From the NCBI RefSeq assembly GCF_017104565.1, contig NZ_JAAGPD010000016.1, positions 62,001 to 126,000 on the forward strand: a DNA stretch of 64,000 nt, read 5' to 3'. The DNA is from Paraburkholderia sp. Tr-20389 (GTDB lineage Bacteria; Pseudomonadota; Gammaproteobacteria; Burkholderiales; Burkholderiaceae). Each line of letters begins with the position of its first letter. Position 1 is the first letter of the stretch. The notes beneath the pieces are model-generated. The model saw only the letters and a list, made by a program, of their open reading frames with translations. It did not search any database and was not told the DNA's origin. Of this stretch, positions 1 to 64,000 are shown one piece after another. The position numbers and the translations under genes were made by a program.

Positions 1-763
1 TTCCAAGGCCGCCGGCCAGCGCGTTGACGAGGTTCGACAGGATATCGCCAAACATGTTCGTTGTAAGAACAACGTCGAACGCCGAGGGTTTGGTGTAGAG
101 CTCGGCGGCGATGGCGTCGACGTCAATCTCGCGGAGCGTCACGTCGGGATAGTGCTCAGCTACCTTGTTGACTTCTGCCATGAACAGGCCATCAGTTATT
201 TGCATGACATGGCGTTTGCCGACGACCGTAACATGCTTGCGTCGCATCATGGCAGTTCGGAACGCCACCTCCGCGATTCGCTGCGATGCTTTGGCGGTTA
301 TCAAACGAAGGGAGATGGCTGAATCGGGGGTCGGCATGAACTCTCCGTAACCTCGGAAGAGGTTGCGATCGGCGTAGAAGCCCTCTGTGTTCTCGCGCAC
401 GATGACGCAGTCCAGCCCGGGATGCGCTTTCGGAACGCCAAAGCGCGAACGCGCCGGCCGTATGTTGGCATACAGGTCCAACTGTTTGCGGATGGTGCCA
501 GGGATGTTTATGCCGCCCTCATTGACGGGCGGGTAAAGGGTCATTCCACCCGGTCCGAGCAACACGCCGTCGGCAGCTCGGGCGGCCTCGACGATTTCCG
601 GGGGCAGGGTCGTTCCAAGCCTGCGGTGGAGCGCCATCCCAACCTCATACACTTCGAGCTGAAGATTTAGTCCGAACCGTCTGTCTGCTTCGCGGACGAC
701 AGCAAGGGTCGCGTCCATGATCTCTGGACCGATGTCATCACCTGGGAGCACTGCAAGTTTCAT
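1..763 (-). CDS. Isocitrate/isopropylmalate dehydrogenase family protein (partial)
   Basis: The reading frame starts at ATG 763 and runs off the window start, so about 254 N-terminal residues are visible. It begins MKLAVLPGDDIGPEIMDA, the family's N-terminal nucleotide-fold motif, has RENTEGFY in the middle, and near the edge NMFGDILSN, the cofactor/substrate-loop signature of LeuB, Icd, tartrate dehydrogenase and D-malate dehydrogenase. These enzymes oxidise a 2-hydroxy acid and decarboxylate the product with NAD(P). The start is preceded by AGGAAGGT-like sequence on the minus strand. It is divergent from the hydroxypyruvate-isomerase-like gene, near kinase and aldolase genes for C4 sugar acids, so a tartrate- or D-malate-type substrate is more likely than leucine or TCA intermediates; this is inference. 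The C-terminus and most catalytic residues are outside the window. Confidence 0.85.
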   Translation of the reverse strand, partial: MKLAVLPGDDIGPEIMDATLAVVREADRRFGLNLQLEVYEVGMALHRRLGTTLPPEIVEAARAADGVLLGPGGMTLYPPVNEGGINIPGTIRKQLDLYANIRPARSRFGVPKAHPGLDCVIVRENTEGFYADRNLFRGYGEFMPTPDSAISLRLITAKASQRIAEVAFRTAMMRRKHVTVVGKRHVMQITDGLFMAEVNKVAEHYPDVTLREIDVDAIAAELYTKPSAFDVVLTTNMFGDILSNLVNALAGGLG

Positions 764-880
764 TTCGTACCTTCCTGATTACGGTTAAATCATTTCGCGT
801 GCGACACCCTCGGGCGCTACTTTTGAGAGTTGTCTTGTTGCATACGTTGCCTCTGCGGGGACGTCTTCTATTTCGATACG

Positions 881-895
881 ATTGTACGTTACAAT
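881..895. promoter_or_regulatory. Inverted repeat in divergent promoter region
   Basis: ATTGTA-CGT-TACAAT is a perfect 6-bp inverted repeat with a 3-bp spacer, lying between the divergent dehydrogenase (start 763) and isomerase (start 1040). Its TTGTA/TACAA arms resemble operators of FCD-type GntR regulators. The cognate regulator is unknown. Confidence 0.4.
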
Positions 896-1039
896 TCGGA
901 AAAACAATCCAGGGTTTCTTCCAGGACCATCGCGTCGGGAAGCTCGGGCAACGTGAGCCATGCTGTCTGGCACAAAACGGCGACGCTCTGTCACTGCCGA
1001 CCGTGCCACGCACGGCACACCTAACGTAGGAGAGCAGGT

Positions 1040-1822
1040 ATGAAACTGAGCGCTCATCTGGGATATCAGTTCAACGAGGTTCCCTTTCTGGAACGCTTTG
1101 AGCTGGCTGCGCGGTATGGTTACCGCGCTGTGGAGTTTCCTGCACCGTATGGTTATGCGGTGAGTGTCTTGAAGAACCTAATGGACGCCCACGAGCTCAA
1201 GCTGGTGCAAATCAGTGCGCCGATGGGTAACACCGCGGCGGGTGAAAAGGGCATCGCGTCATTTGCGGGTCGCCGGGACGAGTTCGTGGCAAGCGTGAGC
1301 ATTGCCCGCGAGGCAGCGTTGGCCCTCGGCTGTCCTCGTGTCCATATCATGGCCGGTGTTCGGACCGACGACGCAGCAGGAAACTGGGACGCCTACGTCG
1401 AAAATCTGCAGCGGGCAGTAGAGACCTTCAGTAGCGTCGGGATCAAGACGCTAGTCGAGGTCATGAGTCCGCAGGAGGTCCCCGGATACCTGATGTCGTC
1501 GTTCGAACAAGCTGAGGCACTTTTCTCGGCGATACCGAATCGGAATCTCGAGCTTCTGTTCGACACCTACCACGCGGCCGTCTTGGAGCCCGATCTGCTG
1601 GCAACGCTGGAGCATTGGCTGCCCCGAATCGGCCACATCCAGATCTCCGACTTTCCGGGTCGGCACGAGCCGGGTACCGGTGCACTACCTTTCGACCAGA
1701 TTTTCTCCCGCTTGAAAGCATGCGGATATCAACACTGGGTTGGATGTGAGTATCGACCGCTGTGCGACACAGTAGGCGGGTTGCGTTATCTAGCGGCATA
1801 CCTCGACGCCCCCGGAAGCTGA
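1040..1822 (+). CDS. Hydroxypyruvate isomerase-like TIM-barrel protein (OtnI-like)
   Basis: A 260-aa protein of the xylose-isomerase-like TIM-barrel superfamily, the usual length of Hyi/OtnI. It has the family N-terminus (LSAHLGYQFNEVPFLERF), a central glutamate in TLVEVMSPQ, an LLFDTYH strand with metal-site residues, the HIQISDFPGRHEPGTG loop and a final GCEYRP glutamate, matching the two-Glu active site of hydroxypyruvate isomerases. The start is set by AGGAGAG just upstream. It is followed 217 bp later by the oxo-tetronate kinase and aldolase genes. In characterised threonate/erythronate pathways an isomerase of this family converts 2-oxo- to 3-oxo-tetronate, and that role is inferred here from context; hydroxypyruvate isomerase itself remains possible. 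Confidence 0.8.
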   Translation: MKLSAHLGYQFNEVPFLERFELAARYGYRAVEFPAPYGYAVSVLKNLMDAHELKLVQISAPMGNTAAGEKGIASFAGRRDEFVASVSIAREAALALGCPRVHIMAGVRTDDAAGNWDAYVENLQRAVETFSSVGIKTLVEVMSPQEVPGYLMSSFEQAEALFSAIPNRNLELLFDTYHAAVLEPDLLATLEHWLPRIGHIQISDFPGRHEPGTGALPFDQIFSRLKACGYQHWVGCEYRPLCDTVGGLRYLAAYLDAPGS

Positions 1823-2039
1823 CATCATCGGTGCACAGCCCACTGACCCTCTCGTCTCCGCAAGCTTAAGCGCAGCGACGGGCTCTCGGGCGATCATTTG
1901 CGTGACTAATATCAGCGATCTGTCATTGTATTTCGGAATATGGAAACACAACGGCAGCAAAAAGGACGAAGCGGTCATCGCCAAGGATTTCCAAGCATCG
2001 ATGTGTTGGCGAACCGCAAGATCAAAGGAATAAGACGAC

Positions 2040-3356
2040 ATGACGCCCTCTGCTAACACGCCCTTGCTGGGCTGCATCGCCGACGACTTCACCGGCGCAA
2101 CCGATCTCGCGAACATGCTGGTGCGCGGCGGCATGCGCACGGTCCAGAGCATCGGCGTGCCCGCTGCCGACACGCGTATCGAAGCCGATGCGCTGGTCAT
2201 TGCGCTGAAGTCGCGCACCATCGACGCCGCTGACGCCGTCGCGCAATCGCTCGCCGCGCTTGAATGGCTGCGCGCGCAAGGCTGCCGCCAGTTCTTCTTC
2301 AAATACTGCTCGACGTTCGATTCGACCGACAAAGGCAACATCGGCCCCGTCGCCGACGCGCTGCTCAATGCGCTGTCGCCGATCGGCGGCGGCACGCCGT
2401 TCACGATCGCGTGTCCGGCGTTTCCGGAGAACGGCCGCACGATCTATCGCGGGCATCTGTTCGTCGGCGATGTGCTGCTGAACGAGTCGGGTATGGAGCA
2501 TCATCCGCTGACGCCGATGACGGACGCGAATCTCGTGCGCGTGCTCCAGCGGCAGACGCGCTCGACAGTCGGTCTCGTGCGTTATGACGCCGTTGCGCAA
2601 GGTGCCGACGCGGTGCGTGCATCGATCGATGCATTGCGCCACGACGGCGTGCGTATGGCGATTGCCGATGCCGTCTCCGATGCTGATCTCTACACGCTCG
2701 GCGAAGCGTGCGCAGACTTGCCGCTGATCACCGGCGGATCGGGCGTCGCGCTCGGTTTGCCCGCGAATTTCCGCCGTGCCGGTTTGCTCGACGAAGCTAT
2801 CGACGCAGGCGAGTTGCCGCGTATCGAAGGCGCGTCGGCGGTGCTGGCGGGCAGCGCGTCGAAGGCGACCAATGCACAAGTCGCGGCATGGCGCGAGTCG
2901 CGCCCCGCGTTTCGCATCGACCCGCTCGCGGCCGCGCGCGGCGAGCCCGTCGTCGAACAGGCGCTGGCCTTCGCGCGCGAGCACATGAACGCGGCTCAAC
3001 CGCAGCCCGTGCTGATCTACGCGACAGCATCGCCCGACGAGGTGAAGGCCACGCAGCACGAACTCGGCGTTGCGCAAGCAGGCGAGCTGGTCGAGCGCAC
3101 GCTCGCATCGATTGCGCGTGGGTTGCACGATCTCGGCGTGCGCAAGTTCGTCGTGGCGGGCGGCGAGACTTCGGGCGCGGTAGTCCAGGCGCTTGGCGTC
3201 GACATGCTGCGCATCGGCAAGCAGATCGACCCGGGCGTGCCCGCGACGGCGACCATCGGCGCTGCGCCGCTTGCGCTCGCGCTCAAGTCCGGCAACTTCG
3301 GTGCAATCGATTTCTTCGCCAAGGCGTTGCGTCATCTCGACGGAGGCGCGCAATGA
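2040..3356 (+). CDS. otnK: 3-oxo-tetronate kinase (DUF1537 family)
   Basis: A 438-aa member of the four-carbon acid sugar kinase family (formerly DUF1537). The N-terminal domain opens with GCIADDFTGATDLANML, the family signature, and the C-terminal nucleotide-binding domain has VVAGGETSGAVVQALGV. The family phosphorylates 3-oxo-tetronate (or threonate/erythronate) at C4 in the cytosol. The start is ATG 2040, after a short AT-richer leader. Its TGA overlaps the next gene's ATG (ATGA at 3353-3356), so the kinase and decarboxylase are translationally coupled. By eye, this gene pair has stronger G/C third-position bias than both flanks. Assignment to 3-oxo-tetronate rather than another C4 acid rests on the class II aldolase partner. 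Confidence 0.88.
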   Translation: MTPSANTPLLGCIADDFTGATDLANMLVRGGMRTVQSIGVPAADTRIEADALVIALKSRTIDAADAVAQSLAALEWLRAQGCRQFFFKYCSTFDSTDKGNIGPVADALLNALSPIGGGTPFTIACPAFPENGRTIYRGHLFVGDVLLNESGMEHHPLTPMTDANLVRVLQRQTRSTVGLVRYDAVAQGADAVRASIDALRHDGVRMAIADAVSDADLYTLGEACADLPLITGGSGVALGLPANFRRAGLLDEAIDAGELPRIEGASAVLAGSASKATNAQVAAWRESRPAFRIDPLAAARGEPVVEQALAFAREHMNAAQPQPVLIYATASPDEVKATQHELGVAQAGELVERTLASIARGLHDLGVRKFVVAGGETSGAVVQALGVDMLRIGKQIDPGVPATATIGAAPLALALKSGNFGAIDFFAKALRHLDGGAQ

Positions 3357-4009
3357 CGCTCGCCATTCACACCAGCAACGAAGCACAGGTCCGCGAGGAA
3401 ATCTGCGTGACGGGCGCGAGCCTGTACGAGCGAGGCTATACCGTCGGCAGCGCGGGCAACATCAGCGCGCGGCTCGACGACGGCTGGCTCATCACACCGA
3501 CGGATGCATGCCTCGGCCGACTCGACCCCGCGCAGATCGCCAAGGTCGATCTCGACGGCAACGCCGTGTCAGGCGGCAAGCCGTCGAAAACGCTCGCGCT
3601 GCATCGCGGGGTCTACGAGCGCAACCGCGAAGCGCGCGGCATCGTGCATACGCATTCGACACATCTGGTCGCACTGACGCTGACTGGCGTGTGGAGCGAC
3701 GCCGACGTGCTGCCGCCCATCACGCCGTACTACGTGATGAAGGTCGGTCATATTCCGCTGATCCGCTACCGCCGTCCTGGCGACCCGCAAGTCGCGCAAC
3801 AGATCGCCGCGCTGGCCGACAGCGTGCGCGGCGTGCTGCTCGAACGGCTCGGCCCGGTCGTGTGGGAGCGTTCCGTCTCGCAGGCTGCCTACGTGCTCGA
3901 AGAACTGGAAGAGACGGCGCGTTTGTGGCTGATGACGAACCCGCGCCCCGCGCCGCTCGGCGAAGCCGCGCTCGACGAGTTGCGCACGGTGTTCGGCGCG
4001 CGCTGGTAG
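3353..4009 (+). CDS. otnC: 3-oxo-tetronate 4-phosphate decarboxylase (class II aldolase family)
   Basis: A 218-aa class II aldolase/adducin-fold protein. VGSAGNISAR is the family's phosphate-binding motif, GIVHTHSTHLVAL carries the zinc-binding histidine cluster, and a third metal histidine is expected near VGHIPLIRY. The family includes fuculose-phosphate aldolase and ribulose-phosphate epimerase. OtnC members decarboxylate 3-oxo-tetronate 4-phosphate to dihydroxyacetone phosphate. The ATG overlaps the otnK stop by 4 bp, which fixes the start. It acts directly after OtnK in the cytosol. Context makes OtnC more likely than a general sugar-phosphate aldolase. Confidence 0.85.
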   Translation: MTLAIHTSNEAQVREEICVTGASLYERGYTVGSAGNISARLDDGWLITPTDACLGRLDPAQIAKVDLDGNAVSGGKPSKTLALHRGVYERNREARGIVHTHSTHLVALTLTGVWSDADVLPPITPYYVMKVGHIPLIRYRRPGDPQVAQQIAALADSVRGVLLERLGPVVWERSVSQAAYVLEELEETARLWLMTNPRPAPLGEAALDELRTVFGARW

Positions 4010-4164
4010 CCCGCTCACGCGGCCCAGGTTATGCCAACCGGCGGATCATCCATATTCGGGGAATGACCGGAGGAACTGTCTCTCATGAAGGGGTTGCCAT
4101 GCGAGCGGTGTTGTCTGGGGGATCCGTGTTGTGTTTGCTTTGTGGCCCGGGCCCACTTCCGATC

Positions 4165-5058
4165 TCATGGTAAATCAGCTAGTTGACTGCTAAGCTGGTC
4201 CGCGAATTTTTCCGCTGCGATCGACAGGGTCCGCCCTTTCAGCTGTCCTAAAACCACCCGGAGATGGTCAATGTCGAGTGTGCTGATGGGCACGCCGCAT
4301 ATTCTCTCGTCGGCTTGGGGTACGGCACTCAACGGTAGAAAAGTAATCACGGACTCCCGCACAACAAAGCCACGCAGAAATTCCAGGGAGTCGGACTCTA
4401 CCGCTTGCTCAGCCTGAAGCTGCAGCCGCCAGGACGCTTCGTCCAGCAGCGTTCGAATCGCAAGGGACTGGCTAGGCATAGCGACGGGATGTCTGAGGCA
4501 CTCCCGAAGCCTGACCGACTCCAGCCGTGCCAACGGATGCGATCTGCCGACCACGGCACAGAGCGGTTGATGCTTGATGAGCAACTCCTGCACGTCGGCG
4601 GAAGGGGGCGGGTCAATCAGCAACGCGAGGTCCGCCTCGTAGTTCGCAAGGGCACGGATCCCTAGCACATTGTCGCGGACGTCAAGAGAGAACGTAACCT
4701 GCGGATATTGCGACCGATACTTTGCAATCTCGTCCGGCAGCACGCTGTCGACAAAAGCCTGCGAACAGGCCAACGTTACATGGCCACGACGGACACCGGC
4801 CAGGTCGGAGAGCTGGGCGTGTAGCCGCTCGAAATCAGCGCTCTGATCACGGATGTGACGGAGCAGAAGCTCCCCCGCTGCATTCAGGCGCATGCCTTGG
4901 GGTAATCGCTCAAAGACAGCCGTCCCGAGTTCTTCCTCGAAGTCCTGGATCTTTCGGGTCAACGCCGACGGCGTGATGTGAAGATGGTCGGCTGCCTTGC
5001 GGATGGATCCTCGACGCGCGACTTCTGCGATGAAGCGGTATATCTGCAGATGTCTCAT
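4165..5058 (-). CDS. LysR-family transcriptional regulator
   Basis: A 297-aa LysR-type regulator of normal length. Residues 1-60 form the winged helix-turn-helix (FIAEVARRGSIRKAADHLHITPSALTRKIQDFEEELG), and the rest is the two-lobed inducer-binding domain (HVTLACSQAFVDSVLP onward). It is transcribed away from the symporter gene at 5422, with 363 bp between the two starts. That is the usual arrangement of a LysR protein with its target, so the symporter-PLP enzyme-exporter operon is its likely regulon. The effector cannot be read from the sequence. A dicarboxylate or amino acid is plausible from the target genes. Confidence 0.9.
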   Translation of the reverse strand: MRHLQIYRFIAEVARRGSIRKAADHLHITPSALTRKIQDFEEELGTAVFERLPQGMRLNAAGELLLRHIRDQSADFERLHAQLSDLAGVRRGHVTLACSQAFVDSVLPDEIAKYRSQYPQVTFSLDVRDNVLGIRALANYEADLALLIDPPPSADVQELLIKHQPLCAVVGRSHPLARLESVRLRECLRHPVAMPSQSLAIRTLLDEASWRLQLQAEQAVESDSLEFLRGFVVRESVITFLPLSAVPQADERICGVPISTLDIDHLRVVLGQLKGRTLSIAAEKFADQLSSQLADLP

Positions 5059-5421
5059 TAAGGTCCCAGTCAGAATGCAGCAGGCGTTGCGTGCTTCGCA
5101 TTAGATTACCAGAAATGTCTCTGATGGCCGCATCGGCTTACCACCCCGCTGCGTTCGCCCTGTGTCGCGGGCAGTGACGCTACGAAGGAAGGGCGAGGGG
5201 CCCGCTTTCGCATGTAACGGCGCGGGGGATAAAAGGAAAGCAGGAACCCATTCATCTGTGTTGCGAAAAATGCAACGCCCCGATGATAGATCAGCACTAG
5301 CCTGCAACAGCCGCGACTCCTATATTCCGCTAAAGCTGCGAATCAATTCAGCACCCCGGCATCGGCAGTTCGGTTATCGAACAACCTCGCTACGGCCGCA
5401 AATAAAGCAGATAGGAGACGT
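5059..5421. other. Divergent intergenic region
   Basis: 363 bp between the divergent LysR gene and the symporter. No gene is supported. It must hold both promoters and probably the LysR sites; no single T-N11-A box stands out. Confidence 0.5.
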
Positions 5422-6762
5422 ATGGACATTTCAGCAAAGAAAGTGGTCGCTCCCTCGACGCGAAGCTCATTGCGCGTCGGCCTTGCCTGGCAAATCGTAA
5501 TAGGAATGTTCGTCGGAATCTTGGTCGGCTTCGCTCTAAGCAAGTATCCGGACGTTCGAAGCACGGCTATCGCCAATTACATCCAGCCGGCAGGCGATCT
5601 CTTCATCAGGCTTATCAAGATGGTGGTCGTGCCGATCGTTTTCACGAGCATGGTGGTAGGAATCGCAGGCGTAGGCGACGGGAAGTCCCTGGGGCGCATC
5701 GGGTTCAAAACGATCGTCTACTTCGAGATTGTCACGACAATCGCAATTGTTATTGGACTAGGGTTCGGCAACATACTGCAGCCGGGCGTAGGCACTGACA
5801 TGTCGCAACTTGGTCATGCCGATATTTCGAACATCCAGCGGTCAGCTGCGCAAGCCGGACAACATCATGGCTTCATGCATCTGATTCTTGGGATTGTTCC
5901 AGACAATATCCTCGCGTCCATGTCGCGCGGAGACCTGCTTCCAGTCCTGTTCTTTTCCGTGGTCTTTGGGCTGGCACTTCAAAGCGTGCCGAGAGATTTC
6001 CGGCAACCGGTAATCGATACGCTGCGCGGGATCTCCGACGCCATGTTCAAAGTCACGGGCATGGTAATGCGATATGCACCTGTTGGAGTGGCCGCACTCA
6101 TTGCCGTCACTGTCGCAAACTTCGGTTTCGCTTCGTTGCTGCCATTGTTGAAACTGTTGGGTGTTACCTACGCAGCCATCATCGTCTTCACGGTTGTCGT
6201 CCTCGGCGTTACTGCTCGCGCCTTTGGCTTCAATATCTTTACGCTCCTGCGCATCATCAAGAGCGAACTTCTTATTGCCTTCACGACCTGCAGCTCGGCG
6301 ACCGTTCTTCCCCAACTGATGCAAAAGATGGAGGACTTCGGCTCTCCGAAGGCCATCACGACGTTCGTCATTCCGACGGGTTACGTGTTCAACCTCGACG
6401 GTGCCTCGGTCTATCTGGGAATTGGTACGCTTTTTGTCGCACAGATTTACGGCGTCCATCTCGGGCTGCAAGAGCAAATCGTCCTTGTCCTGACGATGGT
6501 CGTGACCTCCAAAGGGGCGGCAGGGGTGCCTGGATTCATGTTTGTCATTCTCCTCGCGACCCTGTCGAGTGCAGGACTGCCTCTCGAAGGGCTGGCGCTG
6601 ATCGCGGGAATCGACCGCTTTATGGACATGGGCCGCACGGCCTTGAACGTGGTCGGCAACGCGTTGGCAACCCTGGTCATCGCCAAATGGGAAGGGCAAT
6701 ATGACCACGAGAAGGGGCAAGCCTACCTGAGACAGATAAAGGATGTTGAGCAGGTTTCCTGA
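5422..6762 (+). CDS. Dicarboxylate/amino acid:cation symporter (DAACS family)
   Basis: A 446-aa inner-membrane secondary transporter of the GltP/DctA family. The N-terminal half holds several hydrophobic helices. The transport core is clear: the serine-rich hairpin CSSATVLPQ, the FVIPTGYVFNLDG segment of TM7, the second hairpin with VTSKGAAGVPG, and the TM8 motif with RTALNVVGNALA, whose arginine and asparagine contact substrate and cation. GGAGACGT upstream supports ATG 5422. It lies first in an operon with a D-cysteine-desulfhydrase-like enzyme, so the substrate may be an amino acid (for example aspartate- or cysteine-like) rather than a C4 dicarboxylate; that is inferred. Confidence 0.92.
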   Translation: MDISAKKVVAPSTRSSLRVGLAWQIVIGMFVGILVGFALSKYPDVRSTAIANYIQPAGDLFIRLIKMVVVPIVFTSMVVGIAGVGDGKSLGRIGFKTIVYFEIVTTIAIVIGLGFGNILQPGVGTDMSQLGHADISNIQRSAAQAGQHHGFMHLILGIVPDNILASMSRGDLLPVLFFSVVFGLALQSVPRDFRQPVIDTLRGISDAMFKVTGMVMRYAPVGVAALIAVTVANFGFASLLPLLKLLGVTYAAIIVFTVVVLGVTARAFGFNIFTLLRIIKSELLIAFTTCSSATVLPQLMQKMEDFGSPKAITTFVIPTGYVFNLDGASVYLGIGTLFVAQIYGVHLGLQEQIVLVLTMVVTSKGAAGVPGFMFVILLATLSSAGLPLEGLALIAGIDRFMDMGRTALNVVGNALATLVIAKWEGQYDHEKGQAYLRQIKDVEQVS

Positions 6763-6845
6763 ATTGTCAGGATGTCACTCCGGCGCCCAAAGGGGCAGTC
6801 GGTTTTTGAGAAATGCATCATCAAGCAGACTAACGGGAGTGCCCT

Positions 6846-7922
6846 ATGCAACTCTTTGAACTGGATGACCTACTCGGCAAGCTGCCGAGAAAAAGAATTG
6901 GGTTCTATCCGACTCCATTCCACAAGCTGGAAAACATGTCCCGTATTCACGGAATCAACCTCTTCATGAAGCGTGAAGATATGGCTGGTCCCGGATCTCT
7001 GAGTGGCAGCAAGATGCGGGTGGCTGAACTCATCATTGGACAAGCACTCAAGGATGGTGTCGACACCATCATTACGCAAGGCGCGTATCTCACGAATTCA
7101 GGGATGCAGTTTGCGACGGCTGCGCGCGTCGCCGGCCTCACGCCCATCTTGTTCCTTACACGTGACGAAGAGCAACACGGCAAGTTGGCCGATTACCGGG
7201 GCAACCTGTTGCTCGACAAGCTGATGGACGTGGAAACGCATTATCTGGTGGCGCCTGGTAGTGCCTACGTGAATCGTCCGGACGACAAGCAGCGTGTGCT
7301 GGACGCAATGAACGCCCGAAAGGACGAACTGGAAGCGCAAGGCCGCAACGTATTGATTGTTCCGACTGGCGGAGCCTATCCCACGGGATTTGCCGCACAC
7401 GTCCGTACATTCAAGGAAATGATCGAACAGGCTCGCGACGCAGGTGTCGAACTCGACTACATCTATCACACGACGGGGACAGGAACCGCCTTGCCCGGCA
7501 TGCTCGCAGCCAAGCTGTTGACAGGGCACCCGGTCAAGTTCCGCTCGATATCTATCTCGCACTACCAGCCCGACTTCTGGATTAACGAAGCGATCATCAC
7601 GGAGCGAGTGAAACACATCTTCCGCACGTTCTCGATCGAGCCGCCTTCCGATCAGGCCATTCTCAGTGAAATCGAAGTCGACAACCGGTTCATCGGTGAA
7701 AACTATGCGTTTCCTTCGTCGGAGAGTACCGCTGCGATCAAGGAGCTCGCAAGGGCAGAGGGCATATTCCTTGGACCGGTGTACACCGGAAAGGGCTTTG
7801 CCGGTCTGCTGGACCACATCCGCACGGGACGGATCGCGCCAGGCAGTAACGTTGCCTTTCTGCATACGGGCGATACGGCAAATCTGTTCGAAGTGCCGGG
7901 TGTTGTCGGTGAGCTTCGGTAA
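6846..7922 (+). CDS. PLP-dependent D-cysteine desulfhydrase / ACC deaminase family enzyme
   Basis: A 358-aa fold-type II PLP enzyme, slightly longer than typical DcyD or ACC deaminase. FYPTPFHKLENMSR, the KREDMAGPGSLSGSKMR segment with the PLP-binding lysine, GAYLTNSGMQFATAARVAG and the late HTGDTANLFE block match the family. The usual SGGNKxR lysine motif appears as SGSKMR, so it is a divergent subgroup. Such enzymes release ammonia and a 2-oxo acid from D-cysteine, ACC or related small D-amino acids in the cytosol. It sits 84 bp after the symporter and before an MFS and a LysE-type exporter. The exact substrate is unknown. Confidence 0.82.
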   Translation: MQLFELDDLLGKLPRKRIGFYPTPFHKLENMSRIHGINLFMKREDMAGPGSLSGSKMRVAELIIGQALKDGVDTIITQGAYLTNSGMQFATAARVAGLTPILFLTRDEEQHGKLADYRGNLLLDKLMDVETHYLVAPGSAYVNRPDDKQRVLDAMNARKDELEAQGRNVLIVPTGGAYPTGFAAHVRTFKEMIEQARDAGVELDYIYHTTGTGTALPGMLAAKLLTGHPVKFRSISISHYQPDFWINEAIITERVKHIFRTFSIEPPSDQAILSEIEVDNRFIGENYAFPSSESTAAIKELARAEGIFLGPVYTGKGFAGLLDHIRTGRIAPGSNVAFLHTGDTANLFEVPGVVGELR

Positions 7923-7962
7923 CGGTCATTGGTTTGTAGTTTGAGAAGAGATGGATTAAATA

Positions 7963-9198
7963 TTGGACAAGGTTTCTATCGTGGACACTACTTCGTGCGA
8001 CCGTCCTGAGCCTATGGCGAGTGATTCACAGGTCTCGTCTATCAGCCTGGGATTAACGTTGATCATGGCGGTTACATGCGGAATGGCAGTCGCCAACATC
8101 TACTACAACCAGCCGATGCTGGGCATCATCGAAAGCACTTTTCCCCTGCAGCGGTCGCTGACGGGATTTGTACCGACAATGACGCAACTTGGCTACGCGC
8201 TGGGCCTGCTGCTTCTTGTTCCGCTGGGCGACCGTATTGAACGGCGACGTCTCATCGTGATCCAGTTTGTGGCGCTTGCGTTGTCACTGGCTGCGGTTGC
8301 GCTCTCGCCTGACGCATGGTCACTCGTCTTTGCATCCGCACTTGTCGGAGTGTCATCGAGTGTTGCGCAGCAGATTCTGCCGTTTGCGGCGGCGCTGGCG
8401 TCGCCTGCGCGTCGCGGAGCCACGATTGGAATTGTGATGAGCGGGCTTTTATGCGGCATCCTGTTTGGTCGGGCTCTTGCCGGAGCAGTAGCCGTTCATT
8501 TCGGCTGGCGAGCGATGTTCTGGCTGGGGATGTTGTTGGCTATTCTCGCGGGCCTGGTGCTCGCTGTATCCCTTCCCAAGAGCCCACCGAAAACCCAAGC
8601 GACATATGGTGAACTGCTCCGGTCGCTGGCCGCGTTATGGCGTGAAGAGCCGCAATTAAGAAACGCAACCATGATCCAGGCGTGCGTGTTCGGCTCGTTC
8701 AGCGCACTATGGACCACGCTCGCCTTGCAACTTGATAGCCAATATCATCTCGGTGCGGACGTTGCGGGACTCTTCGGCATCATTGGCGCGGTGGGCGTGC
8801 TTTTCGCCCCCATTGCAGGACGAATTGCCGACCGAAGAGGCCCTCACTTTGTTATCGGCCTCGCAAGCGTCACCATGATCGCGTCATGGGCGGTCTTTTG
8901 TGTATGGGGCATGGTCGCTGGGCTGGTTGCAGGCGTAGTCCTTCTGGATTTTGGCGCACAGGGTTCGCAGGTTTCGAATCAGCACGTCATCCAGGCGCTT
9001 CGCCCCGAGGCTCGCAACCGGCTGAATGCCATACTGATGGGCGGCATGTTTCTGGGTGGTGCCGCCGGCTCCGCTGCTGCGAGCTTTGCATGGAACCAGG
9101 CTGGCTGGACAGCCGTCTGTGCGCTCGGCGCCATTTTTGCCGCCATGGCCTTTTGCGTGCATAAGCGCGGATGTGCATCAATGAAGCGTATACATTGA
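7963..9198 (+). CDS. MFS transporter
   Basis: A 12-TM major facilitator of up to 411 aa. NIYYNQPMLG in TM1 and the loop 2-3 motif GDRIERRRLI are typical, with a second related loop GRIADRRGPH between the halves. Helices are spaced regularly to FCVHKRG at the C-terminus. The longest frame uses TTG 7963 with GAGAAGAG upstream; GTG 7981 and ATG 8014 are in-frame alternatives that would remove a hydrophilic tail. It follows the PLP enzyme by 40 bp and is probably co-transcribed. It resembles drug/metabolite efflux MFS proteins; the substrate is unknown. Confidence 0.88.
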   Translation: MDKVSIVDTTSCDRPEPMASDSQVSSISLGLTLIMAVTCGMAVANIYYNQPMLGIIESTFPLQRSLTGFVPTMTQLGYALGLLLLVPLGDRIERRRLIVIQFVALALSLAAVALSPDAWSLVFASALVGVSSSVAQQILPFAAALASPARRGATIGIVMSGLLCGILFGRALAGAVAVHFGWRAMFWLGMLLAILAGLVLAVSLPKSPPKTQATYGELLRSLAALWREEPQLRNATMIQACVFGSFSALWTTLALQLDSQYHLGADVAGLFGIIGAVGVLFAPIAGRIADRRGPHFVIGLASVTMIASWAVFCVWGMVAGLVAGVVLLDFGAQGSQVSNQHVIQALRPEARNRLNAILMGGMFLGGAAGSAAASFAWNQAGWTAVCALGAIFAAMAFCVHKRGCASMKRIH

Positions 9199-9324
9199 CT
9201 TGCCAATCAGCACGAGACTGCGTCGGCATGGTTCGTTGCGCTTCATCGGAGAGGGCGTGACAGGGGCCAGCGATCCAGCCGAATGCACGCCTTCATGCAT
9301 ACGTCTTTCCTGAATCCTTCCGAT

Positions 9325-9954
9325 ATGATCAATCTTCCGTTGCTCCTCGCCTTTATCGGCGCTGCCTCTGTCCTGACCGTCACACCTGGCGTAGATACGG
9401 CTATGGTCTTGCGGGCTGCGGCAGCAGATGGACGCCGTTCCGCGAGCATGGCGGCTATCGGCATAGCGCTTGGCTGTCTGATATGGGGGGCAGGGGTATC
9501 GCTTGGGCTTGGAACTCTGCTGCGCGCCTCCGAGATGGCCTACACGGTCGTCAAGTTCGCAGGTGCAGCGTACCTGCTCTGGTTGGGTGCCAAGCTGTTG
9601 CTAAGGCCGCGTGCCGCACTCAATTCAGACATAGCCCTGAAGTCGTCGCGGAACGGCGATGATGCGTTCTGGCGCGGCTTTCTGACTAATATGCTTAACC
9701 CGAAGGTGGGCGTGTTCTACGTCACTTTCCTGCCGCAGTTCATACCAGTGGGCAGCAACGCGGCCGCCTACGGCTTTCTTCTTGCCTGCGTGCATGTCGC
9801 TCTGACGCTCTTGTGGTTCAGCGCAGTAATAGCCGCTACAGGCCCGCTCAGCAAATTCCTCCGTATGCCTTCAGTCGTCAGGAGTCTGGATCGCCTGACC
9901 GGTGGGATTTTTGTTGCCTTCGGTGCGAAACTCGCGTTCTCATCCTCACACTGA
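9325..9954 (+). CDS. LysE/RhtB family amino acid exporter
   Basis: About 209 aa with the family N-terminus MINLPLLLAFIGAASVLTVTPGVD, the TPG turn after TM1, GAAYLLWLGAKLL in TM3 and FLTNMLNPKVGVFYVTFLPQF, the RhtB/LysE signature. Six membrane helices are visible. The frame extends upstream to ATG 9283, but 9325 gives the normal family N-terminus; neither has a clear ribosome site. It is the last gene of the probable LysR-controlled operon from 5422. Export of an amino acid or metabolite that builds up during catabolism is the likely role. Confidence 0.85.
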   Translation: MINLPLLLAFIGAASVLTVTPGVDTAMVLRAAAADGRRSASMAAIGIALGCLIWGAGVSLGLGTLLRASEMAYTVVKFAGAAYLLWLGAKLLLRPRAALNSDIALKSSRNGDDAFWRGFLTNMLNPKVGVFYVTFLPQFIPVGSNAAAYGFLLACVHVALTLLWFSAVIAATGPLSKFLRMPSVVRSLDRLTGGIFVAFGAKLAFSSSH

Positions 9955-10003
9955 GCCGCGAATGTAGGGATTCAAATCGTTCGAACGGTGCGCGAAGTGT
10001 CGC

Positions 10004-10252
10004 CTACTGGTTGCATTCGGAGATTATCTGTACCAGGTCTGCATACGCAGCCGGATCGGTCATCAACGAACTGAGTGGAATTCCCTGCGCTTGGGCATGA
10101 TCGCCGATACATGCCTGAAGGTTCGTTGAGGTGCTGTTCCTGGCGAGCGCGATCAATATAGCAAGACATCCGAAGCACAGAGACCAAACCACAACGGACG
10201 TTACTGTTCTGTGCTTCAGGCTGTTTGAGAAAATTCGAATCGTATTTTCCAT
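10004..10252 (-). CDS. Small predicted membrane protein, hypothetical
   Basis: An 82-aa frame, not recognised. Residues about 17-38 (VTSVVVWSLCFGCLAILIALA) form one hydrophobic segment, preceded by a basic stretch, so an N-in single-pass protein is plausible. The C-terminal half is polar with two cysteines. It is convergent with the LysE gene and divergent from the LysR gene at 10401. There is no family support; it could be spurious. Confidence 0.4.
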   Translation of the reverse strand: MENTIRIFSNSLKHRTVTSVVVWSLCFGCLAILIALARNSTSTNLQACIGDHAQAQGIPLSSLMTDPAAYADLVQIISECNQ

Positions 10253-10400
10253 TGACGGTCATTCAGACGGTAGATGAGAAGAGTCGATGGGCGACAACGC
10301 CATCGGAAGCGGACCCTCAGTCGGAGCGAAATTTATCGTTGATCCATCTATGTGTCCAATGCAAAATCTGCAAACGAATTCATGCAAAGAGAACATAGTT

Positions 10401-11288
10401 ATGCTCGATCTACGCGCGCTTGGTCTTTTCGCCTCGGTGGCCGAAACGAGGAACATGTCTCGTGCTGCTGAACTAAATCATCTCAGTCAGTCGGCCCTTT
10501 CCCGACAGATTCAAGCGCTGGAGGAGACGTTGTCGTTCCAGTTATTTGACAGGTCCGGAAAGCGTTTGCATCTCACTGCCGAAGGCGAGAGTCTGCTGCC
10601 GAAAGTCCAGGCGTTGCTGGCGCACGCTTCGGAGCTTTCCGAGCACATCGGCATGAGTGCGAAAGGGGAGGTGGGCCTTTTACGAATAGGCGCGACACCG
10701 CAGACAATCGAGTCGTTGCTTTCACGGGCGTTGGTATCGTTCCGAACCACGCGACCCTCGATTGACGTGCATCTCCAGGAAGGTTCAAATGCGGAGCTTC
10801 TTGAGGCAGTAGAACATGGAAAGCTCCACGTGGCCGTCGCGAACCTGCCGCAACACTGCAACCTCGAGGGTGAGGAACTCTTCAAATCCGCTGTCTGTGC
10901 CGTTTTTCGCAAGGAGCATGCGTTATCAGGCAAGAACAGGCTCGATGTGAAGGATTTGAGGCAAACTCCGGTGCTCGCCCTCAGAGAAGGCTTTACCACC
11001 CGGGCACTGTTTGACGGCGCGTGCGCGAGAGCACAGGTAAGGGCAAACATTGTGTTTGAGAGCACTAGCACGCATACGCTCTGTGCATTGGCTGCGGCAG
11101 GTCACGGAGTAGCGATCGTGTCCTCTGCGTACGAGTCGGCTCCTCGCGGCTGTGTAAGCGTCCCGGTCGTGGACCGGAACAGGTCGCTGGAGCAGCCAAT
11201 CTCCGTCGTCTGGAATCCCCGTGCTCATAAATCGAGTCTGATCTCGGCGTTTGTTGAGCACATGCACTGTGCGGTTCCTGCCAGCTAA
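10401..11288 (+). CDS. LysR-family transcriptional regulator
   Basis: A 295-aa LysR regulator. The chosen ATG 10401 is preceded by AAAGAGA and starts MLDLRALGLFASVAETRNMSRAAELNHLSQSALSRQIQALEE, the exact family beginning; the open frame extends further upstream but adds a non-homologous leader. The effector domain follows (LLRIGATPQTIESLLS onward). It is oriented towards the hydantoinase operon, 508 bp before it, in tandem rather than divergent, so it may regulate that operon or the small gene behind it. The effector is unknown. Confidence 0.88.
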   Translation: MLDLRALGLFASVAETRNMSRAAELNHLSQSALSRQIQALEETLSFQLFDRSGKRLHLTAEGESLLPKVQALLAHASELSEHIGMSAKGEVGLLRIGATPQTIESLLSRALVSFRTTRPSIDVHLQEGSNAELLEAVEHGKLHVAVANLPQHCNLEGEELFKSAVCAVFRKEHALSGKNRLDVKDLRQTPVLALREGFTTRALFDGACARAQVRANIVFESTSTHTLCALAAAGHGVAIVSSAYESAPRGCVSVPVVDRNRSLEQPISVVWNPRAHKSSLISAFVEHMHCAVPAS

Positions 11289-11711
11289 TGTGGCGGCCGC
11301 CGCGTGGGGGGATTCGCCTTACGAGGTGTTTAAGGCATCGCTCACATCGGTCGTCACCCGAAGAAGTATCTCCGTCGATCACTGATCGCGCGAACGGGCC
11401 ACGAAACGTCGACGGTCGTGATGCTTCAGTAGTGAAGCCGCGCTCCGGCCTGACCTGGCACGTCTAGTGTGCAGCACGCGCACTACGGATTCCGTTGGCA
11501 CCTCTTGCCCGGCACTTGCGCATTTTTCCAGACAATTCTCACCCTACGCCTCCCCGACTGGGGCGATCTTTTCGCGCGCCGTGCGCTTACGTGATCAACA
11601 AGTATCCGAAAACGTGCACGGTATGCACCTCAATGATGCGATGCAAAACATTGATTTGTTGGGGTTAACGATGTTGACAAGCATGTCGACTAGAAACGAA
11701 TATTAACGTCA

Positions 11712-11727
11712 TGAACAAACTTGTTCA
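11712..11727. promoter_or_regulatory. Perfect 7+2+7 inverted repeat (operator candidate)
   Basis: TGAACAA-AC-TTGTTCA, 70 bp before the hydantoinase start. It suits binding by a dimeric repressor; the GntR protein encoded at the end of the operon (21164) is the nearest candidate. Function is inferred. Confidence 0.5.
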
Positions 11728-11758
11728 GGCTTTTTTGACGCGTTAAATTGCCTCCGTG

Positions 11759-11768
11759 TTGTCAACAA
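11759..11768. promoter_or_regulatory. TTGT-CA-ACAA inverted repeat (operator candidate)
   Basis: Shares the TTGT/ACAA half-sites with the repeat at 11712-11727 and lies 29 bp before the hydantoinase start. The TTGT-N2-ACAA form is common among FCD-type GntR operators. Confidence 0.4.
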
Positions 11769-11796
11769 GACGTACCGGTACCCTTCGAGGATTCGC

Positions 11797-13239
11797 ATGA
11801 CTTCCGCATTCGATCTGGTGGTTCGTGATGCACAAGTAGCAACGGCGAGCGACACCTTTTCCTCCGACGTCGGCATCAAGGATGGTCGGATCGTTCAGTT
11901 GGGGCTGTCGCTGCCAGCCGGTGAAAGAGAAATCGACGCCGCGGGGCGAACAGTGACGCCGGGCGGGGTGGATGGGCACTGCCATCTCGACCAGGTCATT
12001 CCTCCGCCCACCAGGATGGCAGACGACTTCCTTTCGGGGACGCGATCGGCCGCGTGCGGCGGCACCACAACGGTGATCCCGTTTGCCGCCCAGCAAAAGG
12101 GCGAGTCGCTGCGGTCAGCGGTCGATGAGTATCACCGGCGAGCCTCCGGGCGGGCGAGCGTCGACTACGGCTTTCACCTGATCGTTACTGATCCAACGCC
12201 TGATGTCGTCAAAAGAGAGCTGCCGCAGTTGATCGCGGAGGGCTATACCTCGTTCAAGATCTACATGACATACGAAGACCTGCGTCTCAACGACAGGCAG
12301 ATCCTCGAAGTGTTGACGGCTGCGCGGAAGTACGGCGCGATGACGATGATTCACGCCGAGAATTCGGAATGTATCGGCTGGCTCACCCAGAACCTGCTCG
12401 ACGAGGGATTGGTCGCACCACGTTACCATGGTGCCTCGCGACCCATGCTCGTCGAACGCGAAGCGACCCATCGCGCCATCAGTCTTGCGGAACTCGTTGA
12501 CGTGCCAGTGCTCATCGTTCACGTTTCGGGCAGCGAGGCAGTTGAGCAGATTCAATGGGCGCGACACCGGGGCATCAATATCCTCGCGGAGACTTGTCCG
12601 CAGTATCTCTTCCTGACAGCAGAAGACCTGGGCATCGACGACACCTACGAAGGGGCCAAATGCGTCTGCAGTCCGCCACCGCGGAACGCCTCTAACCAGA
12701 AGGCAATCTGGAGAGGCCTCGTCGATGGGACGTTTACGATCGTTTCGTCCGACCATGCGCCATTTTCGTTTGATGACGAGCAAGGCAAGCATCCAAACGG
12801 CGAGAAAGTCGCGTTTCCCTATATTCCGAACGGCATCCCCGGCCTCGAGACCAGGCTTCCGCTGCTCTATACGGAGGGCGTGCTCGAAGGGCGGATTTCG
12901 CTAAACCGGTTCGTCGAACTCACATCGACGAATCCGGCAAAGATGTACGGCTTACATCCCCGAAAAGGAACGATCGCGATTGGCGCCGACGCTGATCTGG
13001 TTATCTGGGATCGTCGTGACCTGACGCTGACCAACGGAATGCTTCATCACGCGGTGGACTACACGCCTTATGAGGGGAGAAGGCTCGGCGCATGGCCTGG
13101 CTGCACGATCTCGCGCGGCGAAGTCGTGTGGGACGGTCAACACTTCACAGGAACCGCAGGAACGGGTCAGTTTCTGAAACGGGGACTGCCTTCGATCACG
13201 CGGCAAGCCGCCCGCGATTTTGATCCAAACAATAAGTAG
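11797..13239 (+). CDS. D-hydantoinase / dihydropyrimidinase family cyclic amidohydrolase
   Basis: A 480-aa member of the cyclic amidohydrolases. The binuclear metal site is complete: GGVDGHCHLDQ (H61, H63), FKIYMTYED with the lysine expected to be carboxylated (K154), MIHAEN (H186), LIVHVSG, and SSDHAPFSF with the final aspartate. The reaction is hydrolytic opening of a hydantoin or dihydropyrimidine ring to an N-carbamoyl amino acid in the cytosol. It heads an operon with a peptide-type ABC importer, an epimerase, an SDR and a PuuE-like protein, so the imported compound is probably a cyclic amide or a modified amino acid. The substrate is not determined by sequence. Confidence 0.9.
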   Translation: MTSAFDLVVRDAQVATASDTFSSDVGIKDGRIVQLGLSLPAGEREIDAAGRTVTPGGVDGHCHLDQVIPPPTRMADDFLSGTRSAACGGTTTVIPFAAQQKGESLRSAVDEYHRRASGRASVDYGFHLIVTDPTPDVVKRELPQLIAEGYTSFKIYMTYEDLRLNDRQILEVLTAARKYGAMTMIHAENSECIGWLTQNLLDEGLVAPRYHGASRPMLVEREATHRAISLAELVDVPVLIVHVSGSEAVEQIQWARHRGINILAETCPQYLFLTAEDLGIDDTYEGAKCVCSPPPRNASNQKAIWRGLVDGTFTIVSSDHAPFSFDDEQGKHPNGEKVAFPYIPNGIPGLETRLPLLYTEGVLEGRISLNRFVELTSTNPAKMYGLHPRKGTIAIGADADLVIWDRRDLTLTNGMLHHAVDYTPYEGRRLGAWPGCTISRGEVVWDGQHFTGTAGTGQFLKRGLPSITRQAARDFDPNNK

Positions 13240-13287
13240 TACGTAATCATAGTGAAAGAAAACCAGTCAATGAACGAGGTTACCATG

Positions 13288-14913
13288 CCAAGAATCGACG
13301 CTGTGCCTGCTCCCGTGAAGCGGCTGCGCATATCCGACGCTGCCGTGTGTGGGGCGGTTCTACTTTCCCTCATGGGCGGCAGTGTGCCGGCTATGGCACA
13401 GAACAACAATTCGGTGTTGCTGGTTGCGGGCCCCCGTACACCAGAGTCGCTGGACCAGGAGTATCCGCCCACCGAGGCAAGTCACGAAGCTCGGAGGAAC
13501 ATCTACGAGCGCCTCCTGACCTATGAAATGAAGTCAGGCGAGGGCGGCGTCATGGTTGAAGATTTCAGCAAACTCAAGGGCGCCTTGGCAGAGTCGTGGC
13601 AGACGTCGCCGGACAAGACCTCGATCACATTTCATCTGCGCAAAGGCGTGAAAAGCTATGTCGGCGACACACTGACTGCAGATGATCTGATGTGGACGTT
13701 CGAGCGTGGTTGGAACATGAAGGCGAACTTCCATTGGTACATGACACAGGTTCTGAAAATCCAGGACTTCAAGACCGCGTTCACGAAGGTCGACGACCAG
13801 ACGGTGAAGGTAACACTTCCGAAGCCGTCTCCGCTGATCGAGAGGATCTGGGTCAACAACGATTTGGGCATCATCGACGCAGTCGAAGCAAAGAAGCACG
13901 CTACAACGGAGGACCCATGGGCGGCCCGTTGGCTGTCGAACCACTCCGCTTCGTATGCCCCATACCAAGTCACCAAGTATTCGCCGGGACAGGAGGTGGT
14001 CTATGAAGCGAACAAAAATTACTACCGTGGTGTGCCGAAGCTCACTCGCATTATTTTTCGAGAGATGCCAACTTCCGCGAACCGGCTGGCGGCGCTGCAG
14101 GCCGGAGCGGTTGACGTCGCGGAATGGCTGCCTGCGCGCGAACTGAACACACTGTCCAGTATCCCGACCGTGAAGGTGTGGAAAGTCTACGGGAACTACG
14201 TTCAGCGTGTCGAAATGAATAACAACACGCCGCCTTTCAACAACGAGAAGGTTCGTCAGGCGCTGAACTACGCGGTCCCGCGGGATGACATTCTCAAAGC
14301 GGTGTTTTACGGAACCGCTCGGCCAACCAAGAGCCCGATCTCCGAGATCTATCCTGCCTTCACAGACAAATATTTTGATTACTCGTACAACCTGGAGAAA
14401 GCCAAGTCACTCCTCAAGGAGGCAGGTTTCGAAAAGGGCTTCAAGACCCAGCTCGGATACCCGACAGGGGATCAGACCGAGGAGGAACTGGCAATCATCC
14501 TGAAGACCGCTTTTTCAAAGATCGGTGTTGACGTTGAGTTGCAGAAGTTGCCGGCGTCTACGCTAGTCGAGCGGTATTCGAAGGGGACGATGCCGATGTA
14601 CTTCTTCCGGGACATGGCCATCGTCCCGGACGCAGGTTATGTGGCTAACCTCTGGCTCAACAGCGCTTCCCTGATCAACTATTCGCACTATAAGAACGAA
14701 GAAGTCGATCGACTGATCAACGACAGTCTTTCTTCTACCGACGAATCCAAGCGCAAAACGCAGATGGAGCGCGTGCAGCAACTCGTGATGCAACAGGCCC
14801 CCTGGATTTTCCTGATTAACCCGGGGTATCAGCTCGCGACGCGAACCAACGTCAAGGGCTATAGCTGGAACACAACGAACGGAAACACCTGGTACGACTT
14901 CTCCAAAAACTGA
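13288..14913 (+). CDS. ABC transporter periplasmic substrate-binding protein, family 5 (DppA/OppA-like)
   Basis: A protein of about 541 aa of the peptide/opine/nickel-binding family. An N-terminal signal peptide is clear (basic KRLR, hydrophobic AAVCGAVLLSLMGG, cleavage near PAMA-Q). Family landmarks include WTFERGWN, NNNTPPFNNEKVRQALNYAV and a late ILKTAFSKIGVDVEL lobe. Frames starting GTG 13252 or ATG 13270 are possible; 13288 has GAGG at good spacing. It binds substrate in the periplasm for the permeases directly downstream. By context the ligand is probably a hydantoin-type or N-carbamoyl compound, or a small peptide. Confidence 0.88.
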   Translation, partial: PRIDAVPAPVKRLRISDAAVCGAVLLSLMGGSVPAMAQNNNSVLLVAGPRTPESLDQEYPPTEASHEARRNIYERLLTYEMKSGEGGVMVEDFSKLKGALAESWQTSPDKTSITFHLRKGVKSYVGDTLTADDLMWTFERGWNMKANFHWYMTQVLKIQDFKTAFTKVDDQTVKVTLPKPSPLIERIWVNNDLGIIDAVEAKKHATTEDPWAARWLSNHSASYAPYQVTKYSPGQEVVYEANKNYYRGVPKLTRIIFREMPTSANRLAALQAGAVDVAEWLPARELNTLSSIPTVKVWKVYGNYVQRVEMNNNTPPFNNEKVRQALNYAVPRDDILKAVFYGTARPTKSPISEIYPAFTDKYFDYSYNLEKAKSLLKEAGFEKGFKTQLGYPTGDQTEEELAIILKTAFSKIGVDVELQKLPASTLVERYSKGTMPMYFFRDMAIVPDAGYVANLWLNSASLINYSHYKNEEVDRLINDSLSSTDESKRKTQMERVQQLVMQQAPWIFLINPGYQLATRTNVKGYSWNTTNGNTWYDFSKN

Positions 14914-14964
14914 CGGTGGGGTCGTCCCTGACGACCCTGTGGTCCTGGATCTGCTTGTGAGGTC

Positions 14965-16008
14965 ATGATGGCTTTACTTTCTTTCTGGCGATCGTTTCCG
15001 CGATCGTTCCGTATCGTACTCGCGCGACTCGGCATGCTCGTGCCGCAGATGTTCGGTGTCATGTTCGCGACGTTTCTTCTGGTGCGAATGCTTCCTGGCG
15101 ACCCCGCATTGCTGATGCTGGGCAACATGGCCACGCCTGAGGCGATAGCAGCACTTCGGGAAAAGCTCAATCTGAATGGTTCGATCTGGTCGCAGTTCGG
15201 CGCATACCTCAAGGCACTGGTGCAAGGTGATCTCGGCACATCGATGTTCACTTCGAACCCGGTGACGGTTGATCTGCTTCAACGCGTACCCGCCACGCTC
15301 GAACTGATCGTGTACTCGATGCTGCTTACGATTCTCATGGGCGTCGGACTCGCCGTCATTTCTGTCGTGAAGAAAGGGGGGGCGATTGACAGGATCGGAC
15401 GAATGTACGGGCTCGCGGCGGGTGCGATCCCTGATTTCTGGGTCGGCCTTTTGCTGATCTACACGCTGTTCCATCTGGCGGGTATTGCCCCCGCGCCGTT
15501 CGGACGGATCGACTCGTTCATCAATCCGCCGCCGATGATCACTGGGTTCTACACGATTGACAGCGTCTTGACAGGTGATTGGTCGGCCTTCCGATCTTCG
15601 GTATCGCATCTGTTCCTTCCGGTTCTGACCTTGAGCATCGTCAATGCCGGTGGTCTGATGAAGCTTAGCCAGTCCGTATTCGGAGAGATTTACAAGAGTG
15701 AATTCATTCGCCATGCGCGGGCATCCGGGCTGTCGGAGAAGAAAATCGGCCTGAGCGCGCTCCGAAACAGCCTTCCACCGATCATCACAATGATTGGCTT
15801 CCTGTTCGGCTTTCTTCTCGGCGCCGCCGTTCTCGTTGAAACGATTTTTGCGTGGGGTGGACTCGGCCAGTACGCCGTTCAAGCAGTCGTCAACAGCGAC
15901 TACCCGGCCCTGCAGGGGTTCGTGCTGGTCGCGGCGGGCTTCATTTTGCTCGTGTACACCGCCGTGGACGTGTTCTATGGCCTGGCAGATCCGAGGATCG
16001 AGATATGA
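14965..16008 (+). CDS. ABC transporter permease (DppB-like)
   Basis: A 347-aa inner-membrane permease. A hydrophobic N-terminal helix is followed by RMLPGDPALLML, typical of DppB, and the EAA coupling-helix motif appears as EFIRHARASGLSEKKIGLSALRNSLPP. About six helices are present. TGAGGT precedes the ATG pair at 14965/14968. The stop overlaps the next permease start by 4 bp (ATGA). It pairs with the following DppC-like protein to form the membrane channel. Confidence 0.92.
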   Translation: MMALLSFWRSFPRSFRIVLARLGMLVPQMFGVMFATFLLVRMLPGDPALLMLGNMATPEAIAALREKLNLNGSIWSQFGAYLKALVQGDLGTSMFTSNPVTVDLLQRVPATLELIVYSMLLTILMGVGLAVISVVKKGGAIDRIGRMYGLAAGAIPDFWVGLLLIYTLFHLAGIAPAPFGRIDSFINPPPMITGFYTIDSVLTGDWSAFRSSVSHLFLPVLTLSIVNAGGLMKLSQSVFGEIYKSEFIRHARASGLSEKKIGLSALRNSLPPIITMIGFLFGFLLGAAVLVETIFAWGGLGQYAVQAVVNSDYPALQGFVLVAAGFILLVYTAVDVFYGLADPRIEI

Positions 16009-16850
16009 AAGCTATTAACCTCCTCTGCGGAAGAAGGCCGAATATCGCTTTGCTGTTCGGTTGCTTCCTGCTTACCTTGCAGATCGTACTGATCGTGTTC
16101 GCGCCGCTACTGGCACCGTACTCCCCGGTCGATGCCGATCCGCTTAATGTGCTCAAGGCGCCGTCGTGGAGCCACTGGTTCGGTACCGATGTTTCCGGCA
16201 TGGATATCCTGTCGCGCATCATCTACGCAACTCGCATCAATCTACTGATCAGCGTTACTGCCGTCGCGGGCGCCTTCGTGGTCGGCGTCCCCGTTGGTCT
16301 GTTCATCGGCTTCTACAAAAACGCCGTCAGTACCCTCGTGATGCGTGTATTCGACTTTATTCAGTCGTTTCCGGTGTTTGTGCTCGGCATGGCGCTCGTA
16401 TCCGTGATGGGGCAGGAAATCTGGAACGTCGCGATTGTGCTCGCGGTTCTGTTTGTGCCGATGTTTGCGCGTCTGATTCGTGCCGAGGTGCTATCGCTGC
16501 GCGACAGGCCGTTCATCAGTGCGGCGCGGTGCAGCGGCGCAACGAACGGCACGATTATGTTCCGGCATATCCTTCCAAACGCCATCACGCCCGCGATCGT
16601 GCAGATATCCATCAGCATCGGCATGGCAATTTTGCTGACAGCGGGTTTGTCGTTTGTCGGTGCGGGCGTGCGTATGCCCACCCCAGAGTGGGGATTGATG
16701 GTCGCGAACGGTGCGCAGCAGATGATTCTGGGGGTGTGGTGGGCTGCACTTTTCCCGGGTCTCGCCATTGTGGTCTCTGTATTGACCTTCGCCATACTGG
16801 GTGACGCGTTGAAACGTCTTGCCGAGCCTGCGTCAAGGAGCGGAAATTGA
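16005..16850 (+). CDS. ABC transporter permease (DppC-like)
   Basis: A 281-aa permease beginning at the ATGA overlap with the previous gene. The N-terminal FAPLLAPYSPVDADP and HWFGTDVSGMDILSRI segments are hallmark DppC motifs. The coupling loop is FISAARCSGATNGTIMFRHILPN. Helices follow to the C-terminus. Its own stop overlaps the TTG start of the ATPase gene, so all import genes are translationally coupled. Confidence 0.92.
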   Translation: MKAINLLCGRRPNIALLFGCFLLTLQIVLIVFAPLLAPYSPVDADPLNVLKAPSWSHWFGTDVSGMDILSRIIYATRINLLISVTAVAGAFVVGVPVGLFIGFYKNAVSTLVMRVFDFIQSFPVFVLGMALVSVMGQEIWNVAIVLAVLFVPMFARLIRAEVLSLRDRPFISAARCSGATNGTIMFRHILPNAITPAIVQISISIGMAILLTAGLSFVGAGVRMPTPEWGLMVANGAQQMILGVWWAALFPGLAIVVSVLTFAILGDALKRLAEPASRSGN

Positions 16851-18514
16851 ACACACAGACAGATTCGTTGCTGCTGGAAGTCGAGAAGCTCTCCGTGAGC
16901 TTTGAGCAGACTCCTGAGACCAAGGTTCTTGACGACGTCAGTTTCTCCCTTGGGAGAGGAGAGATTGTCGGTATCGTCGGCGAAACCGGAGCGGGAAAAT
17001 CAGTGCTGGCACGCGCCATCATCGACATGCTCCCGCACGGCGGGCATGTCGAGGGTGGTGTGATCCGCATGCTGGGGCGTGACATTCTGAAGCTCAACGA
17101 GCATGACCGACGCCGTTATCGAGGCGGAGACGTGGCCCTGATTGGCACCAATGCAAAGCTCCTGCTCGATCCCGTTGAAACAGTTGGCGCGCAGGTGGTC
17201 CGCGTACTGCGGGACCATAAGCGGATCAGCAAAAAGGAGGCGTGGAAGGAGGCAATTGAAATCTTCCGCCAGGTCGGTATCGTGAATCCCGAGGCACGGG
17301 CCCATGCATACCCGCACGAAATGTCGGGCGGCATGGCACAGCGCGTCGTGATAGCGATGGCTCTGATCGCACAGCCCAAGGTCCTGCTCGCCGACGATGC
17401 CACGCTCGGTCTGGACGCCACCATCCAGCTACAGGTCCTCGACTTGATGGTTCAGAAGGGCAAAGACCTCGGGCTGGGTGTACTCCTGATTACCCACGAC
17501 CTGGGTATCGTCGCGAACTATTGCGACCGGGTAGCGATCATGAAGGGCGGCAAACTCATCGAGCTCGCGCAGGTTGACGAATTCATCAAGGCGCCCGGTC
17601 GCGAATACAGCCGCGAGTTGCTTGATGCAGCAAAAGTCCGGCCCTCCATAATCCGCCTGGACGCCGCGCCTGGTACACGGACCAGCGAGGACAAGGTCGC
17701 GCTGCTTGAAGTGAAGAATCTCGTAAAGACCTTCAAGTCGGATCGCACGCATAGCGTCGTCAGAGCCATTGACGATGTGTCGTTCTCCATCGCGAAAGGA
17801 GAGACGTTGGCGCTGGTAGGCGAAAGCGGATCGGGAAAGACAACAACCGGGCAATGCCTCTTGCGCCTGCTTGATTCCGACTCAGGCACGATCAGATTCG
17901 ACGGGGAGTGCACCCGGGAGATGAGCGACCGCGAGTTCCGAGGTGTTCGTCGAAAGATGCAGATGGTTTTCCAGGAACCGTATGTCTCGCTGAACCCTCG
18001 ATGGAAGACGTGTGATCTCATAGCGGAGCCCTTTGGATTGTTGCCGAGGATGACACGGGCAGATCGCCAAAAGCGCATTCAGGAGCTGCTGCAGCTGGTC
18101 GGCGTTTCGACCCGCCGAATTGAGTGCTATCCCCATGAACTGACAGCGGGGGAGCAGAAACGGATCGGCATCGCGCGGGCGTTGGCTGCGAAGCCAGACT
18201 TCGTGGTTTTCGACGAGTGCACGACCGCGCTGGACATTCGCGTACGGGCGCAGATCATCGACCTGGTTCGAAACCTTCAGGCGGAAATGGGTCTCTCCGC
18301 GCTGTTCATCACGCATGACCTGAATTCCGTCCGATCCCTTGCGCATTACGTGGCTGTCATGCAACACGGGAAGATTGTTGAGACGGGCGAAACTGAATCG
18401 ATATTCGCTAGTCCGGTACAGGAGTACACCCGGAAGCTGCTGCGTGCGGAGCTTCCCATCGAATGCGAGGCACGTGCTCATCATCATCTTGATGTCGTCG
18501 GGGTCAAACAATGA
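16847..18514 (+). CDS. Fused double ABC ATPase (DppD-DppF type)
   Basis: A 555-aa protein with two nucleotide-binding domains, a known fusion of DppD- and DppF-like subunits. TTG 16847 is chosen because AAGGAG lies just ahead and the TTGA overlaps the permease stop. Domain 1: Walker A GETGAGKS (45-52), signature MSGGM (159-163), Walker B VLLADD with Asp184 where glutamate is usual, and no Q-loop glutamine (LIGTNAK at about 98-104). Domain 2: Walker A GESGSGKT (325-332), Q376 in VFQEP, Walker B FDE (E457), but a degenerate signature LTAGE (432-436). One composite site therefore looks consensus and the other degenerate. It powers the importer from the cytosolic side. Confidence 0.9.
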   Translation: MNTQTDSLLLEVEKLSVSFEQTPETKVLDDVSFSLGRGEIVGIVGETGAGKSVLARAIIDMLPHGGHVEGGVIRMLGRDILKLNEHDRRRYRGGDVALIGTNAKLLLDPVETVGAQVVRVLRDHKRISKKEAWKEAIEIFRQVGIVNPEARAHAYPHEMSGGMAQRVVIAMALIAQPKVLLADDATLGLDATIQLQVLDLMVQKGKDLGLGVLLITHDLGIVANYCDRVAIMKGGKLIELAQVDEFIKAPGREYSRELLDAAKVRPSIIRLDAAPGTRTSEDKVALLEVKNLVKTFKSDRTHSVVRAIDDVSFSIAKGETLALVGESGSGKTTTGQCLLRLLDSDSGTIRFDGECTREMSDREFRGVRRKMQMVFQEPYVSLNPRWKTCDLIAEPFGLLPRMTRADRQKRIQELLQLVGVSTRRIECYPHELTAGEQKRIGIARALAAKPDFVVFDECTTALDIRVRAQIIDLVRNLQAEMGLSALFITHDLNSVRSLAHYVAVMQHGKIVETGETESIFASPVQEYTRKLLRAELPIECEARAHHHLDVVGVKQ

Positions 18515-19434
18515 GGACAGGAAAAATCCTTGTCACAGGAGCCGGTGGCCTGATCGGCAGTTCGGTCGCGCGTAGCCTGCAGGAGCGAGGTAATGAGGTC
18601 ATTGCAATCGATCGTGTCGGTGGCCAGATCGGCGATGTCCTGATCCAGCAGTGTGATCTCAACGATATCCATCACCTTCATGCTGTCGTGGGACCCGGAT
18701 TGGCAGGTGTAGTGCATTGTGGCGCATTCTCGGGACCGATGGTTGCGCGGGACAATCCCTACGCAATGGTGCAGGTGAACATTGTCGGAACAGCGAATGT
18801 TCTGGAGCTGGCGCGTATCTATAAGGCCCAACGGCTGGTCTTCTGTTCCTCCACGAGCGCATATGGCCATACCGCCTCCTCCGGTCCCGTATCCGAAGAC
18901 ACCGTGATGCGGCCGGAGAGTCTTTATGGCGCGAGCAAGGTAGCGAGTGAACAGATTGTTTCCGCGTACGCCAGGCAATATGGGGTCGATGGATTGAGCC
19001 TCAGACTTTCCTGGGTGTATGGGCCACGGCGGACGACAGACTGTGTGATTCGCACCATGCTGACGGACGCGATGGCGGGTCGACCCACGCGCATCGGCTT
19101 CGGCGCGGACTTTCATCGTCAGTTCATATTCGTACATGACGCGAGCAATGCTGTGTTGAAGGCACTCGACGCTCACACCCTCCCGCGTACGACATACAAC
19201 ATAACGGGAGGAAGCCGAGTGACCCTGCTTGAGGTGGCGTCTATCGTCAAGAAGATTTATCCAACCGCGGACATCGATCTTGCTCCAGGCCCGGACCCCG
19301 TCGACGAGTTTCAGGAGGCCTTCGACATTCGCGCGGCGGCCCGTGATCTGGAATTCGTGCCGCGGTACCGGCTCGAGGATGGCATTCGCGAATACGCTGG
19401 CTGGCTCGAAGAGACAATGCGCAAGGAGGGATAA
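18511..19434 (+). CDS. NAD-dependent epimerase/dehydratase (extended SDR)
   Basis: A 307-aa extended short-chain dehydrogenase. It has the Rossmann motif VTGAGGLIGSS, FCSSTSAYG with the catalytic serine, and SLYGASKVASE with the YxxxK pair. Family members include UDP-sugar 4-epimerases and dehydratases. Its ATG overlaps the ATPase stop (ATGA at 18511-18514), so it belongs to the transporter operon, which argues for a catabolic substrate rather than a nucleotide sugar for surface polysaccharide. The actual substrate is unknown. Confidence 0.85.
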   Translation: MRTGKILVTGAGGLIGSSVARSLQERGNEVIAIDRVGGQIGDVLIQQCDLNDIHHLHAVVGPGLAGVVHCGAFSGPMVARDNPYAMVQVNIVGTANVLELARIYKAQRLVFCSSTSAYGHTASSGPVSEDTVMRPESLYGASKVASEQIVSAYARQYGVDGLSLRLSWVYGPRRTTDCVIRTMLTDAMAGRPTRIGFGADFHRQFIFVHDASNAVLKALDAHTLPRTTYNITGGSRVTLLEVASIVKKIYPTADIDLAPGPDPVDEFQEAFDIRAAARDLEFVPRYRLEDGIREYAGWLEETMRKEG

Positions 19435-19437
19435 GAC

Positions 19438-20196
19438 ATGGAATCATTCACGCTTGAGGGCCGGACCGCTGTTGTGACGGGCGGAAGCACCGGCATCGGT
19501 CGCTCGATAGTGAAGCTGTTTGCCGCGCATGGAGCGTCGGTTGTTGTATCTCACTTTGGCGACGCCGCAGGCGCCGAAGCGCTCGCGGCAGAACTCGTCG
19601 ATCGAGGTGGGACCGTCAGGGTCGTGGAGTGCGATGTTACCGATGACAAGTCAGTCGAGCGGCTTGGCCAGTGGACCGAGGAAAATCTGGATGCCGTCGA
19701 CATCCTGGTCAACGGCGCGGGGATCTGCGGCGAAGTTCCGTTCGGCAAGTTGTCCGTGGATCAGTGGGACGGAATGATGGCGGTGAATCTGCGGGGTACC
19801 TTTCTCGTAACAAGGCAATTTTTCGAGGGGATGAAAGAGCGTCGATACGGGCGCGTCATCAATATTGCATCCCAGCTTGCCTACAAGGGTACCGTCGACT
19901 CCGCGCACTACTGCGCTTCGAAGGCTGGCGTTGTCGGTTTCACCAGAGCCTTGTCGTACGAGGGCGCGCCATTTGGCGTAACGGTGAACGCGATCGCGCC
20001 GGGCCCGGTTGAGACGGCAATGCTTGCTGGTTTCACAGATGAGTGGCGCGCGATGAAGTTCGCGCAGCTACCTGCCGGGCGCTTCGGCCAAGTCGACGAA
20101 ATTGCCCCGACCGCGCTGCTGTTGGCGTCGGAGACCGGTGGCGCCTATTTCATCGGCCAGACACTCTCGCCCAATGGCGGCGACGTCATGCTCTGA
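19438..20196 (+). CDS. Short-chain dehydrogenase/reductase (classical SDR)
   Basis: A 252-aa classical SDR: VVTGGSTGIGRSI at the N-terminus (TGxxxGxG cofactor site), an NGAG version of the NNAG motif, NIASQLAYKG with the catalytic serine, and HYCASKAG with the YxxxK pair. It starts 3 bp after the preceding epimerase gene. It oxidises or reduces an alcohol or ketone with NAD(P). Annotation as a 3-oxoacyl-ACP reductase would be only by general similarity; in this operon it is more likely to act on a ring-opened product. Confidence 0.87.
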   Translation: MESFTLEGRTAVVTGGSTGIGRSIVKLFAAHGASVVVSHFGDAAGAEALAAELVDRGGTVRVVECDVTDDKSVERLGQWTEENLDAVDILVNGAGICGEVPFGKLSVDQWDGMMAVNLRGTFLVTRQFFEGMKERRYGRVINIASQLAYKGTVDSAHYCASKAGVVGFTRALSYEGAPFGVTVNAIAPGPVETAMLAGFTDEWRAMKFAQLPAGRFGQVDEIAPTALLLASETGGAYFIGQTLSPNGGDVML

Positions 20197-20213
20197 AAGA
20201 GAGGATGTGAGAT

Positions 20214-21170
20214 ATGACTACACAACGCGACTATGTCGGCTACGGCGCAACTCCTCCTGATCCGCGGTGGCCAAACGGCGCCCGTATTGCGATTAATCTC
20301 GTGCTGAACTACGAGGAGGGGTCTGAGCCGTCCATCGAACACGGTGAAAATCAATCAGAAACGTGGTTCACTGAGTCGCATGGCCTGAACTCAGGCGTCG
20401 TCGGCCGTGATTTGGCAGCGGAAGGGCTGTTTGAATATGGCAGCCGGGTCGGATTCTGGCGGTTGATGCGCATCATTCAGGAAAGGGGGCTTCCTGCGAC
20501 GATATACGGGTGTGCGCTTGCCCTCGAGCGCAACCCTGACGCCGCAGAGGCGATACGCGAGTCGGGATTCGATGTCTGCAGTCACGGCTGGCGCTGGATC
20601 AAACATTACGGTCTCAGCGAAAATGACGAAAGGGAACACATCCGGAAGGCGGTTGAGTCGTTGAGGCGGACGGTCGGCCAAAGCCCGCAAGGCTGGTACT
20701 GCCGGTATTCGCCGTCGGTCAACACGCGTCGCCTTCTTGTCGAGCACGGTGGCTTTCTATACGATTCCGACTACTACGGAGATGAGCTGCCATTCTGGAC
20801 GCAAGCGGAAGGGCGTCCACACCTGGTGATCCCTTACTCTCTGACTACCAATGACGGACAGTACGCCGCATCGACCGGCACGTCGCAACAGTGGTTTGAG
20901 TTCATGCGGGATTCGTTTGATATGCTTTACAGGGAAGGTGCGACGTCACCAAAAATGATGTCTGTCGGTCTTCATCTTCGGCTCATCGGCCATCCCGCGC
21001 GAGCAGCCGGACTCGAACGGTTTCTTGATCACGTCATGAGCCATGACGGCGTGTGGTTTGCACGTCGAATTGACATCGCGCACCACTGGATCAAGGAGCA
21101 CCCTTATGCACTCACCGGCGAGTTATCACAGGTAGCCGACGGACAAAGTGCTACAGAGAGAAATTGCTGA
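20214..21170 (+). CDS. Polysaccharide deacetylase family protein, PuuE allantoinase-like
   Basis: A 318-aa member of the NodB-fold amidohydrolases that resembles PuuE-type allantoinases. RIAINLVLNYEEGSE near the N-terminus, FDVCSHGWRWIKH in the middle and GWYCRYSPSVNTRRLLVEHG are the recognised blocks; PuuE proteins act without the metal site of classical deacetylases. PuuE hydrolyses the hydantoin ring of allantoin. Having this fold and a metal-type hydantoinase in one operon suggests a substrate with more than one amide bond, or two related rings; this is inference. AGAGAGGATGTGA precedes the start. The end overlaps the GntR gene by 7 bp. Confidence 0.82.
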   Translation: MTTQRDYVGYGATPPDPRWPNGARIAINLVLNYEEGSEPSIEHGENQSETWFTESHGLNSGVVGRDLAAEGLFEYGSRVGFWRLMRIIQERGLPATIYGCALALERNPDAAEAIRESGFDVCSHGWRWIKHYGLSENDEREHIRKAVESLRRTVGQSPQGWYCRYSPSVNTRRLLVEHGGFLYDSDYYGDELPFWTQAEGRPHLVIPYSLTTNDGQYAASTGTSQQWFEFMRDSFDMLYREGATSPKMMSVGLHLRLIGHPARAAGLERFLDHVMSHDGVWFARRIDIAHHWIKEHPYALTGELSQVADGQSATERNC

Positions 21171-21886
21171 TCAACATGCCGAAGACCTCATCACAGCCTC
21201 CGATTAAAAAAGCCGGAGCAACGGAAAGTTCAAGCGACGAGATTTACGAGCGCATCTATCTTGCGTTGCTTGAACATCGTCTGATGCCGGGAACCAAGCT
21301 GGCCGAAGAGAGGCTGGCCTCGATCTTCAATGCGAGCCGGGCACGCGTGCGCGAAGCGCTGAGCCGTCTGGAATATGAGCAGATCGTCGAGGTGTTTCCC
21401 AAGAAGGGCTGGTTTATCGCCAAGCCATCTGTAGATCAGGCTTGTGACGTCTTCGAGGCGAGAAGGGTTATTGAGCCGGCGGTAATGCGACGTCTTGCAA
21501 AAGGAATGAACCCGGAGAAGCTCCGGGCGTTACGCGCGCATACCCAACAGGAAATGGAGGCGCGCAAGGCGGGCGACAAGCGCGCGGTCATCCGGCTGTC
21601 GGGCGAATTTCACAACCTGGCGGCCTCGCTTGCGGGGAATTCCTCTTTCACCCGAAGCCTGAGGGAACTGTCAACGCTGACGTGCCTTGTCATCCTGGTG
21701 TATGACGCGCCCATCGCGACAAGTTGCCGGGCCGATGAACACGAGAGAATTGTGACGGCCTTGGCCAATGGGGATGGGGAGGCCGCTGCACAGATCATGC
21801 TGGAGCATTTGGATCACATCGAAGGCTCGCTCAAACTCCAAGCTACCGAAGAGGAAGTTGATCTCGAAGCGATTTTCCTCCGTTAG
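21164..21886 (+). CDS. GntR-family transcriptional regulator (FCD type)
   Basis: A regulator of about 240 aa with an N-terminal winged helix (EIYERIYLALLEHRLMPGTKLAEERLA and FNASRARVREALSRLEYE) and an all-helical FCD ligand domain, in which the metal-binding histidines of GEFHNLAASLAGN and the late DEHERIVTAL are visible. TTG 21164 has GAGAGA upstream and overlaps the previous gene; ATG 21176 is an alternative with poorer spacing. It closes the hydantoinase operon and probably represses it through sites such as 11712-11727 and 11759-11768. Confidence 0.88.
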   Translation: MLINMPKTSSQPPIKKAGATESSSDEIYERIYLALLEHRLMPGTKLAEERLASIFNASRARVREALSRLEYEQIVEVFPKKGWFIAKPSVDQACDVFEARRVIEPAVMRRLAKGMNPEKLRALRAHTQQEMEARKAGDKRAVIRLSGEFHNLAASLAGNSSFTRSLRELSTLTCLVILVYDAPIATSCRADEHERIVTALANGDGEAAAQIMLEHLDHIEGSLKLQATEEEVDLEAIFLR

Positions 21887-22187
21887 CGAAATCACATCGA
21901 CTTGAATCGGTCCATGGGTGAGTTTCGCGTGGCAGCGGGTGCAACGGAGCTGCGGGTTTGCAAGGAGTTGACATGCCAAGGCGAAGCAGTCTTTTTCTTC
22001 AGACTACGCCGCTGTCAACATGACTCTGCTTCAAAGCCAAGAAGGTTCTCGACTGACGGTCCGGGCACCCTGCCTTCTGAGACAGCCAGATCTCAAGCGG
22101 AGCACAGTCCGGCGGCGAACCGACGACTACCAACGTGCATGCTTCGATCTTTGCTCGTACTCGCGTCGCGTATGGCGTGCGCGACAT
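21887..22187. other. Convergent intergenic region
   Basis: 301 bp between the GntR gene and the converging solute-binding-fold gene. No supported gene or clear terminator hairpin was seen. Confidence 0.5.
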
Positions 22188-22916
22188 TCAAATCGCCGCA
22201 GACACACCATCCAGAGCGTGCCGCCTGATAGCTTCCCGAATGAAGCCATTGCGTTTCATCCCGGCTATGAATTCTTCGAGCCAGGCGGCGGTGCGTGGTC
22301 CCCGAGATTTTGCAACGCCCATCGCCTGTCTGATGACCATGAAGTTGCCGTCAAGCAACCTCAGTCCGTCCAGTCGATTGGCATCAGCCTCCAGTTGTTG
22401 CCTGACGCCAGCCGCTACATCCAATCCTTCACTCAAAAATGTATTCACGACCTCGGGCGATGTCGAGCCACGAACGATCTCCGCGTGTTTGAGTTCGCGT
22501 GTGAGGAAGAGATCGTATGCGCTGCCCGTGCCCACTGCCACGCGGATGCCGCTTTTGTCCACGTCTTCCCGCCCCTTGATCGGCGAGTCCGCGCGAACGA
22601 GGTAGCAGCCCTCTATCAGGATATACGGCTCGGTGAACGCGATCTCTTTGCCACGGACCGGATCGATCGCGAAGAAGCCGATGTCCGTTTGTCCCGCTGA
22701 CAAGGCTGAAACCGCCTTTCCGGCGGCATCGAACGGGATCAGTTCGAGGGGCAGGGCAAGTTGCCGCGCCAGTTCTGTCGCGAGGTCGACCGACACGCCC
22801 TGCGGCTCGCCGTTCGCTTTTCTCGTCGCGAGCACCGGGTTGCCGTAGTTGATCGAGGCGCGCAGTACGCCTGACGGCGCAAAGGCTTGCCGGAGGGCGC
22901 TGTCGATTACCGTCAT
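22188..22916 (-). CDS. Solute-binding protein family 3 fold protein without signal peptide
   Basis: A 242-aa type II periplasmic-binding fold (SBP_bac_3): VLRASINYGNPVLATRKANGEPQGVSVDLA, GQTDIGFFAIDPVRGKEIAFTEPY and AVGTGSAYDLFLTREL are the classical lobes. It starts MTVIDSALRQAFAP with no hydrophobic signal, so the protein should remain cytosolic. ATG 22916 overlaps the prpF stop by 4 bp, which supports this start and rules out a missed leader. No permease or ATPase genes are adjacent. It could be an enzyme on this fold (as cyclohexadienyl dehydratase is) or a ligand sensor. The role is unknown. Confidence 0.8.
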   Translation of the reverse strand: MTVIDSALRQAFAPSGVLRASINYGNPVLATRKANGEPQGVSVDLATELARQLALPLELIPFDAAGKAVSALSAGQTDIGFFAIDPVRGKEIAFTEPYILIEGCYLVRADSPIKGREDVDKSGIRVAVGTGSAYDLFLTRELKHAEIVRGSTSPEVVNTFLSEGLDVAAGVRQQLEADANRLDGLRLLDGNFMVIRQAMGVAKSRGPRTAAWLEEFIAGMKRNGFIREAIRRHALDGVSAAI

Positions 22917-24085
22917 TGGTCGAACGCCCAAGACGGAACCAGAACGAATCCTTCCATCAGCCGACGGGCACTTCGGCTCATGATCGCTTTCGTCACGGTC
23001 CAGTTGCCGTTCGACTGCTGCGCTTCGGCGCCGACTTGCAGACTTCCCGAAGGATGGCCGAACCGAACCGTGCCTTGCGCCTGCGGCACCAGTCGATGAA
23101 CCAGCGTGCCAGGAATGGCCGCAGCGACGGATATGGCGACCGCGCCCGTACCCGTCATCGCATGGTGCAGCTTGCCCATCGAAAAGATGCGTGCGTTGAT
23201 GTCGAGCGTAGCCGGATCGATGTCCTTTCCGCTCGACGCCACATACCCCAAGGGCTTCGCGACGAAGGCCAGTTTCGGCGTATGTGGACGCAGTTGCGTC
23301 GCTTCTTCTGCGGATTTCGCGAGCCCCATGCGGACGGCTGCGTGCGAGCGGATCGCCTCGGCCTTCTGAAGCAACTCGCTGTCGCCGTTGACGTCGCGCT
23401 GCAATTCATTGCCTTGCAGTCGCAGTGTCGCGGCATCGATGAAGATGGCCGGATTGCCGGCGTTGATCATCGTCATTTCGACCGCGCCGACGCCGGGCAC
23501 TTCAAGGACGTCGAATGCGTTGCCCGTCGGAAACATGCTGCCGCCTTCGTCGTCGCCGTCACCGCTCGGATCGAGGAATTCAATCTTGATCTCGGCAGCA
23601 GGAAACGTCACACCGTCGAGTTCGAAGTCGCCTTCTTCGACGACCGCACCGTCGCGCATGGGCACGTGCGCGACGATCGTCGCGTTGATGTTCGCCTGCC
23701 AGATCCGGACGACGGCGATACCGTCGCGCGGGGCATCTACGAGGCCTTGTGTAATCGCGAACGGACCGACCGCCGATGTGAGATTGCCGCAGTTGCCGGA
23801 CCAGTCGACGACCGGCTTGTCGATGGCAACCTGGCCGAAGCGGTAATCGACATCGCAGTCGCTTCGAGACGACGGGCCGACGATCACGACCTTGCTGGTG
23901 CTCGACGTCGCTCCGCCCATCCCGTCGATTTGCTGGCCATACGGATCAGGGCTGCCGATCACGCGCATCAGGATGCGGTCCCGAACCGCCTTGTCGCCGG
24001 GCAGCCAGTCGCTGCGGAAAAAGACGCCTTTGCTGGTGCCGCCGCGCATGTATACGGCTTGAATCTTCGTCTGAGCCACGATCAT
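22913..24085 (-). CDS. prpF: PrpF-family isomerase (2-methylaconitate cis-trans isomerase-like)
   Basis: A 390-aa protein of the PrpF/GalD family with a double diaminopimelate-epimerase-like fold. YMRGGTSKGVFFR at the N-terminus and SPDPYGQQIDGMGGATSSTSKV next to it are family signatures; DWSGNCGNLTSAVGPFAI holds an active-site cysteine, and KLHHAMTGTGAVAISVAAAIPG is the conserved C-terminal block. Known members isomerise 2-methylaconitate or tautomerise 4-oxalomesaconate. An aconitase-family gene lies 2 kb away in a divergent operon, not directly adjacent as in methylcitrate clusters. No prpB or prpC is seen, so a different unsaturated tricarboxylate substrate is quite possible. Confidence 0.88.
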   Translation of the reverse strand: MIVAQTKIQAVYMRGGTSKGVFFRSDWLPGDKAVRDRILMRVIGSPDPYGQQIDGMGGATSSTSKVVIVGPSSRSDCDVDYRFGQVAIDKPVVDWSGNCGNLTSAVGPFAITQGLVDAPRDGIAVVRIWQANINATIVAHVPMRDGAVVEEGDFELDGVTFPAAEIKIEFLDPSGDGDDEGGSMFPTGNAFDVLEVPGVGAVEMTMINAGNPAIFIDAATLRLQGNELQRDVNGDSELLQKAEAIRSHAAVRMGLAKSAEEATQLRPHTPKLAFVAKPLGYVASSGKDIDPATLDINARIFSMGKLHHAMTGTGAVAISVAAAIPGTLVHRLVPQAQGTVRFGHPSGSLQVGAEAQQSNGNWTVTKAIMSRSARRLMEGFVLVPSWAFDQ

Positions 24086-24121
24086 CCTTCCAAAAGTCAG
24101 GCTCGAACGATGGTTCGCGCC

Positions 24122-24148
24122 GATTGCGTTTATTTAACAACAAACGCA
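24122..24148. promoter_or_regulatory. Inverted repeat in prpF/gntR divergent promoter
   Basis: GATTGCGTTT followed after ten bases by AAACGCA; TGCGTTT/AAACGCA is a perfect 7-bp inverted repeat. The 10-mer GATTGCGTTT recurs at 25299-25308 ahead of the downstream operon. Probable operator for the GntR regulator encoded alongside. Confidence 0.55.
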
Positions 24149-24247
24149 TGATCGGTGCAAGCGGCTTTGTATCGGCGTCCGCAAAAAGTCGTTTCGCACC
24201 AGGCCGCAGAGGTATATTGGCGAAAAAGACGCATTGATCATCGGACC

Positions 24248-25177
24248 ATGACTTCAGATTTGACACAGAGCCAGCAGAAGGCGCTTCGGGAAATCGTCGC
24301 CTACGTGAGGCGCGAACGGCTGCCGGCCGGCACGCATTTGCCGGAGTGGACGCTGGCGAAACTCATCGGCACATCGAGATCCCCCGTTCGGGTGGCGCTC
24401 GACCGGCTGGTGGAATCGGGTGTGATGCGTTACGACAAGAATCGTGGCTACTCGGTCGGCGCGTCGTTCGACCAGCTGCCGGCGGACGTTCTTGAACAGG
24501 TCAATTCAGCGGACGATCCGCTCTATCTGAAGCTCGCCGAGGCCCGCTTCGGCGGCGCGATTCCCGAATCCGTGACGGAAGCCGATCTCACGCGGCTGCT
24601 CGATGCGTCACGCGGCGACGTTCGCAAAGTGCTGGTGCGCGCGCAAAGCGAAGGCTGGGTGGAGAAAGAAGCGGGCTACGGCTGGCGCTTCCTGCCCATG
24701 ATCGACTCGCTGGAAGCCTACGACGACATGTATTCGCTGCGTGCGGCAATCGAGCCGGCCGGCATCCTGAGCCCGAAGTTCAAGCCGGACCTGAATGAAC
24801 TGCGTGAACTGCGGCGGGAACAGCAGGCCATTCTGGACGGCGGGCATGAAGCGATGACAGCGACCGAGCGCTATGAATCCAACGCGCGGCTTCACGAAAC
24901 GATCGCGGCCTGGTCCGGCAATCGCTTTGCGCTACAGACGCTTCGACGGCTCGATCAGATGCGCCGGCTGGCGGAATACCGTCAGGCGAAGCAGCGGCTG
25001 CCACGGCAGGCGTTGGCGCAGGAGCATCTGGACATTCTCGATGCGATCGAGCGCGGCGACGTGGTTACCGCCGCAAGCCTGATGAAGCGGCACATCGATG
25101 CGGCCAGGACCAAGAAGGCCATCCATGAAGTGTTCGACCGCCAGGAGACCGCGCAACCGGCAGACGCCGGTGCTTAG
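24248..25177 (+). CDS. GntR-family regulator with duplicated winged helix and FCD domain
   Basis: A 309-aa protein, longer than usual FCD regulators (about 220-240 aa). The first winged helix is at about residues 8-75 (REIVAYVRRERLPAGTHLPE and TSRSPVRVALDRLVESGVMRYDKNRGYSV). A second similar winged segment follows at about 98-150 (LTRLLDASRGDVRKVLVRAQSEGWVEKEAGYG), then the helical FCD effector domain. ATG 24248 is chosen because the upstream frame is non-homologous. It lies between the divergent prpF unit and the amidohydrolase-aconitase operon and probably controls both. Confidence 0.87.
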   Translation: MTSDLTQSQQKALREIVAYVRRERLPAGTHLPEWTLAKLIGTSRSPVRVALDRLVESGVMRYDKNRGYSVGASFDQLPADVLEQVNSADDPLYLKLAEARFGGAIPESVTEADLTRLLDASRGDVRKVLVRAQSEGWVEKEAGYGWRFLPMIDSLEAYDDMYSLRAAIEPAGILSPKFKPDLNELRELRREQQAILDGGHEAMTATERYESNARLHETIAAWSGNRFALQTLRRLDQMRRLAEYRQAKQRLPRQALAQEHLDILDAIERGDVVTAASLMKRHIDAARTKKAIHEVFDRQETAQPADAGA

Positions 25178-25214
25178 CGGGTAAACGATAGTTCGGGCCG
25201 CAAACGCCCGCGCA

Positions 25215-25238
25215 GCCGCCCTAGGGCGGCTTTTTTTT
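25215..25238 (+). terminator. Rho-independent terminator
   Basis: A perfect palindrome (GCCGCCC-TA-GGGCGGC) followed directly by eight T residues, 38 bp after the GntR stop. A textbook intrinsic terminator that separates the regulator from the next operon. Confidence 0.93.
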
Positions 25239-25254
25239 CGCGCAGACGCACTCG

Positions 25255-25308
25255 TTTTGCGTTTTTGCGTTGACAAAGACAGTTCTAAAAAATAAGCTGA
25301 TTGCGTTT
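25255..25308 (+). promoter_or_regulatory. Promoter/operator region of the amidohydrolase-aconitase operon
   Basis: Two GCGTT motifs at 25258-25270, a TTGACA at 25270-25275, a weak -10 candidate (TAAGCT, 17-bp spacing) and GATTGCGTTT at 25299-25308, identical to the element at 24122-24131. Repression by the neighbouring GntR protein at the -10 region is plausible. Confidence 0.45.
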
Positions 25309-25341
25309 TCGATAGAAAATCGTCAATACAGACCATCAGCC

Positions 25342-26148
25342 ATGTCAACGCAACAGACTCCCGTCATCGACACGCACGCGCATGTTTTCCATCGCGGGTT
25401 GTCGTTTGTCCCGTCTCGGCGTTTCACGCCCGACTACGACGCGCCTCTCGACGCCTACCTCGGCCAGCTCGATGCGCATGGAGTCGCGCGCGGGGTGCTC
25501 GTTGCGGTGAGCATTCTGGGCAACGACAACAGCTATCTGCTGGATTGCCTGCGCTCGCAGCCTGAGCGTCTTCGCGGCGTCGTCGCAATCAACCCCGAGA
25601 CGGATCTCGGTTATTTCGATGAGTTCGAGTCCGCCGGCGTGGTGGGTGTGCGCGTCAATCTGACCGGCAATTTACCCGTCCCGGATTTGGCAGCCGGTGC
25701 GTGGGCCGAAGCTGTCGCCGAATGCGTGAAGCGCGGCTGGCACATCGAGATCAACGACCGCGCAGCGCGCCTTCACGAGTCGGTGTCGCCGCTCGTCAAT
25801 GCGGGCGTGAACGTGGTTGTCGATCATTTCGGCATGCCGGATCGCAACCACGGTATCGCTGATGCGGGCTTTAGCAACCTGCTGGGCTATGCCGGAAGCC
25901 GCAAGGTCTGGGTGAAGCTGTCCGGCGCATATCGCACGAGCTTCGACATTGCGCGGGCAGCGGCACCGAAGCTGCTCGACGCATTCGGTGCCGGTCGTTT
26001 GCTGTGGGCGAGCGACTGGCCGTTCACGCAATACGAATCGACCCAGACCTATGGCGCGCAGCGCGCAGCCATCAACGAGTGGCTGCCCGATGCGCAGCAG
26101 CGTCAGACCGTGCTCTCCGATACCCCGCGCAGCCTCTTCAAGTTCTGA
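25342..26148 (+). CDS. Amidohydrolase-2 family hydrolase (LigI-like)
   Basis: A 268-aa TIM-barrel hydrolase. [12 protein letters not shown] supplies the first metal or active-site histidines, VVDHFGMPD the barrel histidine, and [10 protein letters not shown] the catalytic aspartate. This is the pattern of 2-pyrone-4,6-dicarboxylate lactonase (LigI) and related amidohydrolase-2 proteins, which hydrolyse lactones or decarboxylate. ATG 25342 follows the regulatory region closely; the frame also opens upstream but without homologous residues. It is first in an operon with an aconitase-family enzyme, porin and MFS carrier, so a lactone of a tri- or dicarboxylic acid is a reasonable substrate. Confidence 0.83.
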
Positions 26149-26186
26149 TCGGTGCGAACCCGATCTTCTTTTCTACAGGTAACACC

Positions 26187-28949
26187 ATGATGGCCCCACA
26201 CTCCGCCGACACTTTCAACAGCGTGCGCACACTGGCAAACGCAGCGGGTCAGTCGCGCCGCTACTACTCGCTCGAAGCGCTGAAAGCAGCCGGCTTCGAG
26301 AATGTCGGCCGTCTGCCCGTCGTCATCCGTATTCTGCTCGAGTCCGTACTGCGCAATTGCGACGGTCAGAAAGTGCTCGAATCGCACGTCCGCGATCTGG
26401 CGAACTGGAAGCCCAATGCGCCGCGTGAAAGCGAGATTCCGTTCGTCGTGGGCCGTGTGTTGCTACAGGATTTCACCGGCATTCCGCTGTTGACCGACCT
26501 GGCCGCGATGCGTAGCCAGGCGAAGAAGCGGAATGCGGATCCCAAAGCGGTCGAGCCGCTGGTGCCCGTTCACCTGGTCGTGGACCACTCGGTCCAGACG
26601 GAATATTCGAACGTGCCGAATGCGCTGCGCCGGAACATGGAAGTGGAATTCTCCCGCAACCGTGAGCGCTATGAACTGATGAAGTGGGGCATGCAGGCGT
26701 TCGATACATTCAAGGTCGTGCCTCCGGGCATCGGCATCTGTCATCAGATCAACCTCGAATACCTGGCGCAAGGCGTAATCGCCAGGGACGACATTGTCTT
26801 CCCCGATACGCTGGTCGGCACCGATTCACACACGACGATGATCAACGGGATCGGCGTGCTCGGCTGGGGCGTGGGGGGAATCGAAGCAGAAGCAGGGATG
26901 CTGGGCCAACCCGTCTACATGTTGATGCCCGATGTCGTCGGTGTCGAACTGACGGGCTCTCTTGCAGCCGGCGTGACCGCCACCGATGCGGTTCTTCAGG
27001 TCACGGAAACGCTGCGCGCCGCGAAAGTCGTCGGCAAGCTCGTCGAGTTCTTCGGTGAGGGTGCCGCTTCGCTCAGCGCGACGGACCGCGCGACGATCGC
27101 CAACATGGCGCCGGAGTACGGCGCGACGAGCGGGTTCTTCCCCGTCGACGAAAGCACGCTGAGCTATTACCGCCAGACGGGACGTAGCGACGAACAGGTC
27201 GAACTGATACGTCAGTACTTCGTCGCGCAAGGCCTGTTCGGCGCGCCGAAATCGGGCGATATCGACTATTCGAGCGTCATTCGCATCGATCTCGGCGCGA
27301 TCAGGCCGAGCGTGTCCGGTCCGAAGCGACCGCAGGATCGCGTCGACCTCGACAAGCTCGGACAACGCTTCGACGAAGTCATGATGCAGGACGTCAAGAG
27401 CGGCGGCTATGGAAAGACCTCGGTTCAACTGGAAGAGTCATACCCGGTTTCCGCCAAACCGGCGGGCGCACCGGGTGCCGTTGAACAATACGATGTTGGC
27501 CATGGCGATGTGCTGGTGGCTGCGATCACGTCGTGCACCAATACATCCAATCCCGAATTGCTCGTCGCTGCGGGCCTCGTTGCGCGGAAAGCACTGGAGC
27601 GCGGTCTGAAGGCCAAGCCATGGGTCAAGACGCTGTTCACGCCGGGCTCGCGTGTCGTGACCGCGTACCTGGAGGACGCTGAACTCACCGAGCCGCTTGA
27701 GCAGTTGGGCTTCGGCATTGCCGCGTACGGTTGTGGCGCATGTGTGGGCAATATTGGCCCGCTCGATCCCGCGCTCGAAGAGGTCGTTGTAGCGAAAGAT
27801 CTCGTCTGCAGTGCAGTACTTTCGGGCAACCGCAATTTCGAAGCTCGCATTCATGGCAATCTGCGCGCGAACTTCCTGGCGAGCCCGCCGCTGGTGATCG
27901 CGTTCGCGCTGGCGGGCACCACACGCATCGATCTGACGTCGCAGCCACTTGGTATCGACGGAGACGGCAAGCCGGTCATGCTGTCCGACATCTGGCCGAC
28001 CAGTGACGAGATCAAGGCGCTCAGCGTCTATGCCGCGAACGCGAAGCACTACAAGGAACTGTACGCTGACTTCACCGCAGGGCACGACCTGTGGAACGAA
28101 ATCAAGAGCAGTGAAGGCGCCGTGTATGACTGGCCCGAATCGACTTATGCGGCGGAACCGGACTTCTTCGGCGACGCGCAGTCGGGCGACACGGCTATTC
28201 GCGGTGCTCGCGCTCTGGCGATCCTTGGCAACTCGATCACGACCGATCACATCAGCCCGGCCGGATCGATCGCGAAGCAATCTCCCGCAGGCGAATGGCT
28301 GACGCAACACGGCGTCGCGCAATCGGACTTCAACACCTATGGCGCACGGCGTGGCCATTTCGAAGTCATGGTCCGCGGCACCTTCGCGAACGTGCGACTG
28401 AAGAATCTGATGCTTGCGCCAAAGCCAGGCGGCGCCGCCGATGAAGGCCCCTATACCGTCCACCAGCCCAGCGGCGAACGGACGACTATTTTCGAAGCGT
28501 CACGCCGCTACATGGCGGGCAACGTTCCATCGCTGATTTTCGCGGGTGAAGAGTACGGCACGGGGTCGAGCCGGGACTGGGCAGCGAAGGGCACGCGTCT
28601 TCTGGGCGTGAAGGCAGTGGTCGCACGGAGCTTCGAACGCATCCATCGTAGCAACCTCGCCGGGCTGGGTGTCCTGCCGCTGCAGTTTCTCGGCGACGAC
28701 AGTGTTCAATCGCTCGGGCTCGACGGCACGGAGACTTTCGACCTGGTCGGCATCGAACAGGGCGTGCAGCCGCTCCAGGAGGTGACGCTTGTTATCACGC
28801 GTCGGGACGGCACGGTTCGAGAGGTAACACTGCTTGCCCGGATCGATACGCAGATCGAGGCGACGTACTTTGCCAATGGCGGCATTCTGCCTTACGTGCT
28901 GTCTTCGTTGCTGGAGAAGTCGGCAGCGAAGCCTGCTGAAACCGTGTGA
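26187..28949 (+). CDS. Aconitase family hydratase (AcnA/AcnD-like)
   Basis: A 920-aa protein with the full aconitase layout. [23 protein letters not shown] is the conserved block of domain 1. The [4Fe-4S] cysteines lie in SCTNTSNP and YGCGACVGN. The swivel domain has [17 protein letters not shown] and [17 protein letters not shown]. The start is the ATG pair at 26187. It could be aconitase A or the 2-methylisocitrate dehydratase AcnD, which works with PrpF. Its location with an amidohydrolase, porin, carrier and a divergent PrpF suggests a dedicated catabolic paralogue rather than the housekeeping TCA enzyme. Activity on aconitate-like acids is inferred. Confidence 0.9.
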
Positions 28950-28954
28950 ATGAA

Positions 28955-28974
28955 GGAGCGGCACACGCCGCTCC
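28955..28974 (+). promoter_or_regulatory. Intercistronic hairpin
   Basis: GGAGCGGC-ACAC-GCCGCTCC, a perfect 8-bp stem with a tetraloop, 5 bp after the aconitase stop and 38 bp before the porin start. There is no T-run, so it is more likely an mRNA-stabilising or partial-termination element than a strong terminator. Confidence 0.6.
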
Positions 28975-29012
28975 CAACTAAAAATATAGACAACAATCAG
29001 GAGACTTAATCG

Positions 29013-30233
29013 ATGAAAAAAGCACTTCCTCTTGCGCTCGCACTACCGTGTGCCTGTGCGTTTGCTCAGAGTAGCGTCACGTTGTACGGCATCGTTGATA
29101 TCGGGGTCAACTACGTGAACAACGTGCAGACTGGGCGGACAGCATCCGGACTCAAAGGTGCAAGCCAATGGGCGGTCATGGACGGCGGCACAGGCGGACT
29201 GCAGGGGAGTCGTTGGGGGCTGAAAGGCTCGGAAGATCTTGGGGGCGGTTACAAGACTGTTTTCCTGCTGGAGAACGGCTTTAATGCCAACAACGGAACG
29301 CTCGGCCAGGGCGGCGCTGAATTCGGGCGCCAGGCATGGGTGGGCGTGGCCAGCCCCTACGGTCGCGTCACGGCGGGTCGTCAGTACGACGAGGTCGTCG
29401 ACTTCTATGCGCCGCTTCTCGCGGCGCCGCAATGGGGCGGATACATGGTCGAGCATCCCAGCGATCTCGACAACGCGTCGAACACGCGGCGCATCAACAA
29501 TTCGGTGAAGTACACGTCGCCGACCATCGCGGGACTGACGTTCGGCGGCTTGTACAGTTTCGGCGGCGTGCCGGGGTCGTTCGGCAGCAACAGTATCTGG
29601 TCGGTCGGGGCAGGGTACGCAGCGGGACCATTCACGATCGGCGCCGGCTATCTGAATGCGCGCAACCCCAATACCTCGTTCTTCGGCTCGAATCCTAATG
29701 CCGGGCCCGCCTCGTCGAATAACCTGGGCTCAGCGGGTTCCGCTACCTCGCCACAGAGCAATCCGATCTTCGCAGGCTACGCGTCGGCGAAAACCCTGCA
29801 GATCGCAGCGGTGGCGGCCAACTATTCGTTCGGTGCGGCGACGGTAGGAGCGGGGTACTCGAATACGCGCTTTCAGGATCTGGGTTCGTCGTCCGGTCCG
29901 AATCCGTTTCATTACTCGGGTACGGCTTACTTCCACAACATCGAAGTCAACGCGAAGTATCTGGTCACACCCGCATTTCAGGTTGGTGCGGCTTTCGACT
30001 ATACAAAAGGCAGTGGCGCCGCGGGCAAGGAGGGCGCGAAGTATGAACTCGCCAGCCTGGGCGTGGACTACCTGCTGTCGAAGCGAACCGATGTGTATTC
30101 GGTTGCCGTCTACGAACACGCCAGTGGAACGGATTCGTTGAATCAGCCAGCCGTTGCAACCATTACCGGCATGACGCCATCCGCGACCAGCAACCAGGTC
30201 GCAGTGCGCGTCGGTATTCGCCACAAGTTTTAA
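29013..30233 (+). CDS. Outer-membrane porin (Burkholderia general porin family)
   Basis: A 406-aa precursor with signal peptide MKKALPLALALPCACAFAQS, then SSVTLYGIVDIGVNYVNN, the standard first strand of betaproteobacterial 16-stranded porins. GSRWGLKGSEDLGGGYKTVFLLENGF, FGRQAWVGVASPYGRVTAGRQYD and the C-terminal phenylalanine (VGIRHKF) match the family. CAGGAGACTTAATCG is a strong ribosome site. The trimeric channel probably lets the operon's substrate cross the outer membrane ahead of the MFS carrier encoded next. Confidence 0.95.
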   Translation: MKKALPLALALPCACAFAQSSVTLYGIVDIGVNYVNNVQTGRTASGLKGASQWAVMDGGTGGLQGSRWGLKGSEDLGGGYKTVFLLENGFNANNGTLGQGGAEFGRQAWVGVASPYGRVTAGRQYDEVVDFYAPLLAAPQWGGYMVEHPSDLDNASNTRRINNSVKYTSPTIAGLTFGGLYSFGGVPGSFGSNSIWSVGAGYAAGPFTIGAGYLNARNPNTSFFGSNPNAGPASSNNLGSAGSATSPQSNPIFAGYASAKTLQIAAVAANYSFGAATVGAGYSNTRFQDLGSSSGPNPFHYSGTAYFHNIEVNAKYLVTPAFQVGAAFDYTKGSGAAGKEGAKYELASLGVDYLLSKRTDVYSVAVYEHASGTDSLNQPAVATITGMTPSATSNQVAVRVGIRHKF

Positions 30234-30299
30234 ACGGCACTTGCCTAGTTGTCCCGGGCGTTGTGCGCAGCTCAATTTGCATCAAGCAGGAGACACCCC

Positions 30300-31610
30300 A
30301 TGATGTCTGCATCTCAACCCAACGCGATTCCAGCGGCTTCAACCGATCTGGAAACGCTTCAGCAGCAAGCGGTATCGAAGACCGCGTGGCGGCTTCTCCC
30401 GCTTCTGACGCTTGCCTTCATCTTCAACTACATCGACCGGACCAGCGTAGGTTTTGCCGCGCTGAGCATGAATTCCGACCTCGGTCTGACTGCCACGCAG
30501 TTCGGATGGGGCGCGGGCATTCTCTTTGCAGGCTACTGTCTGCTCGAAGTGCCGAGCAATCTGATGCTCTACCGCTTCGGGGCACGGCGCTGGCTCGCGC
30601 GCATCATGATCACGTGGGGCCTTGCCGCTGCGGCAACGGCACTCGCCGTCGGTCCCAAGAGTTTCTATTTCGCGCGGTTCGTGCTGGGTGTCGCCGAAGC
30701 CGGCTTCTTTCCCGGCGTCACGTTTTACCTGGCGACCTGGTTTCCCGCGAAGTTCAGAACCCGCATGCTTGCCTGGTTCATGGTCGGCGTACCCGTCTCA
30801 TCGATTCTCAGTGGGCCGCTGTCTGGCCTGTTGTTGAATCTGGACGGCGTGCTGGGACTCGCAGGATGGAAGTGGATGTTCATCCTCCAGGGCTTGCCCG
30901 CCTCGATCATCGGTATCGTCGTGCTGCTGATGCTGCGTGACAACCCGTCCCAGGCAAGCTGGCTCTCCGAAGCTGAACGTCAGGCGCTCATCGGCATGCT
31001 GGCGAGCGAACGACGTGAAAAGGAAAAGAAGCATCTGGGCGCGGCCCTCAAGGACCCGCGTGTGCTCATTCTGACGGGCATCCAGTTTGGCTTCGTACTG
31101 GGTTCGTACGGCATTGGCATCTGGCTGCCGACGATCCTCAAATCGCACGGCCTCACGATTTCGGCCATCAGCCTCGTGTCGTCGGTTCCGTACATCTTCG
31201 CGACGGTGGCGATGTTGACCTGGGCGCGCATGGTCGATCGTAACGGCAAAAAGATCGCGAACCTCCTGCTTACCTGTCTGCTCGGCGCTGGCGGGATGAT
31301 CGTCGCGGCGTTGTTCAGTGCATTCTGGCCGGCACTGATCGGTATCACGATTGCAGTCATCGGCGTCACGACCGCACGTGCTGTCTTCTGGAGCATCCCG
31401 ACGCGGTTCCTGTCCGGCGCGGCGGCTGCCGGTGGCCTGGCCTTCATCAACTCGGTTGGCACCTTCGGGGGCTTTGCTGGACCGTTTCTCGTGGGTTGGC
31501 TGAAAGATCAGACGGGATCATTCGCGATGGGCATGCTGGGCATGGCGGCGATGTTGCTCGTATCGACGGTTCTGACTGCTGTTCTCAGGTCCATGGTGAA
31601 GGACGAATAA
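30300..31610 (+). CDS. MFS transporter, anion:cation symporter (ACS) family
   Basis: A 436-aa major facilitator. LTLAFIFNYIDRTSVGFAAL in TM1 is the classic ACS/phthalate-permease signature. GYCLLEVPSNLMLYRFGARRWLARIMITWG and GVAEAGFFPGVTFYL are typical of TM2-TM4, and the second six helices follow a central loop at about residues 215-245. CAAGCAGGAGACACCCC precedes the ATG pair at 30300. ACS members import organic anions such as tartrate, glucarate, 4-hydroxyphenylacetate or phthalate. Here it probably imports the acid handled by the aconitase/amidohydrolase enzymes. Confidence 0.92.
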   Translation: MMSASQPNAIPAASTDLETLQQQAVSKTAWRLLPLLTLAFIFNYIDRTSVGFAALSMNSDLGLTATQFGWGAGILFAGYCLLEVPSNLMLYRFGARRWLARIMITWGLAAAATALAVGPKSFYFARFVLGVAEAGFFPGVTFYLATWFPAKFRTRMLAWFMVGVPVSSILSGPLSGLLLNLDGVLGLAGWKWMFILQGLPASIIGIVVLLMLRDNPSQASWLSEAERQALIGMLASERREKEKKHLGAALKDPRVLILTGIQFGFVLGSYGIGIWLPTILKSHGLTISAISLVSSVPYIFATVAMLTWARMVDRNGKKIANLLLTCLLGAGGMIVAALFSAFWPALIGITIAVIGVTTARAVFWSIPTRFLSGAAAAGGLAFINSVGTFGGFAGPFLVGWLKDQTGSFAMGMLGMAAMLLVSTVLTAVLRSMVKDE

Positions 31611-31706
31611 GCGCACCTTTCTCAGGTTAATGAGCAAGGGACGTCATCAGGCATATCCGCTTGCAAAACTCACATATCCCTACATCGCAACACGAGGAGA
31701 CAACAC

Positions 31707-32699
31707 TTGCCAGATCGCCGGAAGTTTCTTATTGCAGGGGCTGCCGCTGTTGGCGCATTTTCGCTGCGAGGTATCAGTGAAGCGTATGCGAAGACGCTTG
31801 GCAACGTCTCGCCGGTTGGTTTCAAGGTGCCACCGGGCGTAGTGGATTGTCATTGTCATATTTTCGATCCGGCGCGATTCCCTTACTCGCCCAGGCGCCA
31901 CTACACGCCGCCGCCTGCCACGGTAAGTGATCTGGAGCAGTTTCATGCTGCAATCGGCATACAACGAACAGTGCTTGTTCAGCCGAGCGTGTATGGAACG
32001 GACAATGCATGCCTGCTGGACAGCTTGAAGCAACTCGGTGATTCCGCGCGAGGCATGGCAGTGATCGATAGGTCATTCTCCGCGCAGCAAATCGATGACC
32101 TCATCGGTGCGGGGGGGCGCGGAGTGCGGGTGAATCTCGAAGTTGGAAAAGATCGCAACGTGGACGACGCGTACCGGCGGCTGATGGACACTGTCGATGC
32201 GCTGCACGGCCGGCCTGCGATCATCCAGATATTTGCGGCGTTGAACGTTATCGATGCACTCGCGCCGCGGATACAGGCGCAGCCGCATCCTATCGTTCTT
32301 GACCATTTTGGTCTGGCGAAGGCAGCAAAAGGCCCGGAACAGGAGGGCTTCAGCGCGCTGACAGGGTTGATGGCAAGCGGGAAGGTGTACGTGAAGCTGT
32401 CGGGCCCCTACTACATTTCCGAGCAGGGGCGCGGGTACACGGACGCCGGGATTATCGCCGGAACATTAGTCAGCGCCGCGCCTGATCAGGTGGTTTGGGG
32501 AAGCAATTGGCCGCATACGGGCGGAACCAGAAGACCTGACAACGCAAAGCCGACCGACATCGAACCGTTCCGAAACGAAGATGAGGGACAAAACTTGTCT
32601 CTGGTAAAACAATGGGCCCCGAGCCAGCCGGTCAGGCAAGAGCTGCTTGTGGATAACGCAGCAAAGTTGTTCGGCTTTTCTTCGGCGCGCAGTGTTTGA
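31707..32699 (+). CDS. Tat-exported amidohydrolase-2 family protein
   Basis: A 330-aa hydrolase from TTG 31707, which has GAGGAGA at ideal spacing. Residues 1-30 form a twin-arginine signal (DRRKFLIAGAAAVGAFSLRG). The rest is an amidohydrolase-2 TIM barrel: VVDCHCHIFDPARFPYSPRRHYTP, IVLDHFGLAK and VVWGSNWPHT. The last has asparagine where the paralogue at 25342 has aspartate in ASDWP, which could change catalysis. A periplasmic location suggests it opens a lactone before uptake, while the 25342 protein acts in the cytosol. It is the last gene of the operon. Confidence 0.82.
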   Translation: MPDRRKFLIAGAAAVGAFSLRGISEAYAKTLGNVSPVGFKVPPGVVDCHCHIFDPARFPYSPRRHYTPPPATVSDLEQFHAAIGIQRTVLVQPSVYGTDNACLLDSLKQLGDSARGMAVIDRSFSAQQIDDLIGAGGRGVRVNLEVGKDRNVDDAYRRLMDTVDALHGRPAIIQIFAALNVIDALAPRIQAQPHPIVLDHFGLAKAAKGPEQEGFSALTGLMASGKVYVKLSGPYYISEQGRGYTDAGIIAGTLVSAAPDQVVWGSNWPHTGGTRRPDNAKPTDIEPFRNEDEGQNLSLVKQWAPSQPVRQELLVDNAAKLFGFSSARSV

Positions 32700-33423
32700 C
32701 TTCTCCCCTGCATTCTTCACTACGGAAAGTATGCGTCGCCGCCGTGACGAGTTGGAGTTTGTCGTCCGAGAGAGCCTTGGAAAGAGATGCCCGAGTGGTG
32801 GAGTCGTTGTGATCGCCGAATCGTGAAGGTTGTCGCGTACGCCTGTGAGTTCGGCGCCGCGCGCGAGCGAAGCTCACGCTTAGTCGCTCGCTTGGGTGCA
32901 GGGTACAAAACTACTTGCAAAAGGGGAACAAAAATACGAACGCGCATCGACTGTGCCCCTCTTCGTCAACCGTATTTAACATAATTAAAGTTAGCAAAGT
33001 TATGTAGGATAACTATATATAGTATGACAGAAAATGGTGGGAAAGCTGGCAGCGCCTTTCTCACGGGGGACTGGCGGTCCGGGAGTCTTGCGCGTTGGCG
33101 GGCCGGGTAGCCATGAACGCCGCCATCGAGGCTAGCGGCATCGGCGTTAAATTTTTCCGAGCCGAGATCAATCGCGCGACGATGTTCTACGCGCCCAATG
33201 GACGCTGCAGGACTCGGCAATGATCTGGCAGTTCAGCGAGGCGCTCGGGATGGTGCTCGTCGCCCATGCCGACGCCTTACCGGCATCGCATGCTTTTGCA
33301 TGTCGCAGACCGGCAAACTGGACGCGCCATATAATAGGCTTGCGAGGAAATTCGAGCGGGCGGGTGATATGGGAGCAACATTTCGCTGCGTGACACCGCG
33401 TGCATCAGACGAAGGAGGTGTCT
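32700..33423. other. Intergenic region, start of the accessory region
   Basis: 724 bp without a supported gene. Base composition turns locally AT-rich (about 32960-33030). Short open frames here have no family features. Confidence 0.5.
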
Positions 33424-33612
33424 ATGGCTTTGAAGGGATCTAGCAAACTGCGCCCGAAGGTGATAGCGCTGCAGAAGCGCGGTGTTGCCGTGATCCTGCA
33501 ACGTACGGAGGCGGCGGCCGAGAGCGGCGCATTGACGGAACAGAAGGCTCGTGAGACCTATCGCGCGACAGCGCGACTGCGGACGCGACGTACTGCAGCC
33601 TCAGAATCGTAA
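33424..33612 (+). CDS. Small basic protein, hypothetical
   Basis: A 62-aa protein, not recognised. AAGGAGGTG at 33412-33420 is a near-perfect ribosome site 3-4 bases before ATG 33424. The sequence is rich in Lys/Arg and Ala, with a helical middle part (VAVILQRTEAAAESGALTEQKARETYRATARL) and no membrane segment or signal. The strong ribosome site is the main support. Nucleic-acid binding is possible from its charge but unproven. Confidence 0.5.
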   Translation: MALKGSSKLRPKVIALQKRGVAVILQRTEAAAESGALTEQKARETYRATARLRTRRTAASES

Positions 33613-34074
33613 CAAGTCTTGCCGTAACGGAGCGCCGCCAACAAGTGGCACTTTTCTTCTATGTGCCGCGTCAGCATCATGCACACTCAACTGTAAACGC
33701 GTCGTGGGTTCTGCGACTGGCGCGAGATGCAGGTCACGCTGTTCCTCCCAGACTGAACCAAACTCGGCCAGCGGTCCGCGCAGACGCCCTTTAGCGATCG
33801 ATCCTGGGATCAATAGCATTGTCTCCCCGGCGATCGACAACTTTTTGTATATCTGCGGGCACCGGCGGTTACCGCGCTAAGGCCGACAGCACGCGGCGTT
33901 GCGCGACTGGGTCGACGACCGCAGCATGGCGTGGATCGCGAACGTGCTGCGGTCCGGCCCCATAGAAAATCTGCTTCGCCTAACATACAGCTAGCCGCGA
34001 TAACCCGCGCCTTATCGCGGCAAACATGTCGGGGGCTGGCGTCATGTCTGTGGGGAGGGGAGGGGGCGGAATTC
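33613..34074. other. Gene-poor stretch, possible remnants
   Basis: About 460 bp with only fragmentary frames downstream of a broken toxin gene. Nothing recognised. Confidence 0.4.
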
Positions 34075-34230
34075 AGCGCCCGATCGGTCAGTGCGATCAC
34101 CGTGCCGATCGCCGGCTCGTTGCTCGCAACCAGCGGTTCGGCTCGTTCAGCCTTTGCCCTGATCGTCAGAAGACTAAAACGCGATAACGTTACTGTCGAC
34201 GGCGAACGGCGTCTGTGCTTCAATGGTCAT
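34075..34230 (-). pseudogene. Broken PIN-domain (VapC-type) toxin remnant
   Basis: ATG 34230 overlaps the antitoxin stop (ATGA), the usual toxin position. It reads MTIEAQTPFAVDSNVIAF, where FAVDSNVI is the PIN-domain strand with the first catalytic aspartate, then hits a TAG. Homologous residues (AKAERAEPLVASNEPAIGTVI) continue in a shifted frame. Beyond about 34075 no PIN similarity is visible, so the C-terminal acidic residues are missing. A non-functional toxin beside an intact antitoxin. Confidence 0.6.
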
Positions 34231-34469
34231 TCAGCGTTCTCCCTCTCGCTGAGCCGTTCACGATCAAACTTGAAGTCGGCGGGCAGGCGACCACGATAGT
34301 TCCGCAGACGCTTGATCCGTTCATCGACTGTGGGCCTTTTGCTCGCAGAGAGCGCACCAGACTTGTCTGCGACGATTTCGATGTCGTCACCTTCCTGCAG
34401 TCCGAGCGCCTCTACGACGCGCGCGGGCAACCGAACAGCAAGGCTGTTACCCCATTTTTCGACTTGCAT
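34227..34469 (-). CDS. AbrB/MazE-fold antitoxin
   Basis: An 80-aa protein. MQVEKWGNSLAVRLPARVVEALGLQEGDDIEIV is the swapped-hairpin AbrB/SpoVT DNA-binding domain of MazE/VapB antitoxins; the charged C-terminal tail (RGRLPADFKFDRERLSERE) would contact the toxin. ATG 34469 has CGAGGGA upstream; the longer frame from 34502 adds a non-homologous stretch. The paired toxin behind it is broken (34075-34230), so the antitoxin may persist as an autoregulator or an orphan. Confidence 0.82.
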   Translation of the reverse strand: MQVEKWGNSLAVRLPARVVEALGLQEGDDIEIVADKSGALSASKRPTVDERIKRLRNYRGRLPADFKFDRERLSERENAE

Positions 34470-34799
34470 GGTTTCCCTCGTGGATACACGTTCTCTGTAC
34501 ATCGTATCTGTGCTCGGGAAGTTTTCAAGTCTGATGCTCCGACGCAGGAGTAGTCATGCCGTTTGCTTTGGAGACCAAGCCGGGCAAGGAGGAGGGCGCT
34601 AGCATGATGGAGGTGATCGGCCAGAGCTGACGCTCGAAGATAGGCGGGGTGCGTCGGCTGCGGATTAGTTTGCTGCCATTCGCAAACTAGGTCGGCGAAT
34701 GGCACTTCTCGCCGTCAACGAGTGAGTCTTGCCGACCCTCAGGAGACTTTCGACCCTCTCAGGAGCGGCCGTTCAGATCGCCGGTGAGGCTCTACCCGG
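34470..34799. other. Intergenic region with one long repeat copy
   Basis: 330 bp without a supported gene. It contains a copy of the 65-bp repeat at 34617-34681. Confidence 0.5.
34617..34681 (+). repeat. Long-form cassette repeat (65 bp)
   Basis: Starts TCGGCCAGAGCTGACGCTC and ends TTTGCTGCCATTC. Length and both end boxes match the copies at 38381, 44271, 48582 and 49190; the centre is diverged. Confidence 0.65.
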
Positions 34800-35225
34800 C
34801 TAGAGGTACTTGAATTTTATGATTTGCACTTTGCTATTGAATCGGGCAGCTTTGAACTGAACTGGCTCTGTGGTGTTTGCAGTTGTACGCTCCATAATCC
34901 ACGGAATCGGCCGATACGTCATCGTCCGGCCATTGACAATTAAGTCCAGTATCTCGTATTCCGTAACATAGGCATACGTCAAAAATCGTCCACGAGATTG
35001 CCACTCCCAATGGGCCGGCACAGTTCGCTTGGCTACGATCGTGGTCATTCCAGTCTGTGCTTTCACTCCAGCAAAATTGGCAATCTCGAACAACGCTTTG
35101 GCGACACAGGCGACGATGACCGCGTAGAAGAAGAAAAGCACACCTGCGCCACCAAGTTGACCGCGATTCAGTAACGTGAATGGAAGCGACACAACGTTAT
35201 GCAAAGACACTCTTGATCTCAGCAC
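34800..35225 (-). CDS. Hypothetical membrane-anchored protein
   Basis: A 141-aa protein, not recognised. Residues about 26-48 (GAGVLFFFYAVIVACVAKALFEI) form one membrane helix, followed by a soluble part with many aromatic residues (AHWEWQSRGRFLTYAYVTEYEI). Codon use is less GC-biased than in the catabolic operons, in line with acquired DNA. It is on the minus strand, like most of the neighbouring small genes. Confidence 0.55.
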   Translation of the reverse strand: MLRSRVSLHNVVSLPFTLLNRGQLGGAGVLFFFYAVIVACVAKALFEIANFAGVKAQTGMTTIVAKRTVPAHWEWQSRGRFLTYAYVTEYEILDLIVNGRTMTYRPIPWIMERTTANTTEPVQFKAARFNSKVQIIKFKYL

Positions 35226-35298
35226 AGGGTTACCGGTACGCCGCGGGACGGTTTCCTTGCGGATGGGCGGGTGCGTTTAACTTTGACCAGAGAGACCT

Positions 35299-35703
35299 TC
35301 ACGGTTTAACCCGATGATCCGTGAATTCATAGTCGGCCATGCAGTCTGCCGAAGGGTCTCGCTCAATAGCCGAAACATGAACGGTATCTTTGTCTGTAAG
35401 AGTGTAGGTGTAGACATCGGGTGTAGGGACGCCCACAGTGGTGAGTGAAATCTTGTCGCCCTTTGTTTCCCACTGGCCCCGCTCCACATTCAGAAATTGA
35501 GTCCTTTCAGGATTGTTGTAGAACGCAACTTCAAACTTGCCGTCCGAGGATCTTTTCATAGTCCACGCCATATAGGAACACTTGCCATCCTTGTCCCTCT
35601 GCCCCTGCCAGGTGCCAACCAAACGATCATCGAGAGCCGAGGCGAGATTAGATACGGAGAGAAGAACCGCAAAAAGTAACAGATTTCGAGTTGTGATTTT
35701 CAT
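35299..35703 (-). CDS. Secreted lipocalin-like hypothetical protein
   Basis: A 134-aa protein with signal peptide MKITTRNLLLFAVLLSVSNLASA, then a beta-rich domain LVGTWQGQRDKDGKCSYMAWTMKRSSDGKF, similar in pattern to lipocalin-like or DUF4488-type small secreted proteins (WxG start, alternating strands). The start is fixed at ATG 35703 by the signal peptide; the longer open frame is non-homologous. Two cysteines could form a disulfide in the periplasm. Role unknown. Confidence 0.65.
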   Translation of the reverse strand: MKITTRNLLLFAVLLSVSNLASALDDRLVGTWQGQRDKDGKCSYMAWTMKRSSDGKFEVAFYNNPERTQFLNVERGQWETKGDKISLTTVGVPTPDVYTYTLTDKDTVHVSAIERDPSADCMADYEFTDHRVKP

Positions 35704-36091
35704 AGGGAATTCAAGTAATCGATAACAATTATCACGCTCAACCAGATACGTCGGCCCCCCGTCCATATCCAAACATAGAGCGCTCACACCGGCTCTACGG
35801 CAATTTGGCGTGAAACTTGAGCGATCGACTAGAGGCTGTTTTCGGATTGCCCTGATCGTCAGGACGTCCGTCCTAGCCGCATTGAACGATTTAGCCGCTG
35901 GCGTCGAATGACGGTAGTGGCAAGCGTCCGGCAACCAGGCGCGCCGATCGTAGCAGGTGCAGCCTTTCATGCAAAAAGCATAAAGCGACCCGGAGCTGTC
36001 CGTCGATCTTCTCGGTAGCGGTCATTAGTTGTTGGGTTTGTGCGTTGGTATGATTCTGATTTGATCGAAAGGAAACGAGATTGAACAACGA
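35704..36091. other. Intergenic region
   Basis: 388 bp without a supported gene. A diverged partial copy of the short repeat may lie at 35844-35880 (GGATTGCC start, TAGCCGC end), too weak to call. Confidence 0.4.
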
Positions 36092-36478
36092 ATGAGACTC
36101 GATATCGAGGGTAAAGCGGCCATCACCGCGCCCACGCACACACAGATCGCTCGCGCGCTCAAGTCGCTGCGAAGCTACGGCAAGTCGTCTTATGCGTCAT
36201 TGACTGACGATGCAGGAAACTACGTGCAGGTAGCTGGCGGCGGTGTAAGCTGCATGATCGAGCGCTTCGAATTCGGCGGCAAACGATGGAGAGGGTTCCA
36301 CGATAAGCCTTCACCTGTACGGCCGGACGGCACGATCCTCGTCTTTCGAGCGGGCAACATCCCGATGCGATCCGATGAATGGTTCACGTCCGATCAGGTC
36401 GTGGAAGTATTTCTGGCGTTCCTTTGTGACGCACCATATCCGCCATTTGTTCACTGGCGGTTAGCGCCAAGCTTGTGA
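36092..36478 (+). CDS. Hypothetical protein, possible immunity-type protein
   Basis: A 128-aa protein, not firmly recognised. MRLDIEGKAAITAPTHTQIARALKSLRSYGKSSYASLTDDAGNYVQVAGG has the strand-helix-strand character of small immunity-like proteins, followed by an aromatic-rich second half (RWRGFHDK, DEWFTSDQVVEVFLAFL). No signal or membrane helix. It is one of the few plus-strand genes in the accessory array. The start at ATG 36092 has only a weak ribosome site. Confidence 0.6.
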   Translation: MRLDIEGKAAITAPTHTQIARALKSLRSYGKSSYASLTDDAGNYVQVAGGGVSCMIERFEFGGKRWRGFHDKPSPVRPDGTILVFRAGNIPMRSDEWFTSDQVVEVFLAFLCDAPYPPFVHWRLAPSL

Positions 36479-36619
36479 GCCAGCGACGCAATCGAGCCGC
36501 AGTCGGAAGCCTTCGACGCGCATTATCGACGTTCATGGCCCTGCCGTTGATTGACCGAAACCGGCCGTTTGTGGAAGCTGAATCTCATCGACGCTGAGGG
36601 CTTGAGTTGGTCCGTAGGC

Positions 36620-36931
36620 TCACTTCGGCCGTGCAAAAATTGTTCGGACTTCGGTTTTCCAGTCGAGCAGCAACTGGGCGACGCAGTTGGAATGTTCAGG
36701 ATTCGCATCCAGACCCATTCGCTCGCTCGCGATGCTGTCAAGGTATGCCGCGATTATCGACGCATTCGCTCCCTCACCCTGCAGCATTGAGAAAACGCTG
36801 GGCAGGTACCCATAATATTCGTCGCGTGCCGCCGGGCTGTTCGCGACGCCAATCGGGTCCCAAACATAGAACAGAACTTCGTCCACTCGGCGGTACAGTT
36901 CCAGTTCATCATCGGCCAACTTGTGTCCCAT
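36620..36931 (-). CDS. Small DUF1871-like hypothetical protein (cassette gene)
   Basis: A 103-aa soluble protein. LYRRVDEVLFYVWDPIGVANSPAARDEYYGYLPSVF followed by YLDSIASERMGLDANPEHSNCVAQLLLDW resembles the DUF1871-like proteins often found next to polymorphic toxins or as orphan immunity-like genes; this is from memory of the family pattern. It lies 46 bp from the near end of a short repeat (36977-37026), as do the other units of the array. Function unknown. Confidence 0.75.
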   Translation of the reverse strand: MGHKLADDELELYRRVDEVLFYVWDPIGVANSPAARDEYYGYLPSVFSMLQGEGANASIIAAYLDSIASERMGLDANPEHSNCVAQLLLDWKTEVRTIFARPK

Positions 36932-36976
36932 CAGCTTTCCCTTATCTCACCACTCGCCCATCAAGAGACGGACACG

Positions 36977-37026
36977 GAAATTGTCCATGATCTAGGCGTC
37001 GGCGTCGAGCGACCGTTCATGGCCGA
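36977..37026 (-). repeat. Short cassette repeat, 50 bp
   Basis: On the minus strand it begins TCGGCCATGAACGGTCGCTCG and ends GGACAATTTC. It starts 44 bp after the Mrr-type nuclease stop and ends 46 bp before the next gene. Confidence 0.8.
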
Positions 37027-37069
37027 GAGCACCAATTCAACGGAGTGGTCTACAGTCGGGCATCGCAAA

Positions 37070-38026
37070 TTAAATCCGCCTCTCGTCTAGAACTTGCGCC
37101 GCACGTACCATAGTGACTCTGCATCTGGGATAGTTGCGACAGCCCCAGAACAATCCGCCCTTCCCCTGTCGCTCCACCATCTTCACGCGACAGGCTGCAC
37201 AAGTTGGCGTCTCGTAGTCGCCTTCGAACGCCAGCGCAAGTAGCTTTGCCTGTTTGTCGGCGTCAAGGGCACGAATGCGTTCGACAATGCCTGCGCCATC
37301 CACCAATAAAATGTCAGCCTGAGAGGCATAGTCCCGAACTGGCTGGCCGATGAACCCTGCGAGTGACCAAAAGACGCCGCGCTTTACCTTTTTCGAATGC
37401 ATGACGCCGCCGAGAGCCCTCACTTGTTCCACCTTCACAGGGGTCCGCCATGCTTTGCACTGGACGACCGCAATCGGAGCTTCCCGCCCCTCCCGGTATA
37501 GGGTGGCGTCGATACCGCCATCAGCACCATATGGCACCGTCTTTACGGTGAAGCCCAGGGCCTCGTAGTACCAGACACACAGCATCTCAAATCGCTTCCA
37601 TTCAAGTTGTTTGATTGCATCGATGGTCCATTCTGTGGGCTTCGCAAGCGACACCAAGCTGGCTTCGTCGATTCGGCCTGCTCTATCCGAATTGAGCCTC
37701 GTGACGGGTACGCTCGTGCGGACAACACGGAGAGTAGGTTCCTTGCGCAAGGGCCATACCGAACCCGGCGCAGAATCGGACGCCAACTTACGCTTCCGGG
37801 CACGCAGATAGGCCAGCAGCCCAAGAATGGCAAACATCGTTGCCGGAGCCCATGCAAAGAATCGACTCATCCCGGCCACACCGCGCAGGACGCGATTCGA
37901 AGCCATAGCTGCCGGCAGAACGGCGTAAAAGGCTACATAGCTCGCCAACGCCAGCAAAGCCGAAACCCACCACGGCGCATCCAGCAGAACATCACGGACA
38001 GACGGCTTGCTTTTCCTGCTGCCCAT
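37070..38026 (-). CDS. Membrane-anchored Mrr-type restriction endonuclease with topoisomerase-like zinc finger
   Basis: About 318 aa. The N-terminus has two membrane helices (WVSALLALASYVAFYAVLPAAM and FFAWAPATMFAILGLLAYL). The middle is an Mrr_cat nuclease domain: LEWKRFEMLCVWYYEALGF, then GADGGIDATLY and VVQCKAW, the D-(Q)xK active site of PD-(D/E)xK enzymes. The C-terminus has CAAC...CRNYPRC, a topoisomerase I-type zinc ribbon. ATG 38026 has AAGGGG at good spacing; the frame also opens at 38056. Mrr proteins cut modified or foreign DNA; anchoring to the membrane suggests action on incoming DNA, which is inference. It is the largest unit in the array and is followed by a short repeat. Confidence 0.85.
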   Translation of the reverse strand: MGSRKSKPSVRDVLLDAPWWVSALLALASYVAFYAVLPAAMASNRVLRGVAGMSRFFAWAPATMFAILGLLAYLRARKRKLASDSAPGSVWPLRKEPTLRVVRTSVPVTRLNSDRAGRIDEASLVSLAKPTEWTIDAIKQLEWKRFEMLCVWYYEALGFTVKTVPYGADGGIDATLYREGREAPIAVVQCKAWRTPVKVEQVRALGGVMHSKKVKRGVFWSLAGFIGQPVRDYASQADILLVDGAGIVERIRALDADKQAKLLALAFEGDYETPTCAACRVKMVERQGKGGLFWGCRNYPRCRVTMVRAAQVLDERRI

Positions 38027-38542
38027 CTTTAACCCCTTCTTCCTGTTCAAGTCCATTCCGGGGCAAATCTGTCAGAGGCGCACAAGCATCGGCAAGTTGC
38101 GCGACTTCAACATCTACAAGTTAGTGTAGTAGGCATTCGGCGGGTTTTCGGAGGCGCGCCGCTCGTTCGAGTGACCACACATGTGTGCGGCGAGCGGAAG
38201 CAACGGCCGGTTGCCCGCGCTGGGCGATGAGGCCACGTACCTGTCGATGGTGAAGCTTCGGCTCATGGCGCAGTCGATCGACGCGTACAACCGGCCAATA
38301 GTTGCCGAACACGAAACGCTGAAGGCCGTCATTCCAATGGCTATTCACTTCGGAACCTGCTGGATGCGTGACGAGGCGAATCGGCCTGAGCTGACGTTCA
38401 TGAATTGCGGTTTGTGAGGCCGCTTCAGATTCCTTTCCTGTCGTTGGGATCTGTGCGATCGCGAATGTCTTGTTCAATGTGACCGAACTCACACTCTCGA
38501 CCCGGAGCCGACGTTCAAGGTTGCCGAAAGCGGTCACTCAAC
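38027..38542. other. Gene-poor stretch with a long repeat copy
   Basis: 516 bp without a firmly supported gene. A 78-codon plus-strand frame at 38181-38417 ends inside the repeat at 38381-38445 and could be a decayed unit. Confidence 0.4.
38381..38445 (+). repeat. Long-form cassette repeat (65 bp)
   Basis: Starts TCGGCCTGAGCTGACGTTCA. Its second half (TTGTGAGGCCG...CTTTCCTGTCGTT) is nearly identical to the copy at 44271-44335. Confidence 0.75.
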
Positions 38543-38800
38543 TCACTCAAAAGCGCGCTGTATCTGATTGATCAGGGCTGCAAGTTCGGCGTTGTCGCCC
38601 CACATGTCGAATTCCCGAGTGGCAATCAGTCCCATTGTGAGTGGCCCCTGTTTTGGCTCCGACGATTCGCCGGAAATTTGGGCACGGCACCACGTCAATT
38701 GCCGATGAATGCTCTGTACATTTGGCCATGTGGGAGCCACCAGAGGCCCGATAGCTGATAGAGCTGCATCGATCTTGAGTAAGAGTTCGGTGTTCGTCAT
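38543..38800 (-). CDS. Small hypothetical protein (array gene)
   Basis: An 85-aa soluble protein from ATG 38800 (or 90 aa from 38815). MTNTELLLKIDAALSAIGPLVAPTWPNVQSIHRQL and LIATREFDMWGDNAELAALINQIQRAF suggest a small helical protein. DMWGDNAELAALINQIQ resembles the C-termini of immunity-like helical proteins. No signal or membrane segment. It lies between two minus-strand genes; no clear short repeat separates it from the gene at 38871. Confidence 0.6.
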   Translation of the reverse strand: MTNTELLLKIDAALSAIGPLVAPTWPNVQSIHRQLTWCRAQISGESSEPKQGPLTMGLIATREFDMWGDNAELAALINQIQRAFE

Positions 38801-38870
38801 GACGAAGAAATCCACGTGCTACCAGACCGAAAGTGTGACTAACGTTGATGCAAGCGGCAATGTTCCTCGC

Positions 38871-39188
38871 CTAGTTTGTAATGTTGTCGCGTATCGATTT
38901 AGAGTCTTTCGGCTCCCAGTACCCGCCACTGCCGTGATACGTTTCTGCGTGCAGCCAAAACATCTCATCGCAATGCAGACAGCGAAAATGGTACTCGATG
39001 TAGTCGTCCCACGCGGCTCCCTTCGCGAGTTCGGCAAACGAGACGGAGACCCAAGGACTGTCGGGAACTACCTCACCGAGTGTTCCGTCGGCGATGTTCT
39101 CCGCGCCGATTTGTATCGCTTTGCGTAGCTCACGAGGATGTCTGATTGCATAGCGAACGCAAAGATCCTTACATCGTGCACATGCCAC
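38871..39188 (-). CDS. Small zinc-motif hypothetical protein (array gene)
   Basis: A 105-aa soluble protein. CARCKDLC at the N-terminus and CLHC near residues 68-71 are paired cysteine motifs that could bind zinc; the segment DDYIEYHFRCLHCDEMFWLHAETYHGSGGYW is aromatic-rich. It follows, on the minus strand, the short repeat at 39258-39306 by 70 bp, like other units. The family was not recognised. Confidence 0.65.
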   Translation of the reverse strand: MACARCKDLCVRYAIRHPRELRKAIQIGAENIADGTLGEVVPDSPWVSVSFAELAKGAAWDDYIEYHFRCLHCDEMFWLHAETYHGSGGYWEPKDSKSIRDNITN

Positions 39189-39257
39189 AAAAGACTCCGT
39201 CAGGTTTTCGCTGCGTTTTGCAGAAAGTTCGGTTGGTATCGGCGAGTGCGGCGAACA

Positions 39258-39306
39258 GGATTGTCCACGATCAGGGCGGCAGTGTCGAACGCCCGTTCAT
39301 GGCCGA
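39258..39306 (-). repeat. Short cassette repeat, 49 bp
   Basis: Minus strand begins TCGGCCATGAACGGGCGTTC and ends GTGGACAATCC. It lies 10 bp after the stop at 39316 and 70 bp before the next gene. Confidence 0.85.
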
Positions 39307-39315
39307 ACAGAGATG

Positions 39316-39642
39316 TCAGCATTCTTCGACCAGCGGACTACCCAGTGAGCGCCACGCGATTCGTCGATAGGCTCCTTGCAGCAAACCTTCATCGCGAAAG
39401 CGTTCGAAAATTTCTGCCGGGGACCACCCCGGACCTGCGGCGAAACAGAACTCGTGCGCGCGCAGCCGATCGAACAGCGCAGCTTTCTCGCTATCGCCTC
39501 CGACGTTAATCGCGTATGTCCCCGACTCGTCGTTTCGACATTCGAAGCCCATAGCAACAAGCGCATCTTGAAGTCCAACATGGGAAGCTTTTACAACCAC
39601 CTGCGAGGAGGATGCCTCGACAACATAACCGGTATCAGACAT
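39316..39642 (-). CDS. Small hypothetical protein (array gene)
   Basis: A 108-aa protein from ATG 39642 (MSDTGYVVEASSSQVVVKASHVGLQDALVAMGFEC). The open frame continues upstream because of the frameshifts in the neighbouring DUF6881-like gene, so the longer version is an artefact. It has a strand-helix-strand start and a C-terminal helical part (WSPAEIFERFRDEGLLQGAYRRI). Not recognised. It shares its unit with the broken gene upstream, with 8 bp between them and no repeat. Confidence 0.6.
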   Translation of the reverse strand: MSDTGYVVEASSSQVVVKASHVGLQDALVAMGFECRNDESGTYAINVGGDSEKAALFDRLRAHEFCFAAGPGWSPAEIFERFRDEGLLQGAYRRIAWRSLGSPLVEEC

Positions 39643-39650
39643 ATGATTGT

Positions 39651-39958
39651 TCAGCCAAGATGACCAACGCTCGGAACATGACAAGACCATAACGTGTTGA
39701 ACTCTTCCATCGTCGTTTCTCGCGCCTGGAACCTGCGGATCAGCGTTTATCGCAGTCAAAACGGGGGACTGGCAGCAATCCGAGTTGTGTTCCTGATGCA
39801 GTCCGCTCACCGTCCGCAAATCCAACTCGCCCATCGCGAAAGAATTCCAGCTTGCGAATCTCGTAGCGATCCGAGTCGAGCACGGAGAGCAGACGGACCG
39901 GTTCTGCCTCGAAATCATGCTTCCATACGACGTCGATCGCAATGAATCTCTCTCGCAT
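39651..39958 (-). pseudogene. DUF6881-like gene with two frameshifts
   Basis: Starts at ATG 39958 (AGGAGA upstream): MRERFIAIDVVWKHDFEAEPVRLLSVLDSDRYEIRKLEFFRDG, a DUF6881-type opening. The frame breaks at a G5 run (39763-39767); removing one base restores LPVLTAINADPQ, and removing a second base shortly after restores FQAREtTMEEFNTLW-type residues to a TGA at 39651. The total, 308 bp, equals 102 codons plus two bases, which fits two single-base insertions. It could also be a sequencing error in a homopolymer, but two independent events are needed. Confidence 0.65.
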
Positions 39959-40008
39959 TGTCCCGCTCTCCTGGTGTGCCAAGTAGCCTCACTTGCTGCT
40001 GCATCGAC

Positions 40009-40057
40009 GGATTGTCGGCGATTCTGGTACCGAGTGCGAGTGACCGTTCCTGGCCGA
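40009..40057 (-). repeat. Short cassette repeat, 49 bp
   Basis: Minus strand begins TCGGCCAGGAACGGTCACTC and ends ATCGCCGACAATCC. 57 bp after the stop at 40114; TCGGC/GCCGA form an inverted pair at the ends. Confidence 0.85.
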
Positions 40058-40113
40058 TCTCGCTCAAAAACGCGACCGGCTAAATGCCGGCTGATCGGCC
40101 GACCCGCGACGAC

Positions 40114-40620
40114 TTAGTTCAGTTCCTTACGATCGTTGCACTCTCGATGAGTAAGGCGGAGGAAACCCCAGCACACCGAACCACCGATGATCCCAACTGC
40201 AACCTGTAAGCAAGTAAAGCCTATGTTAATCGACGAGTGCACCGTCTTTCCCACGTTCCTGCTGAATATGTAAGGCCACAGCCACGCCCACAGCGATAGC
40301 AGACTTCCGAGGAAGATATAGTAAGTCAAGTGTTGGACGCGAAGCCTCCACGCCAAGAAAATTCCGGTCGCGTAGAGGGGCAGTACTGGAAGTCCAAAGA
40401 AGACGAAGCAGCCAATCACTGCGCCAAGTTCCAACTGCAAGAGCCGTAGGACATGGTGACCAACGTCCGACCGCGGAAAGGCTAGGATTAGGCTGCCCCG
40501 ACGAACGGCAGCGGCTACCTCAAGGGCGGGAAAGAATGCCGCCGCGCCCCCAGCCATTGCAATCGGATATGCGATAACCGCCCGCCAAAATGTTATGAAG
40601 CGATTCGCGTGTTGCGACAT
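40114..40620 (-). CDS. Multi-pass membrane protein, hypothetical (array gene)
   Basis: A 168-aa protein from ATG 40620 (MSQHANRFITFWRAVIAYPI). About four membrane helices: AVIAYPIAMAGGAAAFFPAL, LGAVIGCFVFFGLPVLPLYATGIFL, YYIFLGSLLSLWAWLWPYIF and INIGFTCLQVAVGIIGGSVCWGFL. No family recognised. Downstream on its strand is the short repeat at 40009-40057, upstream that at 40675-40722, making it a complete single-gene unit. Confidence 0.7.
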   Translation of the reverse strand: MSQHANRFITFWRAVIAYPIAMAGGAAAFFPALEVAAAVRRGSLILAFPRSDVGHHVLRLLQLELGAVIGCFVFFGLPVLPLYATGIFLAWRLRVQHLTYYIFLGSLLSLWAWLWPYIFSRNVGKTVHSSINIGFTCLQVAVGIIGGSVCWGFLRLTHRECNDRKELN

Positions 40621-40674
40621 TCGAGTCCTTGAAAGGGGGCGTGCCCTCGTGTTGCGAATGATGTTAGCGAAGCC

Positions 40675-40722
40675 GGTTGTTAGCAATCTGAGGCGCCTTC
40701 GCGATTGACCGTTGTTGGCCGA
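40675..40722 (-). repeat. Short cassette repeat, 48 bp
   Basis: Minus strand begins TCGGCCAACAACGGTCAATC and ends TTGCTAACAACC. 89 bp after the stop at 40811. Confidence 0.8.
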
Positions 40723-40810
40723 CCGTCGCCTTATAACATTCGCGTAGCGGGCCGGCACCTAGGACTGCAGAGTCGCCATGAGCACCCGCTGGCTTCGAGG
40801 AGGCGGTGAT

Positions 40811-41134
40811 TCACGGGGGTGGAGTTCGGCCAGTAACGACAAACACAACGAATAACGAACGGTCTCGCAAGGAATGCAAGAAATCCCGGGCTGCAGAGAT
40901 GCCCTCGTCGACGTTGTTTCCCTCGTAGAACCAATTGTCGTGCGTGGGCTCAAGACCTCGTCCGTCTGACGTTGCGCGGTAAACGTCCCCGCCAAGGACC
41001 AGCCATTTTTGGCCTGCAAACAGGTCCAACGCTTGCCCTGCTTCAGAGAGATCTAGCGCGGCTTCCTTTAGGCCCATAACTTCAAGCGACCGTCCGCTCC
41101 GAGCGTAAAGTTCGAGAATCCTGGAGATGGTCAT
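40811..41134 (-). CDS. Imm40-like small protein (array gene)
   Basis: A 107-aa soluble protein. WLVLGGDVYRATSDGRGLEPTHDNWFYEGN is the core pattern I associate with immunity protein family Imm40 (LGGDVY...YDNWY), followed by a helical C-terminus (VDEGISAARDFLHSL). Imm40-type proteins usually neutralise a polymorphic toxin encoded just upstream; no toxin is present here, so this is an orphan. The start is ATG 41134, with a second ATG at 41140. Repeats lie on both sides. Confidence 0.72.
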   Translation of the reverse strand: MTISRILELYARSGRSLEVMGLKEAALDLSEAGQALDLFAGQKWLVLGGDVYRATSDGRGLEPTHDNWFYEGNNVDEGISAARDFLHSLRDRSLFVVFVVTGRTPPP

Positions 41135-41204
41135 TAACACTCTCGTGGCGCTGTCTAGCGAAAAACTGGATGGATTGACAAGTCGTCGATCGGCGAAAGA
41201 CGTC

Positions 41205-41253
41205 GGATTGTCAGCAATCAGAGGGCGATCGTCAAATGACCGTTTGTGGCCGA
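41205..41253 (-). repeat. Short cassette repeat, 49 bp
   Basis: Minus strand begins TCGGCCACAAACGGTCATTTG and ends GATTGCTGACAATCC. 26 bp after the stop at 41279 and 71 bp before the next gene. Confidence 0.87.
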
Positions 41254-41278
41254 CAGTGAACCGAACAGGAGATCGGTG

Positions 41279-41470
41279 TCACTGCTTCGCCGGGTCAATC
41301 CATCCCGGGCGAAGTCCGCGAACGTGTTCTTCTCGGACCCGCTCGATCGATTCCGCATTGCCTAGCTCGGCCTCAATCTCGCCAACGCAACCCCAGCAGT
41401 CACCGCCACAGTTCATCGACAAGGGGTCGTCGGGCTGATCGAGTGCTCGTCCACATATCCGGCATTTCAT
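41279..41470 (-). CDS. Small zinc-ribbon protein (array gene)
   Basis: A 63-aa protein from ATG 41470. MKCRICGRALDQPDDPLSMNCGGDCWGCVGEIEAEL has a CxxC pair and a CGGDCWGC cluster, a zinc-ribbon-like arrangement seen in many small unannotated proteins. The C-terminal tail ends HVRGLRPGWIDP. It occupies a unit of only 0.3 kb between two repeats. Confidence 0.72.
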   Translation of the reverse strand: MKCRICGRALDQPDDPLSMNCGGDCWGCVGEIEAELGNAESIERVREEHVRGLRPGWIDPAKQ

Positions 41471-41498
41471 CGGTCGTTTTCCAGGGTGTGAATCCCGC

Positions 41499-41548
41499 CA
41501 AATTGTCGCGGATTTACGCCGGTATGTCGAACGGCCGATTGTGGCCGG
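41499..41548 (-). repeat. Short cassette repeat, 50 bp
   Basis: Minus strand begins CCGGCCACAATCGGCCGTTC and ends CGCGACAATTTG. 39 bp after the glutathione-transferase stop at 41587. Confidence 0.82.
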
Positions 41549-41586
41549 CTCCCGTCTCGCGACGAACAACGCCGCTCGTATTGTTG

Positions 41587-42219
41587 TCAAAGCGGAGGCC
41601 TGCTTAGCTCGGCCCACTGCTGCACGGACTCTCGATCCCATTGGCGCGTTGCATACGATGCAAACCTCGCGGGAACGTTGTCGCCATTCATGACAAGGCG
41701 ATTGAGCATGAGCGCCAGATCCGTGTCGGCTATACACCACTCACCAAAGAGATTCGATGCATCCTCTGAGAGAAGCCGGTCGACTGCAAAGTACAGCTTT
41801 CGCACTGCCAGCTCCGCTTCGGCCGAAAGCGCCGGAGCCTCCTTCTTATAAAACACTACCTCCGTCGAGCGCTCCTGACGAATGGGCATCAGGTCGCTTC
41901 TAAGCCACGCCTGAAGTTGGCGCGCTCTTGCACGAAGTTTTCGGTCACGAGGATAAATCAGCGTTTCAGGGAATGTCTCATCCAGATATTCGGTGATTGC
42001 CGTTGACTCGGATAGCGAGAAATCGCCGTGTTGCAATGTAGGTACTCGCTGAGTCAACGATTCGACAGCGTAGCGCTCTACGTGGTTAGCGCCGATTCCA
42101 AGATCAACCGCAGAGAGCTCAAAGTCCAGTTGCTTTTCCCGGAGAGCAACGAACACAGACATCGCGTATGGGCTTGCGAACTGTGCATCAGCATATAAGC
42201 GAAGCGGAGGTTGGGACAT
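41587..42219 (-). CDS. Glutathione S-transferase family protein (YfcF-like)
   Basis: A 210-aa protein. The thioredoxin-like N-domain starts LRLYADAQFASPYAMSVFVALREKQLDFEL, with TQRVPTLQHGDFSLSESTAITEYLDETFP holding the cis-proline (VPTL) and the SES glutathione-binding motif. The helical C-domain has FGEWCIADTDLALMLNRLV. Length and layout fit YfcF-type transferases. ATG 42219 sits beside GAAGCGGAGGTTGGGAC on the opposite strand; the longer frame is non-homologous. Cytosolic; probably detoxification or peroxide reduction. It is one unit of the cassette-like array. Confidence 0.85.
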   Translation of the reverse strand: MSQPPLRLYADAQFASPYAMSVFVALREKQLDFELSAVDLGIGANHVERYAVESLTQRVPTLQHGDFSLSESTAITEYLDETFPETLIYPRDRKLRARARQLQAWLRSDLMPIRQERSTEVVFYKKEAPALSAEAELAVRKLYFAVDRLLSEDASNLFGEWCIADTDLALMLNRLVMNGDNVPARFASYATRQWDRESVQQWAELSRPPL

Positions 42220-42285
42220 GGCGCCATCCTGGGTGATTGTTGATTTTTGCGGCTTGGTGCAAGCCAACGAGATAAACAGCGTCGA

Positions 42286-42331
42286 TGATTGTCGGCGATC
42301 TGGATATTGGTGTCGACCGGCCGCTGGCCGC
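42286..42331 (-). repeat. Short cassette repeat, 46 bp
   Basis: Minus strand begins GCGGCCAGCGGCCGGTCGAC and ends ATCGCCGACAATCA. 52 bp after the S51 peptidase stop at 42383; the most diverged 5' box of the set. Confidence 0.78.
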
Positions 42332-42382
42332 ATTGCGTCGCATGACTCAATGCAGCTAGCGTGTCGACGGCTCTGGGCCACG

Positions 42383-43099
42383 TCAGCCGATGCAAACGGT
42401 CGGCAGTGCGGTCTCGGTTACCGAATTGGCTTCACGGAAGACGCTATGCGCTGTCGATCCCGGTCGCCATGAAAATACGCGGTCGATAGAGGCGCCCTCG
42501 TACAAGACCGCCGAAAAATCGTCAATCGCAACCGAAGCAGGAATCGCACTAGCTTGGAGGGCGGCGTGTAGCGACGTACGTCTCTTCGGATCGCTGCTGT
42601 AGTGAACAGCGCAGCCGCCCGGTAGTAACCCCAAACAGTCGAGCGGACGGTACGTCGGCCCCCAGAATGAGTCAGTGAGACCGGCCTCGAACCAGCACAT
42701 GGCACCCGCGCTCATGCCCGCAATTAGAACGCCGTCTTCCCAAGCCTTCCGCAACGCCGTGTCGACTCCCCACTCGCGCCACACGGCGAGCGCAGACCTG
42801 GTATTGCCGCCACCAACGAATATCGCGTCCTGATCTAGAAGTCGTGCAGGAAATTCGGCGACGGGAATAGACCTGGCCTCGGGTTGGCGAAAGAATGCAA
42901 GGTGGGAAGTGTCGCTGCCTAAGTCGCCGTAGGCGGCGTGGAATTTGTCCAAATGCGCCGGAAGGTCACCGCTGGGTGTCGCGAGAAAGCAAATGTTTGG
43001 TCGTGCCTTTCCTGTTAGGCTGACGAGGTGCTTGTCGATAGGCGATGGCCCATCTTCCATCATGAAGCCGCCACCACCTATGGCAAGGATACGTCGCAT
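42383..43099 (-). CDS. Peptidase family S51 (peptidase E-like)
   Basis: A 238-aa protein of the S51 family. ILAIGGGGF at the N-terminus, IFVGGGNTRSALAVW, and GMSAGAMCWF carrying the nucleophilic serine are the signatures; later histidine-containing residues (AVHYSSDPKRR) fit the active site. S51 enzymes cleave Asp-X dipeptides or cyanophycin-like polymers. ATG 43099 has GTGGAG upstream; in-frame ATGs lie further out. It is the first unit next to the recombinase gene at 43481, which is transcribed in the opposite direction. Confidence 0.87.
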   Translation of the reverse strand: MRRILAIGGGGFMMEDGPSPIDKHLVSLTGKARPNICFLATPSGDLPAHLDKFHAAYGDLGSDTSHLAFFRQPEARSIPVAEFPARLLDQDAIFVGGGNTRSALAVWREWGVDTALRKAWEDGVLIAGMSAGAMCWFEAGLTDSFWGPTYRPLDCLGLLPGGCAVHYSSDPKRRTSLHAALQASAIPASVAIDDFSAVLYEGASIDRVFSWRPGSTAHSVFREANSVTETALPTVCIG

Positions 43100-43254
43100 G
43101 GATGCTCCACTCATTGACCGTCGGGCGCCTCGCAAATCGTTCGGCGCTCGGTCCTGATTGTCGACGAAGTAGGCTGCTGCGTCGAATGTCTCAAATTGGC
43201 CGTCAAGACTCATCCGCCGTTACGGCAAGCCGACGTTCGACCGCATGTCATCGC

Positions 43255-43320
43255 GAACGTCAGCAAAGCGGCGTAGTACAGCCGCATGGCGGCTGAACGG
43301 CGAGCACCGACCATAGCCGA
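43255..43320 (-). repeat. Long-form cassette repeat next to recombinase (66 bp)
   Basis: Minus strand begins TCGGCTATGGTCGG and ends CCGCTTTGCTGACGTTC. It occupies the same position ahead of the intact recombinase as 48582-48646 does ahead of the truncated copy. Confidence 0.68.
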
Positions 43321-43452
43321 AACGCCTCCGCCGGTCATTTGGTCAAACTTCGACCTGAATGGGCCACCGAGTCACGATGGTTGAGAAGGCGCCGACTGCA
43401 ACAATCGCCACGATTGTGAACATTCGCGAGAGTGCAGCAGCTTCACAATGAA

Positions 43453-43475
43453 ACTCCCATCCTTCCTGTGGGAGT
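43453..43475 (+). promoter_or_regulatory. Hairpin covering the recombinase ribosome site
   Basis: ACTCCCA and TGGGAGT form a 7-bp stem with a 9-base loop; GGGAG in the second arm is the ribosome site of ATG 43481. The same hairpin is kept ahead of the truncated copy (48785-48807), although the loop differs. Confidence 0.65.
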
Positions 43476-43480
43476 CTGCC

Positions 43481-44095
43481 ATGAAGACCGAACAATCGCG
43501 TGAAGCGTGGAACAAAGGCAAGCTGGTCGGCCAGAAACCACCCCTCAGGCCTAAAGACGTTTGGGCCATTCGGATCCACCTTCAGAACGCTCATGCTGTC
43601 CGCGATCTTGCCTTGTTCAACCTCGCGATCGACAGCAAACTGCGTGGCTGCGATCTCGTGAGTCTGCGAGTTCGCGATGTCACCCACGTCAATCAGGTCT
43701 TACCGCGGGCGCAAGTCGTTCAGCGAAAGACACAGCGTCCCGTGCAATTCGAGCTGACTGAGCCGACCCGCTCTGCAGTCCGAGCGTGGCTCGACAAGGC
43801 CGCGCTACGGTCGGAGCAGTACCTCTTCCCGAGTCGACTGTCGACGTCTCCGCATCTTTCTACCCGGCAATACGCCCGGATGATAAGTCGATGGGTGGGC
43901 GCAGCAGGACTTGATCCGACAGTCTACGGCACACATTCGATGCGCCGGACGAAGGCGACCTTGATCTATAAACGCACGAAGAACCTGCGAGCCGTCCAGT
44001 TGCTGCTCGGCCATAGCAAGATTGAAAGCACAATCAGATACCTTGGTATCGAAGTCGATGACGCGCTTGAGATTTCGGAACAGACTGAACTCTAG
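43481..44095 (+). CDS. Compact tyrosine recombinase/integrase
   Basis: A 204-aa protein with a complete tyrosine-recombinase catalytic domain: Arg55 in KLRGCDLVSLR, a beta-turn lysine region near 82-84, H152-S-M-R155 in GTHSMRRTKATLI, His178 in LLLGHSKIEST and nucleophile Tyr187 in RYLG. The N-terminal arm-binding and core-binding domains of phage integrases and IntI (about 320-400 aa) are reduced to about 45 residues. It is divergent from the minus-strand gene array, with a long repeat on its upstream side (43255-43320) and another downstream (44271-44335). It probably cuts and joins DNA at these repeats; direct evidence is lacking. A truncated paralogue lies at 48813. Confidence 0.9.
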   Translation: MKTEQSREAWNKGKLVGQKPPLRPKDVWAIRIHLQNAHAVRDLALFNLAIDSKLRGCDLVSLRVRDVTHVNQVLPRAQVVQRKTQRPVQFELTEPTRSAVRAWLDKAALRSEQYLFPSRLSTSPHLSTRQYARMISRWVGAAGLDPTVYGTHSMRRTKATLIYKRTKNLRAVQLLLGHSKIESTIRYLGIEVDDALEISEQTEL

Positions 44096-44270
44096 CGCAG
44101 TCAAGGCTGGCCGCACGACATGATGTTGCATGCGCACTCGTGCGGCCACTTACCGTCGCGCCGCCGTTCTGGCGGAGCAGCCGAGTTGCTTCCGCCAGGC
44201 CCTTTCGCGGAGCTTTCATCCGATTGACGGCAGCGCATTGGGGATCCAAGCGAGGACCGTCGAGTACAGT

Positions 44271-44335
44271 TCGGCCTTAGCTGACGCTCAGGCGCATCGC
44301 TTGTGAGGCCGATTCAGCTTGCTTTCCTGTCGTTC
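44271..44335 (+). repeat. Long-form cassette repeat (65 bp)
   Basis: Starts TCGGCCTTAGCTGACGCTCAG, ends CTTTCCTGTCGTTC, 176 bp after the recombinase stop. Nearly identical second half to the copy at 38381-38445. Confidence 0.75.
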
Positions 44336-44730
44336 GGACATGAGGTAATCGTACCTTTGTTAATCTGGCGATAGGCGAGTACAGAGCCGCCCTCCGCAGG
44401 CGTTCGCCAGTCAGCGGACATCGCAGGTGACAAGTCACGCTGGTCAAAATGCATTGCCTACTTTCCGTCGAGTCCGCCAGATCTCGAGATCCGTTTCGGT
44501 CCGCCAGGCCGTCACGGTAGCAAGGGTAGGTAATGGAACCGAACGGCCATTCCCTCCTGTCACCCTAAGACAAATGATATGTCCTTACGTCGCGGGACGT
44601 GATTCCCGGCCCTGCACGCCGTTATTTTCTCTAAAGGTGTCGGAGTATGAGCTACTGCGCATCTCAGTTTCTCCCGCGCGAAGATGACACCTGTCCCTGG
44701 AGTAACCGGTGCCACTATCGGAATCACGTA

Positions 44731-44770
44731 AAGGCCAAGAAGGGGCAGTGTTCCGCCCCTTCTTGGCCTT
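44731..44770. terminator. Perfect 16-bp stem hairpin
   Basis: AAGGCCAAGAAGGGGC, an 8-base loop, then its exact complement GCCCCTTCTTGGCCTT. It lies 65 bp past the stop of the minus-strand gene at 44835 and well beyond the recombinase. No T-run follows directly on either strand (six T at 44785-44790 on the plus strand), so termination is likely but not certain. Confidence 0.6.
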
Positions 44771-44834
44771 TGAGGTCGATCAATTCTTTTTTCATTCGGC
44801 GATAGTCTGCGCATAGGTTGATCTAATAGAGGTC

Positions 44835-45068
44835 TTATTCGTCGGTAACGACTCCCCGTCCGATGATGTCTCCAAAATTGTCGCGAATCGGGCACGCCGA
44901 CCCAACCGGTTGCGCGTCGACTGATGGGTAACGAGTAAAATATGGACCGTATCGGCATACTGTGCCCATGAGAACGCCGTCGAGAACGAATGTTTGTGCT
45001 TGGGCTACAACCATCCATCCCGCTGAAACCGCGGCGATCGCCATAAATTTCACTACAGTCTTTTTCAT
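44835..45068 (-). CDS. Small secreted hypothetical protein
   Basis: A 77-aa precursor with a signal peptide (MKKTVVKFMAIAAVSAGWMVVAQA, cleavage near AQA-QT). The mature part of about 52 residues has two cysteines (VCRYGPYF and SACPIRDNF), which could form a disulfide in the periplasm. ATG 45068 is preceded by a GGAGATTTTAAA-type ribosome site. It is divergent from the response regulator at 45397. Family not recognised; a sensed or secreted small product of the two-component system is possible. Confidence 0.65.
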   Translation of the reverse strand: MKKTVVKFMAIAAVSAGWMVVAQAQTFVLDGVLMGTVCRYGPYFTRYPSVDAQPVGSACPIRDNFGDIIGRGVVTDE

Positions 45069-45396
45069 TTTAAAATCTCCGATTAAGGATTGCCCGAGAA
45101 ATTATCCAAACGAATTGAAACATTGCATTTATATGCTTATCGAATATCGAATTGCGCTTGAAGAAACGTTATTTCGCTTTGTATCAAAGAATCAATTGCA
45201 CACCCTGTTCTATGGTTCCGTCGACGCACTTTGGATACGTCAATGATTATATTTTCGTCGACGGAGACCTTTTTCGATACCGTCGATATTGAGGGGGATT
45301 CGACGTTTCTAGAAGACTACTAAAAGGACCCCTCCAAATGAGGGGTGTCACTCCAGATTGAATGCCACTATGATCGGTCTAGAAAAGGAGGCAAAT
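45069..45396. other. AT-rich divergent region
   Basis: 328 bp between the secreted-protein gene and the response regulator, much richer in A/T than its surroundings, with the hairpin at 45328-45346. It probably holds promoters for both genes. Confidence 0.5.
45328..45346 (+). promoter_or_regulatory. Leader hairpin before response regulator
   Basis: ACCCCTC-CAAAT-GAGGGGT, a perfect 7-bp stem, 51 bp before ATG 45397. Could be an attenuator or a binding site. Confidence 0.45.
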
Positions 45397-46092
45397 ATGG
45401 GCTGCGGGTATTTCGGAACTGTACTGCTCGTCGAAGACGAGGGCCTTACACGAAGCGCCATGAAGAGCCTCATTTTGGCCAGCGAGCCGGAACTGTGTAT
45501 TGACGAAGCGAATGGCTTTGAGCAGGCTGTGACTCGGCTTGAAAGTAAGGCTTACGATCTAGTATTCCTGGACTACAGATTGACTGGCGAGAAATCAGGC
45601 CTTGACTTGCTCAAGTGGATGCAAGAACAGGATCGCGAAGTCCATTGCATTATGCTTTCCAGCCAAGACGACCGCGAGACAGTGTTCGAATGCATCAAGA
45701 ATGGGGCGTGCGGATTTATCTCAAAGGCCAGTGAGGAAGGTGGCGCTGTGTTCCAGGAAGCTCTGCACACAATCCTAAGAGGGCGGATCTATTTGCCAAA
45801 CACGGTGCTGGGAAAAGGAGGTCATAGCCCGCGACCGACCACGATTAATCGCGGTATTTCAGTCGAAACGCTGAACCTTCCGCCGAGACTTGCTGTGACT
45901 TTACGCTACGTCCTACAAGGCCTTTCCAACAAAGCGATCGCCAGAAAGATGGATATCACTGAAAATACCGCAAAGGAATACTCAAGCGATTTGCTCGCAC
46001 GGTTTAATGTGACGCGCCGAACATTTCTGATTGTAGAAATGGCGCGGCGTGGTATCGAGATTCCAAAGGGAAGTCCGGACATCTCTACGTGA
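45397..46092 (+). CDS. Response regulator, receiver plus LuxR-type helix-turn-helix
   Basis: A 231-aa NarL/FixJ-type regulator. The receiver domain has VLLVEDEG with the acidic pair, Asp59 in LVFLDYRL as phosphoacceptor, MLSSQDD and the FISKAS lysine. The C-terminal LuxR-type HTH (about 160-225) has LQGLSNKAIARKMDITENTAKEYSSDLLARFNVTRR. ATG 45397 has AAAGGAGG at ideal spacing; the longer frame from 45358 is unlikely. It converges with, and overlaps by 8 bp, the hybrid kinase gene, which is its likely partner. Confidence 0.9.
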   Translation: MGCGYFGTVLLVEDEGLTRSAMKSLILASEPELCIDEANGFEQAVTRLESKAYDLVFLDYRLTGEKSGLDLLKWMQEQDREVHCIMLSSQDDRETVFECIKNGACGFISKASEEGGAVFQEALHTILRGRIYLPNTVLGKGGHSPRPTTINRGISVETLNLPPRLAVTLRYVLQGLSNKAIARKMDITENTAKEYSSDLLARFNVTRRTFLIVEMARRGIEIPKGSPDIST

Positions 46093-48118
46093 CTAGCCCG
46101 GAAGGGGAAGACGACGATGTAGTTGGCACGATCTCAAGGATTTTCTTTTTTAGCGATTCAGCTGTGACTGGCTTCGTCAAGATATAGCGTTCTTGAAGAA
46201 TCTCCAGATCTTCCAACCGAGCCTCGCCGGTGATGATCAAACACGGGATGTATCGACCGAGCCTAGTCTGCGTAATTTCAATGACATCGCGGGCTGTCGT
46301 GGAATCGGCCAACCGGAAGTCCGTGATTATGAAGTCCGGGTAGCGTTCAATCGTCCCGAGTATCTCGTCGAGTTGAGAGGCCGAACTCACGGATTCCACA
46401 AGCACCCCCCATTGCCGAAAGAGCGCCTCCATCGCCGCCCTTACAAGCCCGTCGTCTTCCACCAGCAGCGCGTACAGTCCCGATATCTCACCAATCGGTG
46501 GGCTTAATTCGAGAGGCGCCGCACTGGATGTCTTGAGGATAGGATTTTGGCAGATCGGGACTTCGACCGAGAAGCGTGAGCCGTTGCCCTGAGCGGATTT
46601 AAGCTCGATCCGATGTTCGTCCAGCATCGAAATCATGGCGTTGACCGTCGCCAATCCAAGGCCCAATCCCCTCTCTCGATCGCGATCGGGGTTACCAATC
46701 TGAAAGAATGGTCTGAAAATCGCGTCCCAATGTCGCTGTGCAATTCCGATTCCATTATCCACGACGTCGATTCTGACGCGATTCACGCTGCGGACAACGC
46801 CTATGACGACAGCACATCGAGGTGCTTTATTTGTGTCCGCGTACTTTACGGCGTTGGAGATGAGGTTTGCCAGAATCCTCCGAATCCAATGCGGGTCGCT
46901 TCGCACCCAGATGCTTGCGTTTGCTGCACATTTCAGCCGTAGCGCAATGTGCTTCTCTGCAGCAAATGGCAGAGCCTCTTCGACCACCTCATGGACAAGG
47001 GGCGATAAGTCAAAAATGCAATAATCCGGACACACACCACCGGCCTCGAGTCTGGATAAATCTAGCACCGCGTCGAAAAGGCGTGCCATGATGACGGAAG
47101 ACTTCCGCGCTTGGGTTACCAGCTTTTGAGATTCTTGGAGATCGCCGCGTTCTGTCGCTTCCGCGGCGGCGGCAAGGAACATATGAAGCGCATGCATCGG
47201 TTGCCGGAGATCATGAGTTGCCGCTGCAAGAAAAGAAGACTTCTCCGAACTGGCGTCTTCAGCAGCGCGCTTCTGATCGTCCTTTAATCTGATCAAGGCG
47301 TTTTTCTTCGCAGTCTGCTCGTTGTGTGATGCTTCCAGCGCCTTTTGCTTACGAGTCAGATCATCATTCAGAATTTCCAGACTATGCTTCGATAAGGCGA
47401 GTTCTCTCTCTGCAGTAAATCTTTGACGCGCGTGGCGTTCAGAATGAACGTTCACGCAAAGTCCCACTACCATTACGTTAAGCAGCCAGAACATCTCGAT
47501 CAGGAAGCTCTCGATATCCAGAAAGTGTAACGTGATCTGAAGGAGTACGATAGTTGAGACGATGATGCATGCTAGCCAGAACGCCGGTTTAGCCATCAGC
47601 TGCGGCATGCCAAACAAATAGAATAGAGCCAGCGCCATGCTTCCCAAGAACGGAAAGACATTAAATGGACTCGGAACAACCAAAACCATTAATAAAAGCA
47701 ATCCGGCCGCACTGCCAACCATAACCAAGAAGATGTGTTGTGCCGTCTTTTCACTCGAAAACGTGCTTCGAAATGAGAGTGCGATGACGATTCCACAAAC
47801 TGCAATTCCAATGAAACGCAAAACCAGGACCGTTGCCAGAACAGCATGAAACGCAGCATTGCGGCTCGCAGAGTCGAGTTCGACCCACGCGAAGCACGTC
47901 CACACGAAGAACCCCAGAATTACAGCGACACGACGGAATCGCTCAAAACGCCGGCCATGATCGTCGAGGAACTCCCGCTCAACATTAATATCCTTAAACG
48001 GTGTCGGGAAACTGAGTGTATCCGCTAAGCTATCCCATAATTCCAGCGCGGCGCCACGCCACGGTGGCACCTTGTGTGGCTTCCTCGCGGGGTGAATGGC
48101 CATTTTCGATTTTCTCAC
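46085..48118 (-). CDS. Hybrid sensor histidine kinase with C-terminal receiver
   Basis: A 677-aa inner-membrane kinase. Up to seven hydrophobic segments lie in residues 64-222 (for example VAVILGFFVWTCFAWVE and LLLLMVLVVPSPFNVF) with no large periplasmic domain. A coiled-coil linker (about 225-292) leads to the dimerisation domain, His302 in ATHDLRQPMHAL. The ATPase domain has NLISNAVKYA, DNGIGI and GLGLGLATV. A receiver domain closes the protein (LLVEDDGLVRAAM, TDFRLAD, TGEA, TKPVT). Start GTG 48118; ATG 48103 is an alternative. The membrane-core layout suggests sensing within or near the membrane. The signal is unknown. Confidence 0.9.
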   Translation of the reverse strand: MRKSKMAIHPARKPHKVPPWRGAALELWDSLADTLSFPTPFKDINVEREFLDDHGRRFERFRRVAVILGFFVWTCFAWVELDSASRNAAFHAVLATVLVLRFIGIAVCGIVIALSFRSTFSSEKTAQHIFLVMVGSAAGLLLLMVLVVPSPFNVFPFLGSMALALFYLFGMPQLMAKPAFWLACIIVSTIVLLQITLHFLDIESFLIEMFWLLNVMVVGLCVNVHSERHARQRFTAERELALSKHSLEILNDDLTRKQKALEASHNEQTAKKNALIRLKDDQKRAAEDASSEKSSFLAAATHDLRQPMHALHMFLAAAAEATERGDLQESQKLVTQARKSSVIMARLFDAVLDLSRLEAGGVCPDYCIFDLSPLVHEVVEEALPFAAEKHIALRLKCAANASIWVRSDPHWIRRILANLISNAVKYADTNKAPRCAVVIGVVRSVNRVRIDVVDNGIGIAQRHWDAIFRPFFQIGNPDRDRERGLGLGLATVNAMISMLDEHRIELKSAQGNGSRFSVEVPICQNPILKTSSAAPLELSPPIGEISGLYALLVEDDGLVRAAMEALFRQWGVLVESVSSASQLDEILGTIERYPDFIITDFRLADSTTARDVIEITQTRLGRYIPCLIITGEARLEDLEILQERYILTKPVTAESLKKKILEIVPTTSSSSPSGLVT

Positions 48119-48581
48119 GGCAATCTAATCACCATTCAATTTAGTCGACAAACGGCTTTGACAGAGAAAAATTCCGATACCGTAATAACCATCGAGCAAC
48201 CGACCGTCGCCTCGCGGCTCACCTTCCTTGAAAAATTTCCCGTTAACAGTTGCGCCTTGTACTCGATTAATGCGCGAACGGCAACCACAACAATCGGCCG
48301 TTGAACGAAACCGCACACGCGGTAGGGGGTTCCGGCCAGGCGAGGCGGTTTGTGAGAGATGCGCAGCGCGGTTCCGTATGTTGGCGAATAGGGCAATCCG
48401 CCTCGTCCACCCCAAACTCTCGAACATCGCGTTGGCCGATCTGCTATCCCCGAGGAGCCGCCTTGGAGGACTGAGCCGCATCGTTGGCTGCCTGTGGATC
48501 GCTTACCACGCGACGGTTTGCGGTGCGTCCGCAAGTACGCGTTCGCGTGAGTGAAGTTGGCGTTCGCCGTCGGGGAAGTGA

Positions 48582-48646
48582 GAATGTCGGCAAAGCGACT
48601 CACTGCTGTCCGACGGATGCCATGCCTGAACGTCGGCTATGGCCGA
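48582..48646 (-). repeat. Long-form cassette repeat (65 bp), inverted partner of 49190-49254
   Basis: Minus strand begins TCGGCCATAGCCGACGTTCAG and ends GTCGCTTTGCCGACATTC. Over its 65 bp it matches the copy at 49190-49254 in inverted orientation, with about 12 mismatches by eye. Confidence 0.85.
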
Positions 48647-48784
48647 AACACCTCCGCCACTCATCAGGCGCGTTTCGATGTGAACCAGGCGTTGAGTCTT
48701 GAGTCGCGATGGTCAAGGATGCGCTGGCGGCAACAATCGGCAAGATTGTGAACAGTAACGGCGGGAGCGTCGTTCCACAATTGA

Positions 48785-48807
48785 ACTCCCATCTTTCTTG
48801 TGGGAGT
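48785..48807 (+). promoter_or_regulatory. Hairpin over ribosome site of truncated recombinase
   Basis: ACTCCCA...TGGGAGT with a 9-base loop, at the same distance from ATG 48813 as the hairpin ahead of the intact gene. Confidence 0.6.
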
Positions 48808-48812
48808 CTGCC

Positions 48813-49175
48813 ATGAAGACCGAACAACCCCGTGAAGCTTGGAACAAAGGCAAGCTGGTCGGCCAGAAGCCGCCGCTCAGACCCAAAGACGTTTGGGCCA
48901 TCCGGATTCACGTCCAGAACGCTCACTCTGTCCGCGATCTTGCCTTGTTCAACCTCGCGATCGACAGCAAACTACGTGGCTGTGATCTTGTCAGTCTGCG
49001 AGTTCACGATGTCACCCACGTCAATCAGGTCGTACCGCGGGCGCAAGTCGTTCAGCGAAAGACACAGCGTCCCGTGCAATTTGAGCTGACTGAGCCGACC
49101 CGGTCGGCAGTCCGCGCGTGGCTCGACAAGGCCGCGCTACGAATGACCGGAGCGCATCAAAGACCCGCCCGATGA
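48813..49175 (+). pseudogene. Truncated tyrosine recombinase paralogue
   Basis: The first about 110 codons match the recombinase at 43481 almost exactly (MKTEQPREAWNKGKLVGQKP to RAWLDKAALR). At about 49141 the sequence switches to unrelated DNA, and the frame ends at 49175. The catalytic Arg is kept but the H-R-H-Y half is gone, so the product cannot recombine DNA. The upstream hairpin and ribosome site are intact. Confidence 0.88.
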
Positions 49176-49514
49176 ACGTCGAGCATAGATCGGCCATAGC
49201 TGACCTTCAGGTATCGGATCTGTCAGGCAGCAACGTGTCGCTTTGCCGACATTCCCAGTTCGGCGGCGGCGAACGTCAGCGTTCACTCCTAGCGAACGAG
49301 TACTTGCGACCCACATGAGACATTCGTCGTGTCGCCAGGCGAGCGGCCGGTTCGCCCGGATGAGCGGCCGTTGACTTCGATCGCCAGCCCAGCATGTCAT
49401 CAGTCTCGCCGGTATCTGATTCGGGCGGGAAGCATTTCGGCGCATTACATATCTCGCATGCGATCGAATCGCGACCGCTTGACATCGTCCAGCATCTGAT
49501 CCACCATATATCGC
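49176..49514. other. Intergenic region after truncated recombinase
   Basis: 339 bp with the long repeat 49190-49254 and no supported gene. Confidence 0.5.
49190..49254 (+). repeat. Long-form cassette repeat (65 bp), inverted partner of 48582-48646
   Basis: Begins TCGGCCATAGCTGACCTTCA and ends GTCGCTTTGCCGACATTC. With 48582-48646 it brackets the truncated recombinase as an inverted pair. Confidence 0.85.
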
Positions 49515-50024
49515 GTGCGATTAACTTGTGCACTAATCGATGTTTCCCAGAAACCCTATATTTGCAAGGAATCAATCACGACCACGATCGACAAAGTTCT
49601 CTTTTCTGGTAACACACATACCACCGTGAACCGTGACCCGAGTGTGCAGCGTGGCGAGTACGGCGTCGTCGACCTCAAGCTGTCGGCACCCGGCGGTGAA
49701 AGCCTCGAGCTCATCGCAACGGAGCCGCACCCGCGAGCCGAGCAACTGTTTGCCGGGGCCTGGTCGGCCTGTTACATCACTGCGTTTGAGATCGCCGCTT
49801 CGCTGAAGAAAGTCGCGCTGCCACCGGATTACTCAGTGGATATCTAGGCGAACCTCGGCCAGACCGGCGCCGCCTGGTTCATCGGCGCTCACTTCAGGAT
49901 TCGCGTGCCGGGACTCGCAGGGGACGTTGTAGAGACGATCGCCCGCAGCGCGCATGACATCTGCCCATACTCGAAGGCCGTGCACGGCAATATCGAGGTG
50001 GGCCTCACCGTCGTTACAGCGTAG
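49515..50024 (+). pseudogene. ohr: Ohr/OsmC-family peroxiredoxin gene with in-frame stop
   Basis: The protein matches organic hydroperoxide resistance protein: TIDKVLFSGNTHTTVNRD, YGVVDLKLSAPGGESLE, PEQLF-like RAEQLFAGAWSACYITAFE with the first catalytic cysteine, KVALPPDYSVDI, then a TAG at 49845-49847. The same frame continues with FRIRVPGLAGDVVETIARSAHDICPYSKAVHGNIEVGLTVV to TAG 50022, including the second catalytic cysteine (DICPYS). The truncated product lacks that cysteine and should be inactive. No ATG is present near the expected start (only GTG 49515), another sign of decay. Confidence 0.82.
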
Positions 50025-50232
50025 TCGAGGCCACAGCGAGCAGACGCTCGCCGCCGGACGCGCCGACGCGTTCGGCGGCGCGCTGCGCCATCGGACGCCG
50101 CGCAGCGGGGCCCTTGTGCACCGCTAACCCGTGCACGCCGCGGTCGCTTGCCGTCTCGCATCGTCGTCGCGACGCAGGCGTCCTAGCGGCGAACTAGTGC
50201 AAATCTACCGGCATCTGCTAAAGATGCTACAA

Positions 50233-50694
50233 ATGAAATCCTCGGACCTCCCGGCAACCGTGTCCTTTCCGCTCTCCGACTACCTATGCTTTGCCGTCTA
50301 TTCGACAAATCTGGCGTTTGGCAAGGCGTACAAGCCGATCCTTGAGGAGCTCGGGCTCACTTATCCACAGTACATCACCATCATCGCGTTGTGGGAGCAG
50401 GACAACCAGACGGTAAGCGAGTTGGGTGAGAAGCTATTTCTCGAGTCCAACACCCTTACACCGATGCTGAAAAAGCTCGAGGCGATGGGTTACCTGGAGC
50501 GACGTCGCGACCCTGAAGACGAGCGACAGGTGCGCGTGAGTCTGACGAAAAGTGGGCGACGACTGAGCGAAAGGAGTCTGAAAAAGGACCTCACCAAGGC
50601 GACTGGACTCACATTGGACGATTTTGCGAAACTGCAAAAGGCCGTAGTGGCACTGCGCGGCAACCTCATCAAGTCTATCGAGTACCACGACTGA
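50233..50694 (+). CDS. ohrR: MarR-family regulator OhrR
   Basis: A 153-aa MarR-type regulator. LSDYLCFAVYSTNLAFGKAYKPILEELGLTYPQYITIIALWEQD is the OhrR N-terminal block with the peroxide-sensing cysteine, and the winged helix follows (TVSELGEKLFLESNTLTPMLKKLEAMGYLERRRDPEDERQ). OhrR represses ohr and releases it when the cysteine is oxidised by organic hydroperoxides. ATG 50233 or 50224 is the likely start; the open frame upstream is non-homologous. Its usual target, ohr, lies directly upstream but is broken here. Confidence 0.9.
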   Translation: MKSSDLPATVSFPLSDYLCFAVYSTNLAFGKAYKPILEELGLTYPQYITIIALWEQDNQTVSELGEKLFLESNTLTPMLKKLEAMGYLERRRDPEDERQVRVSLTKSGRRLSERSLKKDLTKATGLTLDDFAKLQKAVVALRGNLIKSIEYHD

Positions 50695-50944
50695 GCATGC
50701 CGCGGCTATGTTATATGCCCTCGCCGCCAATGTCGGCCGCGAGCAAGCGAAGATAGCGAATATTCCGGCGCCGTCGCCAACTAATGGCAACACGCTGAGA
50801 GGAATTCGTAATCCGGTCGAACTACCATATCGCTAACGTCAGGCCGCGATTGCATCCGCCCAAGCACATCCGACTCGGTTCGCTGAGCGGGTGCCGTCGT
50901 CAATCTCGACGACCGCGTTGCGGCCCAAGCAGTAGGAGATTCAC

Positions 50945-51622
50945 ATGAGCGTCGCTGCAATCGGGACCCCGAATGTGCCCGGTGTCGACATGAAGCTCGA
51001 GGTCATCGTCGTCCCTGTTTCTGACGTCGATCGCGCCAAGCAGTTTTACGACGGCTTGGGGTGGAGGCTCGACGCGGACTTTGCCTCTGACGACGGCTAC
51101 TTCCGCGTCATCCAGTTCACGCCGCCCGGTTCCGGGTGCTCGGTTATCTTCGGCAAGAATGTCACAGCGGCCACACCCGGCTCCGCACAAGGGCTGTACC
51201 TGGTCGTCTCCGATGTCGAGGCGGCTCGGAAAGAGCTGCTGGGACGTGGGATCGATATAAGTGAAGTGTTCCATGATGCTGCTGGCGCGTACAGCGGCTC
51301 GGATGATCCCTATCTGTTCGGGCGAATCCGCGTTAGCGGTCCGGACCCCGAGCATCGCAGCTACCGCTCATTCGCCTCGTTTAGCGATCCTGACGGCAAT
51401 GGCTGGCTGTTCCAGGAACTCACGCAGCGAGTGCCCGGCCGCTTGGACACAGACGCCACAACCTTCACCTCTACAGCGGATCTCGCGGCGGCGCTCCGGC
51501 GGGCGGAGGTAGCGCACGGCGAACACGAGAAGCGGACCGGCGGCCAGCGCGACGAAAATTGGCCGGACTGGTATGCCGAGTACATGGCAAGTGAGCAGGC
51601 AGGTAGGGACTTGCCTTTGTGA
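50945..51622 (+). CDS. VOC (glyoxalase-like) family protein
   Basis: A 225-aa protein with a vicinal oxygen chelate fold: MKLEVIVVPVSDVDRAKQFYDGLGWRLDADFASDDGYFRVIQF, then VIFGKN, GLYLVVSDVEAARKELLGRGI, and FASFSDPDGNGWLFQELTQRVPG with the C-terminal metal-site glutamate region. A C-terminal extension of about 70 residues (AHGEHEKRTGGQRDENWPDWYAEYM) is seen in some actinobacterial and proteobacterial VOC proteins. AGTAGGAGATTCAC is a good ribosome site. It is in tandem with an enoyl-CoA hydratase homologue. Substrate unknown. Confidence 0.88.
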   Translation: MSVAAIGTPNVPGVDMKLEVIVVPVSDVDRAKQFYDGLGWRLDADFASDDGYFRVIQFTPPGSGCSVIFGKNVTAATPGSAQGLYLVVSDVEAARKELLGRGIDISEVFHDAAGAYSGSDDPYLFGRIRVSGPDPEHRSYRSFASFSDPDGNGWLFQELTQRVPGRLDTDATTFTSTADLAAALRRAEVAHGEHEKRTGGQRDENWPDWYAEYMASEQAGRDLPL

Positions 51623-51730
51623 GCTGGAAGGCGCTTCAACCGGCCTGCAGAGGTCCCGACGTGCCAGGCGGAGCGAACCGAGACCGCTCGAACGCAGCGC
51701 TGGTCTACCCTACGCCTCAGGAGAAGCGCC

Positions 51731-52588
51731 ATGCCCGATCCTTCGCAATTCGACATCGACCGGACCAATCCGAACCGGTGGACGGTCACCTTCAACAATC
51801 CGCCGATCAACATGTTTACGCCTGCCACGATCGACGAATTCGCCGCGCTAATGACCGACCGCGAGGCGGACCCGTCCGCGAAGGTCGTGTTGTTTCAGTC
51901 GGCGAATCCCGATTTTTTCGTCGCCCATCTTGACGTAGCCAAAGCAGCCGAACGGCCGGAGGTGCTGGGACTGTGGCGCGACTGCGTACTGCGCCTCGCG
52001 TCAACGGCGGTCGTGAGCATCGCCAAGATTCGCGGCCGCACGCGCGGCATCGGTAACGAGTTCGTGCTGGGCTGCGACATGCGCTTCGCCAGTCTGCAGA
52101 ATGCGATATTCGGCAACCCGGAGGTCGGCGTCGGCCTGGTCCCGGCCGGCGGCGCGCTGGAATGGCTCCCGCGCGTGGTCGGCCGCTCGCGGGCACTCGA
52201 AATTGCCCTCAGTGCCGATGATTTCGACGCCGCCGTCGCCGAACGATATGGCTGGGTGAACCGCACGCTGGACGATGCCGACCTCGACTCCTTTGTCGAT
52301 ACGCTTGTCCGGCGTCTGGCCACATTCGACCGTGAAACGCTCGGCACAGCGAAAGCCCAAATCAATCGTTTCGGAGTGCCGACGGCTGCAGAACTTCAGT
52401 CGAGCATTGACCTGTTCTTCCCGGCCCTGGCCTCGCCAGCTGGGCAGGCCCGCCGCGCCAAGCTCCGTAACTTGGCCTATGGCGTGCCGAGCGACTTCGA
52501 AATGAACTTCGGCAGATACCTGCCTACGCTCGGGCAGACGGGTGACGGTGACGCAAACCCGCCGCTCACTGGCGCGCTGAAGGATTGA
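51731..52588 (+). CDS. Enoyl-CoA hydratase/isomerase family protein
   Basis: A 285-aa crotonase-fold protein. VTFNNPPINMFTPATIDEFAAL is the N-terminal family block; SIAKIRGRTRGIGNEFVLGCDMRFAS forms the oxyanion-hole region, and GNPEVGVGLVPAGGALEWLPRVVGRSRALEIAL follows with a glutamate in the place of one catalytic residue. The usual GGG near the oxyanion hole is RTRGIGNE, so activity may differ from true hydratases. CAGGAGAAGCGCC precedes the ATG at 51731. Confidence 0.85.
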   Translation: MPDPSQFDIDRTNPNRWTVTFNNPPINMFTPATIDEFAALMTDREADPSAKVVLFQSANPDFFVAHLDVAKAAERPEVLGLWRDCVLRLASTAVVSIAKIRGRTRGIGNEFVLGCDMRFASLQNAIFGNPEVGVGLVPAGGALEWLPRVVGRSRALEIALSADDFDAAVAERYGWVNRTLDDADLDSFVDTLVRRLATFDRETLGTAKAQINRFGVPTAAELQSSIDLFFPALASPAGQARRAKLRNLAYGVPSDFEMNFGRYLPTLGQTGDGDANPPLTGALKD

Positions 52589-52665
52589 GCCTTTGCGAGC
52601 CAATCGTGCTACCCCCGGCGAGCGCCGCATTCGCACCCAGGGCTCCCGGGCCCGCAGGCGGCGTC

Positions 52666-53259
52666 TCAGTCATTCGAGCTGCTGCGGCGCCCGCTGTCCG
52701 GCGCGTCGACGAGCGTGCGCCGACCCACGTCGAGGATTTCGTCGGCGAAGGCCGGATCTGTGCCGGCGACGGCGCGCGACAGCACAAGTGCCCCTACCAT
52801 CTGATTGAACGCTGCCATCGCGTCGCGACGGGTTTGTTCCGTCGACGCGCCGTCCGTGGCAATCATGCCAGCCAGCCGGTCGAGATACACGGCGAGGCCG
52901 CGCGCAAAGGACGAACGCGCCTCGTCGGTCATCCGGGGAACGTCGCCCGCGAAGCCGGACAGCGGGCACCCGGTCTCGATGTCGTCGCGATGCGAGGTCG
53001 ACAGATAGCGCGCCGCCTGCTTCTCCAGACTTCCGGCGTTTGGCGCATCCGCATAGTCGTGCATCGCCTTTTCCATCACCGCGGCGACCAGCGCGTCCTT
53101 CGACTTGAAGTGGTTGTAGAAGCCGCCCTGCGTGAAGCCAGCTTCCTTCATCAACTCGGCCAGCCCCACAGCATCAACACCGCGCGCCCGGAACAGCCGT
53201 TCGGCAGCCGCAACGATTGCGTTCCGGTTCTCGGCGGCCTGCTGTCGTGTCACACCCAT
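52666..53259 (-). CDS. TetR-family transcriptional regulator
   Basis: A 197-aa TetR protein. The N-terminal HTH is ENRNAIVAAAERLFRARGVDAVGLAELMKEAGFTQGGFYNHFKSKDALVAAV, the form seen in regulators of short-chain dehydrogenases and quinone oxidoreductases; the helical ligand domain has CPLSGFAGDVPRM and MVGALVLSRAV. It is divergent from the SDR gene at 53584. The 324-bp gap has an exact inverted pair of 15-bp motifs (53303-53317 and 53359-53373), the probable operators. Confidence 0.9.
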   Translation of the reverse strand: MGVTRQQAAENRNAIVAAAERLFRARGVDAVGLAELMKEAGFTQGGFYNHFKSKDALVAAVMEKAMHDYADAPNAGSLEKQAARYLSTSHRDDIETGCPLSGFAGDVPRMTDEARSSFARGLAVYLDRLAGMIATDGASTEQTRRDAMAAFNQMVGALVLSRAVAGTDPAFADEILDVGRRTLVDAPDSGRRSSSND

Positions 53260-53302
53260 CGATCCCTCCCTTATCTAGACGATCGCGTCGATTGGAAAAC
53301 AC

Positions 53303-53317
53303 AATGTCGATCACCAT
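53303..53317 (+). promoter_or_regulatory. TetR operator candidate, left half of inverted pair
   Basis: AATGTCGATCACCAT, the exact inverse of 53359-53373. Within the wider site TGTCGAT-CACC-ATTGACA is itself nearly palindromic. Confidence 0.6.
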
Positions 53318-53358
53318 TGACATGCCCGGATCGCGCTGACAGAATGCACCACAAGACG

Positions 53359-53373
53359 ATGGTGATCGACATT
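53359..53373 (-). promoter_or_regulatory. TetR operator candidate, right half of inverted pair
   Basis: ATGGTGATCGACATT, the inverse of 53303-53317, 41 bp away, in the divergent promoter region. Confidence 0.6.
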
Positions 53374-53583
53374 GACATGAGTGTAGCCGACTTTCGCGCA
53401 GAACGCGAAGCAACGTCGGCTTCGGATGGCGTTCTACTGAGGTCTTTGAGGCCGCCGGGCGGGGCGAATTGGCGCCACCGGGCGGTGCAACGGTTCGGTA
53501 AGCAATGGCAGGTTTGTTTTCACCGGATCACACGCGCGCGGCGAGCCGGCGCGCATGCGATTCATCATGCGAAAGGATGAGAG

Positions 53584-54288
53584 ATGAAGATCGAAGGTGC
53601 AGTTGTTTTCGTGACGGGCGCGAACCGCGGGCTTGGCCTCGAGTTCGCGAAACAGGCGCTTGAAAGAGGCGCGCGCAAGGTCTATGCGGGCGCGCGTGAT
53701 CCGGCCAGCGTGACGCTGCCGGGCGTGGTGCCCGTCAAGCTCGACGTGACCGATCCGGCGGCCGTGGCTGCGGCCGCCGACGCGGCGCGCGACGTCACTC
53801 TGCTGATCAACAACGCGGGCATTGCGCGGTACGGCAGCCTGATGGACGAGGGCGCGCCCGAGGCGTTGCGCGATCACTTCGAAACCAACGTGTTTGGGAT
53901 GCTGTCGATGTCGCGGGCGTTCGCGGGCAAGCTCGCAGCAAATGGCGGTGGAGCGATCCTGAACGTGCTGTCCGTCGCGAGTTGGATGAACCGGCCGCTC
54001 CTCGCGGGTTACGGCGTGTCGAAGTCAGCCGCGTGGGGGCTGACCAATGGCCTGCGTCATTCGCTGCGCGAGCAGCACACGCAGGTCGTCGGGCTGCATG
54101 CCGGATTCATCGATACGGATCTGACGAGCGGCCTGGAAGTAGCGAAGGCGACGCCGGCCGACGTCGTGGGCCAGGCCTATGACGCGATAGAGGCCGGAGC
54201 GGAGGAAGTGTCCACCGACGAGTTCACGCGGCAGGCGAAGGCCGGTCTGTCGGCAGGCATCTATCTGGACGAGCCGCCGCCGCGCTGA
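53584..54288 (+). CDS. Short-chain dehydrogenase/reductase
   Basis: A 234-aa classical SDR. FVTGANRGLGLEFAKQALERG is the cofactor motif; LLINNAGIARYG is the NNAG motif; LNVLSVASWMNRPLLAGYGVSKSA carries the catalytic serine and YxxxK pair. AAAGGATGAGAG precedes ATG 53584. It is the probable target of the divergent TetR regulator and may act with the alpha/beta hydrolase encoded 117 bp downstream. Substrate unknown. Confidence 0.9.
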   Translation: MKIEGAVVFVTGANRGLGLEFAKQALERGARKVYAGARDPASVTLPGVVPVKLDVTDPAAVAAAADAARDVTLLINNAGIARYGSLMDEGAPEALRDHFETNVFGMLSMSRAFAGKLAANGGGAILNVLSVASWMNRPLLAGYGVSKSAAWGLTNGLRHSLREQHTQVVGLHAGFIDTDLTSGLEVAKATPADVVGQAYDAIEAGAEEVSTDEFTRQAKAGLSAGIYLDEPPPR

Positions 54289-54405
54289 AGCTGCCGGAGC
54301 GCCTGAGCACATTTCGACCGCAATGAATAGCGACACGCCTGACAGAAGGATCGCCGCCCTAGGCAGCGCCACGGTGCGCGTGTCGCGCCAACTGGAGATT
54401 GAACG

Positions 54406-55248
54406 ATGACTGGCAATAACCACAACACGGCCCCGACACGTTTCGTGGAGGCAGGGGGCGTCAAGTATGCGTACAGACGATTCGGCGCTGACACCGGGAC
54501 GCCGTTAATCTTGCTGCAGCACTTTCGCGGAGGACTTGACCATTGGGACCCGCTCGTGACGGACGGCCTCGCCGAAGGGCGTCCCGTTATCCTCTTCAAC
54601 AATGCGGGGGTGGCGAGTTCGAGCGGGGAGACGCCGGACACGGTCGATGCGCTGGCCGACGACGTCGCAATTTTTGTCAAGGCGCTCGGACTTCCAAAGG
54701 TGGACGTCCTCGGCTTCTCCATCGGTGGCTATGTCGCGCAGGCCTTCGTGCTGCGGCATTCCGATCTCGTCAGGCGCTTGGTGCTCGTGGGCACAGGCCC
54801 GCGGAACGGGGAATTGCGCAGCGACCCTCGCGTCTCGCAGGTCGCGGGCAATCCGACGCCCACCCTCGAGGACTTCCTGTTCCTTTTCTTCTCGCCGTCC
54901 GAGCGAAGCCAGCAGGCCGGACGAGCATTCTGGGAGCGACGGCACCTGCGCAAGGACGCCGATCCGCCTTCCTCACCCCAGACGATGATGGCGCAGGTCG
55001 CGGCAATCATGGAGTGGAACAAGCCGCGCGGCGACCGCTATGCCGCGCTGAAGACGATCAAGCAACCGACGTTAGTAGTGAACGGCAGCAACGACGTCAT
55101 GGTTCCGACGATCAACTCCTACACGCTAGCCCAGCGCATTCCTGACGCACAACTCATCCTCTACCCCGACGCCGGGCACGGGGCGCATTTTCAGTACCCT
55201 GAGCTGTTCGTAGCGCACGCCAAGCTCTTTCTGGACTCCACTGATTAG
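54406..55248 (+). CDS. Alpha/beta hydrolase
   Basis: A 280-aa hydrolase with the canonical fold: LILLQHFRGGLDHWDP (HG-like oxyanion strand), VDVLGFSIGGYVAQAF with the nucleophile serine in GFSIGG, PTLVVNGSNDVMVPTINSY with the acidic residue, and YPDAGHGAHFQYPE with the catalytic histidine. Ester or lactone hydrolysis, or a non-haem peroxidase, is possible; the sequence does not decide. It is probably expressed with the SDR gene upstream. Confidence 0.88.
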   Translation: MTGNNHNTAPTRFVEAGGVKYAYRRFGADTGTPLILLQHFRGGLDHWDPLVTDGLAEGRPVILFNNAGVASSSGETPDTVDALADDVAIFVKALGLPKVDVLGFSIGGYVAQAFVLRHSDLVRRLVLVGTGPRNGELRSDPRVSQVAGNPTPTLEDFLFLFFSPSERSQQAGRAFWERRHLRKDADPPSSPQTMMAQVAAIMEWNKPRGDRYAALKTIKQPTLVVNGSNDVMVPTINSYTLAQRIPDAQLILYPDAGHGAHFQYPELFVAHAKLFLDSTD

Positions 55249-56091
55249 CGATCGGATGGGAACGGGCGTGGTTGATCGCCCGTCTGAGACCCGACATGTC
55301 CGACTAGGAGTTACTGGGCTGCCGGCGAAGCCCGAAAGCCATCGATGATTTGGAACAGTGAAGACACGAACGCCGACGCCACATTGGGTGACGAAGAGCG
55401 TTCGTCGTTAACATTCGGATGGCGGGTTACGGGGCGGAGCTGACGACTGAACGTCGGACCGACGACGCATGTGAACGACGGCTTATGGCGGGGAACAAAC
55501 CTAAACGATAGCACCAATTCGAGAACGCTCTGCAGATCGGACATTGAGACCTTCAATGGCTACGCACCGGCAACTGACGCGAACGGGAACTAACGGCCCA
55601 GAAGCGGCCGTTCGACGTCTGCAGGAAAATCGTCGACAATGGCGCTACGCGGGCCAAGTACAACAATGAGCGATGTCCAGTCGCTTCGCCAGGAACCTCG
55701 GGTGGGAACCCGTTCCCGGCCATCCGCGATGCGGGGTTCGTTGACGGCTTCCAGAGCAGCAGACAATGGCTGGGCGTTGACGACCTGAACGACGGAGTTG
55801 AGCGGCATCTCCGCCAGCAGACTGCACGGATGATTGAGCCGCTCGTGCTCGAACTCGACATACGCCTACCGCATTGCCATCAACACCGCCGTGCGAAACC
55901 TCGCCCCTGGATCGAGGTCTGGCATAACCCGCGCTGGCCCGCCACGCAGGATGCCCACTATCGACGGGCGAAAGACGTGCTCACGCCAAAGCTGATAACG
56001 CACGGCCTCCTCGATCGGAAGCAACAGCCGCCCTAAAGTTTCTCTTCCGAGGGTCGATAAGACGCACTGGACCATAACGGCAAGAAAAATA
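55249..56091. other. Gene-poor region with one short repeat copy
   Basis: 843 bp without a supported gene. It contains a plus-strand copy of the short repeat (55594-55642). Open frames here are short, lack ribosome sites and overlap each other. Confidence 0.45.
55594..55642 (+). repeat. Short cassette repeat, 49 bp, outlying plus-strand copy
   Basis: Begins CGGCCCAGAAGCGGCCGTTC and ends CGTCGACAATGG, matching the array copies (closest to 41499-41548) but 13 kb away and in the opposite orientation. Confidence 0.72.
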
Positions 56092-57408
56092 ATGAGCATC
56101 GAGACTCCCCTCACCGAGCGCGTCAACAGTGTTTACGACGACGTGCTCGGAATTCTAGATAACCAGACCGTGACGCTGGCGTCATTCAACAATGAGCAGG
56201 TGCAGAAGGACGTTTTATTTAGCTGGTTTGACGTAGTCGTCGGCACGCTGGAGCGTGCAGAGACATCTGCCCTCGACCCCGCGATGAAGGCCCTGCACTG
56301 GTCAGGAATTTCAAACCACGTTGTTACATTAGAGAACGTCCGGAACAATGCACGTCAAAGCGGGGCGGCGTGGCTGCAGTCGGGTTCGGCGCAAGCGTTT
56401 TCCGCGTTGTGGGGCATTCGATCTGCACTGGTGTGGCTTATACCTGTGTCGGCAGATGCTTTACAGGCTCTGAGCCCTGGCGTCGAAGAGATAATCTCTC
56501 AGGCGCATTACGTGCAATCGGCTGCGAAACTGGCTTTCGAGTCAAAGCGAGAAGTCGAAAAAACCGAGACGTCCGCGAAAAAACAGTTGGATGATCTGCA
56601 AAACATCGTCGAAGAAGTCAGGGGTCACGAGCGCGCTGCAGCAACAGCAACGACCTCGGCCTCGGCCAGCGCAGCAACCGCCGAATCGCAGAAAGATCTG
56701 GTTTCTCAATACATGCTTGAATTGGCCGAATCGGTGACGACGAAAAAAGAACTGTTCGACGAATTCGAAAAGTATCGAGAACAGGTTGAGGGAACGCTTC
56801 AAGGAGCCAGCAAGGTCGCGTTAGCGAAGTCTTTCGAACGAAGGCGCGCTGCGCTTACGAGAGCCCAGTATGGGTGGGCCAGCGCGTTCACTATGGGCAT
56901 CCTCGCTCTGATCGGCGCGGGGATCTACATTACCCACGAACTGATCAGTAGCGTCCCATTGATTCCAACAGCAGCAGTGTTCTCGTCCGCCGCGTCGGCA
57001 GCGGGTGCGTCGGCCGGCCTCGAAACCGGTGTCGCATTGAAGGGACAGCTTGCCGGATTTGTGGGCGTACTGCTTCGCTTTTTCGTTCTCAGTCCCGTTA
57101 TCTGGTTCACCTGGTTTTCTGCGCGCCAGTACGGACACTGCCTCAGACTCGTTGAGGACTACGCCTTCAAAGAAGCCGCTGCGCACGCTTTCGTCGGCTA
57201 CCGTAGCGAGATGGGCGACGATGCGGACATGATAAAAATGTTGCGCGAGAACGCGATCAAGAACTTCGGCTCAAACCCGACGCGAGTACTGTCGAAAGAC
57301 GAACCGGTTACCCCGCTCAATGACGCCATCGAACGTGCAATTGAGAAGGTTAATCCTGACAAGCTGATCGAATTGCTGAAGGACGCTGTCTCTTCGGTCA
57401 AGAAATAA
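56092..57408 (+). CDS. Coiled-coil membrane protein, hypothetical
   Basis: A 438-aa protein, not recognised. Residues 1-140 are soluble with aromatic clusters (LFSWFDVVVGTLERAE, SALVWLIPVSADALQALSPGVEEIISQAHYVQ). About 140-250 form a long coiled coil (KREVEKTETSAKKQLDDLQNIVEEVRG, then Ala/Thr-rich repeats). Two membrane helices follow (about 262-282 and 321-342), then a soluble C-terminal tail. It resembles in architecture coiled-coil/TM proteins found in accessory regions. It is convergent with another membrane protein at 57554. No catalytic motif was seen. Confidence 0.7.
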   Translation: MSIETPLTERVNSVYDDVLGILDNQTVTLASFNNEQVQKDVLFSWFDVVVGTLERAETSALDPAMKALHWSGISNHVVTLENVRNNARQSGAAWLQSGSAQAFSALWGIRSALVWLIPVSADALQALSPGVEEIISQAHYVQSAAKLAFESKREVEKTETSAKKQLDDLQNIVEEVRGHERAAATATTSASASAATAESQKDLVSQYMLELAESVTTKKELFDEFEKYREQVEGTLQGASKVALAKSFERRRAALTRAQYGWASAFTMGILALIGAGIYITHELISSVPLIPTAAVFSSAASAAGASAGLETGVALKGQLAGFVGVLLRFFVLSPVIWFTWFSARQYGHCLRLVEDYAFKEAAAHAFVGYRSEMGDDADMIKMLRENAIKNFGSNPTRVLSKDEPVTPLNDAIERAIEKVNPDKLIELLKDAVSSVKK

Positions 57409-57553
57409 CGGATCGCATGTGGCACATGAGATTGCGTTCCGCAATAAATGTTTTGGCAGCACGTTTCGTTGATCCACACATCCAATGCCTATTCAGGTAA
57501 CCGACCGGGCATTGGATTGTGCTCGCTCACGGCAGCCTACCACTGCATATACT

Positions 57554-58033
57554 TCACACGCCAAGTGGATTTTGAATTGTGCTTCTGATCGTGTAGCGGT
57601 TGTACGCGTCGTTAATCGCTCGTTCCATCCGAGCACCTTGGAGGATGCCATCGGCTTTAGACTGCGCGATCAGGGTATTAAGTTGTCGAGCGGCGCATTT
57701 GACGGCGACAGTATGCTCGCGGTCGTCCTGGTCGATACGAAACAGATATAAAGCTAAGGTTTCGGCGGGATATGCACGAAAAGGCATTTCGGCGTCCTCG
57801 AACAGCTTGCGCATATTGCCAGCGGTCCGCTTACGAGCGTACGCGTGCCATGCGATCGAGGATGTGATGCTGTCTAGTACAGCGTATAAAACGCGCCCAC
57901 CGATCAGCACGCCTGCCGCTGTCCAGAAGTCTCTTTGATGGCCGCCGATAAACCATGTCCAAATGCCAGCGAGCACCAAGTATGGTATGAGCGCTACACC
58001 ACTAAACCACATTTTGGATTGGGTCTCTTCCAT
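57554..58033 (-). CDS. Two-helix membrane protein, hypothetical
   Basis: A 159-aa protein from ATG 58033. N-terminal helices MWFSGVALIPYLVLAGIWTWFIGG and FWTAAGVLIGGRVLYAVLDSITSSI, then a soluble tail (LYLFRIDQDDREHTVAVKCAARQLNTLIAQSKADGIL). Not recognised; pattern similar to small membrane proteins in accessory DNA. It converges with the coiled-coil gene at 56092 with a 145-bp gap; a shared function is possible but not shown. Confidence 0.65.
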   Translation of the reverse strand: MEETQSKMWFSGVALIPYLVLAGIWTWFIGGHQRDFWTAAGVLIGGRVLYAVLDSITSSIAWHAYARKRTAGNMRKLFEDAEMPFRAYPAETLALYLFRIDQDDREHTVAVKCAARQLNTLIAQSKADGILQGARMERAINDAYNRYTIRSTIQNPLGV

Positions 58034-58445
58034 CGACTGCCCCGATTTTACAGTGTTGGGGAGGATGATCAACCTCCTCAATCTGAGCTGTCAATAGTCT
58101 GCCTGACCCGCCGGGACAGCCTCGACATGCGGCTCAGCTATAGATCATTGCCTCGAACGGTGATTTCAGCGGTTGCAATATGGCATCGGTCGAGACGATT
58201 GACTGCAACGATGACTGTGTGCTGACCGTCGCGCTTGGACGCGCGCCGCAGTGTGGTCTGCGCGGACAGTCAATGAGGCTTCAACAAAGGCTGTTGAAAC
58301 CAAGTTGCTCAAACCGGTTGCTCTATTTTTTCGAAAGAGCCATGTAGTAGTCGGCAATATTATCTCCGGAGCTTTTCGTGATCCGATTGAACGCTCGTGC
58401 CCATGGCCAGAAGTTCCTGCCAGCGGTGGGCGTTCGCTAAGGTAC

Positions 58446-58511
58446 GAATGGCGGAAGAGCGACCTGAAGCTGCCTCACGAACGCCTGCGCCTGAACGTCA
58501 GCTCAGGCCGA
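58446..58511 (-). repeat. Long-form cassette repeat (66 bp), outlying copy
   Basis: Plus strand begins GAATGGCGGAAGAGCGAC and ends CTGAACGTCAGCTCAGGCCGA, closely matching the 48582-48646 copy in the same orientation. Confidence 0.75.
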
Positions 58512-59150
58512 TATCGAGTCAATGGGTTGCCCCATTCACCGGCGAGATTGCAAATAGCCATCTACGCTGCGAGCGCACGCCAGCAGACTATCGGTCGTCG
58601 CCGACACGTTCCGAGACCCACTGCACGCACTGAAGGCGGCAAACATTCCGAATGTATTTCATGCTACGAAGGGTTCAAGTCTCAAGCTTGCACGGGCTTC
58701 TTTTTGTCACGGTGTTTGGCCGGGCGAATGGAGATGACGGGGCAAGAGGGTGCTTCGATTTGTCGATCTGGCTGTGCGAAGTGTCATGGCGATATCGCTG
58801 CGCTTCATCTAACGTAGAGTTGTTGGCGCCCGCGCGCTCGTCCGTCGCGAGTTAGTCGTGATGTGCCAGCGCAGCGAGGAAATTGCTGCGCAGAGAAACG
58901 CGACGCTCATCGGGCCCTAGGTCTCGGCTCCGCGGGGCGGGCGAAAGAGCTATGAAATACCGCAACGATGAATACCCATGGTCGACCCTGCGCGAAGGCG
59001 AATGATACGTGAAACATTAAAAGAAGCTTTCATTTTTCAGGGTCTATTGCACGGTCATTCAGCGGCGTTTCTGAGTCTATTGCTCAATTTCTGGGGTCTA
59101 TTGTGCAGGGACACCTGGAGAGTCGAGGCTTGCTCTCATTTCACCTTGAA

Positions 59151-59169
59151 TTATTGAACGATCAGTCAT
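59151..59169 (+). promoter_or_regulatory. TetR operator candidate, copy 1
   Basis: TTATTGAACGATCAGTCAT, 13 bp before the tetR start; identical to 59830-59848. The core TGANNGATCNNTCA is palindromic. Confidence 0.75.
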
Positions 59170-59181
59170 AAACTCGGCTCT

Positions 59182-59814
59182 ATGACCGATACCACTGATT
59201 CCAGGCGCGCGCCCGCCGCGAAAGCGGAAACCGCAGGCGCGCGTGGCCGTCCGCGCGAATTCGACACGGATGCCGTGCTCGCCGCCGCGAGCAAGGTGTT
59301 CTGGCGTCAGGGCTTCCACGCAACCTCCGTCGACGATCTCTGCAACGCCACAGGCGTGCTGCGCGGCAGCCTGTACGGCGTGTTCGGCGACAAGCACGGC
59401 ATCATGATGGCGGCGCTCGATCACTACGCGGAAAGCGCGGTCAATGGTCTGGTCGAACGCCTGAATGCCAACGTGCCGCCCGAAGTCGCGCTGCGCAATG
59501 CGCTGCTGCATCACACGCGCGTCACGTCGTCGCTGACGGGCTGCTTCATCACCAACAGCACGCTCGAATTGCTACCCGAAGACGAACTGCTGCACGCGAA
59601 AATCCGCGCCATCCAGCGGCGTGTCGTCACGCTGCTGGCGGCCGCCGTGATTCGCGGGCAGGCGGCGGGCGTATTCAACGGCGACCTCGACGAAAAGGCG
59701 GTCGCCGATTTCCTGCTGTGCGTAACGCAAGGCCTGCGCGTGCTCGGCAAATGCAAGCGCAAGGAAGACGAACTGAAAGCCGTCGTCGATGTCGCCATGC
59801 GTGCGCTGACCTGA
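59182..59814 (+). CDS. TetR/AcrR-family transcriptional regulator
   Basis: A 210-aa TetR regulator. GRPREFDTDAVLAAASKVFWRQGFHATSVDDLCNATGVLRGSLYGVFGDKHGIMMAAL is the HTH; the ligand domain is helical (LTGCFITNSTLELLPEDELLHAKIRAIQ), with a C-terminal part typical of regulators of drug efflux. It starts 13 bp after an operator-like repeat and is followed by an MFS pump with an identical repeat at its start. Autoregulation and repression of the pump are likely. Confidence 0.92.
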   Translation: MTDTTDSRRAPAAKAETAGARGRPREFDTDAVLAAASKVFWRQGFHATSVDDLCNATGVLRGSLYGVFGDKHGIMMAALDHYAESAVNGLVERLNANVPPEVALRNALLHHTRVTSSLTGCFITNSTLELLPEDELLHAKIRAIQRRVVTLLAAAVIRGQAAGVFNGDLDEKAVADFLLCVTQGLRVLGKCKRKEDELKAVVDVAMRALT

Positions 59815-59829
59815 AAATTTTTTGCCGAT

Positions 59830-59848
59830 TTATTGAACGATCAGTCAT
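59830..59848 (+). promoter_or_regulatory. TetR operator candidate, copy 2
   Basis: TTATTGAACGATCAGTCAT, identical over 19 bp to 59151-59169, between the tetR stop (59814) and the pump start. Confidence 0.75.
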
Positions 59849-59861
59849 GAATGAGAGGTGC

Positions 59862-61340
59862 ATGAAAGCGTCGGGCGTGGGTCTGCCGTCCGCATCGGGT
59901 AAGCGTGCCGAAGCGCAAGGGCATCAGCGTTTCGAGCGCCAGGGGCTTGCGCTGACGGTGCTGTTCGTCGGCGCGTTTCTGGCGCCGCTCGACTACTTCA
60001 TCGTCAATCTGGCGCTGCCGGCCATCCACACGGGGCTCGACGCCAGTGACGCGCAATTGCAGCTGATCGTATCCGCTTACGCCTCTGCGTACGCGGTGCT
60101 GCTGATCACGGGCGGACGCCTCGGCGATCTGTTCGGCAGGCGGCGCATGTTCATGGCGGGGATGGCGGGCTTCGTCGTCGCGTCGGCGCTGTGCGGCTTC
60201 GCGCCGAACGGGCATGTGCTCGTGATCGCGCGCATCGTGCAGGGCATGGCGGCCTCGGTGATGGCGCCGCAGGTGCTCGCCACCGTGCGCGCCGTCGTGC
60301 CGCTGCATCAGCAGACGCGCGTGATGGGCTTCTATGGCTTCGTGTTCGGTCTTGCGTCGATCGTCGGGCAGTTGGGCGGCGGTGCGCTCATTACGTATCG
60401 GCCGTTCGGCCTCGACTGGCGGGCCATCTTCCTGATCAACATCCCCGTCGGGATACTGGCGTTCGTCGGCGCGTGGAAGTTCGTACCGGAGAATCAGCCC
60501 GACACGCGCGAGGGCGTCGATCTGAAAGGCGTCGCGTTGCTGTCGCTGGTGCTGATGCTGCTGATCTATCCGATGACGCATGGCCGCGAAGCCGGCTGGC
60601 CATGGTGGACGTTCGCGATGTTCGCGCTCGCCGCCCCGGCGCTGGCCGCGTTCGTCGCCATCGAGCGTCGCGTCGAGCGCAGCGGCGGCAGTCCGCTCGT
60701 CGATCTGCAGCTATTCCGCAACCCCGCGTTTTCGACGGGGCTCGTGATCGCGTTTCTGTTCTATTGCAATAGCGCGTTCTTCCTCACCTACGGCATCTAT
60801 CTGCAAACCGGCCTGCACTGGACGCCGCTGCAATCCGGCCTGGCGATCATGCCGTTCGCGCTGGGCTTCGTCGCCGGACCACTGACGTCGCCCGCCGTCG
60901 TGCGGCAGATCGGCGCGCACGTGCTGACGCTCGGCTTCTCGATGATGGCGGCCGGCTTTTCGGTGACGGGCTGGGCCGCGACGCACGAACCGCTCGGCAC
61001 GCTCTTCTATGCAGGGCTCGTGTTCGCCGGCGTCGGGCAAGGGCTGGTGTTGCCGTCGATCATGCGTATCGTGCTCGGCGAAGTCGAGCCGGCGAAGGCA
61101 GGGCTCGCGTCGGGCGTCGTGACCTCGACGCTTCAGATCGGCTCCGCATTCGGCACGGCCGCGATCAGCGGCGCGTTCTTCGGCGCGCTGTCGACACATG
61201 CGTCGGCGGCCGGCTATGCCTATGCGTTCCAGCGCAGCCTCGCAATCAACGCCGTGCTGATGGTGGTCTGCATTGCACTCAGCGTGACGCTGGTCCGGCA
61301 TCAACAGCGCGCTTATCGGCGCACGATCAAAACGGCCTAG
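59862..61340 (+). CDS. MFS drug/metabolite efflux transporter (DHA2-type)
   Basis: About 492 aa with 14 predicted helices. FVGAFLAPLDYFIVNLALPAI in TM1 is the DHA2 motif; GGRLGDLFGRRRMFMAG is the loop 2-3 motif; RIVQGMAASVMAPQVLATV and GGALITYRPFGLDWRAIFLINIPVGI are standard TM4-TM5 features. ATG 59862 follows AGAGG; ATG 59847 lies inside the operator and is the alternative. It sits directly after tetR and shares its operator, so efflux of a toxic compound detected by TetR is likely. Confidence 0.92.
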   Translation: MKASGVGLPSASGKRAEAQGHQRFERQGLALTVLFVGAFLAPLDYFIVNLALPAIHTGLDASDAQLQLIVSAYASAYAVLLITGGRLGDLFGRRRMFMAGMAGFVVASALCGFAPNGHVLVIARIVQGMAASVMAPQVLATVRAVVPLHQQTRVMGFYGFVFGLASIVGQLGGGALITYRPFGLDWRAIFLINIPVGILAFVGAWKFVPENQPDTREGVDLKGVALLSLVLMLLIYPMTHGREAGWPWWTFAMFALAAPALAAFVAIERRVERSGGSPLVDLQLFRNPAFSTGLVIAFLFYCNSAFFLTYGIYLQTGLHWTPLQSGLAIMPFALGFVAGPLTSPAVVRQIGAHVLTLGFSMMAAGFSVTGWAATHEPLGTLFYAGLVFAGVGQGLVLPSIMRIVLGEVEPAKAGLASGVVTSTLQIGSAFGTAAISGAFFGALSTHASAAGYAYAFQRSLAINAVLMVVCIALSVTLVRHQQRAYRRTIKTA

Positions 61341-61874
61341 GGAAAATCCCGAGTCAGCGCATTTTTGTGATTCGACAGAACAAAAATACACGTGAAAATC
61401 GCGGGATAACGTTTTCATCGCCTACAGTCTTACTATTCGAGACGCCTTGCATTGCGCATTGCAACTGATTTTCCCCGTTCAGCAGTGATGCACTTATTCA
61501 CAGATGGCGTCGATTATCTCGGCTAGACGGCTTTTAAATCGCCCCGACTTGCGAAATGTCAACCATATGACAGCGGGTGATCCGGCGTATTTACGTTTAC
61601 CCGTAACGGCTGCCCTAAACGGCTGCGTCGTGTATGCTGCGAGACAGCATCGCGCCTTTGCCAGAAGGCGATTCACGGACTAAACAATAACAAACGAACG
61701 TTCGCAATAAAGTGATTTCTATTCCCGAATCGCTGAAAACGCTTCCAATAAAAAATACTTGCTGGCGAAATATTCAATTGTTAATCTTCGTCCACTCTTA
61801 TTAATTCCGTTGGACCGCGGTGCGTTTATGGCAGTGAATTTTCAGCCAGCCTAATGCTTATAACGGGGACATCC
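61341..61874. other. Intergenic region
   Basis: 534 bp without a supported gene; turns AT-rich from about 61690, probably the promoter region of the next gene. Confidence 0.5.
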
Positions 61875-62156
61875 ATGCTGACTGCTACTTTCGACGCATT
61901 TGAAGCGACGCAACAAGCGGTGCAAATCAATGTCGGGGACGTGGTGACGCTCAAAGCGGGCGGCTCACGTATGACGGTGACGTATGCCGGGCCGATTGCC
62001 CGTAAAACGGGTGAATGGCTTGTTTGCCAATGGTTCGACGACCACGGCGAACTGCGTCAGGAAACGTTCGCGCCAGAAGAGGTGCGGCTTCAGCCGCGCT
62101 CGATTCCGGCGGGCTCGGTGCAATTGCGCAAGTTTGTTCGCATCGTTTCGCCTTGA
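61875..62156 (+). CDS. YodC-like DUF2158 protein
   Basis: A 93-aa protein. NVGDVVTLKAGGSRMTVTYAG near the N-terminus and WLVCQWFDDHGELRQETFAPEEVRL match the DUF2158 (YodC) family, small beta-rich proteins of unknown role. ATG 61875 has ACGGGGACATCC ahead; the frame from 61854 is longer but lacks homology. It lies alone between the efflux pump and the LysE gene. Confidence 0.8.
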   Translation: MLTATFDAFEATQQAVQINVGDVVTLKAGGSRMTVTYAGPIARKTGEWLVCQWFDDHGELRQETFAPEEVRLQPRSIPAGSVQLRKFVRIVSP

Positions 62157-62272
62157 ACGCGACGACGCGCCAGAGGGCGCCCTCGCATTCTTCCTTCTAC
62201 GCTTTCATCACGGACGCCGGGTGCATCAGCCAGCCCGGCGTCGTGCATTAGCGGTTCTTCATTGGCCGTTCA

Positions 62273-62905
62273 TCAGCGTCGCGCTTCCGTGGCCATTCTC
62301 ACGGCGAGACCGGCGAGCACGGTGCCCATCAGCCAGCGCTGCACGACGAGCCACGTCGGCTTGCGCGCGAGAAATACGGCAATCGATCCCGCTGTCATCG
62401 CCACCGTCGAATTGACGGAAATGCTCAGCACGATCTGAATCGCGCCGAAGATCAGCGACTGTCCAAGCACGCTGCCGTGTTGCGGATCGATGAACTGCGG
62501 CAGCAGCGACAGATACAGCACCGCGATTTTCGGATTCAGCAGATTGGTGACGAAGCCCATCGTGAAGAGCTTGCGCGGGCTGTCGACGGGCAGGTCGCGC
62601 ACCTGGAACGGCGAGCGTCCGCCCGGCTTCACCGCCTGCCATGCGAGATACAGCAGATAGAGCGCGCCGCCGAAGCGCAGCGTGTCATACGCGAACGGCA
62701 CGGCCAGCAGCAGCGCCGTGATGCCGAATGCCGCGCAGAACATATACACCACGAAGCCGAGCGCGACGCCGCCGAGCGAAGTCAGGCCGGCTGTGCGGCC
62801 CTGACAGATCGAGCGCGAGATCAGATAGACCATGTTCGGCCCCGGTGTGAGCGCCATGCCGAGCGCGACGAGGGCGAATGCAAGCAGATGCGAGGTGTGG
62901 GGCAT
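62273..62905 (-). CDS. LysE/RhtB family exporter
   Basis: A 210-aa membrane protein. LLAFALVALGMALTPGPNMVYLISRSICQGRTAGLTSLGG is the RhtB/LysE N-terminus, GALYLLYLAWQAVKP and MGFVTNLLNPKIAVLYLSLLPQFIDP are the other conserved parts. About six helices. ATG 62905 has CGGAGCT upstream; the longer frame to 63193 runs through an alanine-coding hexanucleotide repeat and is not homologous. Probably exports an amino acid or homoserine-lactone-like metabolite. Confidence 0.9.
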   Translation of the reverse strand: MPHTSHLLAFALVALGMALTPGPNMVYLISRSICQGRTAGLTSLGGVALGFVVYMFCAAFGITALLLAVPFAYDTLRFGGALYLLYLAWQAVKPGGRSPFQVRDLPVDSPRKLFTMGFVTNLLNPKIAVLYLSLLPQFIDPQHGSVLGQSLIFGAIQIVLSISVNSTVAMTAGSIAVFLARKPTWLVVQRWLMGTVLAGLAVRMATEARR

Positions 62906-63135
62906 TGCGTGAGCTCCGTTGATGGAAGACCGGTCGAAGAATCGCAGCAAGGCCCAGGCGCGCGGCTCGAACGGGGCATCGACAACGACTCCGGCGGCGA
63001 TGGACTCCCGGTTCGCGTTCCCCGGTGGTGATCCACCTGAATTAAGCGCCAGTCGCGCGAACCGGGTCATTGTTGCGCGTGGCGCGCACACAGGCCAGAG
63101 ACAGAAGCGGCCTCGGCTGTCGATACACTTCAGAG

Positions 63136-63176
63136 CCGCCGCAGCCGCAGCCGCAGCCGCAGCCGCAGCCGCAGCG
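63136..63176 (+). repeat. Hexanucleotide tandem repeat (GCAGCC)
   Basis: About six units of GCAGCC from 63141, in the gap between lysE and the hydrolase. Slippage-prone, but not inside a supported coding sequence. Confidence 0.7.
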
Positions 63177-63196
63177 GCGGCGACCGGCACCATGCG

Positions 63197-64000
63197 TCAG
63201 CCGCGTAGCGGCCGGAAGAAACGCCGGATCTCTTCGGCGAGCAGCGCGGGCTGTTCCATGGCGGCGAAGTGTCCGCCGCGCGGCATGTCGGCGAATTGCG
63301 TGACGTTGAATACGCGCTCGATCCACGAACGCGGCGGCCGGCTGATTTCCTTCGGAAAGCGTGCGAAGCCGAGCGGCGGGGTGACGCGCTGGCCCGGCTC
63401 GAAGCGCAGCGGCCGCGCGCGCGTTTCCGCATAGAGCCGTATCGACGAACCGATGGTTTGCGTATGCCAGTACAGCGACAGGTCGGTGAGCAACTGATCC
63501 TTGGTAAACACACGCTCGACGTCGCCCTCGCAATCGCTCCACGCGCGAAACTTTTCGACGATCCACGCGGCGAGTCCGGCCGGCGAATCGTTCAACGCGA
63601 CGGCTGCCGTGTGCGGCTTCGTCGCGTGCATATGCGCGTACGCGCCTTCGGCATCCGCAAACACGGCTTTCGACGCGAGGAAGTCGCGCTCTTCCTGGGT
63701 GATGGACGGGTCGTCGGGCGCGACGGGCGCGTACGAACTCGGCAGAAAGTTGAGGTGGATGCCGTCGACCCGCTGTGCATGGTTCGCGGCCAGCGCAATC
63801 GAGACTGCCGCGCCGAGATCGCCGCCTTGCGCGCCGAAGCGCTCGTAGCCGAGGCCGCGCATTAGCTGCGACCAGAGGTCCGCGATGGCGTACACCGTCA
63901 TGCCGGGCTTCGCGGGCCGCTCGGAAAAGCCGTAGCCGGGCATCGACGGCACGACGACGTCGAACGCATCGGCGGGGTCCGCGCCTACCGAAGCGGGATC
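63197..64000 (-). CDS. Epoxide hydrolase-type alpha/beta hydrolase (partial)
   Basis: The frame enters from the window end, so the N-terminus is missing; about 267 residues are visible. FDVVVPSMPGYGFSERP is the family strand, ERFGAQGGDLGAAVSIAL has Asp as nucleophile (GGDLG), and MPRGGHFAAMEQPALLAEEIRRFF has the catalytic histidine. This matches the microsomal epoxide hydrolase-like group, which normally also has an N-terminal EHN domain that would lie outside the window. It hydrolyses an epoxide to a diol. Confidence 0.87.
   Translation of the reverse strand, partial: DPASVGADPADAFDVVVPSMPGYGFSERPAKPGMTVYAIADLWSQLMRGLGYERFGAQGGDLGAAVSIALAANHAQRVDGIHLNFLPSSYAPVAPDDPSITQEERDFLASKAVFADAEGAYAHMHATKPHTAAVALNDSPAGLAAWIVEKFRAWSDCEGDVERVFTKDQLLTDLSLYWHTQTIGSSIRLYAETRARPLRFEPGQRVTPPLGFARFPKEISRPPRSWIERVFNVTQFADMPRGGHFAAMEQPALLAEEIRRFFRPLRG

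Follow-up and report, generated by a model that had tools for sequence, protein, structure and literature searches.

Integrons are the textbook route by which bacteria gather single genes in tandem, and their attC sites are marked by the boxes RYYYAAC and GTTRRRY. FimB/FimE-type recombinases invert one promoter segment, strand-biased circularizing elements (SE) carry several integrases, and dif-like sites follow a pattern of the CATAA-N6-TTATG type. Passages of one report (PMC3414803) describe RIT elements, chiefly from Beta- and Alphaproteobacteria, as three adjacent recombinases, and BIM elements, from Betaproteobacteria, as carrying a second conserved protein. The pdif modules of Acinetobacter plasmids need host XerCD and dif-like sites, according to the abstract of PMC11705084.

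The window, by which we mean the whole 64,000-nucleotide stretch of Paraburkholderia sp. Tr-20389 DNA that was analysed, holds a locus resembling an integron: a tyrosine recombinase lies by an array of mobile units, each of about one gene and one site in the same orientation, with varied cargo, and arrays also occur without the enzyme gene, as in the CALIN described in part of PMC9024848. It differs from integrons in that the recombinase is nearest in fold to XerA and XerH and far under the IntI cut-off, the site has neither R boxes nor a hairpin, outward sites lie on both sides of the recombinase, and the recombinase unit, too, occurs at unrelated locations. pdif modules are likewise small gene units between short Xer-type recombination sites, whereas the present array has its own recombinase gene. 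FimB/FimE-type recombinases are comparable in length and catalytic domain (the DNA-invertase models NF007371 and NF007370 gave 26.0 and 23.8 bits, both below cut-off), but here many dissimilar genes are exchanged. RIT, BIM and SE are also tyrosine-recombinase elements; the present locus, unlike these, couples a cassette array to one short recombinase gene, the array head holding a single such gene in place of the three adjacent ones of RIT. A search of the open-access literature found no description of the repeat or the system, and an earlier one is possible because preprints and most subscription papers lie outside such a search.

We put at about 78% the probability that this is an integron-like gene-cassette system, and not an integron, in which the recombinase exchanges cassettes at GGCCA. 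The system is unnamed and appears to combine integron-like behaviour with different parts. Each cassette would start with NNARCGGNCATTCGAC...GATCGTCGACAAT, mostly hold a single gene oriented the same way and end in TCGGCCA, so that neighbours would share a 50-bp repeat. The short Xer-related tyrosine recombinase at the array head, placed between two outward-pointing sites, probably moves the gene units; it would join and separate cassettes through cuts within or next to the invariant GGCCA. The features are as follows (identifiers such as G020 and L138 are our own handles).

44271..44339, plus strand: site after the recombinase, of a second family (families D3, D5), pointing away from the recombinase; the recombinase unit common to Ac-20365 runs to the end of this site
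43448..44095, plus strand: short tyrosine recombinase of 215 aa, counted from the first ATG (PF00589, E 1.9e-22)
43154..43203, minus strand: recombinase-proximal site, ACGGCCA, core A 43197, 23.8 bits; attI-like by position
42383..43099, minus strand: cassette gene 1, peptidase S51 family (PF03575, E 1.5e-36)
42285..42334, minus strand: cassette site, core A 42325, 19.1 bits; a G020 match (L138) starts exactly at 42325
41587..42219, minus strand: cassette gene 2, glutathione transferase (NF011693, E 1.4e-93)
41499..41548, minus strand: cassette site, core A 41542; matches end here in L151, L157 and L161 (G016, G115, G105)
41279..41470, minus strand: cassette gene 3, cysteine-rich protein of 63 aa, resembling a zinc ribbon by eye; Pfam matches all below cut-off
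41204..41253, minus strand: cassette site, core A 41247 (repeat matrix and match-end comparison)
40811..41134, minus strand: cassette gene 4, 107 aa, weak Imm40 match (PF15569, E 0.031, below cut-off)
40673..40722, minus strand: cassette site, core A 40716 (repeat matrix and match-end comparison)
40114..40620, minus strand: cassette gene 5, 168 aa, no Pfam match; by eye probably a membrane protein
40008..40057, minus strand: cassette site, core A 40051 (repeat matrix)
39740..39958, minus strand: cassette gene 6a, DUF6881 (PF21812, E 2.6e-19)
39316..39642, minus strand: cassette gene 6b, 108 aa; the 6a/6b junction is without a site
39257..39306, minus strand: cassette site, core A 39300 (repeat matrix); matches end here in L134, L154 and L159
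38871..39188, minus strand: cassette gene 7a, 105 aa; a site lies directly 3' of it in L154 and L159
38543..38815, minus strand: cassette gene 7b, 90 aa; the two-gene unit is common to L134 at 97% identity
38497..38536, plus strand: variant site, TCGACCC core, second box AGCGGTCA (family D4); the L134 match ends here
38381..38449, plus strand: second-family site, TCGGCCT..AGCTGACGTTC (families D3, D5), of the same kind as the post-recombinase site
37070..38056, minus strand: Mrr-type restriction endonuclease gene (PF04471, E 2.9e-24)
36977..37026, minus strand: cassette site, core A 37020 (repeat matrix and match-end comparison)
36620..36931, minus strand: cassette gene 8, product of 103 aa; G053, G011, G067, G021 and G078 carry a related unit
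36519..36568, minus strand: degenerate cassette site, 19.8 bits; the matches in G011 and G067 stop 1-2 bp from the core
35986..36024, plus strand: variant CGACCC-type site-like repeat (family D4)
34617..34771, plus strand: two site-like repeats, TCGGCCA at 34617 and CGACCC at 34733 (families D4, D5)
55594-55643, plus strand: 50-bp repeat copy, 27.9 bits

The array contains six strong and three weaker minus-strand copies of the repeat, in a single orientation. The strong copies share a single fixed spacing and score 47.7-57.0 bits, values that are partly by construction since the matrix was made from those six; five dinucleotide-resampled windows scanned with it gave nothing above 14.4 bits. 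An earlier note had listed seven copies in one orientation, and all were recovered on the minus strand with starts at most 2 bp from those reported (36977, 39257, 40008, 40673, 41204, 41499 and 42285), the last scoring only 19.1 bits owing to a 3-bp displacement at its left end. Two weak copies are additional to these, at 43154-43203 (23.8 bits, adjoining the recombinase) and 36519-36568 (19.8 bits). Measured to ATG starts, the repeat begins 9-88 bp past a stop codon and ends 28-69 bp ahead of the next start, in agreement to 1-2 bp with the 10-89 and 29-71 bp first described, and the two junctions said to be without a copy (39642/39651 and 38800/38871) indeed have none. The oppositely oriented site at 38497..38536 closes off this section of the array. 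Since the cassette boundary is GGCCA, the repeat consists of the 3' end of one cassette and the opening 43 bp of the one that follows.

Beyond the window, 435 kb of congener loci scanned with a 50-bp matrix yielded 74 copies scoring more than 17 bits, against none in one Markov control. These loci had been chosen because they match the recombinase or the array, a selection that makes this density different from a whole-genome one; across 145 genomes of a single genus, 1312 sites reached E 1e-4 or better. An Rfam search returned a single match, attributable to chance. GACAAT was considered as a promoter box and set aside, -10 enrichment being absent at 16-18 bp (2.21 vs 2.22-2.41 at control places). 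The earlier note had been silent on the recombinase, the exact GGCCA boundary and the second site family near the recombinase.

Units of the array recur in congeners with other neighbours. The match ends fell within 10 bp of the GGCCA core in 23 of 44 cases (21 of 42 without two duplicate G108 rows), where a shift null gave a mean of 1.1 and a maximum of 10 in 5000; in a second congener set 18 of 71 ends lay at GGCCA (null 0.43, maximum 5 in 2000). About half of the ends in the first set and about three quarters in the second lay away from the core. The cassette gene 3 unit is complete from core to core in both G016 and G105, amid unlike surroundings, and the five genomes with a relative of the gene 8 unit have other sequence next to it. 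In L154 and L159 gene 7a stands alone before a site, while in the window and L134 genes 7a and 7b form one longer unit. Matches to the Mrr nuclease stop near the gene ends, away from the site. No useful case of clean single-cassette gain or loss at an otherwise identical locus emerged from the Pseudomonas aeruginosa plasmids (three records with a near recombinase, two mutually identical and one at 89%) or the Acidovorax plasmids (the same region in 3/3); an annotated Polaromonas region was inspected as well and left out of the comparison.

A gene preceded the core on the site's strand in 62 cases vs 3 on the other, compared with 173 vs 155 at random. This count rests on gene calls scored on the first two codon positions, a first caller based on codon usage having been replaced after missing most cassette genes of the window; with that caller, none of 106 sites fell within a gene, and the flanking strands divided into 40 same-same, 26 same-opposite, 11 opposite-same and 9 opposite-opposite. 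Counting same-strand called genes, 39 of 61 units held one, eight held two and 14 none. Cargo was varied, acetyltransferases being commonest (8/62 proteins). The layout is that of an integron: mostly single-gene cassettes, in one orientation, with one site apiece. As judged by comparison, cassettes are also exchanged with breakpoints at the site. Comparison of genomes shows the sites with their position and orientation, and the recurrence of whole units in other genomes with breakpoints at GGCCA. A constant gene order without breakpoints in the repeat had been named as the outcome that would count against a gene-cassette reading; relatives display the opposite, with single units beside unrelated neighbours and many breakpoints inside the repeat, and that reading is supported.

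The recombinase gene lies at the head of the array and is transcribed divergently from it; its true start may be Met 43481 instead of the first ATG. Among 33 homologues R66, K94, H163, R166 and Y198 are invariant and H189 is kept in at least 90%; we take these six to be the catalytic residues. In the AlphaFold model of the 215-aa protein, residues 1-27 have pLDDT <50 and only catalytic-domain elements follow, and the modelled enzyme seems to be without a core-binding domain. Simple (Xer-like) tyrosine recombinases are described in part of PMC8138268 as a core-binding domain followed by a catalytic domain.

The proximal site lies 244 bp ahead of the first ATG, so that a site adjoins the recombinase gene as in integrons, with breakpoints in the flanks; it may serve as the insertion site and as the preferred entry point. 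Identity with Burkholderia sp. Ac-20365 at this site runs exactly to 43197 and then diverges, and the main block common to the two is a 1.14-kb recombinase unit (43197-44339) with unlike flanks. In 50 loci from outside the genus, the core sites lying no more than 300 bp from the recombinase pointed outward rather than inward by 46 to 2, and those farther away were without orientation bias (20 to 17; 25 to 29). In G067 and G064 the array 5' of the recombinase points toward it.

In 65 of 73 diverging pairs of recombinase loci, similarity held as far as the core and was lost past it, a break being counted from -3 to +9 bp of a core word, a range that takes in 6-7% of flank positions. A wider window gave 68/73; the strict count was used because the wider one admitted a chance CGGCCA beside an indel (window/G108, downstream). 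Six of the 65 pairs rest on L128, whose break may be an IS insertion because an IS1182-family gene adjoins it; without these the count is 59/67. Of 21 independent flank groups, 15 broke at the core (upstream 9/10, downstream 6/11) and six away from it. Sinorhizobium meliloti strains share a block to 0-14 bp past CGACCC and are unlike thereafter; this comparison gave breakpoints and no clean empty site, records L188 and L191 being identical. Comparison shows recombinase loci kept to the core and unlike past it and, in another strain, the recombinase unit set between unrelated flanks. From position and comparison, we infer that the window recombinase is the cassette enzyme; cassettes would travel as circles and the sites would be used in double-stranded form.

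The recombinase was found in 85/145 congeners, in 58/398 genomes (45/212 genera) of a phylum sample and in 14/369 genomes of a class sample, a spread over Alpha-, Beta- and Gammaproteobacteria on which the earlier note was also silent. Among phages, one scaffold stood out. Congeners with the recombinase hold 10.2 sites on average and those without it 7.4; G079 has the recombinase and no sites. Sixty of the 145 congeners have no recombinase match at E 1e-30, and 54 of these have sites, which would suit cassette exchange at the sites by the host's XerCD or a different recombinase, in the way put forward for Acinetobacter pdif modules, the short recombinase being only a passenger. XerCD of A. baumannii does recombine sites carried on plasmids, albeit through co-integration and not excision (abstract of PMC11705084). 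However, dif-like arms (CATAA-N6-TTATG type) occur in 0/104 site contexts, the same core flanks the recombinase with the outward bias described above, and recombinase flanks break at that core in many groups; we regard this alternative as unlikely.

The edges of the recombinase unit are inverted sites and the unit occurs at unrelated places, as in an insertion element with inverted ends. It might be an IS-like element ending in TGGCCG...CGGCCA, the repeats being solo ends or derivatives and the cassettes passive, a reading that accommodates both the 1.14-kb unit common to Ac-20365 and the outward sites on either side of the recombinase. Entire gene units nevertheless recur core to core, and solo ends need no bias toward the 3' side of same-strand genes of the kind seen here (62 to 3), which makes this account quite improbable. 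Still less credible is a regulatory element, promoter or terminator, riding on horizontally moved genes with breakpoints from short homology: GACAAT does stand at a constant position and resembles a -35 box, but eight sites show no fold beyond chance and recombinase flanks break at the same core.

Against the IntI profile TIGR02249 the recombinase gave a partial match of 27.7 bits, the cut-off being 265. Over the genus, that profile found IntI in 0/145 congeners at E 1e-40 or better in a search whose controls were silent; because no control had responded, the search was redone on seven sequence sets including IntI-bearing plasmids. The own genome then had no IntI above cut-off, while the profile exceeded that cut-off on two P. 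aeruginosa plasmids (W01 and W02). The earlier observation that the sites are without attC core boxes held, the box pair occurring in 0/104 sites (shuffled mean 0.4), and eight sites folded as single-stranded DNA gave z of -1.39 to +0.57, within chance, on a scale without an attC yardstick. A decayed or unusual integron, with an ordinary IntI and attC degenerated past recognition, shares the layout and the partial profile match but is scarcely tenable given these scores, box counts and folds and the conservation of the sites across congeners.

We think it likely that this is a second gene-capture platform, widespread in Pseudomonadota and built from non-integron parts. In it a short, strongly conserved recombinase, whose own gene is a mobile unit of the system, would act at double-stranded sites centred on GGCCA to either side of itself, exchanging cassettes that mostly hold one gene. 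Software that relies on IntI and attC profiles should overlook it. If the gene-cassette reading is true, the system is convergent with integrons through a different enzyme and a different site, and the capture of gene cassettes has more than one origin; numerous intergenic repeats of these bacteria would then mark cassette borders, which would explain their recurrence, and a large overlooked pool of mobile small genes would be opened, as the site count for the one genus indicates. The recombinase and its site form a directly testable pair.

The minus strand of the window holds, between 43.2 and 36.5 kb, a run of small genes unrelated to one another, separated by copies of a 50-bp element that share the orientation of the genes in every case. 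The features are as follows.

43.2-36.5 kb, minus strand: array genes for a peptidase S51, a glutathione transferase, a 63-aa cysteine-rich protein and a weakly Imm40-like protein
43.2-36.5 kb, minus strand: further array genes for a probable membrane protein, DUF6881, several unknowns and an Mrr-type nuclease
36977, 39257, 40008, 40673, 41204 and 41499, minus strand: six strong copies of the element
42285, 43154 and 36519, minus strand: three weaker copies
55594, plus strand: an additional copy
43448-44095, plus strand, divergent from the array: tyrosine recombinase, 215 aa (PF00589, E 1.9e-22)
45370-46092, between the two recombinase copies: response regulator (PF00072)
46085-48118, between the two recombinase copies: hybrid sensor kinase (PF02518 and PF00512)
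48701-49141: stretch with a truncated second recombinase copy at 48776-49140, which has one stop, residues 2-134 being 88% identical

The repeat that an earlier note had placed between consecutive genes of the array was confirmed by a matrix scan, which returned the six strong and three weaker copies; one fixed spacing is common to all six strong ones. Refined on congener loci, the matrix has the consensus tCGGCCA..A.CGG.Cg.TCGACatc...gCc.a.ATCGtcGACAATc and found 74 copies above 17 bits in 435 kb of those loci, with 0 in a Markov control. The Mrr nuclease and two junctions depart from the layout of one gene per site. Another strong site occurs elsewhere in the genome (L014:13602-13651), and a TCGGCCA-type repeat lies at 49189 by the truncated recombinase copy. 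A second run of site-like repeats (34617-38503, plus strand) faces the minus-strand array; several congeners and contig C7 of the same genome also have matches to 38380-38506.

Scoring of the window and of 20 loci from congeners gave 106 sites above 25 bits. Called ORFs contain 6 of them, compared with 1478 of 2100 points placed at random. Genes up to 150 bp before the core are on the strand of the site by 62 to 3 (random, 173 to 155), and those up to 200 bp after it by 71 to 9 (random, 193 to 210). Counting as a unit each interval of under 2.5 kb from one site to the next on the same strand gave 61 units. Their median length is 643 bp (quartiles 457 and 835), and their GC content is 55% versus 59% in the regions. 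One same-strand gene was called in 39 units, two in 8 and none in 14, the caller missing small genes. Among 62 cargo proteins (51 of 55 ORFs from cassettes of relatives and 11 from the window), GNAT acetyltransferase was the top Pfam family (8), followed by methyltransferases (4); the defence model mads_2 matched four and every other matching model one.

The earlier suggestion of a candidate gene-cassette system was borne out when window 43450-36400 was compared with 145 congeneric genomes: units recur with other neighbours, and many matches end at the site core. Ninety-nine genomes matched, our own included, and 30 loci were retrieved (29 from relatives). Forty-four usable ends came from the 24 matches that reached 80% identity and 120 bp, and 23 of these ends lie no further than 10 bp from the final A of GGCCA in a site; randomly shifted sites gave a mean of 1.1 and a maximum of 10 in 5000. 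One locus (G108) is present three times, and removal of its two duplicate rows left 21 of 42 ends at the core. Many ends fall away from cores. Twenty congener loci, picked for having sites and not for their ends, were also compared all against all: of 71 distinct ends, 18 lie no more than 10 bp from a core, against a null mean of 0.43 and a maximum of 5 in 2000. The unit of the 63-aa gene was found core to core in two congeners, G016 and G105, and in G016 the following unit opens with its own, different repeat copy. The unit of a 103-aa gene (37020-36562) has relatives, whole or partial, in five more genomes, with different left-hand sequence each time. Cassette order also changes, since two cassettes adjacent in one congener (G011, locus L172) stand about 9 kb apart in another (G078, locus L183). 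These comparisons show that the array units are mobile, and the ends at GGCCA place the cassette boundary inside the repeat: TCGGCCA ends one cassette and the next 43 bp begin the following one.

Across 33 homologues of the recombinase there is no variation at R66, K94, H163, R166 and Y198, and conservation of H189 is 90% or more; we take these six to be the catalytic residues. The true start may lie at 43481, because at two loci (L098 and L119) a stop in the aligned frame precedes the position of the second Met. Of five AlphaFold models the best has a mean pLDDT of 78.1 (52.8-61.9 for the rest) and comprises a catalytic domain with an N-terminus that is disordered; the nearest solved folds are XerA and XerH, an integron integrase appearing at rank 30. 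A recombinase remnant with two stops lies elsewhere in the genome (G000:C25:126502-127026). A perfect-looking hairpin at 44730-44771, possibly a terminator, was the source of a chance Rfam match (mir-627).

The recombinase locus breaks at the same core. Pairwise comparison of 107 loci gave 73 pairs similar near the gene and then divergent; 65 of these break -3 to +9 bp from a core word (68 in a wider window), where 6-7% of flank positions would qualify, and 45 of the 65 come from a Pseudomonas group. Six upstream pairs include L128, where an IS1182-family transposase gene adjoins the break, and 59 of 67 remain without them; the element itself (L128:13386-14950) apparently sits in or beside the GGCC core. 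Since pairs are not independent, connected groups were also counted, and 9 of 10 upstream and 6 of 11 downstream break at a core word. At 50 of 80 loci, none of them from the genus, core sites lying up to 300 bp from the recombinase point outward by 46 to 2, those further away are unbiased in orientation, and 139 sites compare with 24 in a Markov control. Across 102 loci with full flanks, an outward core lies upstream in 47 and downstream in 53, and an inward core in 13 and 12 (shuffled, 3 and 2). In two congeners (G064 and G067) an array lies upstream of the recombinase and points toward it. S. meliloti pSymA strains have the recombinase block in common up to 0-14 bp beyond CGACCC and then differ; T073 and SM11 have common sequence beginning exactly at TCGGCCC. 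Against 20.6 kb of Burkholderia sp. Ac-20365, the window shares the recombinase block 43197-44339 (1143 bp, 96%), the remaining matches being short second-family site repeats and the truncated recombinase copy. By these comparisons the recombinase unit is itself mobile, its left end at GGCCA and its right end with the second-family site 44271-44339.

The recombinase was found in 85 of 145 congeners (E 1e-30 or better) and, at E 1e-40 or better, in 61 of 249 genomes of a family sample, 14 of 369 of a class sample and 58 of 398 of a phylum sample; each includes our own genome, and their different ways of sampling make the rate uncertain. The 32 aligned homologues are 64-88% identical to the window protein, and carriers include plasmids of Pseudomonas, Acidovorax, Polaromonas, Cupriavidus and Sinorhizobium. 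On three Acidovorax carolinensis plasmids (L130, L131, L132) a large cobalamin gene cluster lies beside the recombinase, and neighbours in other lineages can therefore far exceed one gene. The Pseudomonas aeruginosa plasmids pPA942-IMP45 and pPUV-7 (L127, L128) carry IntI genes above the cut-off together with the short recombinase; L127 has a phosphonate/phosphite operon directly upstream of it, and L128:21240-28323 holds three site-specific integrase genes clustered near an efflux gene, an arrangement like that of a strand-biased circularizing element. A 67% identical recombinase is encoded on a human gut scaffold (MT837468) that was submitted as phage and may be bacterial DNA. Sites (E 1e-4 or better) number 1312 in 138 of 145 congeners, averaging 10.2 per genome with the recombinase versus 7.4 without (one-sided p 0.005, kinship not corrected). 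One congener has the recombinase and no site, and 54 of 60 without a recombinase match (E 1e-30) still have sites, much like integron arrays that lost their integrase.

Membership of the integrons was ruled out on the IntI profile, the attC boxes and the hairpin fold. The profile scored the window recombinase at 27.7 bits (cut-off 265) and gave no match at E 1e-40 or better in the 145 congeners, a search in which the controls were silent; it lies above the cut-off in two P. aeruginosa plasmids and below it in our own genome and three congeners. The sites lack canonical attC cores, as first remarked from the sequence, with no attC box pair in 104 of them, and the single-strand fold of eight sites was not beyond chance (z -1.39 to +0.57). 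A pdif module was likewise ruled out, dif-like arms being absent from the sites and the system having a recombinase of its own.

We propose that the recombinase probably cuts at the invariant GGCCA, both in the proximal site and in the cassette site. A circular cassette joining the proximal site would become the first of the array and point away from the recombinase; it would be released again if two array sites recombined. Since outward sites stand on both flanks of the recombinase, arrays may extend to either side of it, and the two inverted sites could recombine with each other and flip it. The repeat has a second box, GTCGACAAT at positions 39-47, which may be an accessory binding site: it has no -10 partner, and tandem cores spaced 33-34 bp apart are present at L093 and L126. 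Those cores have no gene between them and resemble empty cassettes.

All evidence on the cassette system is comparative, and on that evidence it functions like an integron. The parts that define it do not pass the membership tests of the closest known kind, and for this reason we rate it as a putative new kind; were integrons defined by what they do, it would count as a new variant of integron.
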